DNA of 64,000 nt from Chamaelirium japonicum. Taxonomy: Eukaryota > Streptophyta > Magnoliopsida > Liliales > Melanthiaceae. The translations under genes were made by a program, and so were the position numbers. The stretch spans positions 11,389,619 through 11,453,618 of the forward strand of contig OX393549.1 of assembly GCA_947650365.1 (NCBI GenBank), read 5' to 3'. The first letter of the stretch is position 1. The number at the start of each line of letters is the position of its first letter. This document shows, in pieces, positions 1 to 64,000 of this stretch. The notes below the pieces were generated by a model. The model searched no databases and was not told the DNA's origin. It was given only the letters and a program-made list of their open reading frames with translations.

Positions 1-876
1 GGGTATGGGAACCTCAATATCCATACCCAAAACCCAATTGACCCTCTATCTCATGCATACTAGATAATACAGTTCAACTCAAAACTCATTGTCATAGACC
101 CAAATTATAACCGACCTCATATCCCTTGCCCAAACTCATATCCCTACCCAAACTCATAGCTTCTTAACGTTGCAATGTGATACCATGATTTTTTTCCCTC
201 AAGCAATTGCATATATAATGGAGAAAAAAGAGAGACAAAATAAAGAGGGAGTTGGTGAAAACTCTTTTTAAGGAGATGCTTTTAAACGTAAGGACTTTAA
301 AATGATGTGGACGAAATTGCCCTCCACAGCATTTTAATTTTTGGTATGCCACCGAACTAGTGAACCACCGCTACCACCGATCCACCAAATGCCGCCACCG
401 AACCACCGAACGCCGTCGCTGGAGTTGCTCGCCTCCATCGAACCACCGAATGCCGCCATCAAATTGAGCCGAACCTAATCCTGAGATCTACAGGCCATGG
501 GATGAACCCTAGACCTGAGATTTGCTCTCCGAATTGCCACCGTTGCCGGTAGCTGCTGTAACTGCTGCCGTCGCCGAAGTTGCTCGCCGATGCTGCCGGA
601 GCTGTTGGCCGATGCCTCTGCCGCTTCTGCTGCAGCCACTACTATCGGAGCTGCTCAGGAGAGAGGGGAGAAGAAACGGGGGTAGTTTCGGATTTATCAT
701 GATTGGCATGGACCTTAGGTTAAATAAAACTATTTGGTGTCATGTTGATGCGATGGATCTGTTATCAGGGGCCTCTCACACATTAACCCAAAATTTCATA
801 CCCGAAACCCAAATGGCATTTTCATTTTCATTATTTCCCCGCCTTCCCCCACTCCCCCGGGCCAAACTGCAACAGC
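1..876. other. Upstream region of MIS12 with repeat remnants
   Basis: No convincing gene is seen. Positions 1-150 are made of short imperfect repeats of a 'ccatacccaaa' type. Positions 360-660 are rich in ccaccg/gccgcc triplets, so long open frames there are low-complexity artefacts. Positions about 675-715 hold a repeat end that recurs in inverted orientation at about 17660-17705. The last 100 bp before the ATG at 877 are pyrimidine-rich and probably contain the MIS12 5' UTR. I could not place a TATA box with confidence. Confidence 0.5.
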
Positions 877-15900
<15,024 letters not shown>

Positions 15901-16380
15901 GCCAGCCGCATGGATATCAATCGACCTATGTTGTGGCCATATTATTCCTTAGTTTTCTGGATGATGATGATGATGTGGTGCTGTGAATGGTATGTGGTAT
16001 TTGATACTCGGATAGTATGGAACCAAGAAGCTCACTTGCGATGCATATTTTTGAACCAAGCAATTGACTCATCGCTCGAACTTTCTTGATTCTTGATTGA
16101 AATGTTTATCAGTGTAGTTCCTTATCATGATTATAATGGTTTGGTTAGTGCAAGTTGGTCGGTAGGGCGGTGTTAGGCTTGTTTGGGTAATGCTTATTTT
16201 TATCACTTTATCGAAAATCTTGAATTTTAAAGAATAAAATATAAAGAGAAAAAAAAACCTAGTTGTCCTTTTGCTAATCAATATGGTTTCTTACCACCAC
16301 CTCTGAAAGTTTGTGGTCCAATGGGCTGAGAATGGAATCCATGCAGGTTTCAGGACAAGATCCGTGAGACCTATAAGGTG
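15901..16380. other. MIS12 3' flank, probable 3' UTR
   Basis: Sequence after the stop at 15898-15900. A gatgatgatgatgatg run lies near 15960. AT-rich, no further gene. A cleavage signal could not be fixed. Confidence 0.5.
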
Positions 16381-16600
16381 ACATATTATACTAAATTTGG
16401 GTTTGGGCTGGGTTGTGTTGTGCATGCCTTTAGCCAGAGCCCAGCCCAATTTCAGTTCGGGTTGGCTTTTCCGATCCAACCCGAACCTAAGCGACCCAAA
16501 CCAAACCCGATCTTCAAATAAATGAGCCCAAACCCAACCCAGCCAGAGTTGATGGGCTCGGGTTGGGTTGGGTTCAACCCCCCTATGTTGCAGCCCTAAA
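16380..16600. repeat. Region rich in 'gggttggg / cccaaccc' motifs
   Basis: Short alternating gggttgggtt and cccaaccc motifs on both strands. The same composition recurs at 53060-53190 and 53640-53770 around the second copy of the 'cgggtc' repeat. Not telomeric: the period is irregular and the plant TTTAGGG unit is absent. Confidence 0.6.
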
Positions 16601-16694
16601 GGTGCTTAGAGCATATAGGCAGGTTTTGTAGGTATCTGGTTATTTCCAATGCTCATGCATACCTATATAAGCCCTAAAGGTACTGAGAGGTTAT

Positions 16695-17128
16695 GGGGCC
16701 CACTAAGGCTGGCACACGAAGTTAGCAGGTCTGGGTTAGGGTTAAACAGGTTCGGGTTGACATGATAGACCCGTTTAATAAACGGGTCGATTCTGGGTTT
16801 AGGGTCTGGACACGACAGACCTGGGAAGACCCGTTTAAAATTCAACGGGTCGTGTCGGGTCGGGTCTACTCGCAATCGGATACTGTAATATATAGTATCA
16901 GCAGGTCTATCGGGTTAGGTCGGGTCGAGTCGGATCGGATCGGGCCAACTAAATAGACCTGTGTGGTAAACGGGTCTTATCGGGCCTACCCGTTTATAAA
17001 CGGGTCGGGTACAGGTTTAGGATCTAGACACGATTAGTTAAAGGGGTCGGGTCCGGGTCTAGGGGTTTTGGACATGACCCGAAACTAGACACGACACGAA
17101 CCCGACCCGACACGACCCATTGCCACCC
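16695..17128. mobile_element. 'cgggtc'-rich repeat, copy 1 (hAT-MITE-like ends)
   Basis: About 430 bp dominated by gggtcgggtc and related motifs. It is colinear with 53170-53638, including shared points atagacccgtttaataaac, gggtctggacacga, ctgtaatatata and attgccacccct. The right end in reverse reads TAGGGGTGGCAA, a common hAT-type terminus. The left end (taaggctggca) is an imperfect match. No target duplication was found for this copy. Confidence 0.6.
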
Positions 17129-17129
17129 C

Positions 17130-17610
17130 TAAGGACAACTAATGGATATATTTATTGAAATGAGGGAATCCTCATAAATATATTTTTCACTTAGAGAAAC
17201 TTACGATAGAGTACTATCATATGAGAAATGCTATTTATACCGAAACTCTTATTGAAAGAGTGACTGAATGATGTGTCATGATCACAGTCGTCTGTTTCAC
17301 CCAGTTCAGATCAGTGATCGCAAGCGGCAAGTAAAAAGGGGCGCTGTGAATGGGTGCCATGTCATTCAGTAAAACTCTTTCGTTAAGGGTTTCGTTATGA
17401 ATATCATTTCTCTTACTAGATTCATTGTATTAAGTAATAAGAAGAAAATTAGTAACGTGAAAATGGCTATGGTGAGAGATGATTTTCCAATTATCATCAC
17501 TAAGCCTATAACTTCTTACTCTTCTCATCAACGAAGTAGTTGCTAATATTCAAGAACTACTATAGTTTATGCTATTTACAGATAGGACCGTTGCAAATAA
17601 AATAGGGCTA
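17130..17610. other. Intergenic, no feature recognised
   Basis: AT-rich sequence without convincing open frames or repeats. Confidence 0.5.
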
Positions 17611-17614
17611 ATGT

Positions 17615-18150
17615 GCCTGAGGTCCCTGATCCACCCCATGAAAAGGACTCCTATAGGATTCACGTAGCCTAAGGTCCCTGCCTTTTCATGATAAATCCGA
17701 AACTAACCCCATGTCTCTCCCCGACCCCATCTCTCTCCCGAGCGGCGATGCTGGTAGCAAGAGCTCGACCTCCCGACCGCGACGAGCTCGACCTCCGGCT
17801 GGTGCATTGCACCCCACCCCGATGGCAGTCACCGTCGGTGAGGAGGGAGGAGGTGGGGCTCCGGTGGCTGCATCAACCCCACCCAGATGGCAGCCACCGC
17901 CGACCGTGCATCGTACCCCACCCCGACGGCAGCTACTGTTGACCGGTGTATCGCACCCTAACGCGACGGTAGCCACCGCCAGCGAGGAGGGAGGTGGGGT
18001 TCGGCCGCGGCGATCAGATCTGGCCGTTCAGTGTTCACTGGTTCAGTGGCATTGCAAAGAAAATTTAAGACAAAGTAAGGGGTATTTTCGTCTACAGGTT
18101 TTGACAAGCCTTTAGCTTAACCGGTCTCTGTGTTAGGGACGGCTCGCTAA
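17615..18150. repeat. Unclassified repeat sharing an end with 675-715
   Basis: The reverse complement of 17660-17705 matches 677-715: both contain tagtttcggatttatcatga followed after a few bases by a ggaccttagg motif. The centre (17720-18000) is GC-rich with ccaccccgatggca-type imperfect repeats. The open frames here are low complexity. Confidence 0.45.
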
Positions 18151-18955
18151 GTCCCCCAATAAAATAAGGATATGATTTATTGTAAAATTGAACTTGGGAA
18201 GGAAAGCTTTGGAAGATATGGGTTTAGTACTTAGTACAACTAAAACGGAATATTTGAAGTACACTCCCAAGGAATAGTAGTAATAAAGAGTCTTACACAA
18301 AATTGATAGCCGATAAATGCAACAATCTAATTGTTTATTATTACAGAAGAATGAATAGAGACATATGAGAATGTATCCTATAGAATTAGAATTACTTGGA
18401 TGAAGTGGAGAGATTCGGTTAAAACTTTACAAAACAGCAATAAGCCCGCATTGTTGTATGATTAATAATGTTGGGTCATAGAAAAGGCTGAGCATGACAA
18501 CGATAAGGATGCTGAGGTTGATTTGAGACAAAAATATGATGAGCATAGTGAGAAATTATATTAGAAGTGAAGAAAGTACACCAATTATGGATGAAATAAT
18601 AAAGAACATGTTAGTGTCGTATAATTATGTAAAATGGTGAGTAGAGATAATCAAAGTACCAAGGGGGTCTCGAATTATTTTAGAGGAATAAAGAAAAAGG
18701 AGACGAGTAACTAAAATACTAAGGATGGAACTCGTTAAGGAAACGAAAAAAAACTTGCATCAATGTTAGAGATTGGATTTAACAAGAACGAATAAATATT
18801 TTTTTTATCTTCATAAAGCAGACCCAGAGAGATTGGTGTCAAGGCTTGATGGTTATGATTATGGTTAGCAGTGAATAGATGGACTGTTCTTTGAGAAACA
18901 AGAAGGGTTTAATTAAATTTATGACCATACATGTAGTGTTGGAACTAAATTATTT
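18151..18955. other. Possible degraded transposon sequence, no motif
   Basis: Intergenic AT-rich sequence. It has a stop-riddled, coding-like texture of the kind seen in decayed LINE or pol sequence, but I could not name any motif. No host gene seen. Confidence 0.3.
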
Positions 18956-18961
18956 TTAATA

Positions 18962-20884
18962 CTAGTAAGAAACCAGGGTAATGCCCGATGAACTTGATGC
19001 ATACCACTTGGCACAGACGACACCACAACCATCCGAAGAAGAGTGCAAGCTGGAGTGAGTGTGATTCATTCGTCGGGGTGTGATTCACTTGTTAGAGAGA
19101 GATAAAGTACTAATGATTTTCCTAATTAACATCAAATAATCATTATATGCCATTGAATGGGTCTATCATCTTTATAGTAAGGTTTTAGTAGGATTTATGA
19201 GAAAGAACTGTGTTCACACACAGGAGAATGATTTTGGCTCTTCAAAAGAGGTCCATGTGCCACAACACAGGAGAAATGATTCCATTTTAGTATTATACTA
19301 GTAAGAAACCCAGGCAATGCCCAGATGAACTTGATGCACATCACTTAGCAAAGACGACTTCACAACCGTCCGAAGAAGTGTACAATCTTGAGTGATTACG
19401 ATTTACTCATCCAGGTGTGATTCACTTGTTAGAGAAAGAAAAAGATATTACTAATGATTTTTCTAATTAATATGACTATTAAATATAATTGAATGGGGTA
19501 TTCATCATCTTTATATTAGGTTCTTAATGGGATTTATGAGAGAGAGCCACGTTCACATGAGAGAAGGATTCCGGCTCTTCAAAAGTGATCCACTTGTCAT
19601 AGAATGGAAAAGAGGACTCCATTTTTGTCATCAATGCCCGGATGAGCATGATGCATGCCATTTGGCACAGACGACATCGCAACTGTTCCAAGAAATATGA
19701 AATATAAAATGAGTGTGATTCACTTGGTAGAGAGAGAGATAATATTAACATTAAATCCCATTGAATGAGTATTTATCATCTTTATAGTAGGTTTTTAATA
19801 GGATTTAAAAGTAAGCCTAGTTCACACATAGAAGAAGGATTTTGGTTCTTTAAAAGACGTCCACGTGTCACAACACAGAAGAGACTTTCATTTTAGTATA
19901 GATACTAGTAAGAAACCTGGGCAATGCCCATATGAGCTTGATGCACAGCCATTTGGCAGAGATGACATTACAACTGTTCGAAGAAGTATGAAATTTAAAG
20001 TGAGTGTGATTCACTTGTTAGAGAGAGAGAGAGAAAGAAAGAGAGAGAGATTAACATCAAATGATAATTAAATGCCATTGAATGAGTGTTTTATTATCTT
20101 TATGGTAGGTTTTTAATAGGAATTAAAACTGAGCCGTGTTCACACATGGAAGAATGATTATAGTTCTTTAAAAGACATCCACGTATCACAACATGGGAGA
20201 GAGGCTTCCATTTTAGTATATAGTATAGATATAGACTAGTAAGAACCCCGGACAATGCCCGAATGTGCTTGATGCATGCCATTTGGCAAAGACGACATTG
20301 CAACTGTTCGAAGAAGTGTGAAATCTGAAGTGAGTGTGATTTACTTGTGTGTGTGTGAGAGCGAGAGAAAGAGAGAGATATTAACATCAAATGACCATTA
20401 AATGCCATTGAATGAAAATTTATCATCTTTATGGTAGGTTTTTAAATGGATTTAAAAGAGAGCCACGTTCACACATAGAAGAAGAATTCTAGCTCTTTAA
20501 AAGATGTCCATGTGTCACAACACGGGAGAGAGGCTTCCATTTTAGTATAGATACTAGTAAGAAACCCGGGCAATGCCCAGATGAGCTTGATGCATAGCCA
20601 TTTGGCACAGATGACATCACAACTGTTCGAAGAAGTATAAAATCTAAAATGAGTGTGATTCACTTGTTAGAGAGAGAGAGAGAGAGAGAAGGAGAGAGAT
20701 TAACTTCAAATGATAATTAAATGCCATTGAATGAGTGTTTTATTATCTTTATGGTAGATTTTTAATAGAATTTAAAACTGAGCCATGTTCACACATGGAA
20801 GAATGATTATGGTTCTTTAAAAGACGTCCACATGTCACAACACGGGAGAGAGGCTTCTGTTTTAGTATATAGTATAGGTATAGA
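18962..20884 (-). mobile_element. Tandem array of about six short non-autonomous Helitrons
   Basis: Read on the minus strand, units begin TC (TCTATACTAAAATGG), lack terminal inverted repeats, and end with a hairpin CCGGGCATTGCCCGG about 8 nt before CTAG, followed by T. This is the Helitron signature: 5' TC, 3' hairpin plus CTRR, inserted between A and T. On the plus strand the 3' ends lie at 18962, 19298, 19905, 20236 and 20554. A sixth unit (about 19633-19902) lacks its 3' terminus. Full units are about 316-336 bp. Adjacent units are separated by 0-2 nt. No helicase gene is present. Confidence 0.78.
20236..20551 (-). mobile_element. Helitron unit 5, best-preserved copy
   Basis: 316 bp, from the CTAG terminus (20236-20239 on the plus strand) to the TC terminus (20550-20551). 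It carries an internal purine microsatellite at 20360-20378. The same internal site is a GA tract of variable length in the neighbouring units. Confidence 0.72.
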
Positions 20885-20889
20885 TTATT

Positions 20890-21592
20890 AGATTAGATTA
20901 GAATTAATTTTAAAATTTAAAACATGAAAAAAAGTTTTTATCATTTAGTTTGTCATGCGTTATTGAAGACTAGTAATGCCCATGTTTGTCGGCACGCAAA
21001 AGATTTTGAAGGTGGGGATAATATTTCGAGGAAGATGACTATATTTCAAAGGTGGCAACAAAACATTTCAAGAGCGGCGATAATATTTTGGGAGAGATAA
21101 CAATATATCGAGGGTGATAACAATATTTTGTGAGCGGTAATAATATTTTGAGGAAGGTGTCAATATTTTGTGAGCGGTGACAATGCTCATGTTTGTCGGC
21201 ACTCGAACAGGGTGGAAAAATTATTTCGACAACGCCCACAATCGGCTGAGGCATCCATATTCGGTTGAAGAGCCCACGCTTGGTGAAAACAATCTAATTT
21301 ATCGATGACGTCCAGAATCGACTGAGCCACCCATATTCGGTTGAAGAGCCCATACTTGGTGAAAATAATCTAATTTGTCGATGACGCTCATAATCGAAAG
21401 AAATGCCCATATTTGGAACTTCAACTTCCGTCTTTGACAGTAAAACACTATATATTCTGTTAGGGCAGCAAAAAATCAACTGTGGTATCAATATTCCCCC
21501 CACACCCACTTACCCACATTTGGCAAAGTGTGCCCAGATTCGTTGGGGAGCTCATACTTGGTGAGGGTGCTCACATTCAGTGCGGGCGCCTA
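20890..21592. repeat. Degenerate tandem repeats at the copia target site
   Basis: 21055-21190 has units of about 26-30 bp built on aatattttg...gagcggtgacaat. 21225-21400 has about 2.3 copies of a 78-bp unit containing atattcggttgaagagccca and tggtgaaaa. Related motifs continue after the outer copia element (49927-50110), so the retrotransposon landed inside this array. Confidence 0.65.
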
Positions 21593-21597
21593 TATGT
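21593..21597. repeat. Left target duplication TATGT of the outer copia element
   Basis: A perfect match to 49922-49926. Confidence 0.9.
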
Positions 21598-23920
21598 TGT
21601 TGGATGTAAATCCATGGTAGAGGCCCACAGCGGAAGCAAAGTGAAGGTCCGAAGACCATGAGCGGTGTGCATTACATATCATAATTTCATCGAAACGATC
21701 TACATGTGCGTGTATGAATCTAGCATTGCAACTACGCGAACCCCTAATATCGATCTAATGTGAAAGAATAATCTAGCATACATGCAGGTTCTATATATGC
21801 TAGATCTATATGTTAGAGATCATACCTGCGTGTGGATTCTTTCACCGCGATAAGTTTCTTCTTTGTCGATGGAGACGGGCTCAGATCTGCTTGATATAGA
21901 TTCGGTGCAACGGCCATAACTTTCTTCTCCGAACTTGGATTAGGCTGAAATTTGGACTGAAGGTAGCCAACTTCGAGATGCAACTTTTGCAATAAGTTTC
22001 ACCCTGTTTGGACTTCTGTAGCTCCCGAAATCATAAAAACAACATTGATTTTCTGTGCAGATTCTTGACAGCAAAAGCTTGTGAGAGATGCCTTCTAGTT
22101 CACCCGATCTCGCACGATGCACGGCACCTCGTCGATGGATCTCTGAGTGCCTCCATCCGATGAGCCTTCTTCTTCTACGAAACCCTACGTGAGAAAGACG
22201 AGTCACTATCCAATGGTGCAAGCGAGGGAGAGAGAGATGAGAGAGGAGAAGAGAAGAGAGAAGAGGGGGCAGCTAGGGTTTCCCTATGGCATGGCTGGCC
22301 CCTAGGGCTTGCCATCACAGGCCCCCCTTCTCCCCCTTTACTCTTATATAGGGCTGCCCTATCCTTATGGATGAGGCTAGTACGGATAAGGTTCAACTAA
22401 TTCAAACCTCTCCCTATATATTTCTTCTTTATCTCTATCTTTTCCTTGGTTTTGAAAACGGTCAAAACCAGTCCATTTTTCTGTGCCTCATGACTGGCCC
22501 CATCATTGGAGGCAACAATCTCCTGAAACCAATAGGGCTGGCCTTGACTAGTCTCCCAATACTTAGGGCCGGCCCCCCTAGTGCATAGTGGCGCATGGTA
22601 TGACCAAAACACCCTTATGTCACTAGTTGGCCGTTCCTTGTGTACGAGACTTTGCAAGACACACATAAGTGAAGTGCACTAGTGATTTCACTATTCTCTG
22701 AGGTTCCCGTAGGGTGCCCCTAGTGAAGTCAACTAGTTAACTCACGATATATCCCGGTGCATCGCACCCATATGGCAAAGTCCACTTATGGCAAGGAATT
22801 GCTACATGCGTTTCTGCACTAACCTAGGGTTTTCCCTTAGTGCACACACGTAGCTATGCATCTACCGTGCACTAGTACGAAGCACTCACGAAGCGTAGGC
22901 TTGGACTTCTCACTTCCTCTAACTGTGTTCTGTGTTTCGAGAAGATGGTACAAGGACCGTACATAATGTCGATAAGGTGGAACCTTCAAGGACCAGGATT
23001 CATGGCTTCCAACTCAGACTCGATCGACACACTACCCGAGTGTACCATCAATCCTCTGAGTCCAAGTTAACCTACGTGGCCACCCAGAGTGCGACGCAGG
23101 CTGCACTCCAATTCCCTCAGACTTATTATGTTCTCCCTCATACCCCTGCTCTCCGCTTAGTATGGTAAACCCGCTGTCCCTCCAACTGGTGCCATAATGC
23201 AACTCGAGCGGTGGAGAATACCGTCAAACTCGAGTGCTCATATGACTCGGTTCCTTTCAGGTTGACCATGTACATCGTACCTCCAATTACTCTGCCGAGT
23301 AACCGGATCCGTCACCAGTCCAACTGATGACCACCTGGCCAGGGTTTAATACGACGTAGGTCACACAAAGGAACGCACCTCCCGTTAGGGGTGTGGATGG
23401 ACTACAGGAGTGATATGCTGATGCAACGCCAGCCGGATAACCTAGTACACCGTGGTTTTGGATCACTACATCCGGATCCTCACACATTGGTACGCCAAAG
23501 TACCACTCAACTGGTTAGTCCACCAAACATGGCTCCTTAGGGTTTATGACCGTTTTACCCTAAGCAGAAACATAACTTAGTGCACCGATGTCTGCTCATC
23601 GATCTGTGCACTGTGTTGGTTCCGTTCGGCCACAGACACTGTGCCTGGTAATGACCGTGGTAGAGACACCCACGCTCTGTCATCCCAACAGCTTATCCTG
23701 ATAGGGCGACCAACTATAATCAGAGCTGCGAACGTATTTAGGTTATATGAGACCAGTCCCTTTAGTCTCCCACTCAAGTGGATTACCATGTAGCCATGGC
23801 TCTCTATTCTGTAATCAGAACACGTACTAAGGTACGTATCAAGATGCAATCTTATACTATCAACCAAACATAGCTAAACTATAGGTTTTTTACGAGCTGT
23901 AAACCTCAATAATTCTAACA
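21598..23920 (-). repeat. 3' LTR of the outer copia element (2323 bp)
   Basis: It starts tgttggatgtaaatcc on the plus strand and ends caataattctaaca. It is matched by 47626-49921, with many scattered differences and small indels (2323 versus 2296 bp). The internal side is followed by atctcccact, a purine tract on the minus strand. Open frames within it are shadows. Confidence 0.92.
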
Positions 23921-26096
23921 ATCTCCCACTAGGTCTAACGAGGAATAATGGTGTCGAGCTATGTAGCTTCTACATGCGGCCCAAAAGCCTCTGCAGGAAT
24001 TACCTAAAAGAATTGGCATCATTATCTGCAGATGCCACCTCAGTACCGCTACTTGCATTTCCTCCTATAACTGTCAGATCAAGTGGAGTTTGTACTTGAT
24101 GGGTTTCCCCTCATTGTGGTGCCTAGTCTCCTTGGACCTTGCTTACCGCTCTTCTGTTGCAACAACAGATAACTAAGCCTCTGGTATGCGTCTCAAGTTT
24201 TTTAAGAACTTCCTAGGACATACCACCTGGTAGACTACCTCGCACGCAACAACATATTCAGTCTTTGTGGTGGAGTCTGTGATGCACTTGCTTCACACTC
24301 TACCAACTACCGCTTCTAATCCCAAGATAAAAATAATCCCTGAAATCGATTCTCTGGAATGCACATCTGACACCAAAGTCAGATCCTGTGTGTCCAATCG
24401 ATATCAGGACCTGTGAAGTGCAAGCTAACTCACAATCCTCACTTGATGAGGACTTCTGAGTATACTCTTCACTTTAGTCCAGTGATCTGGACCTGGGTTC
24501 GACTGAAACCGACCCATGAATCCTGCTGCACAATAGATATCTAGCCTCGTGTACCGAATCTAGCTAGAATCTTATCTTTATGCGTAGCCTGTGACAGCAA
24601 GAGAATCTTGCTCTGATAATCTCGAGTTACCTTGATTCCCAGAACATAACTCGCTTCACTAGGGTCTTTCACATCGAATTGTGATGACTACAAACCTTTA
24701 CGGTAAATAATATTCTTACGTTATTTTTAATCAGTAGAATATTTTTAACGTAAAATACTAAGTACACCCTTGTAGCTATTTCACCTTTCTTGTACCCTCT
24801 TGGTTTATCCTTATTCTGATCAAATCTGTGTGAGCGGATTCCTTTGATCAAAATAGATATTCCAACTTGGATGCTTGCATCAGTCCATAATGGACCGTTG
24901 CAACTTGCATTCCATATATTCCTAACCTACTGACACAAAACCAGGGGCTGCATCATCCATATGTCCTTTCCAAATTCCTATTAGGGAATAACTGTTTTGG
25001 CATCCATCAACCAGATCTCCCAACTATAATGGACTGCGATGGATTAAGAGGATCCAAAATAGACTTAGGCATAGCTACCAGTGAGATGGTTTTGACATAG
25101 TCAATCCCTTCTCCTTTGGTAACTAATCTAGCTACTTAAGTCTTAACCGGGTGCTCTTCTTATACACCTCCTACACCCCGAAGGGTGATAGTGCTATAAG
25201 TGTCAAGACTGTTCCAGGGACATTGATACAAGCTTGCTTCCATGGTCTTTTGTCAATTAGAGCTGACAGAAGCTCCCACTACTTCTTCGTAGCTCTAGAG
25301 ATCATCCTCTTGAAACTCTGGATTAACTATCGAAGTTTCTCCATAGTATCTATCAGGAGCTTTGATGCTCCCATAACGACGAGGTGGTGGTGGTACAAAG
25401 TGAATCATTTCTACAGTGTCTGGTATACTAGTTTCTGTATCATCTACTCTCACTACGTTTTCAGATGCGTTTTCTCTACCAGTACCCAGTAGTTCACCCA
25501 GAACTACCTTACCGGTAAACTTATGGTCTATAATATAATCATGGTCTAGGTAGATGGTATTCGTAGAAACGATTACCTTCCAAACCTCAAGATCATAGAA
25601 TAGTCCATCTTATGTCTCCCTAGGATAACCTATAAACAGATATACCTGGAATTACATCTCCATCCCATCCCTCTTATCCTTTTGCACAAGTATAGGACAA
25701 CCCTATATCTCGAGACTCTATAGTGTCAGCTTTCGCTTAGACCATAGCTCTCTATAGGTCTGAGGCACTGATCTAGATGAGAGATAGTTTCAGATATAAG
25801 GTACTATTTTAAGGTATAACCCCACCAAAAGGTGGGTAGTGCATTTGGCAATATTCATCATACTACGGGTCATGTCATTCCTTCTCTCGAAGACTTTATT
25901 CTGACGTGTTATCCTTGGAGCATTTAACTGGGAGATAATCCCATACTCCTTAAGGACTGTATGGAACCCGTCCGATAGGTTCTTGTTCCCTTGATTAAAT
26001 ACAAGAAACTCCTATCGTTTGGACGCTCTTGGAACCATAGACATCAAAAATAACAAACACCAATATCTTAGTGGCCCTTTTAGTTATTTTGTCCTT
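23921..26096 (-). pseudogene. Outer copia pol remnant: RNase H, reverse transcriptase, integrase end
   Basis: The minus strand reads CITDSTTKTEYVVACE near 24260-24300, the conserved copia RNase H segment. A decayed GIIF-type strand lies just upstream of it in element direction. FIGYPRET near 25610 is the integrase C-terminal motif, followed by an FVSTN-like segment. The part between (24400-25500) fits the linker and reverse transcriptase but is too decayed to mark residues. It is cut at 26096 by the gypsy insertion. Confidence 0.7.
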
Positions 26097-26101
26097 CAGA
26101 T
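26097..26101. repeat. Left target duplication CAGAT of the nested gypsy element
   Basis: A perfect match to 43406-43410. Confidence 0.9.
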
Positions 26102-26958
26102 TGTGGGGGAAAATCGTCGTGCCGACCCGAAGACTTCACCTCACCAGTCAATTGAAGTTTGAGTTGAAGAGATCATTATTCGATCTGTTGATTGGAGTCG
26201 TTGCTTTCGATATGCAAGCAGAGAGAGTTGGACACGAGAGATGTGATCTCGGAGTTCAGCCGAAGCCTACGTCTCCGTGCTATAGGGAGCAACCCGAATT
26301 CACTAACACTTATATGGAAGTGATCTCGACAGGCCGAGTATCACTGAAAACACTCTGATCTCTTCGAAGGAGAGAATAAGATCAAAGAGAGGTGGAAGAT
26401 GGAAAGCTGAGAAATTCCAGAGCTCTGGGTTCTGAAAATCAGATCTCAGAGTGGAAATCAGAATTTTCGGGATCCATTTACATTCGAAGGCTCTGCTATT
26501 TATAGAATTCTATGGTGGTAAATGGCGGTTTTCTGCTGTCGTATTTGGGGATCCTCCAGGTAAGGCTGGTGGGCTCCGCTGCCGTCTTAGGGGGCCCACC
26601 AGGCAGGGCCGGTGGGTCCCGCTGTGGTTTTCGGGGGCCCACCAGGCAGGGCTGGTGGGTCCCTCGGAAGCCTTCATGGGCCCACCGGGCAGGGCCGGTG
26701 GGTCCCTCGGAAGCCTTCATGGGCCCACCGGGCAGGGTCGGTGGGTCCCGCTGTAGTCTTCGGGGGCCCACCAGGCAAGGCCGGTGGGTCCCGCGATAGT
26801 CTTCGGGGGCCCACCAGGCAGGGCCAGTGGGTCCTGCTGTGGTACTCGGGTGCCCACCAGGCAGGGCCGGTGGGTCCTGTTGTTGTCTTCGGGGGCCCAC
26901 CAGGCAGGGCCGGTGGGTCCCGCTGTTTGCATACTTCTTGCCAAAATTTGCACCCACA
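26102..26958 (-). repeat. 3' LTR of the nested gypsy element (857 bp)
   Basis: It begins tgtgggggaaaatc and ends tttgcacccaca on the plus strand. On the minus strand it has a TATA box CTATAAATAG (26496-26505) and a 43-bp U3 array. By eye I count about seven differences from the other LTR in the first 270 bp. Confidence 0.93.
26590..26930. repeat. 43-bp tandem repeat in the gypsy U3, about 8 copies
   Basis: The core gggcccaccaggcagggcc recurs at an exact 43-bp spacing, with the CCC starting at 26595, 26638, 26681, 26724, 26767, 26810, 26853 and 26896. The matching array in the other LTR is at 43037-43377. It lies upstream of the TATA box in element sense, so it may act on the promoter. Open frames on both strands (glycine/proline-rich) are repeat artefacts. 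Confidence 0.93.
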
Positions 26959-26972
26959 GTTACCCCCTCCAA
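26959..26972 (-). other. Polypurine tract next to the gypsy 3' LTR
   Basis: The minus strand reads GGAGGGGGTAAC directly before the LTR's TGTGGG. This is the expected place for plus-strand priming. Confidence 0.6.
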
Positions 26973-27064
26973 GTTAGCTAAGAGGCCACCTTGGCTGGCT
27001 TGGATTCGTTGTGCAAAGCTAACGACCCCCTGTCACACACGCAGAGGAGCTCTGTCGAATGTTA

Positions 27065-28830
27065 GTGTCAAAATAGACTGATCGGTCAAACTTGACCGAT
27101 CGGTCAAACTTGACCAATCGGTCAATTTTGACCGATCGGTTAAATTCAACCGGTCAAGGTTGGAGTGATCGGTCAAAAAACATAGTTTTTTGACCGATCC
27201 AGTAGGAAATCGACCGATCGGTTGAATTTGACCGATCGGTCAATTTTGACCGATCGGTTAAATTCAACCGGTCAAGGTTGGAGTGATCGGTCAAAAAACA
27301 TAGTTTTTTGACCGATCCAGTTGAAAATGGACTGATCGGTTGAATTTGACCGATCGGTCAATTTTGACCGATCGGTTAAATTCAACCGGTCAAGGTTGGA
27401 GTGATCGGTCAAAAAACATAGGTTTTTGACCGATCCAGTAGGAAATCGACTGATCGATTGAATTTGACCGATCGGTCAATTTTGACCGATCGGTCAATTT
27501 TGACCGATCGGTCAATTTTGACCGATCGGTTAAATTCAACCGGTCAAGGTTGGAGTGATCGATCAAAAAATATAGGTTTTTGACCGATCCAGTAGGAAAT
27601 CGACTGATCGGTTGAATTTGACCGATCGGTCAATTTTGACCGATCGGTTAAATTCAACCGGTCATGGTTGGAGTGATCGGTCAAAAAACATAGGTTTTTG
27701 ACCGATCCAGTTGGAAATGGACTGATCGGTTGAATTTGACCGATCGGTCAATTTTGACCGATCGGTGAAATTCAACCGGTCAAGGTTAGAGTGATCGGTC
27801 AAAAAACATAGTTTTCTGACTGATCCAGTAGGAAATCGACTGATCGGTTGAATTTGACCGATCGGTCAATTTTGACCGATCGGTTAAATTCAACCGGTCA
27901 AGGTTGGAGTGATCGGTCAAAAAACATAGTTTTTTGACCGATCCAGTAGGAAATCGACTGATCGGTTGAATTTGACCGATCGGTCAATTTTGACCGATCG
28001 GTTAAATTCAACCAGTCAAGGTTGGAGTGATCGGTCAAAAAACATAGTTTTTTGACCGATCTAGTAGGAAATCGACTGATTGGTTGAATTTGACCGATTG
28101 GTCAATTTTGACCGATCGGTTAAATTCAACCGGTCAAGGTTGGAGTGATCGGTCAAAAACCATAGGTTTTTGACCGATTCAGTAGGAAATCGACTGATCG
28201 GTTGAATTTGATCGATCGATCAATTTTGACCGATCGGTTAAATTCAACCGGTCAAGGTTGGAGTGATCGATCAAAAAACATAGTTTTTTGACCGATCCAG
28301 TAGGAAATCGACTGATCGGTTGAATTTGACCGATCGGTTAAATTTAACCGGTCAAGGTTGGAGTGATCGGTCAAAAAACATAGGTTTTTGACCGATCCAG
28401 TAGGAAATCGACTGATCGGTTGAATTTGACCGATCGGTCAATTTTGACCGATCGGTTAAATTCAATTGGTCAAGGTTGGAGTGATCGGTCAAAAAACATA
28501 GGTTTTTGACCGATCCAGTAGGAAATCGACTGATCGGTTGAATTTGACTGATCGATCAATTTTGACCGATCGGTTAAATTCAACCGGTCAAGGTTGGATT
28601 GATCGGTCAAAAAACATAGGTTTTTGACCGATCCAGTAGGAAATCGACTGATTGGTTGAATTTGACCGATCGGTCAATTTTGATCGATCGGTTAAATTCA
28701 ACCGGTCAAGGATTGAGTGATCGGGCAAAAAACATAGTTTTTTGCCTGATCAAGTAGAAAATCGCCCGATCGGTTGATTTTGACCGATCGGTCATGTTTG
28801 ACCGATCGGCTAAAATCAGTCGGTCAAGGT
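27065..28830. repeat. 118-bp tandem array with palindromic 'gaccgatcggtc' core, about 14 copies
   Basis: The landmark ggttggag recurs near 27158, 27276, 27394, 27548, 27666, 27784, 27902, 28020, 28138, 28256, 28356, 28474, 28591 and (degenerate) 28709. Spacing is 118 bp, with one gap lengthened by two 18-bp subunits and one shortened by one. Each unit carries one or more copies of the perfect 16-bp palindrome TTGACCGATCGGTCAA. It lies between the accessory gene and the 3' LTR, the usual place for tandem repeats in Tat-type elements. Confidence 0.93.
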
Positions 28831-29205
28831 TATGGGACAATATCTTAGTGCAAAAATTTGAAGTGGAATATTCTGCTGCGAACCGGTGGGCCTGATGGAC
28901 CGGTGAGTCTTCTGATCCGGTGGTTTGCTTGAACCGGTGGTCCAGCCGGTTCGACGTTTCGACTGGCCCCGACTGTTCGCCTGGTCTTGCGCTTGCAATG
29001 GATTGACGCCACGTGTCCCTGGTAAAAACACGCGATTTGCCCAGGTGATGACACGTGTCTTTTCGATGTGCGCGCCGGTTTACCCTGGATATATAAGTTT
29101 TTCTGGCTGTCATTTTCGCCTCACGCTTTCAGAATTTTTTCGAAGTCCAGAATTTTTGCTCTCGTTTTCTTGCTCTCTGTTCTTTGCTTCCTCTCGATCG
29201 GTCAA

Positions 29206-32035
29206 ATGGCGACTTCTAGCAGTTTGAAGAAGAGCGCAGTTCCTTCCAAGAGGAAGGGGAAGGAAATTGCTGAAGTCTCATATGTCCCGAAGGGCCGTGG
29301 CAAAGGCAGGGCTGAGTTGATCGAGCTTGGTCAATTGGGCAAGAGACACCAGGGAGTGGGGTTTGCTTCTGCACCCTCCCGTCCAGAGCACATCCCCAAA
29401 GCAAGATTTGTTCTCTGCCCGCTGCTGCCTCTGTCGGCGGAACCGGAGTTTGGGTACAATACTGGTGGTCAACTCACTGACTTGAAGAGGGAGAAATTGC
29501 ATAAGCTGCTAGCTTGTTTTACAGAGGGGAAATCCCGACCAGCACTTCCGGGAGTTCTATCCGCTTTTGGTATCGACAGGCGGACAATCTTCACCACGTA
29601 TGCGAGCAAGGAGCAAGTAATGGGGACGATAGTTACCATAGGTCAGTTGAACTGTGGACTGCGCCTCCCATTGCCGCCATTCGCCGCAAGGCTTCTGAAC
29701 ACCTCGGGTCTTTGCCCTGGGCAGATTACTGGAAATGCGTGGAGGATCATATACGCTTTCTGCCGCGTGGAGTCTGATTTCCAAGATGAATTGAGGGAGT
29801 GTTACTCCAGCCTTCCCGAGGGCGAGGTTGCAAGGATAGAGTTGGGCTATTTCTTCTACCACTATAAGTGGGTTTCGAGGAAGGATAGCCCATTCTACAA
29901 TCTGACTGGTGTATCTGCCCTTCGCCCGATCGTCGACACCATCGGCTCTGACAAGCTCTACACCGACTGGCCGTTATCGGTTTCCGGTGCATGGACTCCT
30001 CTCTCGGTACCTGAGACTCCTCGTTACAAGGTGCACAAAGAGATAGATATGTACTGCACAGGAGAAGCCCTCTCATGGTCTTCGGAACGAGTAGGGGCTA
30101 TAGACAATCTTTTCCTGGAGCTGACGTGCGGGACTCGATCATGGAAGCAATTCTCAAATTGCCCAGTTCGACATGGCAATGCCAACCTCCTCCACCGATC
30201 GAAGACTCGTTATGAAGATAACGACGTCTTGTATTCCGACTATAAGGAGGATCCTTAGTCGGGCAAGGTCATTAGAAACATTCGGATCGAGAAAAAGGCG
30301 TACGGAGCCAGGCGCAGCTTGCCCACAGAGGAGAAACTGGTGATACGTCGCCAAGGCTAGGCAAAGAAGAAAAGGAAAGTCTATGTTGAGGAAGAGAAGA
30401 AGAAAGAAATAGAGAAAAAGGGGGAAGAAGAAGAAGAGGAAGAAGAGAGAGAGTAAGAAGGTGGAGGGGAAGAGGATGAGGGTGGAGATGATGATAATGA
30501 TGATGATGCTGATGATAGCAGTGGCAGCGGCGAAGGAGGAAATGGAGATGAAGGTGGTGAAGATGGGGGTGGTGGGGATGACATTCCTCCCACCCCCACT
30601 GATGGCGACAGAGGACAGTGGGGGTGGTGAGGAAGAGATTCCTCCCACCCCCACTGGTGGTGAAGAAGGAGAGGAAGATTCACAACCTATCCCTATTGAC
30701 GAGGTTAAGGCCCATCGAATGGAGGTTGTGATGGATGCAGAGGGTGACAGCAAGAAGGTGCAGCCCGCCTATCATTTTGAAGATTTGAAGAAGCATCCAG
30801 TGCGCTTCAAGATTAAGTTCTCTGGGAGTGGTGGGGTTGGAAGCAACCCCACGCCTCTCGACCAAATTCCTCCAGACGCTCCCCGCCTCGAGGGCGTGAC
30901 CACAAGCGGAGGCCTGGAGGTTGAACAGCCTCCTCCTCCGTCGCGATCTTTGGCAGATGAGATGGCGGCGCTTGTGGCCGGGATGCAGCAGTCGCCTGGA
31001 CGACAAGATGAAGGGGAAATCTCCCCTCCTCGGGGTATTCCATCTCCCGCACACATGGAGAGAAGAAGCCGAGTGGGGGATGGGACTCCCCCATCTCAGC
31101 CGAAGCCAACCCCCGCTAAGGAGAAATCTACCTCCAAGGGTAAGAGCTCCGACCATGGGAAGGAAAAGGCTCCTCGGGTCGATGCCTCAGGTATTCAGAC
31201 TAGCTCGCCATCTTGATTACCTTATCTATGGAGTTTGAACTTATTCTGGCTTTCTGAACCTCTGTGTTGATTGTAGGTACGCCTGTTGGCACGACTAAGA
31301 AGTTGAAGGATTTGGGTGAGGTTGACATCAACCACCCAACTAGTGTGATCCGGAAACTCTGCAACCTTCCGGACGCCACTCTGGATGAAGCCTTTGGTAG
31401 GCTTGAAGTAGTGGTATGTGCATCTACTTGATTCGATCATCGAGTTGTGTTTTTCAAAAAATTCTAACTCTTTGATCTATTTGCAGAACTCAGCAGTTTT
31501 GAAGTTCGCGAGCAAGCTCTTCAGGAGGGCAGGAGAACTGGAGGCTTCATCTGAGGTGTCCCGTTTGACAGCTGAACTGGAGGCTGCCCACGAGGAGAGA
31601 GACAAGCTGAGGGAGGTGCTGCATTCGAAGAAAGAGTCTCTCAAGGCCAAGATCGAGGATCTTCGCAAGGAGAAGCTGGAGAGCAAGACGCGGCAGGAAG
31701 GTTATGAGGCTCGGGGTCACGAGCTCGAGTCTCTGAAGACTCAGCTCTCCAGGGTAGAGACCTTGTCCTGTGACCGCGCAGCTGAAAATAAGGAGCTGAA
31801 GGAGCAGCTTGCTTCCCAGAGGGATACCTTTGCTGCCAAAGAAGAGGCTCTCAAGAAAGAGTTAGAACACATGTGAGGTGAATGCGCGAGCTACAGAGAG
31901 ACGGCTGAGAAGGCGGTGGAAGCACTTAGGGCCCATGCTAGCAGTGTCCGATCTTCCAAGGCTTCTGCGGTGAGCAAAGCTCGCGGTGGATCCGAAGGAG
32001 AGAAGTCGCGCGCTCCCAGCGTGGCTAAACCTTGA
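29206..32035 (+). pseudogene. Tat-element accessory gene, copy A (antisense to the element)
   Basis: ATG at 29206. Exons 29206-31190, 31277-31413 and 31487-32035; introns of 86 and 73 nt with clean GT/AG ends. The N-terminus is basic (KKSAVPSKRKGKE, nuclear-signal-like). A globular domain at about residues 90-290 contains LRLPLPPF, LNTSGLCPGQIT, NAWRIIYAFCR, GYFFYHYKW and YTDWPL. This resembles the 'putative gypsy type transposon' family of plant accessory ORFs. A long E/D-rich stretch, a proline-rich segment and a C-terminal coiled coil (about 31560-31870) follow. Copy A is broken by TAG at 30256 and 30358, a further stop near 30450, a frameshift near 30615 and TGA at 31874. Its function is not known. 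Confidence 0.72.
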
Positions 32036-32334
32036 TGTACTGCTACCTTTTTTCTTTGCTGTACTTTGTAAACTTGCGATATGAAAAGGCTCACTCTTGT
32101 TCTTGGCAATTTTTTGATAATACATAGGTTTTTGGTGTTTGAAAATTGGATGTCTCTTGATTGTCTTTGAATATCATGTTTTGGGTAGCATTGGAATGTT
32201 GAATGGATACAATCTCTTGAATGTAAGGGGTTGAGTCGCAACTCGATTACCGAAACTTGTATCTCGAAAATTGAATTTGAATTCGTGTAACACTCGTATG
32301 CGAGGGGTCGAGTCGCAACTCAAACACCCAAACC
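32036..32334. other. Left copy of the gypsy spacer after the accessory gene
   Basis: Reverse complement of 38932-39230, with the shared 'gagtcgcaactc' motifs. It ends at the chimeric junction at 32335-32338. No gene. Confidence 0.7.
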
Positions 32335-32585
32335 TGTTTTCAGTGATACTCGGCCTGTCGAGATCACTTTGATATAAGTGTTAGTGAATTCGGGTTGCTC
32401 CCTATAGCACGGAGACGTAGGCTTCGGCTGAACTCCGAGATCACATCTCTCGTGTCCAACTCTCTCTGCTTGCATATCGAAAGCAGCAACTCCAATCAAC
32501 AGATCGAATAACGATCTCTTCAACTCAAACTTCAATTGACTGGTGAGGTGAAGTCTTCGGGTCGGCACGAAGATTTTCCCCCACA
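32335..32585 (+). repeat. Partial gypsy LTR, inverted relative to the flanking LTRs
   Basis: The reverse complement of 26102-26350. It ends in cccccaca and is followed directly by a primer site. The left boundary is not an LTR end: it starts about 130 nt downstream of the expected transcription start (judged from the TATA box) and joins spacer sequence through the shared TGTT. There is no target duplication here. Confidence 0.85.
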
Positions 32586-32608
32586 GTTTGGCGCCGTCTG
32601 TGGGATCG
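32586..32608 (+). other. Primer-binding site of the inverted gypsy segment
   Basis: gtttggcgccgtctgtggga follows the partial LTR directly. The TGGCGCC start is the usual form of the primer site in many plant gypsy elements. It is identical to the site beside the right LTR, in opposite orientation. Confidence 0.8.
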
Positions 32609-32749
32609 AACGAGAAGCTGTGTCCGTTCTACAACTACTATTAGATCAGTCAGGTAGACAACTGATCAATAGTCAAACTTCCTCGCCCCCTCGGTTAAGC
32701 ACACAACCACTCGGACGCCGGCACTCTCGTTGCACCCTTCGCTTACTAA

Positions 32750-34500
32750 ATGGCGAGGACGAAGCAGCAGGGTCAACCAGAAGGAAGCAACACACGTCAA
32801 CCTCGACCTGAGACTCGATCAATGAGTCAAAGGCTCAATTTCGGGCATCCCCTTGCTGCCCCCAATATGGATACTCGATCAGGTAGTGGGAGATCGGTTG
32901 ATCGGCCGATTGCTCCACCTCCTCATCCATCAATAGGGCATACAACCCCTGCTCCCGCTGAAGACCTTCCCTCGACATATCAAATCTCGGCGGTCGATTT
33001 CCAACTACTTCAATTGGCAAAGCAGAATGCCACCCTCACTGCTGAGAGGGACGCACTCAAGAAGGCAGCCTCCGAGGCTGGGATTGCTCTTCCCATCCCC
33101 TCGACTAATGAGAGGGTCGATTGGCCACGACCATCAATCCACTCCGAGCAACGGAGGTCAATGAGCACTGCTGCCCCCGGGAGAATTCATCGCGACCCGA
33201 CTCCCTCTGCCGCCCCTTGGAAGCAGAGTGTTTGGGATCGTCTCGACGATGAGTCCTCCCAATCCTCTTCTGGTCGCAACTGCGACAGGAAGGCACCTTC
33301 AAAGCTCGACATACCAAGGAAGCACCCGATGAAAGGCGCTCCTTCAAAGAGTAGAGTCTCCCCTTCCATTCCACTTCAACGTGGACTTGGATCTGACCTT
33401 CGACACCGACTTCAACCGGCAAATACTTCAATGCCTGAGCAAGACCTTGCGATCTTGCCTCTTGACCCACATCTAGGTCGAGGACACGGTCGTAGGGATA
33501 GATATTCCTCCGTCGGACCTCTCCATCGAAGCCTCTTCGAGTCAACATTTCTAAGGGGATGGAGAACTCCTATCCTCCCCAAATTCAACTGTGTCAAAGG
33601 AGATCCGACTCTCCATATACTTGCCTTCAAGCAAGCCTTGACACCGCACGAAGAAGAGAACAACGTGCTTTGTCGCACTTTCGCCGGAAGTCTCGATGAG
33701 CCGTCGCTCGATTGGTATCATAATCTCCGAGCTGGGTCCATCACCCAGTTCGGTGTCTTGGCTAACCTTTTCATGTAGCATTATCAACTCAACCTGAAGC
33801 CAGAAAAGAAGCTCGACTCCCTCTATCGGCTGAGGATGGATGCTGACAAGACTCTCCGCAGTTTCACAAGGAGATTTCGCAACGAGCATGCTGCCCTCTC
33901 TGGAAGACATCTGGATGATGAAGCCATCATGTTGGCTTTCCAAAACGCCCTTCGCTTCGATCTACACATCTACAACGACTTCATTCGCAATCCCCCTCCT
34001 TCTCTGGGTTCCATATTCGATCGAATCCAGAAAGAGATTGAGGTTGAAGATGATCAAGTCGCTCGAAAAGGGCGAGAAACGAAGCGAAGACCCGCGGAAA
34101 GAGATGCTCCAAAATATGCTGCCAAAGCTCACAACGCTGAGGCAACAGCTCCTCCCGCCAACAAAAAGCTAAGGAATGATGGACGTCGATCTCCAACGAA
34201 GACCACTTTCACCGAGTGGAATTTACCAATCGAGCAGGTTCTTGACCGCATTCAACACGAGGAATTCCTTCGAAGGCCCAATCCTCTTCAGCCAAATACT
34301 AAATTCACGGCTGACAAAACAGTTTATTGTGACTTCCACCGAAGTCATGGCCATTCCACCGATCGGTGCTATCGGCTGAAATTCCATCTTGAAGACTTAT
34401 TGCGAGAAGGCCACCTTCAAGAGTTTGTCAAAAGCGGTCAAGATCAGCGTCGATCCTCTGCGAAGGGGAAAGAGGCTTGCTGGGTACACCAAATCTCTTC
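32750..34500 (+). pseudogene. Tat/gypsy gag
   Basis: ATG at 32750 (the next in-frame ATG is at 32822). The N-terminus is low complexity with a heptad-like stretch (LLQLAKQNATLTAERDAL, about residues 84-101). A retrotransposon gag domain follows (33540-34060: WYHNLRAGSI, LYRLRM, FRNEHAAL). A Tat-type Cys/His segment YCDFHRSHGHSTDRCY with LLREGHL lies at 34325-34425. The frame is interrupted by TAG at 33776-33778; the same frame continues on both sides, so this is a point nonsense change. Confidence 0.85.
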
Positions 34501-37266
34501 CAACCGATCACCTATCACTGTGAATGCCAACGTCTTTGGCATTCACGGAACATTGCACAATCAAGCCTTGACCAGGAAGGAAGTAAATCGGCAAGTTCGA
34601 CGCATCTTCCACGTTCGTTCTACCACAAACAAAGAGGACACCTGGATTGAGAAGCCTATTGAAGGCTTGGCTTGGCCTTCTATTGTTTTCAACGACACCG
34701 ATCTTCAAGGAGTTCAAACTCCACATCGAGACCCCCTGGTCCTAAAACTCCTCATCGACGGAAGCACCGTCAATCGAATCCTCATTGACACCGGGAGTTC
34801 CATCGATATTATGTTCTCAGACTGTTTCAAACGTTTGGGACATAAATACTCGAGCCTCGACGTCGTCCCGACGGTAATCACAGGCTTCAATGGCGAACAA
34901 AGCATTACGGTGGGCGAATCGAGATTTACTCTCGACCTTAGCCGAGAAACTCGAGTCTCGGTGAGGTTTGCAATTGTTGAAGGAGTATCCAGCTACAACG
35001 CCATTCTCGGGCGACCATTCCTCCTCCAGATCAATGCCATCTCCTCTTCTTACCACCAACTACTCAAGTTTGCAACGGGAGAAGGCATTGTCTGCATTCG
35101 AGGCGATCAGCAAGCTGGGAGATCTTGTGAAGCTGCTGCGGCAAAAACAGATCGTAAGATCAATATTGCTCCTCCAAAGCGGCCACGAGATGAAGCTGGT
35201 CCCTCTTCCAAATAGCAATCAAAGGAGATTCCACCGATCGAGCTCCCACCAATCGAATGGGAAGCCTCACATTCAATTAAAGAAATCATCCCTATAAATA
35301 TCGGCAGTGGAGATCTCCCTCGACAAACATTTATCGGTACCGGTCTTAGCGACGCAGAAGCGCGAGACATGGTATCCTTCCTCCAGTCCAATATCGACGT
35401 CTTCGCTTGGTGTTTCGAAGACATGCCTGGTATCAATCCAGATGACGCTTGTCACCGACTTGCGATCAAAGAAGAAGTGAAGCCTGTCAAGCAAAAGCCA
35501 CGCACCATCCGACCTGAGCTACAAGTTGCCGTTCAAGAGGAGATCAGTAAGCTACTCACAGCAGGCTTCATTCGCGAAGTAGAGTATCCTACTTGGATCT
35601 CCAACATCGTTGCTGTTCCAAAGAAGAACGGGAAGGTCAGAGTGTGCATCGACTTTACCAATCTCAACAAGGCTTGTCCCAAAGATCCATTCCCCATGCC
35701 AAGGATAGATAGACTCGTCGATGCCACTGCTGGCCACGAACTATTGTCCTTCATGGATGGATACTCTGGATACAATCAAATTCCACTTCACTCTGATGAT
35801 CAAGAGAAGACATGCTTTGTGACTAGCAGAGGTCTCTACTGCTATAACGTAATGCCATTCGGCCTCAAAAATGCTGGTTTTACCTATCAAAGGTTAGTCA
35901 CAAAGATGTTCAAAGGCCAGATCGGTCGCAACGTCGAAGTATACGTCGATGATCTCCTCACCAAGAGCTCCAATAGAGGAAACCATTTAGCTGATCTGAC
36001 TGAAACCTTTCAAGTCCTCCGAAAGTATCGCATGAAGCTCAATCCTGCCAAGTGTGCTTTTGGAGTTCAATCGGGCAAATCCTGGGTCACCTTGTGACCA
36101 GGAGAGGTATTGAAGCCAACCCCGACCAAATTCGAGCCATCCTCGACATGCCATCACCTACCAATCGGAAGGAAGTACAGCGTCTCACTGGAAGACTTGC
36201 TGCCCTCAATCAGTTCATCTCAAAGTCCTTCGACAAATGTAAGCCTCTTTTCGACAAGCTACGAAAGGCGGATACGTCTGGGTGGAGTCCAACTTGCGAA
36301 GAAGCTTTTCAGGACATCAAGAAATATCTGGTGCAAACTCCAATCCTGACGGCTCCGCTTCCTAAAGAGGATCTGTGGCTTTATCTCGCCGTCACTGATC
36401 AAGCCATCAGTGCGGTCCTAATCAGTAGAAGAGAAGGCACCGAACATCCAGTCTACTACATCAGCCATACTCTTCTCCCTGCTGAAACCCGCTATTCAAG
36501 AACAGATAAAGTCATACTGGCTTTACTCACTGCATCACGATGTCTCCAACCTTACTTCGTCTCCCACCAGATCACTGTCATCTCAGAACACCCACTCAAA
36601 GATATAATTGACAAAGCTGGTCGAGCGGGTCGAATGACCAAGTGGGTGATCGAGATGAGTGCTCTTGGGATCCAATTCGAATCTCACACATCGATCAAAG
36701 GTCAAGCAATCGCTGATTTTCTAGCTGACTTTCCAGTTGAAGATCCCATCACTTGGGAAGGAGATGTAGATATGCTCCTCGAAGACGAAGTTAAGCCTCC
36801 ATGCAATTCAGCTACAAAATCCATTCTGAACCTTGAAGTTCCAACCACAACATCAACTCCATGGAAGCTTTATACTGATGGAGCTTCAAGTACGATCGGT
36901 TCGGGAACTGGGATAGTCTTGATATCCCCCGAGCAAGATCATCTTCAGAAGGCTACTCTCCTTGGATTCAATGCCACCAACAATGAAGTTGAATATGAAG
37001 CACTCATCTCCGGACTCGAAATGGCTGAATCCCTGGGGGTAGATCGAATCATCGTCTATAGCGACTCCCAGTTGATCATAAGGCAAATCAATGGGGAGTA
37101 CACAGCTCATGAAGAAAGAATGCAACTCTACTTGGCCCTAGTACGATGTCTTCAGCAACGTTTTACTAATATTGAATTCCTTCAAATTCCAAGAGCAGAG
37201 AATCAAGAAGCAGATGCCTTAGCCAATGCTGCTTCAGTTCTTGGAGACTCACTCGGAGGAAGGTAA
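34501..37266 (+). pseudogene. Tat/gypsy protease, reverse transcriptase and RNase H
   Basis: Same frame as gag. The protease carries LIDTGSS (about 34780-34803). The reverse transcriptase carries NLNKACPKDPFPMPRID, FMDGYSGYNQI and the catalytic YVDDLL (35941-35958). The first RNase H region follows, with YYISHTLL. A second RNase H module starts WKLYTDGASS (about 36862) and carries EYEALISGL and YSDSQL. Two RNase H-like modules are typical of the Tat lineage. Breaks: TAG at 35213-35215, a 1-nt deletion near 36079 moving the frame, and TAA at 37264-37266. Confidence 0.88.
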
Positions 37267-37287
37267 ATACAGATTGATTATCAAGAG

Positions 37288-38628
37288 GTGCCTAAGACCA
37301 CCCCCGAACAACAGATCATTGTTACCACAAAGAGATTTGAGGGTGGAGATCGAATGGTATTGAACCTTAACACCACAAGTGAGCTTGAGGATTGGAGACT
37401 GACAATTCTCAACTTCTTCAAACACGGTGAAATACCCAAAGATCCAAATCAATCTCGAAGACTTCAAAGGAAACTCCCAAGCTACATCATTCAAGGAGAA
37501 GATCTATACTTCAAGTCTCACAATAGGGTGATGCTCAAGTGCATTGGTCCCGAACATGCAAAAGCAATCCTGATTGATATCCACTATGGAGCTTGTGGAA
37601 ATCATTCGGGAGGAAGATCTCTTGAAGCCAAGACGAAGCTACAAGGTTACTATTGGCCAACAATGTCAAAAGATGCTCGCCAAGTGGTTCAAAGGTGCGA
37701 GCCATGCCAACGGCATGCACGGGCTATCCATCTCCCTGCAGATGAGCTTCACCAACTGTCAAGCCCATGGCCCTTCCATCAATGGGGGTTGGACTTCTTG
37801 GGGCCTTTTCCACCAACTCCTAGCAAGAAGAAATATCTATTGCTAGTCACCGATTACTTCACCAAATGGGTCGAAGCTGTGCCCCTCTTCCGAGAAACCG
37901 ATGATGAAGTGATCAAGTTCATTCGACATAACATCTTCTCAAGGTTTGGCACACCTCAAGCTCTTGTCGCTGACAATGGAGCTCAATTTGACTCTGACAA
38001 GTTCCGCGAATTCTGTCTGAACAACGGAATCAAGCTCTTCTATTCAACTCCAAGATATCCTCAATGCAATGGTCAAGCTGAAGCCTCAAATAGAGTTATT
38101 CTTGGTATACTCAAGAAGAAACTCAACGACAAGAAAGGATTGTGGGAACAGGTCCTACCTGAAGTCTTTTGGGGGTATCGCACAACTCCGAGAAGATCAA
38201 CAGGGTTCTCATCCTTTCGTCTAACGTATGGATCGGAAGCAGTACTCCCAACAGAAAACATATCAAGTACTCTGAAGACCAGGGCAGTTGAAGAAGGAAT
38301 CAACGAAGAGCTTCGAATCAATGATCTAGACTTCTCTGAAGAACTACGAGACCAAGCCTCCCTTCGTGTGGCCAAGTATCAGCAGAAGATCAAACGAGCC
38401 TACGATGAGAAGGTCTACAAAAGACAGTTCCCAGTGGGCAGTCTAGTTCTCAGAGCAGTTTTTTACAACACTAAAGAACACAGCAGTGGGAAACTTGCTC
38501 CCAACTGGGAAGGTCCATATATCGTCGAATCAGTTGGAGGCAAAGGCTCTTATCGACTGATCTCACCAGAAGGAGATAGACTGCCACGAGCTTGGAATTC
38601 TAGACACCTCAAACTGTTCTATCCATGA
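37288..38628 (+). pseudogene. Tat/gypsy integrase
   Basis: In frame with the preceding RNase H beyond its stop. A zinc domain HYGACGNH...CEPCQRH lies at 37583-37714. Catalytic core: D in GLDFLGPF (about 37786), D in ADNGAQF (about 37971), E in NGQAEASNR (about 38072). The C-terminus carries WEGPYIV and LPRAWNSRHLKLFYP. The integrase itself looks intact, and the frame ends at 38626-38628. Because the whole gag-pol block is in the wrong orientation relative to the bounding LTRs, it could not be made from this copy's own promoter in sense. Confidence 0.9.
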
Positions 38629-39198
38629 TAAAAATTCCATGATGAATAAAGATCTCTTTCAACTGTTCAAATGTTCTAGTTCTGAAGCAGTTTCAAATTA
38701 TCTATATTCAAATTACAAGGTCTTTTAACAAAGTTTGGGTGCTTGAGTTGCGACTCAACCCTTTACAGGCAAATGTTAAAACGATTTCAGGTTGTCATTC
38801 AAAGCAACCTTCAAGTCACTAGTCGGTTTAACAGGTTGGGGAGTTTTGTGTTGCGACACTACCCCTTACTTACAAATGTTAAACTGACCTTCAATTTTGA
38901 TCTTCAATTTCAACCAATTTTGATATCGTCTAACAGGTTTGGGTGTTTGAGTTGCGACTCGACCCCTCACATACGAGTGTTACACGAATTCAAATTTAAT
39001 TTTCGAGATACAAGTTTGGGTTATCGAGTTACGACTCGACCCCTTACATTCAAGAGATTGTATCCATTCCACATTCCAATGCTACCCAGAACATGATATT
39101 CAAAGACAATCAAGAGACATCCAATTTTCAAACACCAAAAACCTATGTATTATCAAAAAATTGCCAAGAACAAGAGTGAGCCTTTTCATATCACAAGT
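38629..39198. other. Gypsy spacer between integrase and accessory gene copy B
   Basis: Non-coding. Four copies of a segment with 'gagttgcgactc' (or gagttacgactc/gttgcgacac) lie near 38740, 38850, 38950 and 39020, each followed by ccctt/cccctcac and an aaatgtta or gagtgttac motif: a loose repeat of about 75-110 bp. From 38932 it pairs with the left spacer. Confidence 0.6.
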
Positions 39199-42063
39199 TT
39201 ACAAAGTACAGCAAAGAAAAAAGGTAGCAGTACATAAAGGTTTAGCCACGCTGGGAGCGCGCGACTTCTCTCCTTCGGATCCACCGCGAGCTTTGCTCGC
39301 CGCAGAAGCCTTGGAAGATCGGACACTGCTAGCATGGGCCCTAAGTGCTTCCACCGCCTTCTCAGCCGTCTCTCTGTAGCTCGTGCATTCACCTCGCATG
39401 TGTTCAAACTCTTTCTTGAGAGCCTCTTCTTTGGCAGCAAAGGTATCCCTCTATGCAGCAAGCTGCTCCTTCAGCTCCTTATTTTCAGCTGCGCGGTCAC
39501 AGGACAATGTCTCTACCCTGGAGAGCCGAGTCTTCATAGACTCGAGCTCGTGACCCCGAGCCTCATAACCTTCCTGCCGCGTCTTGCTCTCCAGCTTCTC
39601 CTTGCGAAGATCCTCGATCTTGGCCTTGAGAGACTCTTTCTTCGAATGCAGTACCTCCCTCAGCTTGTCTCTCTCCTCGTGGGAAGCCTCCAGTTCAGCT
39701 GTCAAACGGGACACCTCAGATGAAGCCTCCCGTTCTCCTGCCCTCCTGAAGAGCTTGCTCGCGAACTTCAAAACTGCTGAGTTCTGCAAATAGATCAAAG
39801 AGTTAGAATTTTTCGAAAAACACAACTCGATGATCGAATCAAGTAGATGCACATACCACTACTTCAAGCCTACCAAAGGCTTCATCCAGAGTGGCGTCCG
39901 GAAGGTTGAAGAGTTTCCGGATCACACTAGTTGGGTGGTTGATGTCAACCTCACCCAAATCCTTCAACTTCTTAGTCGTGCCAACAGGCGTACCTACAAT
40001 CAACACAGAGGTTCAGAAAGCCAGAATAAGTACAAACTCCATAGATAAGGTAATCAAGATGGTGAGCTAGTCTGAATACCTGAGGCATCGACTCGAGGAG
40101 CCTTTTCCTTTCCACGGTCGGAGCTCTTACCCTTGGAGGTAGATTTCTCCTTAGTGGGGGTTGGCTTCGGCTGAGATGGGGGAGTCCCATCCCCCACTCG
40201 GCTTCCTCTCTCCATGTGTGCGGGAGATGGAATACCCCGAGGAGGGGAGATTTCCCCTTCATCTTGTCGTCCAGGCGACTGCTGCATCCCGGCCACAAGC
40301 GCCGCCATCTCATCTGCCAAAGATCGCGATGGAGGAGGAGGCTGTTCAACCTCCAAGCCTCCGCTTCTGGTCACGCCCTCGAGGCGGGGAGCGTCTGGAG
40401 GAATTTGGTCGAGAGGCGTGGGGTTGCTTCCAACCCCACCACTCCCAGAGAACTTAATCTTGAAGCGCACTGGACGCTTCTTCAAATCTTCAAAATGATA
40501 GGCGGGCTGCACCTTCTTGCCGTCACCCTCTGCATCCATCACAACCTCCATTCGACGGGCCTTAACCTCGTCAATAGGGATAGGTTATGAATCTTCCTCT
40601 CCTTCTTCACCACCAGTGGGGGTGGGAGGAATCTCTTCCTTACCACCCCCCTGTCCTTTGTCGCCATCAGTGGGGGTGGGAGGAATGTCATCCCCACCAC
40701 CCCCATCTTCACCACCTTCATCTCCATTTCCTCCTTCGCCGCTGCCACTGCTGTCATCAGCATCATCATCATTATCATCATCTCCACCCTCATCCTCTTC
40801 ACCTCCACCTTCTTCCTCTTTCTCTTCTTCCTCTTCTTCTTCTTCCCCCTTTTTCTCTATTTCTTTCTTCTTCTCCTCCTCAACATAGACTTTCCTTTTC
40901 TTCTTTGCCTGTCCTTGGCGACGTATCACCAGTTTCTCCTCTGTGGGCAAGCTGCGCCTGGCTCCGTACACCTTTTTCTCGGTCTGAATGTTTCTAATGA
41001 CCTTGCCCGACTGAGGATCCTCCTCATAGTCGGAATACAAGACGTCGTTATCTTCATAACGAGTCTTCGATCGGTGGAGGAGGTTGGCATTGCCATGTCG
41101 AACTGGGCAATTTGAGAATTGCTTCCATGATCGAGTCCCGCACGTCAGCTCCAGGAAAAGATTGTCTATAGCCCCTACTCGTTCCGAAGACCATGAGAGG
41201 GCTCCTCCTATGCAGTACATATCTATCTCTTTGTGCACCTTGTAACGAGGAGTCTCAGGTACCGAGAGAGGAGTCCATGCACCGGAAACCGATAACGGCC
41301 AGTCGGTGTAGAGCTTGTCGGAGCCGATGGTGTCGACGATCGGGCGAAGGGCGGATACACCAGTCAGATTGTAGAATGGGCTATCCTTCCTCGAAACCCA
41401 CTTATAGTGGTAGAAGAAATAGCCCAACTCTATCCTTGCAACCTCGCCCTCGGGAAGGCTGGAGTAACACTCCCTCAATTCATCTTGGAAGTCAGACTCC
41501 ACACGGCAGAAAGCGTATATGATCCTCCACGCATTTCCAGTAATCTGCCCAAGGCAATGACCCGAGGTGTTCAGAAGCCTTACGGCGAACAGCGGCAATG
41601 GGAGGCGCAGTCCACAGTTCAACTGACCTATGGTAACTATCGTCCCCATCACTTGCTCCTTGCTCGCATACGTGGTGAAGATTGTCCGCCTGTCGATACC
41701 AAAAGCGGATAGAACTCCCGAAAGCGCTGGTCGGGATTTCCCCTCTGTAAAACAAGCTAGCAGCTTCTACAATTTCTCCCTCTTCAAGTCAGTGAGTTGA
41801 CCACCAGTATTGTACCCAAACTCCGGTTCCGCCGACAGAGGCAGCAGCGGGCAGAGAACAAATCTTGCTTTGGGGATGTGCTCTGGACGGGAGGGTGCAG
41901 AAGCAAACCCCACTCCCTGGTGTCTCTTGCCCAATTGACCAAGCTCGATCAACTCAGCCCTGCCTTTGCCACGGCCCTTCGGGATAGATGAGACTTCAGC
42001 AATTTCCTTCCCCTTTCTCTTGGAAGGAACTGCGCTCTTCTTCAAACTGCCAGAAGACGCCAT
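39199..42063 (-). pseudogene. Tat-element accessory gene, copy B (inverted arm)
   Basis: ATG at 42063. Exons 42063-40080, 39993-39857 and 39783-39199; introns of 86 and 73 nt, the same lengths and splice sites as copy A. Domain layout as in copy A. Its breaks lie at other places: TAG near 41767-41769, TAA near 40588 and TAG near 39455, all at positions that are CAT, CAA or CAG codons in copy A. The usual stop codon is mutated, which extends the frame to 39199. Upstream it is fused in frame to a gag N-terminus. Confidence 0.72.
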
Positions 42064-42073
42064 TTGACCGATC

Positions 42074-42312
42074 GAGAGTGCGTCCCTCTCAGCAGTGAGG
42101 GTGGCATTCTGCTTTGCCAATTGAAGTAATTGGAAATCGACCGCCGAGATTTGATATGTCGAGGGAAGGTCTTCAGCGGGAGCAGGGGTTGTATGCCCTA
42201 TTGATGGATGAGAAGGTGGAGCAATCGGTCGATCAACCGATCTCCCACTACCTGATCGAGTATCCATATTGGGGGCAGCAAGGGGATGCCCGAAATTGAG
42301 CCTTTGACTCAT
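42074..42312 (-). pseudogene. gag N-terminal fragment fused to accessory gene copy B
   Basis: The minus strand reads the same MSQRLNFGHPLA...TAERDAL stretch as the plus-strand gag at 32822-33060. It then switches, through a shared CTC, into the 5' flank of the accessory gene (SIGQMASS). The fusion is in frame, so a hybrid open frame exists from 42312 to 41767. This is the right-hand junction of the inverted segment. Confidence 0.85.
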
Positions 42313-42527
42313 TGATCGAGTCTCAGGTCAAGGTTGACGTGTGTTGCTTCCTTCTGGTTGACCCTGATGCTTCGTCCTCACCATTTAGTAAGAGAAGGTT
42401 GCAACGAGAGTGCCGGCGTCCGAGCGGTTGTGTGCTTAACCGAGGGGGCGAGGAAGTTTGACTATTGATCAGTTGTCTACCTGACTGATCTAATAGTAAT
42501 TGTAGAACAGACACAGCTTCTCGTTCG

Positions 42528-42548
42528 ATCCCACAGACGGCGCCAAAC
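42528..42548 (-). other. Primer-binding site of the nested gypsy element
   Basis: The minus strand reads GTTTGGCGCCGTCTGTGGGA directly after the LTR end. This marks the right LTR as the 5' LTR. Confidence 0.82.
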
Positions 42549-43405
42549 TGTGGGGGAAAATCTTTGTGCCGACCCGAAGACTTCACCTCACCAGTCAATT
42601 GAAGTTTGAGTTGAAGAGATCGTTATTCGATCTGTTGATTGGAGTCGCTGCTTTCGATATGCAAGCAGAGAGAGTTGGACACGAGAGATGTGATCTCGGA
42701 GTTCAGCCGAAGCCTACGTCTCCGTGCTATAGGGAGCAACCCGAATTCACTAACACTTATATCGAAGTGATCTCGATAGGCCGAGTATCACTGAAAACAC
42801 TCTGATCTCTTCAAAGGAGAGAATAAGATCAAAGAGAGGTGGAAGATGGAAAGCTGAGAAATTCCAGAGCTCTGGGTTCTGAAAATCAGATCTCAGAGTG
42901 GAAATCAGAATTTTCGGGATCCATTTACATTCGAAGGCTCTGCTATTTATAGAATTCTCTGGTGGTAAATGGCGGTTTTCTGCTGTCGTATCTGGAGATC
43001 CTCCAGGTAAGGCTGGTGGGCTCCGCTGCCGTCTTAGGGGGCCCACCAGGCAGGGTCGGTGGGTCCCGCTGTGGTTTTCGGGGGCCCACCAGGCAGGGCT
43101 GGTGGGTCCCTCGGAAGCCTTCATGGGCCCACCGGGCAGGGCCGGTGGGTCCCTCGGAAGCCTTCATGGGCCCACCGGGCAGGGCCGGTGGGTCCCGTGG
43201 TAGTCTTCGGGGGCCCACCAGGCAGGGCCGGTGGGTCCCGCGGTAGTCTTCGGGGGCCCACCAGGCAGGGCCAGTGGGTCCCGCTGTGGTACTCGGGTGC
43301 CCACCAGGCAGGGCCGGTGGGTCCCGTTGTTGTCTTCGGGGGCCCACCAGGCAGGGCCGGTGGGTCCTGTTGTTTGCAGACTTCTTGCCAAAATTTGCAC
43401 CCACA
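42549..43405 (-). repeat. 5' LTR of the nested gypsy element (857 bp)
   Basis: Pairs with 26102-26958 at equal length. The TATA box on the minus strand is at 42943-42952. The 43-bp U3 array is at 43037-43377. Confidence 0.93.
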
Positions 43406-43410
43406 CAGAT
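43406..43410. repeat. Right target duplication CAGAT of the nested gypsy element
   Basis: Matches 26097-26101. Confidence 0.9.
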
Positions 43411-44124
43411 AACACTCATAGGTTAGAAGGATCTCCGATGAATCTGTGAACATAAACTCGGCCTTCTTTTACCTCTGAATTTATCTGAGGCTGAATATCT
43501 AAATCAGAGGGGTCACAAATGGGATAGCTTCTCTGAAGGATTTAGATGAATATCAATTAGACGCTGCAGCTGTGATGAAATCTATTTTTTTTTTTTTGAA
43601 TTAGAATTAAATACAAAGAGATTATTCTGATCTATTCCTCTAGTAATAAAGTTATCTATTCAGTTTAAGATACACACCTATGGTGCTGTCTAAAACTAAA
43701 AAACTTTATTTACCAAGGAGGAAACAGAATTGAATCTCTAAAGATCAAAATCCATGTTTTGGAAAAACTAAGACAATCATATCAAACAGCTTCCGCAGCG
43801 GCTTATGGTATCAGTACCTATGTTAGGATTACTTCACTATAAAGTAGCCTTCTGCTTTCCTTAAATCTCTGTAGACCTGAAGTCTACATTCCAAGAAGCA
43901 TAAGAACTGCTACTAGATAGTGACTCAACTCCTACCACCCTGAGACCATAATCAATCTTCAAATACCCCCTATACTCGCCAAAGCGGAAACACTTCCATC
44001 CTTAATGTTACCAGACTTAGGAGTCCACACCAGTTTCCACACTAGAATAATTTTTGATCTCTTATAAGTTACTCCCTTAGGTTCTTCTAAAGAAGACCTA
44101 GGTTAAGCACTAAAGGTATTGACT
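43411..44124 (-). other. Outer copia internal region between integrase and gag, decayed
   Basis: By position this should hold the rest of integrase, the protease and the zinc knuckle on the minus strand. It is AT-rich and I could not identify motifs. Confidence 0.4.
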
Positions 44125-44400
44125 TTAATCTTGATCCCATCCTTTGTCTCTTGGAAATCTCCTTAGAAGTTCTGCGTTTATCATCTCTAACTTGTTAAAG
44201 CTAAAGTCCCTGATAACGCCTTCGAAGGTTCCAGACAAGGATGCAAGACAAATGTCTTCCACCACCTCGTCATCTGGCACCATGTGTTTGGAATCTAGTT
44301 CGATCTGGAACTCAAGTATGTATTCCCGAACAAGCATACCCTCAGACATCTCGGTACCGACAAGTATCTTAGTGGAAAAGCAATAAGTCTACTGACTTCG
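44125..44400 (-). pseudogene. Outer copia gag fragment
   Basis: The minus strand encodes EGMLVREYILEF, then EVVEDICLASL, then FSFNKLEMINAELLRR. This pattern (basic helix, hydrophobic -SLP/SL- segment, NK...LL) is the conserved middle of copia gag proteins. Upstream and downstream frames are closed by stops. Confidence 0.65.
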
Positions 44401-45496
44401 CCTTCCAGACATTTAATGCAAGTAAAACCTTATTTGAGAAGACCCGGTATATCTCTGACTTACTTCTAAGGAGTTATCCACAAGTCTTCTATGACACAGA
44501 ACTTGCACATCTCCTCAGACTCTCGCTAGTCGTCATATGCCCTAATTAGTGCTCTAGTAATATCTGGACCCGTTAGGTCTAGTACAGGGATATTTAGATT
44601 GCAAGCCAATGTACATTTACTACCCTAAGCATAAGCTAAAGATAGCGCTTCCGCTCTACGTAGTTAGAGACCCAATAATTGGTTCTCTTATGGGATAACG
44701 GATAGGGGAACTATATGGTTGAATGAAAACAAATGCAGGAAAACATATTTTATGGATTTTTAAAACAAGCTAATTATATCCAAATGTCATCGCTACCCTC
44801 ACAGCGAAAACGCCTCTATGGATTAATTTAACCATGTATGTAGGATCTCGGAATTGACTATACTTGTCTGAGGGGGCAGTGTGCAGGTCTTCCGCTTACA
44901 TGAGTTTTTCCCTTGACCCTATCCAAATCTGCCAACTAAGGACTTTGATGAACCATGGTTATCTTTTGGCCAGTATCACGTGATCACCATTGTCTTCGCA
45001 ACGAATACCTCACATGTACTTCAGATGCTTAACCACGAGCCTAGGCAATTACGGAACGGAAGTTCAAACAGCCCCCACGAAGGTGAGTAAAGCCTGAACC
45101 CTTGGCGCCGTAATCGCCATATCTTGAGGGAGATCACTAAGTTGCTTGGCATGGAAAAACATAGCTCTCACCCGAGGGGGTTGTTGAGTTATGCCCTCCC
45201 ACCCGAGTACGAAGTGATTGGCCATAGAGGCCAGGGGATCTCTAAAAGTCTTCTCTTGTATCCCTTATTAAATTTGAGGGTTATTTTATGCAAGTATGAG
45301 TATACACTAAGGTCACGACAACCTATACACTAGACCCTGGTCATACCGTGCTCCCACTAGCGTTTCAAGCCTTTCGCGAAGTATTAATCGATCTTGGAAT
45401 ATCATAGTCCCTACATCGAGTAGATTTCTTTACTTAAGGGTCACATTATATATCCCAAGAACATCGATGCTCTGCAAACCTAGCTATCACGCTAAT
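44401..45496. other. Outer copia leader/gag flank, no motif
   Basis: Internal sequence of the outer copia element with no recognisable coding motif. Confidence 0.4.
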
Positions 45497-46657
45497 GCTC
45501 TAGACATGGAACAAAAAATCGATATATTTCGCGAAATATCGCGAAATATATCGGAAAAATGAAACGCCGATACGAAATATCACTTGCAATCTCGAGTATA
45601 ATTGAAAATGTCAAAATATCGAGCAATTTCGCGAAATATCGCGATATTTCCACGAAATATTTCCATCTCCACGAAATATCGCGATATTTCCATGAAACAT
45701 TTACATCTCCACGAAATATCGCGATATTTTATCGAAATTTCGCGAAATTTATCCGAAATTCTGTGACTGACTGGTTATAAAAGGGGACTGGGGGGCCTGG
45801 TTCTCAGCAGCTTATTTACATATAATAACATTTAAGTAAATGTCGTTTTACTTAATTTTTATTTTCTCCATTTACTTTAAGTTATTATATGTAAATAAGC
45901 AAATACCCCCCCATTTGATTTCAATAAAAATATCAAAAAAATCAAAAAACAAAGGAATCAAAAAGTAAACTTTCAATTTTAGTAGGAGAAAACAGTTTTT
46001 ATGGATTTTTATAAAATCTACATGGTGAGAAAAGTGATTAAATCAACTCCTTTTTAGCTCAAAAAATTCCACAAGTTGTAGAAGTACGAGTACATCTAGA
46101 AAACCATGGTCCGTCTTAGGAAATTTTGAATGTATAAAAACTTTTCTATATAAAAACTCGTTTTTTCAGACTTAGTAAAAAAACAGTGTTTCACATTTCA
46201 GCATAATTTTTGCACAATTTCAAATTTGCATAACTTTCTTGTTTTAAGTCCGCTTTCAAAATCGTTTGAAACATTATTTTAACAATCAACTAATCTTTAT
46301 TTCAAAAATATTTTTATCCAAAAAAAGGATTAAAAAATATTTGAAAAATATATATCAAAACCGAACTAAATAAGATTGCACAACACTCACAGACTTAATA
46401 CATTGAATACATGTTATGTGAAGCTCTACACCCCTTGATAGGGTACACATATTATGTGAGTGTTCCAAAGTGTGTATCTATACTTGGTTTATGACTATCC
46501 GGAGTTTCATTAAAAAATTCCATCAAAAAATCAATATTTCCACCATTTCTACAAAATTGCAATATTTCCACACTGTCGAAATATTTCCACGAAATATTTC
46601 CATATCCAGAAGGTCGAAATTTCCACCGAAATGGAGATTTCGAACCTTGGCTCTAGA
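45497..46657. mobile_element. hAT-like non-autonomous element with 8-bp target duplication GCTCTAGA
   Basis: GCTCTAGA lies at 45497-45504 and 46650-46657. The element (45505-46649, 1145 bp) starts CATGGAAC and in reverse CAAGGTTC, short hAT-like termini. The ends are packed with cgaaatatcgcgatatttcc-type subterminal motifs and the centre is AT-rich and non-coding. It lies within the outer copia leader region, so it is younger than that element. Confidence 0.72.
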
Positions 46658-47611
46658 GCCTAGCCTAAGGTCAGACTGACAGGAAAGGTCTTTCACTACC
46701 ATAGCGCCTCACTTATAAATTTGACGAATGATGTCATAGTAGAATTCAAACTCAATCTAGGTTTTGATGCTGGCCAAATAGGCGCACCCGACTAATCGGG
46801 TGTTGACCTAATGGTGGCATAACCAAATGTGAGAAATTCTTTCTATCATCAAGGGTCAATTAAATAATAGGCGTCACTAGTGGAATACTATCCTAATAAA
46901 GTCGCTAAGACCCGAGGGGAAAGGGCATCCCTCTAATATAGATAATTAAATTATCGCATCAGGGTTATCTACAGAAATATAAAGAACTACTGAAAGAAAC
47001 AACCACACAACTGAATCAAGTTCAGGGTCCGACGCCTGAACCTGACTGGCACAGCACAGGCTCTCTATCTCCTTCGCAAGGTTTCTCGATCCAGTACAAG
47101 CCTCTGTATACGATCTCCTGACGCTTTTTGCCTTTTGCCGTCATTATGTACACTTCGTCAGATCGTCATCGTCCTCCAAGGTTCCGCTCGTCCTCCCGGT
47201 GGTGGATCTCCACGGTAAGTCCTCCTCTTCAATCTGTAACTGAAAAAGATCTAGTACGCTTCGAGCAAGTGCTCGCTCGTGCACAATTTCCTAGAAAGAA
47301 AAAAAAACTAGCAAAAAGCCTGGGAATCAAGGGTGGTCAACCTCCACAACTTGCCCGACTATGGCTCTAAAACCTATCCACATACAGAAGAAAACACATC
47401 CAGACAAATTCGCTAACACGGGGTCCGACCCCCGGTAGCAAACAATCACATATCTAGAATAATTTTAGAAGCGGCGCCCTGCAAGAATGATACATAGAAC
47501 ACACAAAATATACTATGCATGATCTACTCATAGAACCCCGATGGCGGTACATACCATTCATGCGCGCACATGACGGTTTCATGAAAAACATGAAACGCAC
47601 ACCACTAGCGT
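46658..47611. other. Outer copia 5' leader
   Basis: Sequence between the hAT-like element and the primer site. No coding motif; ctccgtcgt-type pyrimidine-rich stretches lie at 47150-47240. Confidence 0.45.
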
Positions 47612-47623
47612 GCTATGATACCA
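47612..47623 (-). other. Primer-binding site of the outer copia element
   Basis: The minus strand reads TGGTATCATAGC, one base from the initiator-tRNA-Met type TGGTATCAGAGC. It lies 2 nt from the LTR end. Confidence 0.85.
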
Positions 47624-47625
47624 AT

Positions 47626-49921
47626 TGTTGGATGTAAATCCATGGTAGAGGCCCACAGTGGAAGCAAAGCGAAGGTCCGAATACCATGAGCGATGTGCGT
47701 TACATATCATAATTTTCATCGAAACGATCTACACGTGCGTGTATGAATCTAGCATTGCAACTACACGAACCCCTGACATCGATATAACGTGAAAGAACAA
47801 TCTAGCATGCATGCATATTCTATCTATGCTAAATCTATATGTTAGAGATCATACCTGCTTGCGGATTCTTTCACCGCGACAAGTTTCTTCTTTGTCGATA
47901 GAGACGGGCTCGGATCTACTTGACATAGCTTCGGTGCGACAGACATAAATTTCTGCTCCGAACTCAGATTGGGCTGAAATTAGGATTGAAGGTAGCCAAC
48001 TTCAAGACGCAACGTTTACAATAAGTTCCACCCTGTTTGGACTTCTATAGCTCCCAGAATCACAGAAACAATGCTGATTTTCAGTGCAGATTTTGGACAT
48101 CAAAAGCTTGTGGGAGATGCCTTCTAGTTCACCCGATCTCACACGATGCACGGCACCTCGTCGATGGATCTCTGAGTGCCTCCATCCGACGAGCCTTCTT
48201 ATTCTACGAAACCCTACGCAAGGAAGACGAGTCGCCATCCAATGGTGCAAGCGAGGGAGAGAGAGACGAGAGAGGAGAAGAGAAGAGATGAGAGGGGGCG
48301 GCTAGGGTTTTCATATGGCATGGCCGGCCCCTAGGGTTTGCCATCACAGACCCCCCTTCTCCCCCTTTACTCTTATATAGGGCTGCCCTATCCTTATGGA
48401 TGAGGCTAGTACGGATAAGGTTCAACTAATTCAAACTTCTCCCTATATATCTCTTCTTTATCTCTATCTTTTCCTTGGTTTTGAAAACGGTCAAAGCAGT
48501 CCATTTTTCTGTGCCTCATGACCGGCCCCATCATTGAAGGCTACCTCCTGAAACCAATAAGGCCGGCCTTGACCAGTCTCCTAACACTTAGGGCCGGCCC
48601 CCCTAGTGCATAGTAGCATATGGTATGACCAAAACGCCCTTATGTCACTAGTTGGCCATTCCTTGTGTATGAGACTTTACAAGGCACACATAAGTGAAGT
48701 GCACTAGTGATTTCACTATTCTTTGAGGTTTTCGTAGGGTGCCCCTAGTGAAGTCAACTAGTCAACTCGCAACATATCCCGGTGCATCGCACCCATGTGG
48801 CAAAGTCCACTTATGGCAAGGAATTGCTATATGCGTCTCTGCACTAACCTAGGGTTTCCCCTTAGTGCACACATGTAGCTATGCATCTACCGTGCACTAG
48901 TGCGAAGCACTCATGGAGCGTAGGCTTGGACTTCTTGCTTCCTCTAATTGTGTTCTGTGTTTCGAGAAGATGGTACAAGGATCGTACGTAATGTCGATAA
49001 GGTGAAACCTTCAGGGACCAGGGTTCATGGCTTCCAACTCAGACTCGATCGACACACTACCTGAGTGTACCATCAATCCTCTAAGTCCAAGTTAACCTAC
49101 ATGGCCACCCAGAGTGCGACGCAGGCTGCACTCCAATTCCCCCGGACTTACTATGTTCTTCCTTATACCCCTGCTCTCCGCTTAGTATGGTAAACCCGTT
49201 GTCCCTCCAACTAGTGCCATGATGCAACTCGAGCGGTGGAGAATACCGTCAAATTCGAGTGCTCATATGACTCGATTCCTTTTAGGTTGACTATGTACAT
49301 CGTACCTCCAATTACTCTACCGAGTAACCGGATCCGTCACCAGTCCAACTGATGACCACCTGGCCCAGGGTTTAATACGACGTAGGTCAGATCAAAGAAT
49401 GCACCTCCCGTTAGGGTTGTGGATGGCCTGCAGGAGTGATACGCTGATGCAACGCCAGTCGGGTAACCCAGTACAACCGTTGTTTTGGATCACTGCATCC
49501 GGATCCTCACACATTGGTGCGCCAAAGTGCCACTCAACTAGTTAGTCCACCAGACATGGCTCCTCTGGGTTTAGGACCGTTTTACCCTAAGCAGAAACAC
49601 GCCTTAGTGCACCGTGTTGGTTCCGTTCGGCCACAGACATTGTGACTGGTAATGACCGTGGTGGATACACCCATGCTCTGTCATCCCAACAGTTTATCCT
49701 GATAGAGCGACCAACCCTAATCAGAGCTGCGAACGTATTTAGGTTACATGAGACCAGTCCCTTGAGTCTCCCACTTAAGTGGATTACCATATAGCCATGG
49801 CTCTCTGTTCTGTAATCAGAACACGTACTAAGGTACGTACCAAGATGCAATCTTATACTATCAACCATACATAGCTAAACTATAGGTTTTTTACAAGCTG
49901 TAGACCTCACCAATTCTAACA
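47626..49921 (-). repeat. 5' LTR of the outer copia element (2296 bp)
   Basis: Colinear with 21598-23920. Followed by TATGT (49922-49926), the right-hand target duplication. Confidence 0.92.
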
Positions 49922-50454
49922 TATGTAGTGGGGACGATAAAATTCGGTATGGCAAAATACAGTCAGCGGCACCGACATTTGGTGTTGGCACCCAAATTCG
50001 ATGTCCATATTCGGTGGGGGCTCCTACATGTAGCGGGAACAATAAAATTTGGCACGACAATATACAATTGGCCTCCTTCGGTGACCACTATAGTGCCGAC
50101 AGGTCCAGAAAATTTTTAGAAAGTATGGAAATTCTATGTTCGTGTCTATATTCAGCGTTGGCATTCAATCTGTTGTTTAGCGCTCCTAGATTTACCTTTT
50201 AATTTTGTCGGTTGAATTGAGTTTATGAACACATCCATGTGCAAGTAGTGATTCCATATAATTAGCTGAAGTCAATAAATATTTTAACAAAAGAAACCCA
50301 CATTGTAATATATTCAGATTATAATGTCCGACGATCATGAATTCTGGTCGTATCATACGACAAAGCCTTCAAGAATCTGACAAAAGCATTGCATCATTAT
50401 TTGTTCATCATTTACACAACCCACATAACTAAGTCGCTTGTCTTACTCATGAGT
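49922..50454. other. Copia target flank: continuation of the degenerate tandem repeat
   Basis: Joining 21592 to 49922 restores a unit (cctatatgtagtggggacga...) that recurs about 90 bp later as cctacatgtagcgggaacaa (50030-50050). 50200-50454 is AT-rich with no gene. Confidence 0.6.
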
Positions 50455-50954
50455 NNNNNNNNNNNNNNNNNNNNNNNNNNNNNNNNNNNNNNNNNNNNNN
50501 NNNNNNNNNNNNNNNNNNNNNNNNNNNNNNNNNNNNNNNNNNNNNNNNNNNNNNNNNNNNNNNNNNNNNNNNNNNNNNNNNNNNNNNNNNNNNNNNNNNN
50601 NNNNNNNNNNNNNNNNNNNNNNNNNNNNNNNNNNNNNNNNNNNNNNNNNNNNNNNNNNNNNNNNNNNNNNNNNNNNNNNNNNNNNNNNNNNNNNNNNNNN
50701 NNNNNNNNNNNNNNNNNNNNNNNNNNNNNNNNNNNNNNNNNNNNNNNNNNNNNNNNNNNNNNNNNNNNNNNNNNNNNNNNNNNNNNNNNNNNNNNNNNNN
50801 NNNNNNNNNNNNNNNNNNNNNNNNNNNNNNNNNNNNNNNNNNNNNNNNNNNNNNNNNNNNNNNNNNNNNNNNNNNNNNNNNNNNNNNNNNNNNNNNNNNN
50901 NNNNNNNNNNNNNNNNNNNNNNNNNNNNNNNNNNNNNNNNNNNNNNNNNNNNNN
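50455..50954. other. Assembly gap, exactly 500 N
   Basis: A run of 500 N, probably a scaffold gap of arbitrary length. It truncates the gene start on its right. The long X-containing open frames across it are meaningless. Confidence 0.99.
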
Positions 50955-51132
50955 ACACTAGATCGCGTGTTGTCGCTACGAAGACGACCACGGTTTGTGC
51001 CGTAGTTGGGTCACAGACGACATCATGACAGGAAGGCTTCAGGCCTTTCACGTTAGCAGTGTTAGACCCTGTGAACAAGACGAGGGGACTGTTCGAAGCT
51101 TTAAGAGCAGAACTGCTGAGGGTTGCTGCCAT
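50955..51132 (-). CDS. N-terminal exon of an unidentified protein, cut by the gap
   Basis: The minus strand is open from an ATG at 51132 to the gap. The start MAATLSSSALKASNSPLVLF is rich in Ser, Ala and Thr and poor in acidic residues. It is followed by NVKGLKPS, so it looks like a chloroplast or mitochondrial transit peptide. I cannot name the protein. The exon may end before the gap. A hAT MITE sits directly upstream of the start codon, and a (CT)n tract, seen in many plant 5' UTRs and promoters, lies 1.1 kb upstream. It could instead be a chance open frame. Confidence 0.35.
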
Positions 51133-51831
51133 AGTTACCAGGGGTGTTCATCGGTTCGGGTTGACCCGCCAAACCGAACCGAACCGAACCGGTCTATTTG
51201 GTTCGGTTTGGATTGGATATTTTTGACCGTTTTTGGTTCCAAAAAAAAAAAAACCCGCTATGGTCGGTTCGGTTCTGGGTTATGAGTTTTTTAACCCGAA
51301 CCGGTCCAACCCAAACCATTGGTATTATAACCTCAGTAGTTACTACTATACAGTGTACAGTTTCACTAAGATTGTACATTACATGGTGGTGACCCCAAAT
51401 ACAATCATTCGGTGCATTCAAAACTTTCAAGTGTTTAACGGTGTGATGAAACTGTAAAGTGAAGGGTGTTGCCTATATAATTACTAGCACCCTCAAATCC
51501 GAACTTATGAAATATCTCAAAGTAAAAAATTAAGGGTGTTACGAGTAATTTATAGGGGTAAATAGCAGCACCCCAAAGTTAAAGGCTTAAACATGAAATC
51601 TGAACCAACTAAGCGGCTCAACCATTCATGCATTACGGTTGTAATGACGAGATATTTGAAAAGACCCGCAGAACCGAACCAAACCGAACTTTTCCGGTTT
51701 GATTTAGTTCGATTTTTACAAAGTAATTGTTTGGTTCGGTTCATTTTCTAGAGAACCGATAAACTTTGGTTCGGTTCCAAATTTATCAAAAAACCAAACC
51801 AACCTGAACCATGAACACCCCTGATAGTTAC
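51131..51831. mobile_element. hAT-type MITE, 685 bp, target duplication ATAGTTAC
   Basis: ATAGTTAC lies at 51131-51138 and 51824-51831. The element 51139-51823 begins CAGGGGTGTTCATCGGTTCG and in reverse begins CAGGGGTGTTCATGGTTCAG. The subterminal regions are rich in ggttcggtt/aaccgaacc. The 8-bp duplication and CAGGGGTG terminus are typical of hAT. No transposase. Confidence 0.88.
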
Positions 51832-52401
<570 letters not shown>

Positions 52402-52406
52402 ATAAA

Positions 52407-52755
52407 AGGGTAAATTACACTTTGCCCCCATGAAGTTTAGCTAAAGGACATGTAATTCCCCTATAACGTAAAAGCTATATTTTGCCCTCTTTAATTCAGT
52501 TTTGATCAGATAAAAATTACCAAAAGAGGGAATTAAGTTGTTGACAAAAGAGGGTATTATGCTAACATTTTGCCCCCTTCAAATCAGTTTCGATGAGATA
52601 AAAATTACCAAAAGAGAAAATTAAGTAGTTGACTAAAGGGGTAATGGTATGTGCTCATATTTTAAAGTTTAGGGAGTGATTTGGAACAAAATAAACTAAA
52701 AGGGGGTAAAGTGTTTGAGCTAAGCTTCAGGGGGGGGGGTAAAGTATAATTTACT
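52407..52755. mobile_element. MITE-like element with about 35-bp inverted ends
   Basis: The left end gggtaaattacactttgccc and the right end in reverse (agtaaattatactttacccc) pair over about 35 bp, with a shared tgaag(t/c)ttagct further in. Two internal copies of an ataaaaattaccaaaagag segment lie near 52510 and 52597. No target duplication was resolved. Confidence 0.6.
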
Positions 52756-52773
52756 TAAAAATAGAAAATAGTA

Positions 52774-53931
52774 ATAATATAGGGAAATTTTATTCATACC
52801 CATAAATCTGTAATTAGCCCCCATTTCTAACAAACTTGAACACAGCCCATTTTTTTTTCTTTTCATACCCCATTCTTATCCCAAAAATACCCTTCCCCCT
52901 TACACCCCACCTTCAATACACCCCAGTTAAATGGCCCGCCCCAACTTGATTATACCCCAATCAAACAGATATCCCCTTAAATATACCCCAGTTATATGCA
53001 CTCTTGAATACACCCCACTCTTAAATAAACCCCATGCAGTTGGCTGATACTTGAAGGCACAAGTAGAGCTGCAACTTGGACGAGCCAACCTGAACCCAAC
53101 CCGAGTCCAACCCGAACCCAACCCGAATTTGGGCGGGCTAATCCGAGCCCAACCCGAATTATTTCTCCTTGACCCGACAGGACCCGACACGAAATTAGCG
53201 GGTCTGGGACAAAGCTAAACGGGTTCGGGTCATAAACGGGTCGACACGATAGACCCGTTTAATAAACAGGTCGGGTCCAGGTTTAGGGTCTGGACACGAT
53301 AGACCCGGGAAGACCCGTTTAGTATTCAACGGGTCGGGTTGTGTCAGGTCGGGTCGGGTCTACCAGCAATGCAATACTATAATATATAATACCAGTGGGT
53401 CTTTCGGGTCAGGTCGGGTCAAGTCGGATTGGGTCGGATCAGGTCAACTGAATAGATCCGGGTGGTAAACGGGTCTTACCGGGTCTTATCGTGTTTACCT
53501 ATTTATTAGCAAGTCGGGTACGGGTTTAGGATCAAGACACAATTAGTTAAAAGGGTTGGGTCCGGGTCTAGGGATTTTGGACACGACACGAAACTAGACA
53601 CGACACAAACCCGACACGACTCGACTCATTGCCACCCCTAGCTGCAACTTGGGCGGGCCAACCCGAACCCAACCCGACTTTGGGCGGGTTAACCCGAACC
53701 CACCCCGCACAACCCGGCCAACCCGACGGGTTTGGCTTGGGCTAAGTTTAAACAAACATTGGGTTGGGTTGGGGGTACAAAAGACGCTGAGCAGGGGCTT
53801 TGGGGTTTGGGGTACAAAAAAAAAGGTCATTGTTGGTATTAAAGAATTGTTGAGTAAGTTATTGAGAAACGCTAGGGATACGGGGGCTAATTACAGATTT
53901 TTGGGGTATGAATAAAATTTCCCATAATATA
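52774..53931. mobile_element. TIR element, 1142 bp, target duplication ATAATATA, with a nested repeat
   Basis: ATAATATA lies at 52774-52781 and 53924-53931. The element 52782-53923 has terminal inverted repeats beginning GGGAAATTTTATTCATACCC on both strands, extending through ctgtaattagccccc (over 40 bp with small mismatches). An 8-bp duplication with a G-rich terminus could be Mutator-like or hAT-like. The interior is a nested 'acccgaaccc' and 'cgggtc' repeat. No transposase. Confidence 0.82.
53060..53770. repeat. 'cccaacccgaac' repeat with 'cgggtc' repeat copy 2 inside
   Basis: 53170-53638 is colinear with the 16695-17128 copy. Both sides start with the same agctgcaacttgg segment (53067 and 53640) followed by gccaacc(c/t)gaacccaaccc, so a 40-bp segment is duplicated around the inner repeat. 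No coding content. Confidence 0.6.
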
Positions 53932-53993
53932 TCCGTAGGAAAATGAAAGCCAACTATGAATGAGCTGGGGCCATCTCGATTGATTGGTTACTG

Positions 53994-54243
53994 ATTGGAA
54001 GCAGTGTTTTCAAAATCGGACCGGAAGACGAACTGAAAAGGCAATCGGTTCGGTCCAAATCGGTTCAAACCACCACATGAAAATATATTTTTTTAATAGA
54101 TACTTACTAAATTCTTCAATGGAAAGGTTTAATTTCTGGGTTAACATACAAACCGATTTATTCAATGACCGAGCGGAAACATTATCCGGTCCAAACCGGT
54201 TGAACCGCCCGATCCGGTCCGATTTCAAGACATTGATTGGAAG
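53994..54243. mobile_element. hAT-type MITE, 234 bp, target duplication ATTGGAAG
   Basis: ATTGGAAG lies at 53994-54001 and 54236-54243. The element 54002-54235 begins CAGTGTTTTCAAAATCGGAC and in reverse CAATGTCTTGAAATCGGAC. Both ends continue with CGG-rich sequence. Non-coding. Confidence 0.87.
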
Positions 54244-54594
54244 GACTTCTTTTAGGGAAATTATATTCACCCCAAAAATGATGAACATATCCCATGTTAC
54301 TCTTTGGTTTCGCCTCCACCCTCAAAAAGAAAAAAACTACAAACTACCCTCTCCATCTCATAACCCACCTCCACATGGACGGATCCAGGAATTGAATCTT
54401 GGGGGGGCGAATGTTAGAAAAATCTTTGGGGGACGAGGGGAGCAGGGTCTTAAATTTTGTTAAAAAAGCAGGAGGAGGAGGGGGGGGGAGCGAACTTATT
54501 TAATTGTAAAATAATCCTAATTAATACTACTATGATATGGGGTTCTCTTTTGAATCTGGAGGAGCGATTGCCTCCACATGCCCCCCCTTGGATC

Positions 54595-55341
54595 CATTCC
54601 TCCTAGGGCTGATTTTCGGATGGATCGGATCGGAATAGAGGTTTCAGAATTCCAAATGGTATTCCGATTCTAATTTTGAAATTTCAAAATCCAATTTTGA
54701 TTCGGAATTATCAGAATCTTTCAAATTTTTCGGTATGTTACATTTTTAGAATTTTTCAAAATTTTTCGGAATTCTCCAATTTTGACAACTTTTTGGATTT
54801 TTTTGGAATTTTCAATTTAGACTGAATTTTGGAATTTTCAGAATTGCACAGCACATCCAGCTTCAGATGAGCCTTGGTTGGGTTGGGTTGGGTCGGGTAA
54901 TGGGTGGAGACGGTAGAATAGGATTTGGTTGGGATTTAGGATTTTTGAGTTTTATATGTGGTGCATCGCGGGCTATTGCTTGCTGGTGTTGAGATGGACC
55001 TATTTTAAGTAAAAAAAAAATATATCTGGTGCTCTGCCCTTGGGTGAGATCCAAAGCAACAACTTAGGTGGCTTTGCCCAATGATCGATAATGCTCAACA
55101 CCTGCTGCTTCGGATGGATTTGGGTCAGGCCGAGTCGGGTCAGAATAATACATCGAAATCTTTCGAATCAGATGTTTTTGAAAATTTCGGATCAGAAATT
55201 GAAATACTCCACATCTATCCAGTTCCGATCCGATTTTTTTCAGAATTTTCAGAATTCAAAATTTTAAAATTCGGATTTAATTATACGGTGCAGATCGGCT
55301 TCGGACAAAATCAGAATTTTCGTTCCAACTTGCACCCCTAA
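54595..55341. mobile_element. Candidate hAT-like MITE with 'tagggctg / taggggtg' ends
   Basis: The left end tagggctgattttcggat and the right end in reverse (TAGGGGTGCAAG) are similar only for the first bases. The interior is full of ttcggaatt/aattttcag motifs in both orientations, as in the other MITEs here. No clean target duplication. Confidence 0.35.
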
Positions 55342-55505
55342 TCCTTGCACCTCCATCTCCAGCCCATTCCATACCCTGCCTCGTCAATGGCCAGCTTGTG
55401 AACAAAAAAAATAAAAAAATTATTCTTTTAGATTTTAGTGATTTTCGGATTTTTTTTTTTTTAGTAAGTAGCTTACTAGAAAGAGTCAAAATATTACATC
55501 ATTGT

Positions 55506-58500
55506 TTAACCAACCCAACGGGTGTAACGACATGTGCTACAATCCTTCTGGGCAAGCCTAATAACTTCTGGACGAAATTCGGACGTCCAGACTTTGGTAG
55601 CTTCAGTTATCCGTGCATATCCTGCGAGCCAATCAGCTACGGAATTGCCTTCGCGGTAGATGTGAGATATCCGGACTCTGGCTGTAGACTGGAGCAGAAA
55701 TTTGTAGTCAGCAATGAGGGTGGACGACACAGTATCTGAAGACACTTGAGATAGTACACTTTGAGAGTTCCCTTCGATCCACATTGTATGCCCGGGGAAC
55801 GACGTAGTGGCTGCAACAAGTCCTTCCCATAATCCTCTTGTCTCCGCCACCTGCACAGAGTCTGTGGTTAGAGAGACAACACCCGCGATGAGAAGGGTCC
55901 CCTTGTGATCACGGATAGCAAACCCCGCGCCCGCCGCCTGACTCATACGATCCACTGATCCATCAAAATTTAGTTTCAACTCCTGTAAAGTTGATGGAAC
56001 CCATTGGACAGGGATCGCCTCCATCTGATGAGGGATGTTTTGATTATACAAATCTGCAGAAATAGAGTTAGCAGAGCAAAAAGAATCAAAATCTGCTATT
56101 ATCGAATCAAAAGTAATATGGATTGCTGGATTTGTTAGTTCAAATAAAGCTTTGTTCCTGGCTTTCCATATGTGCCAAAGAGAATATCCAAGGAAGGCTT
56201 TGGCAATCTTGTTATACCCAGCACCCCGATCTTGAGTATGGCTAAACAGACGGCCGAGCTCAGTGACAGAGGTGAGGATAGATGTCATACGAATTTTGCT
56301 TCCAACATAACTCCATAGTTGACTAACGGGAGAGCACAGAAAAAACGCATGGTTTAAAGTCTCATCATTAACCAAACAACGGGGGCAAAGCGGAGAGACT
56401 GTCATCCCGATACGACAGAGGTACGAACGAACAGGAAGGCGCAGATGAAAAAGCTTCCATAAAAGCATCCGAACACGGGGCCCCATTGATGGCTTCCAAA
56501 GTGAACGCCAAATCCCAGGTATTAGTTCATTTGGTGCAGGTTCTTTTAAAAGAGAAAGGTGATAGGCCGTGGCCACATTAAAACCCATCGTCTGCTGAGG
56601 CCCCCAGGTAATGGAGGACCGGGGTTGATTTCGGAGGATCGGTATGCTACGGATCAGAGGCACCCATTCCGATGGAAAGATTGCCTGAATATTTTCAATA
56701 TGCCAACCTTGAGGGCCGAAGAGGTCAGAGATCGACCAATATTGAGACGCTAGGCCACAGTTGTAGGAAAACACCATCCGGGAAAGAGGAATTGAGAAGC
56801 ACCAAGGGATCATCCATAGGTTGAAGGATGCCCCCTCCCAGACCGGCTGTCGCATATGATACCGAACAACATCCAGACCCTCAGAGATAGCACGCCAGGC
56901 CCATGAGCATTTAGTGGGTCGTGGCCATTGCCAAGGATCCTCAGAAACCTTATATTTGTCTTGCACAAAAGACACCCAGGGGTTGTTATAGTTAGATAGA
57001 ACCTGAAAAACTTTCTTCCCCATTAAGGCTTGTCGGAACAAGCGAATTTGTCTAAAACCCAAACCCCCCTGTAACTTTGGGTGGCACACATCGGCCCATT
57101 TGACAAGGTGTAACCCATTTTTGGTGTCACTCTTGGCCCAAAGAAAACGCCTAAACTCCCGTTCCAGTTGGTCTAGAATGCGATGGGGAATCCAAACAGC
57201 ACCCAACTGGAACACCGTAATGGATTGAAGAACTGATTGAAGCAAAGTGACCCGGCTGGAAAGGATAATAGATGAGCTTTCCAGCTATCAATACGTCTAG
57301 TAATACGACTAACCATCGGAGACAGGTCAGAGGCTTGGATCCGTCGACCTGATATACGTGTTCCCAGATAGGTAATGGGGCCAGAAATAGCCGACATCCC
57401 TAGAGATGCTAGAAGAATGGGGCGAAGATTAACTGCAACCCCTGCCCCGAAAAGCACCGCTGATTTTTGGAAGTTAACTTTTTGTCCCGAGAAACGACAA
57501 TATTAACGGATGAGCTTCTGAAGAGAAGAAACATTTGGGGGGGAAGCCTCGGCGAAAATTAAGCTATCATCAGCATAGGAAAGAACTCCAATGGAGCTAG
57601 CGTTAGGGGAGGAGCGAACACCTCGCCACGTTCCACGTTGGATATTAACTTTGATATTACGAACCAGAATATCTGCACCCAAAATGAAAAGATATGGGGC
57701 CAAAGGGTCCCCCTGGCGAAGGCCACGGGTAGAGCTGAACCAAGACGTAGGGGAGCCATTAAGAAGGATGGAGAATGATGGATTTTCAATACAACCTTTG
57801 ATCCACTGGATCCAAATATGGTGAAACCCAATTTTTGACAAAACCTGATAGAGGAAATCCCAAGCCATCCGGTCATAAGCATTTGCCATATCGAGTTTAA
57901 GGGCTAGCAAATCTTTATCGCATGTGTCAACCTCCATAGAGTGGAGGGCTTCTTGGGCCAACAAAATATTATCGGAAATATTCCGGCCCTGGATAAAGGC
58001 GCATTGCTCCGGGGACACAAGCTTACCAATGACTGACTTAAGACGGTTCACAAGAAGTTTGGATATAATCTTGTACAGGACCGTACAGAGACTGATTGGC
58101 CTGAATTGTTCCGGCCGGCAGGCCTCAGACGTTTTAGAGATAAGAGTAACATAGGTGCACTTCCACGTGGCTGGCATATATCCTGTATTAAAAAAGGATT
58201 CGATTGCAGAACAAACCTCCGGCCCGACAATGTCCCAGTTTTTAGTGAAGAATTCTATCGAGTACCCATCTGGCCCCGGAGCTTTGTTACGTGGGAGGGA
58301 GAAGCAGGTACGTCGTATTTCCTCCCTCGTAACTGGGCTGATGAGAAACCGATTATCGGTAGCTGTCACGAGAGTTGGAATTGCATCCAGAAGATCATCA
58401 TTGCCACGAGGAGTGAAGGAGGTCCACTTGGCTTTGAAATGACGGAGGAGAACCTCTTCGATGGCTACCCGAGTCGTCTGGCGAACTCCAAATTCATCAT

Positions 58501-59645
58501 CTAGAAAATGGATTCTATTACGTTTACGACGCACTTGGGTAGTCATATGAAAGAACTTAGTATTGGCATCACCCGCTTGCAGCCATTGTATGCGGGATTT
58601 TTGGCGCCATTTAAGTTCCTGGAGGTAAAGGAGATTGGTGTACTGACATTGCATGGACCGCAAGGTACCTACTTCGGAAGCATTCAGCGGTGTAGACTCC
58701 TCACAGGCCGTCCAAGACTTAATCTGAGAACATAAGGAATCGATTTGTAAATCTAGATCACCTACATGAGTCTTGTTTCAGACACGAAGAGCATCTCTCA
58801 GGGAAACTAGGTTTTCACTCAGCCTAGAAAAAGGAGTTGTGGAGGGACCAGACCGCCAGGCAGACATGAAAAATCAATTCCAGTCCGGATGCTCCAGCCA
58901 AAAATTTTCAAATCGAAAAGGCCGGGGCCCCCGGAGAATAGGAGGATGTAAGGTAAGTAGGAGAGGACAAATGGTCGGACACAACCCTTTCAAGGTGACA
59001 ACTATTAGCCTCCGGAAATAAGCTGGCCCATTTAATATTACAGAAACCTCTATCAAGACGCTCAAGGATGCAAGTTTCTGGGGCCTGGTTTTTACACCAC
59101 GTATAAGCTGACCCAGAAAATTCCATGTCTATCAGACCATTAGACGCAATCGCCTGACAGAATTCATCAACAGCCGTATCAACATGAAAATCGGCTCCCC
59201 CTCGCTTATCTATGTCATGAAGCAAGACGTTAAAATCGCCACAGATAAATAAGGGGAGGCCAAGGGAGTGCAGTCGGGTGATAGAATTCCATATAGATCT
59301 TCGCTCCCTATAATCTGTGCTAGCATAAACCCCAACCAAGCACCAAGAAAACTGTTGATTGGAAAGGACACCAACCACAATTTGCCGATTCAAGGAGAAA
59401 AAGGTGGTCTCCCATCGAGTTCCGCGACAGAAGACAAGAATACCACCTGATCGGCCAATTGACTCAACACAAAAACAATGCCATCCCGGACCAAGGCGAT
59501 GGGAAACCCAACTTGCCGAAGCTCGGCCAACATGAGTTTCAAAAAGGATAAGAACTTCTGGGTCATAGCGATTAATAAGCCTCTTGCAATGGGAGACACA
59601 AGTCAACCGTCTGGCTCCCCGACAGTTCCAGAAGACAAAAGACAT
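55506..59645 (-). pseudogene. LINE ORF2: endonuclease, reverse transcriptase, RNase H
   Basis: The endonuclease starts at the ATG at 59645 (FVFWNCRGA), then ETH, GVYAST, CGDFN and SDH near 58963. A frameshift follows near 58910. The reverse transcriptase (58663-57505) carries KAPGPDG, FRPIS, FIQGR, LKLDMANAYD and the catalytic YADD (57566-57577). A stop at 57503 is followed by a frame change near 57240. The last 579 codons (57245-55506) carry GLGF, a zf-RVT-like segment (CPRCL...NHAFFLC) and RNase H with NFDGSVD and AETRGL. The third RNase H carboxylate is changed: the usual EGDS reads EGNS. Inactive as it stands. Confidence 0.87.
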
Positions 59646-59806
59646 GATCCAAAAATTAATAGTTAAAAAAAAAGGACCAGCCAAGAATTCGCCAACCAAA
59701 AAACACAAGAAACATAAAGGGAGAAAGCGGACTTAAACTTCCCGTTGGGATTCTTTACCCTCCAGTTGTTGGTCGGAGGATAACCCTTCCTTTCGCCTTT
59801 TGAGTG

Positions 59807-61784
59807 CTATCGCACGAGAGGGGACAGGGTGGGGTCGCGACATCCTTCATGGGTCTCACCCCCTGCGATTTGCTTCGAATCCTTCCGGTTCCCCTCTGTG
59901 GAGCAAGAGGCATCCCGTAGCACAGAGCAAACATGGTCGCACACTTCAGAGTGGGTCCTCAACCCCTCTGTAACAACAGCCGGAAGTCGACTGGTAGAGG
60001 TGGATGGAGGTTTGCCAGGACCCTTTCGGACGTTACCGAGAGAAATCGCTCGTCGGAGGCCTGCCGCCTCATCTTTGACCGGACCCCCCGCCATCTGACT
60101 AGAGAACACCATAGGACCTTCCTTGATTAAAAACGTGCTACTGGAAGGGCCATTCTGACCCGGGTGGATGTCAAAAGGATTTGTGAGAGAAACTTCTGAA
60201 ACACCTGATCCTAGGTCTACCAAAGTATCTGCAAGGGCGCCAGAGACAAAGTGGGATTTTGTTTGTGCACCGCCATGATCAGGGCCTCCATCATGTGGCT
60301 GAACCACATTAGGAACCCGGTGTCGATGCGGGCGACCAAGAGAGCGCCGGCTATCGCAGTTTCTAGGGGACTTAGAACTCGAGGTATCGTTTGTGGTCGT
60401 AGAAACATCGTTCGCCCCCAAGGTGGGGCGCACTGCTCAAGGCTCAGAGGCAAGAGAGGACGCGGGCACCCGCACTTGTCTCGGAGTGGCTGGGGGTCGT
60501 TTGGAACCGAATGTGCCTCCAGTTGGTGTGACCGGGGCTCTAACCCGACCCTTCCGTTTACCGGAGCGGACATCCTGCCACCCATCGGAGGTGGCCGGAG
60601 CAGACACCGGGGACGGGCTCGACGAAGGTGAACTCTGAGAAGATAAGGGGACAGGTAAGGTGGGTTCATAAACATGTGGACCAGGGACTGGGGGGGAGTG
60701 CAACAACGGATCCGGTAAGGTGAAACCTGGGTCACTACGACCCGGATCTTTGGGGGATTGCTTCAAGGGGCAAAGGCCTGGAGCATGCCCTAAGGAGCGG
60801 CAAGATGAGCAGAAAGGCGGCACCCCTTCATAAATGAGAGGTTGCCAGATCGATACTCCATCATGACAATCTAGCCAGACTCCGGAGCGGAGCTCCTGGC
60901 CCAAAGAAATCTCCACACAAGCACGGGCAAACCTCCCCCTAACCATTTTACGGGTAAAGGCATCGAGATCAATAGGAGTACCAGCAGCAGAAACTATAGA
61001 AAGGATGAGATGTGGCTTCCAGAATTCCGATGGAAGGTCAGGTAAACGAACCCAAACAGTGGCCATGGTAATATCATCCACAGAAGCCCTGAACCCCGGT
61101 CTCCATCCTTCTAATGCCAAGGTTTGGCCATTAACAATCCATGGTCCTCCAATCCGCACCTTGCGGAGATCTCGCTCGTTACCAAACCGAAAAATATATA
61201 GTCCTCGATTAAGGGGAAGAATATCGACTTCAGCCTCTGTGCTCCATTTCCGATGGAGCATCCGACCAAGAAAATCCGGCGACATACCTGGCCCGAGTAG
61301 CTTACCAATAAGGGCGAATTTCCAGTCTGCACGAGCCTCTTCCATCACGTCTTGAGGGATCTGGAGTCGCCCATCCACCGTTGGAAGCAGAGGCGGCAAG
61401 GTATCTGAAACCCCATGAGGACCATCCTCCCTGCCTCGACTTTGGAAAAGATCCGACCAACGAGGCTGAGGAGGAGGAGCCACCTGGGATCCAAGAGTTG
61501 CCGCCACTCCACCCAAGCCCGGACCTTCTGCAGTGTCCCTTCCGGTCCCCGGAGGAGAGGGATCTTGAAGGACTTCCTCAACGTCCATCCCGGATGATTT
61601 GCCAGGAGAGCCACCCACCTTAGCTGGACCCCCCCAACCCACCATCCAAGATCTGCCTCTCACCTGGAGGAGATGGACCACCCAAGCCCTCCTCCACTCC
61701 GGCACCTTGCACCGCCCGTCCGGTCAACCCACCACCTGAACCCCCACCCTCACCCGGCTGAGGGGGGGAGTCGGAGTCGATATC
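59807..61784 (-). pseudogene. LINE ORF1: RNA-binding protein with CCHC knuckle
   Basis: The likely start is the ATG at 61784 (MDIDSDSPPQ). A frameshift at a G run (plus-strand C run near 61627-61633) leads into the long frame. A DUF4283-type domain covers about 61350-60990 (WKFALIGKLLG, LYIFRF, GGPWIVNG). DCHDG...IYEGVPPFC is followed by a CCHC knuckle (CSSCRSLGHAPGLC, about 60825-60785). A TGA at 60437-60439 interrupts the frame, which continues to 59807. The tail is Ser/Pro-rich. Confidence 0.78.
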
Positions 61785-62130
61785 CATCGCCCCCTCACTG
61801 GCGGAGGGGGAGATCGCTCAGATCGCCCAAAAAACCCTAGATCTGCTCCAATGCCGGCTCTGCTCCGTCCGATTGCACGCTCTGCTCCTCCGCCTTCAGA
61901 GCATCCCTCTGCTCCACCCGCCGCCTTCATAGCATCCCCAGGTCGCCTTCAGAGCTCCGTCGCTTCAGAGCTCCGCCTGCTCCATGGATTCCGGGAGTGA
62001 AGGCGGGATCTCCTCCGACGAGCTCGAGCCCCAGATTTGGGGAACGAAACCCTGCAGGTCGGGATCTCCTCCGACGAAACCCTCGGTCGGGGATCGCGAA
62101 CGAAACTGGCCTCCTCACCGGCGGAGGGGG

Positions 62131-62491
62131 AGAGTGTCTTTTTCGGATTTTGGCTCTGAAAACCCAAAACTTCCTAATCGGATCTCAAACATACCCCAAT
62201 ATCATATTTCCAAATCAGTTTGGCTAGTGAAACAAATACCAAAGGCACCCTAAAAATGTATATTTACCACACCATTCTTCTAAATAGTACCCACCACATC
62301 ATTAAAGGATTACATTACTTACATGATACCGTCACCCCACGCATCACAACAAAGAAGAGGCGGTGGAGGTCGGTAAAAATCCCTCCGTTCCATCCCCATT
62401 ATCCTCATAATATTTTATTATTGTTTCGTCGTGTAATTATGGTGGGGATCCTTCAGCCGCTCATCAGCGGGAGAGCCCGGCCGCCCCCCCC
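62131..62491 (-). other. 3' UTR and flank of the beta-amylase gene
   Basis: Between the LINE's 5' end and the beta-amylase stop. An AATAAA-type signal on the minus strand is at 62413-62418, about 75 nt after the stop. Confidence 0.55.
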
Positions 62492-63701
62492 TCAGCCGCT
62501 CGTCAGCGCGACCGCCGCCTCCTGCACCAGTGGCCGCGTGGCGTGCACGAACACTTCCGCCTCCCGCTCCACCTGCTCCCGGCACCGGTCCACCCCCTCC
62601 CGCCCCTCCCCCATCCGCTTCACGAACCCCACGAAGCGCCGCCAGTTGTCCGGGTGGAACAGGTCCGGGCTCATCCGCAGGTACGTGAACCCGCACATCT
62701 CCTCGGGCCCGCCCATCGCCTCCGCCGCCGTCCGCGCGATCTGGTCGAGCGCCGTCTCGTCGTACCGCGGCAGCGCGTTCTCCCCCGCCAGCTCCACCCC
62801 GGCCTCCCGCGCCGCAGCCGCCACCTGCCGCACCAGCCCCTCCGGCCGACACATGGCCTCCCCGGGCTGCTCCCCGTCCCGCATCTCCACGCACGTGAAG
62901 TTCAATATCGCGCCGTGCCGGCCCAGCATGCGGGCGATGGGGAGGTAGCCGTCGCGGAACCGTGTGTTGTAGTAGCCGGCGGTGAGCTCCGGGGCGTGGG
63001 ACCGCGTGCCGTAGTGCCAGTGGATGCCGGCGACTTTAACGGAGATCTTGGCGCCGGTGCCCTTGAAGACGGACGACGCGGCGGAGAGGACGCGCTCCCC
63101 GTGGTCGAGAAGCAGCCCGGAGTACCAGGTGAGGAAGAACTCGCCGTAGGGGCCGCTCCACCCACCCTCCCGGCGGAAGAAGGGGGAGTCCTCCGGCCAG
63201 TTGTTGTAGCTCCCGGCGTCCGAGGGTCCTCCGTGGCCCCACTCCGGCTTCCCCGCCTCCTCCGCCGCCGCCTTCAGGCTGCTCAACATGTACTTGTCGT
63301 AGCACTGGAAGGCCCCGATGCCGGGGAACTTCCAAGTGCCGTTGAGCTCCGGGTAGGATGGGTACCTCAGCTCCCCTGCGGGGCCCATCCCCACTTGGAT
63401 CTCCTGCGGGAGTGACCACACAAAAATGTAAGGCACAGGGAAGGAATTCACGAAATGGACGGTGGAGATGAAGTGGGGCGAGATGCGTACGACGATGGTG
63501 GAGCCGAGGAGGGGTTGGAAGTGGTCGCGGAAGGCGCGCATGAAGTCCGCGTAGCACTGGACCGGGGTGCGGCCCTTGAGGACGGGGAGTGTGTCGCAGC
63601 CGAGCGACAGGTACTCGTAGTTGCGCCGGCCCCACTGGTCCGTGTACGCCAGGTCCGGCTCCTTCTCCATCTCCTCCGCTGCCCACCTCGGGAGCGGTAT
63701 C
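62492..63701 (-). CDS. BAM1-like: Beta-amylase, 3' exons (gene continues past the window)
   Basis: Beta-amylase (glycoside hydrolase family 14) releases maltose from non-reducing ends of starch. Exons 63701-63491 and 63403-62492 encode 373 residues, with an 87-nt intron (63490-63404) and an upstream acceptor at 63702-63704. The exons start IPLPRW, then [11 protein letters not shown]. Both catalytic glutamates are present: the one in [12 protein letters not shown] and the one in [11 protein letters not shown]. The inner loop FTCVEMRD and [21 protein letters not shown] are intact. The C-terminus [27 protein letters not shown] points to the plastid BAM1 group; this assignment is from memory and less certain than the family. 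The N-terminal part with the transit peptide and flexible loop lies outside the window. The exons are strongly GC-rich. A LINE lies about 360 bp downstream. Confidence 0.93.
63404..63490 (-). other. 87-nt in-frame intron of the beta-amylase gene
   Basis: Donor GTACGC, acceptor CCCGCAG. The length is a multiple of three, phase 0, and contains no stop, so the frame stays open if it is retained. Family alignment (GSTIV followed by [12 protein letters not shown]) requires its removal. Confidence 0.85.
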
Positions 63702-63704
63702 CTG

Positions 63705-64000
63705 CATCGGAGGCCCAATTTAAGACCGAAATAATTCTGATCCTCGTGAAAAGTTGAGCTACAGTTCGGATAAGAAGATCATTTGAAATCCAGCCCCTCC
63801 TAAAATGATCTAAGTCAAACAGTCTTTAACTTTTAATTTTGACTTTTCAGTCCAGTACAAAATACAAATTAATAAAGTATCCTTCTCCAGTACTAATTCA
63901 GTTGAGTATGGATTGGACTGCCACAGTAATTAGAAGTATCAATTTGATTGCTACAGTATTTCTACAGTGTAAATTCATTGCCGCTGAATTACTAATGGGG
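63705..64000 (-). other. Upstream intron of the beta-amylase gene, partial
   Basis: AT-rich sequence before the acceptor at 63702-63704. No exon is seen up to the window edge. Confidence 0.7.

Follow-up and report, generated by a model that had tools for sequence, protein, structure and literature searches.

A Retand-like Ty3/gypsy insertion with an inverted internal copy, probably formed by template switching during reverse transcription

The template-switching complexes of Triticeae, rice, and maize are arranged in direct orientation (Sabot and Schulman 2007, PMC1950507). Besides a third LTR located internally, they contain two complete cores, which are inferred to have been joined before integration, and they are bounded by one target-site duplication (TSD) and matching outer LTRs. 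The insertion described here lies in a 64,000-nucleotide stretch of plant DNA, called the window. It likewise has one TSD (CAGAT) and matching outer LTRs (97.55% identical), and we propose that its parts were also joined before integration. However, it lacks the internal LTR and the two complete cores: its second part is inverted and partial, with only 251 bp of inverted LTR and one gag-pol stretch. The insertion is an inverted variant of the known template-switch chimeras. A literature search of titles and abstract openings found no description of an inverted plant LTR chimera, and it is solely on this search that we treat the inverted form as unreported.

HIV-1 proviruses with inversions resemble the insertion in that an integrated provirus contains an inverted internal stretch (PMC9278108, PMC8264403). 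As outlined in these reports, they formed within one infection and belong to a human virus with a smaller genome than this element; one of the two HIV-1 sets outlined in PMC8264403 had zero inversions among near-full-length proviruses. The staggered-break inversions of Drosophila resemble the insertion in that both breakpoints carry inverted duplications that differ in length, but result, in the outline given in PMC3355041, from chromosome-scale DNA breakage with no retroelement cycle. Copies of Onsen are described as recombining frequently in new insertions (PMC5668417).

Positions in the ~13.4-kb element (N) are numbered in the direction of its LTRs, which corresponds to the minus strand of the window. 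The insertion (26102-43405) is composed of N1-1330, followed by N10350-607 in inverted orientation, and N7204-13438 (Table 1). The bounding LTRs are 857 bp each, have the same orientation, and align without gaps at 836 of 857 identical positions. These paired LTRs and the single CAGAT duplication bear out the initial annotation in its claim of one integration, and the observation of one gypsy insertion with an inverted internal copy is confirmed. There is no N within the element, and the sole sequence gap of the window is at 50455-50954. The whole insertion is hosted by an older LTR element.

Table 1. Features of the insertion, with positions in the window
Feature	Position	Strand	Evidence
Target-site duplication CAGAT, left	26097..26101	n/a	flanks insertion
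3' LTR bounding the insertion (its natural direction is minus)	26102..26958	-	97.55% to 42549-43405; polypurine tract adjoins
Polypurine-tract-like stretch GGAGGGGGTAAC upstream of 3' LTR, which we take to be the polypurine tract	26959..26975	-	sequence
118-bp tandem array, region between pol and 3' LTR	27067..28831	n/a	repeat analysis
ORF in outer accessory copy, antisense to element; weak Transposase_28 match below Pfam cut-off (E 7e-5)	29068..30258	+	
Outer copy of duplicated accessory region, N7204-10350	29191..32338	-	97.65% to reverse complement of 38932-42078
Junction 1, 4-bp microhomology TGTT	32335..32338	n/a	alignment
251-bp LTR end within block; begins downstream of LTR TATA-like box, without N1 end	32335..32585	+	alignment
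Inverted block N607-10350, containing a partial LTR, primer site, gag, pol, and the accessory region	32335..42078	+	alignment, ORFs
ORF at gag position, no Pfam match	32750..33778	+	
ORF with aspartic protease	33836..35215	+	domain match
ORF with reverse transcriptase domain	35369..36097	+	domain match
ORF with RNase H, then second RNase H (RVT_3)	36052..37266	+	domain match
ORF with integrase (zinc-binding and rve core)	37288..38628	+	domain match
Inner copy of duplicated accessory region	38932..42078	+	alignment
Junction 2, 3-bp microhomology GAG (CTC on other strand)	42076..42078	n/a	alignment
Outer leader N858-1330, with primer-site-like TGGCGCCGTC, presumably the primer site	42076..42548	-	97.67% to reverse complement of 32586-33058
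5' LTR bounding the insertion; TATA-like CTATAAATAG located at N454-463	42549..43405	-	LTR alignment
Target-site duplication CAGAT, right	43406..43410	n/a	flanks insertion

The insertion is a Retand-like element of the Tat group of Ty3/gypsy. It shares with the Retand lineage, as characterized in PMC6317226 and PMC11963269, the order of RNase H, second RNase H, and integrase, a long stretch separating pol from the 3' LTR, in which antisense ORFs and tandem repeats occur, and a 5-bp TSD. Unlike Retand as characterized there, this copy holds most of itself inverted, and its gag-pol reading is broken into several ORFs in two frames. In the ORF at 36052-37266, RT_RNaseH spans residues 104-203 and RVT_3 residues 283-394; the integrase follows in the next ORF. 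Antisense ORFs occur in both accessory copies; of five accessory ORFs, one matches Transposase_28, with a score of 23.4 bits, short of the cut-off of 26.2.

The inverted duplicates of the insertion are two stretches of 724 and 3147 bp. The shorter one (32335-33058 against the reverse complement of 42076-42799) comprises 251 bp of LTR and 473 bp of leader, with 11 differences in the leader part. For the accessory region, the initial annotation suggested aligning 29194-32338 with inverted 38932-42077; the match extends over 29191-32338 and 38932-42078, with 74 differences and one gap column in 3147 columns. The claim that the block was not integrated separately is supported: the junction sequences at its edges, 32335 and 42078, contain no LTR end and no 5-bp duplication. 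Microhomology had been described at both junctions. TGTT was placed correctly and CTC is present, but the span given for the latter, 42074-42078, was two bases too generous. For breakpoint pairs placed at random in the element (200,000 pairs), the overlap is at least 3 bp in 5.4% of cases and at least 4 bp in 1.8%; chance alone is therefore unlikely to give both junctions, the product being about 0.001 if they are independent.

The duplicates differ by 2.35% (85/3620) and the LTRs by 2.45% (21/857), a ratio of 0.96 (CI 0.59-1.63). Therefore, chimera and insertion appear to be of the same age, in agreement with the earlier view of formation around the time of integration. The Bayes factor for simultaneous versus uniformly later formation is about 3 (2.5 with rate noise), so the timing favours simultaneity by only about 3:1. 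The accessory copies have accumulated 39 and 35 private changes, 25 and 23 of which are C>T or G>A.

The U5 and accessory copies descend from a private ancestor, whereas the leader copies do not appear to be clear sisters. In the accessory region, six sites are common to both copies alone among eight full-length sequences (local support 0.988, tree of ten), and in U5 the copies share six sites (0.949, tree of eleven). The leader alone provides one shared site and a support of 0.756; the tree of U5 and leader combined has a support of 1.000. Over the 473 leader sites, the block differs from the unlinked copy C5:77.1M at four and from the outer copy at 11, and private sites are unevenly distributed, with seven in the outer copy and two in the block. 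Two clearly different co-packaged RNAs are not supported as the source, because the U5 and accessory copies have private sites in common. An independent C6 copy is 2.16-2.35% from each accessory copy, as near as these are to one another. As far as about N2400, the block and C5:77.1M are 96.8-98.6% identical; over N2500-4500 this value drops to 88.0-93.8%, and the block is closer there to C6:54.7M (98.4-98.8%). The family is thus mosaic, as expected for ordinary template switching. Similarity searches scored the best 40 of 4688, the best 40 of 4957, and the best 40 of 8614 (LTR) candidates, so nearer relatives than those compared may exist. C5:77.1M, where neighbouring elements lie in opposite orientations, was considered as a second inverted chimera and set aside, since a polypurine tract immediately precedes its left LTR, which is thus seemingly part of another element.

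We propose, with a probability of roughly 0.65, that the chimera arose through two opposite-strand template switches during reverse transcription, followed by one ordinary integration. Minus-strand synthesis, running along the plus strand of the window, would start at the 3' LTR and proceed to N7204, where the nascent TGTT end would pair at N607 with minus-strand cDNA made from the template RNA itself or from a nearly identical one. After copying of this cDNA from N607 to N10350, a second switch via GAG would return synthesis to a plus-sense template at N1330, to be completed through the leader, primer site, and LTR. Since the product would end in ordinary LTR termini, integrase would insert it with one CAGAT duplication. 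What we infer here is in which order the switches occurred and on which templates; the structure, the junctions, the single duplication, the equal divergence, and the lack of a second copy in the assembly are direct observations. Template switching is supported by the one TSD, the paired LTRs, microhomology at both joints, shared ancestry, near-equal divergence, similar numbers of private changes, and family mosaicism, and it has precedents in the cereal complexes, the Onsen copies, and the HIV-1 proviruses with inversions. Against it, the model requires two opposite-strand switches, which are rarer than direct ones, and one HIV-1 set in PMC8264403 lacks inversions among its near-full-length proviruses. 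The block edge was also considered as the 5' end of the RNA. From the spacing to the TATA-like box at N454, we assume a transcript start near N485-490; N607 is about 120 bases inside this start, so the block end is not a natural cDNA end, and this origin was rejected.

The identical anatomy is predicted if a normal 13.4-kb element inserted first and its interior was inverted soon after, either through staggered breaks or through a strand switch linked to replication; fill-in synthesis and joining of the ends would then leave the 724-bp and 3147-bp inverted duplications at the breakpoints. The initial annotation held that a later inversion cannot yield two accessory copies. This claim fails, as staggered single-strand breaks leave inverted duplications at both breakpoints in Drosophila, where those of inversion 2q are reported as ~1 kb and 4.3 kb (PMC3355041), close in size to the duplications here. 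The inversion would have to be early, with the 5% quantile of duplicate age at 0.62 of the LTR age under a uniform prior. LTR site N758, where the block and the 5' LTR have a base absent from 20 other LTRs, points slightly to a later inversion, but is just one candidate shared-derived site among eight variable sites in 251 bp. The leader copies, which are not clearly sisters, also speak against template switching. We consider a staggered-break inversion unlikely, yet the strongest competitor of template switching.

Nested insertion and misassembly fit worse, and both are highly improbable. A second family member could have inserted in the opposite orientation, after which deletions eliminated its target duplication and LTR ends together with a portion of the first element. 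Nesting is seen at this locus, C5:77.1M has oppositely oriented neighbours and is closer than the outer copy to the block leader, and the C6 copy is no farther from the accessory copies than they are from each other. However, at least three events would be required, neither block edge has an LTR terminus or TSD, private sites are common to the copies in both U5 and the accessory region, and the age of the copies is LTR-like. Misassembly, with sequence from different copies fused in error, is conceivable in a family with 8614 first-look LTR candidates, as judged here from the assembly alone. Misjoins are normally located in long identical repeats, whereas these joints lie at 3-4-bp overlaps; the element contains no N, and one TSD fits the whole insertion. 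As the copies are 2.35% apart, they represent neither a read palindrome nor one locus used twice.

The initial annotation proposed searching the genome for further loci that carry the two junctions. Allowing up to three mismatches, the pattern of each junction has a single occurrence in the 1.52-Gb assembly, which therefore contains no second copy of the chimera; the time at which the chimera arose is not settled by this result. We regard the chimera as an isolated curiosity and not as the representative of a novel element type. When switching occurs in direct orientation between RNAs that are nearly identical, the integrated copies retain no sign of it, and switches to the opposite strand are rarely observed. 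A TSD-flanked inverted chimera that can be dated, and whose two junctions can be read, would document a switch of the latter type in a plant LTR element and demonstrate that the resulting molecule was still integration-competent. Conversely, an inverted duplication within one TSD cannot by itself separate a reverse-transcription error from an early chromosomal inversion.

The LTRs, primer-site-like stretch, and polypurine stretch read on the minus strand; therefore, the gag-pol of the block, which is on the plus strand, has antisense orientation relative to the promoter of the bounding LTR. Transcription from this promoter through antisense gag-pol and the 3.15-kb inverted repeat would be predicted to yield RNA that folds into dsRNA, comparable to the way in which Mu killer is proposed to silence MuDR in maize (PMC3440606). 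That the chimera acts today, through small RNAs from such dsRNA, as a self-made silencing locus against the whole family is a prediction that we regard as very doubtful.

The insertion is bounded by LTRs of 857 bp each, which differ at 21 positions with no gaps, and the target duplication CAGAT is present at both flanks. These paired features bear out the initial annotation's reading of a single integration. The placement of polypurine-like and primer-site-like stretches indicates that its natural direction is the minus strand. In natural coordinates (N) of the plain ~13.4-kb element, the insertion runs from N1 to N1330, continues as an inverted block from N10350 back to N607, and resumes from N7204 to ~N13438. 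Because of this order, N607–1330 and N7204–10350 each have two copies in the window, in opposite orientations. Eight relatives have LTR-to-LTR spans of ~12.4–16 kb, agreeing with the implied plain length, and their matches keep the plain order, except where sequence has diverged or is missing and where one tandem region contains additional LTR pieces. The LTR pieces lie inside the tandem region of the relative at C6:54.7M.

Features of the window (C1:11389619–11453618 of the 1.52-Gb assembly)
Feature	Position	Strand	Remarks
Older LTR element, host of the chimera	21598–49921		2.3-kb LTRs, 91% alike; apparent TSD TATGT
Chimeric insertion	26102–43405	-	
Outer accessory copy	29191–32338	-	
Inverted block	32335–42078	+	
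Stops in gag-pol	33776, 35213, 37264		
Frame change	near 36050		
Inner accessory copy	38932–42078	+	
Gap of 500 N	50455–50954		~7 kb off the insertion
LINE-like element	55506–61705	-	DUF4283, endonuclease, reverse transcriptase, zf-RVT, RNase H domains, in order
Beta-amylase-like ORF	62492–63718	-	Glyco_hydro_14, E 1.8e-93

The block encodes, in order, an aspartic protease, reverse transcriptase, RNase H, second RNase H, and integrase, with gag-pol split into several ORFs by the tabulated stops, the first of which may be a genuine gag-pol boundary, and by the frame change. The outer accessory copy contains an antisense ORF with a weak Transposase_28 match, under the Pfam cut-off, and a 118-bp tandem array separates the accessory region from the 3' LTR. 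The second RNase H before the integrase and the array are among the features that PMC6317226 and PMC11963269 give for Tat elements of the Retand lineage, and the antisense accessory ORF may be another. An element of this type and the beta-amylase-like ORF both point to a plant source. Shorter elements of ~6.4–7.3 kb, with LTRs 89–94% alike to those of the chimera and little of its internal region, are perhaps its non-autonomous partners.

The microhomology noted initially at the junctions was recovered as overlaps of 4 and 3 bp at the two joints. Random breakpoint pairs overlap by at least 4 bp in 1.8% and at least 3 bp in 5.4% of 200,000 trials. The initial annotation had proposed looking for the same junctions at other loci; neither has a second locus, each pattern occurring once in the whole assembly at up to 3 mismatches, and the patterns read backwards have 0 matches. 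On the evidence of the assembly, only one copy of the chimera exists.

The duplicated accessory regions differ at 74 of 3147 columns. The accessory region was aligned from 10 places, two of them partial; sites were counted in the eight full-length rows, and as derived only where two outgroup rows agree. The two chimera copies group together (local support 0.988) and exclusively share six derived sites, against at most three for any conflicting pair. In raw distance, the independent C6:54.7M copy is as near to the block (2.35%) and to the outer copy (2.16%) as these are to each other. The chimera copies also group in U5 (six shared sites, support 0.949; 32 sites set aside where four comparison rows varied). 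Their grouping is not clear in the 473-bp leader, N858–1330 (one shared site, support 0.756; 33 set aside), where the block differs from the relative at C5:77.1M at 4/473 sites versus 11/473 from the outer copy, which has seven private sites to the block's two. Together, these comparisons indicate that a single element, or very closely related siblings from one burst, supplied the templates. The family members are mosaics: in the gag part C5:77.1M is the relative closest to the block, over ~N2500–4500 C6:54.7M is the closer of the two, and past ~N4500 both are 97–98% identical to the block.

We favor, at a probability of about 0.65, formation of the chimera by reverse transcription before integration. 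Minus-strand synthesis would have proceeded along the window's plus strand, moved at TGTT to opposite-strand cDNA, copied 9.7 kb of it, and switched back at GAG. Opposite-strand template switches are rarer than direct switches. Template switching as such is frequent in reverse transcription (PMC9278108, PMC5668417), and the mosaic make-up of this family fits it. A rather unlikely alternative is inversion early after integration: staggered breaks and fill-in would leave an inverted duplicate at each breakpoint, a mechanism that PMC3355041 proposes for inversions in Drosophila. Both origins would yield the observed map. A later inversion predicts mutations common to the block and the 5' LTR only. 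Among three copies of the 251-bp LTR end, where the block differs from the 5' LTR at four sites and from the 3' LTR at six, N758 is a possible mutation of this kind, the sole candidate among eight variable sites, the rest being private or ambiguous.

The duplicates diverge by 2.35% (85/3620) versus 2.45% (21/857) for the LTRs (ratio 0.96, CI 0.59–1.63), and this timing favors simultaneous formation and insertion by about 3:1. A rate of 1.3e-8 substitutions per site per year, which may not hold for this plant, would make insertion and duplicates about 0.9 million years old. The LTRs of the surrounding, older element are more diverged, consistent with its insertion before that of the chimera.

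Inversions are also described in HIV-1 proviruses (PMC9278108, PMC8264403), which presumably have not existed long enough for slow chromosomal change to act. In PMC9278108, two classes of 1.3% (n = 1) can be read as 2 of ~78 proviruses with inversions, one of which also carries a deletion. The cited data of PMC8264403 place inversions in 21% or 2.4% of proviruses from 13 participants, depending on the pipeline, and in none of the near-full-length proviruses of a second set (691).

The 5' LTR contains a TATA-like box, and the transcript predicted from it holds antisense gag-pol and two complementary 3.1-kb stretches with 43 identical runs of at least 24 bases, the longest of 215. Because of these stretches, such a transcript could, on paper, form long dsRNA.
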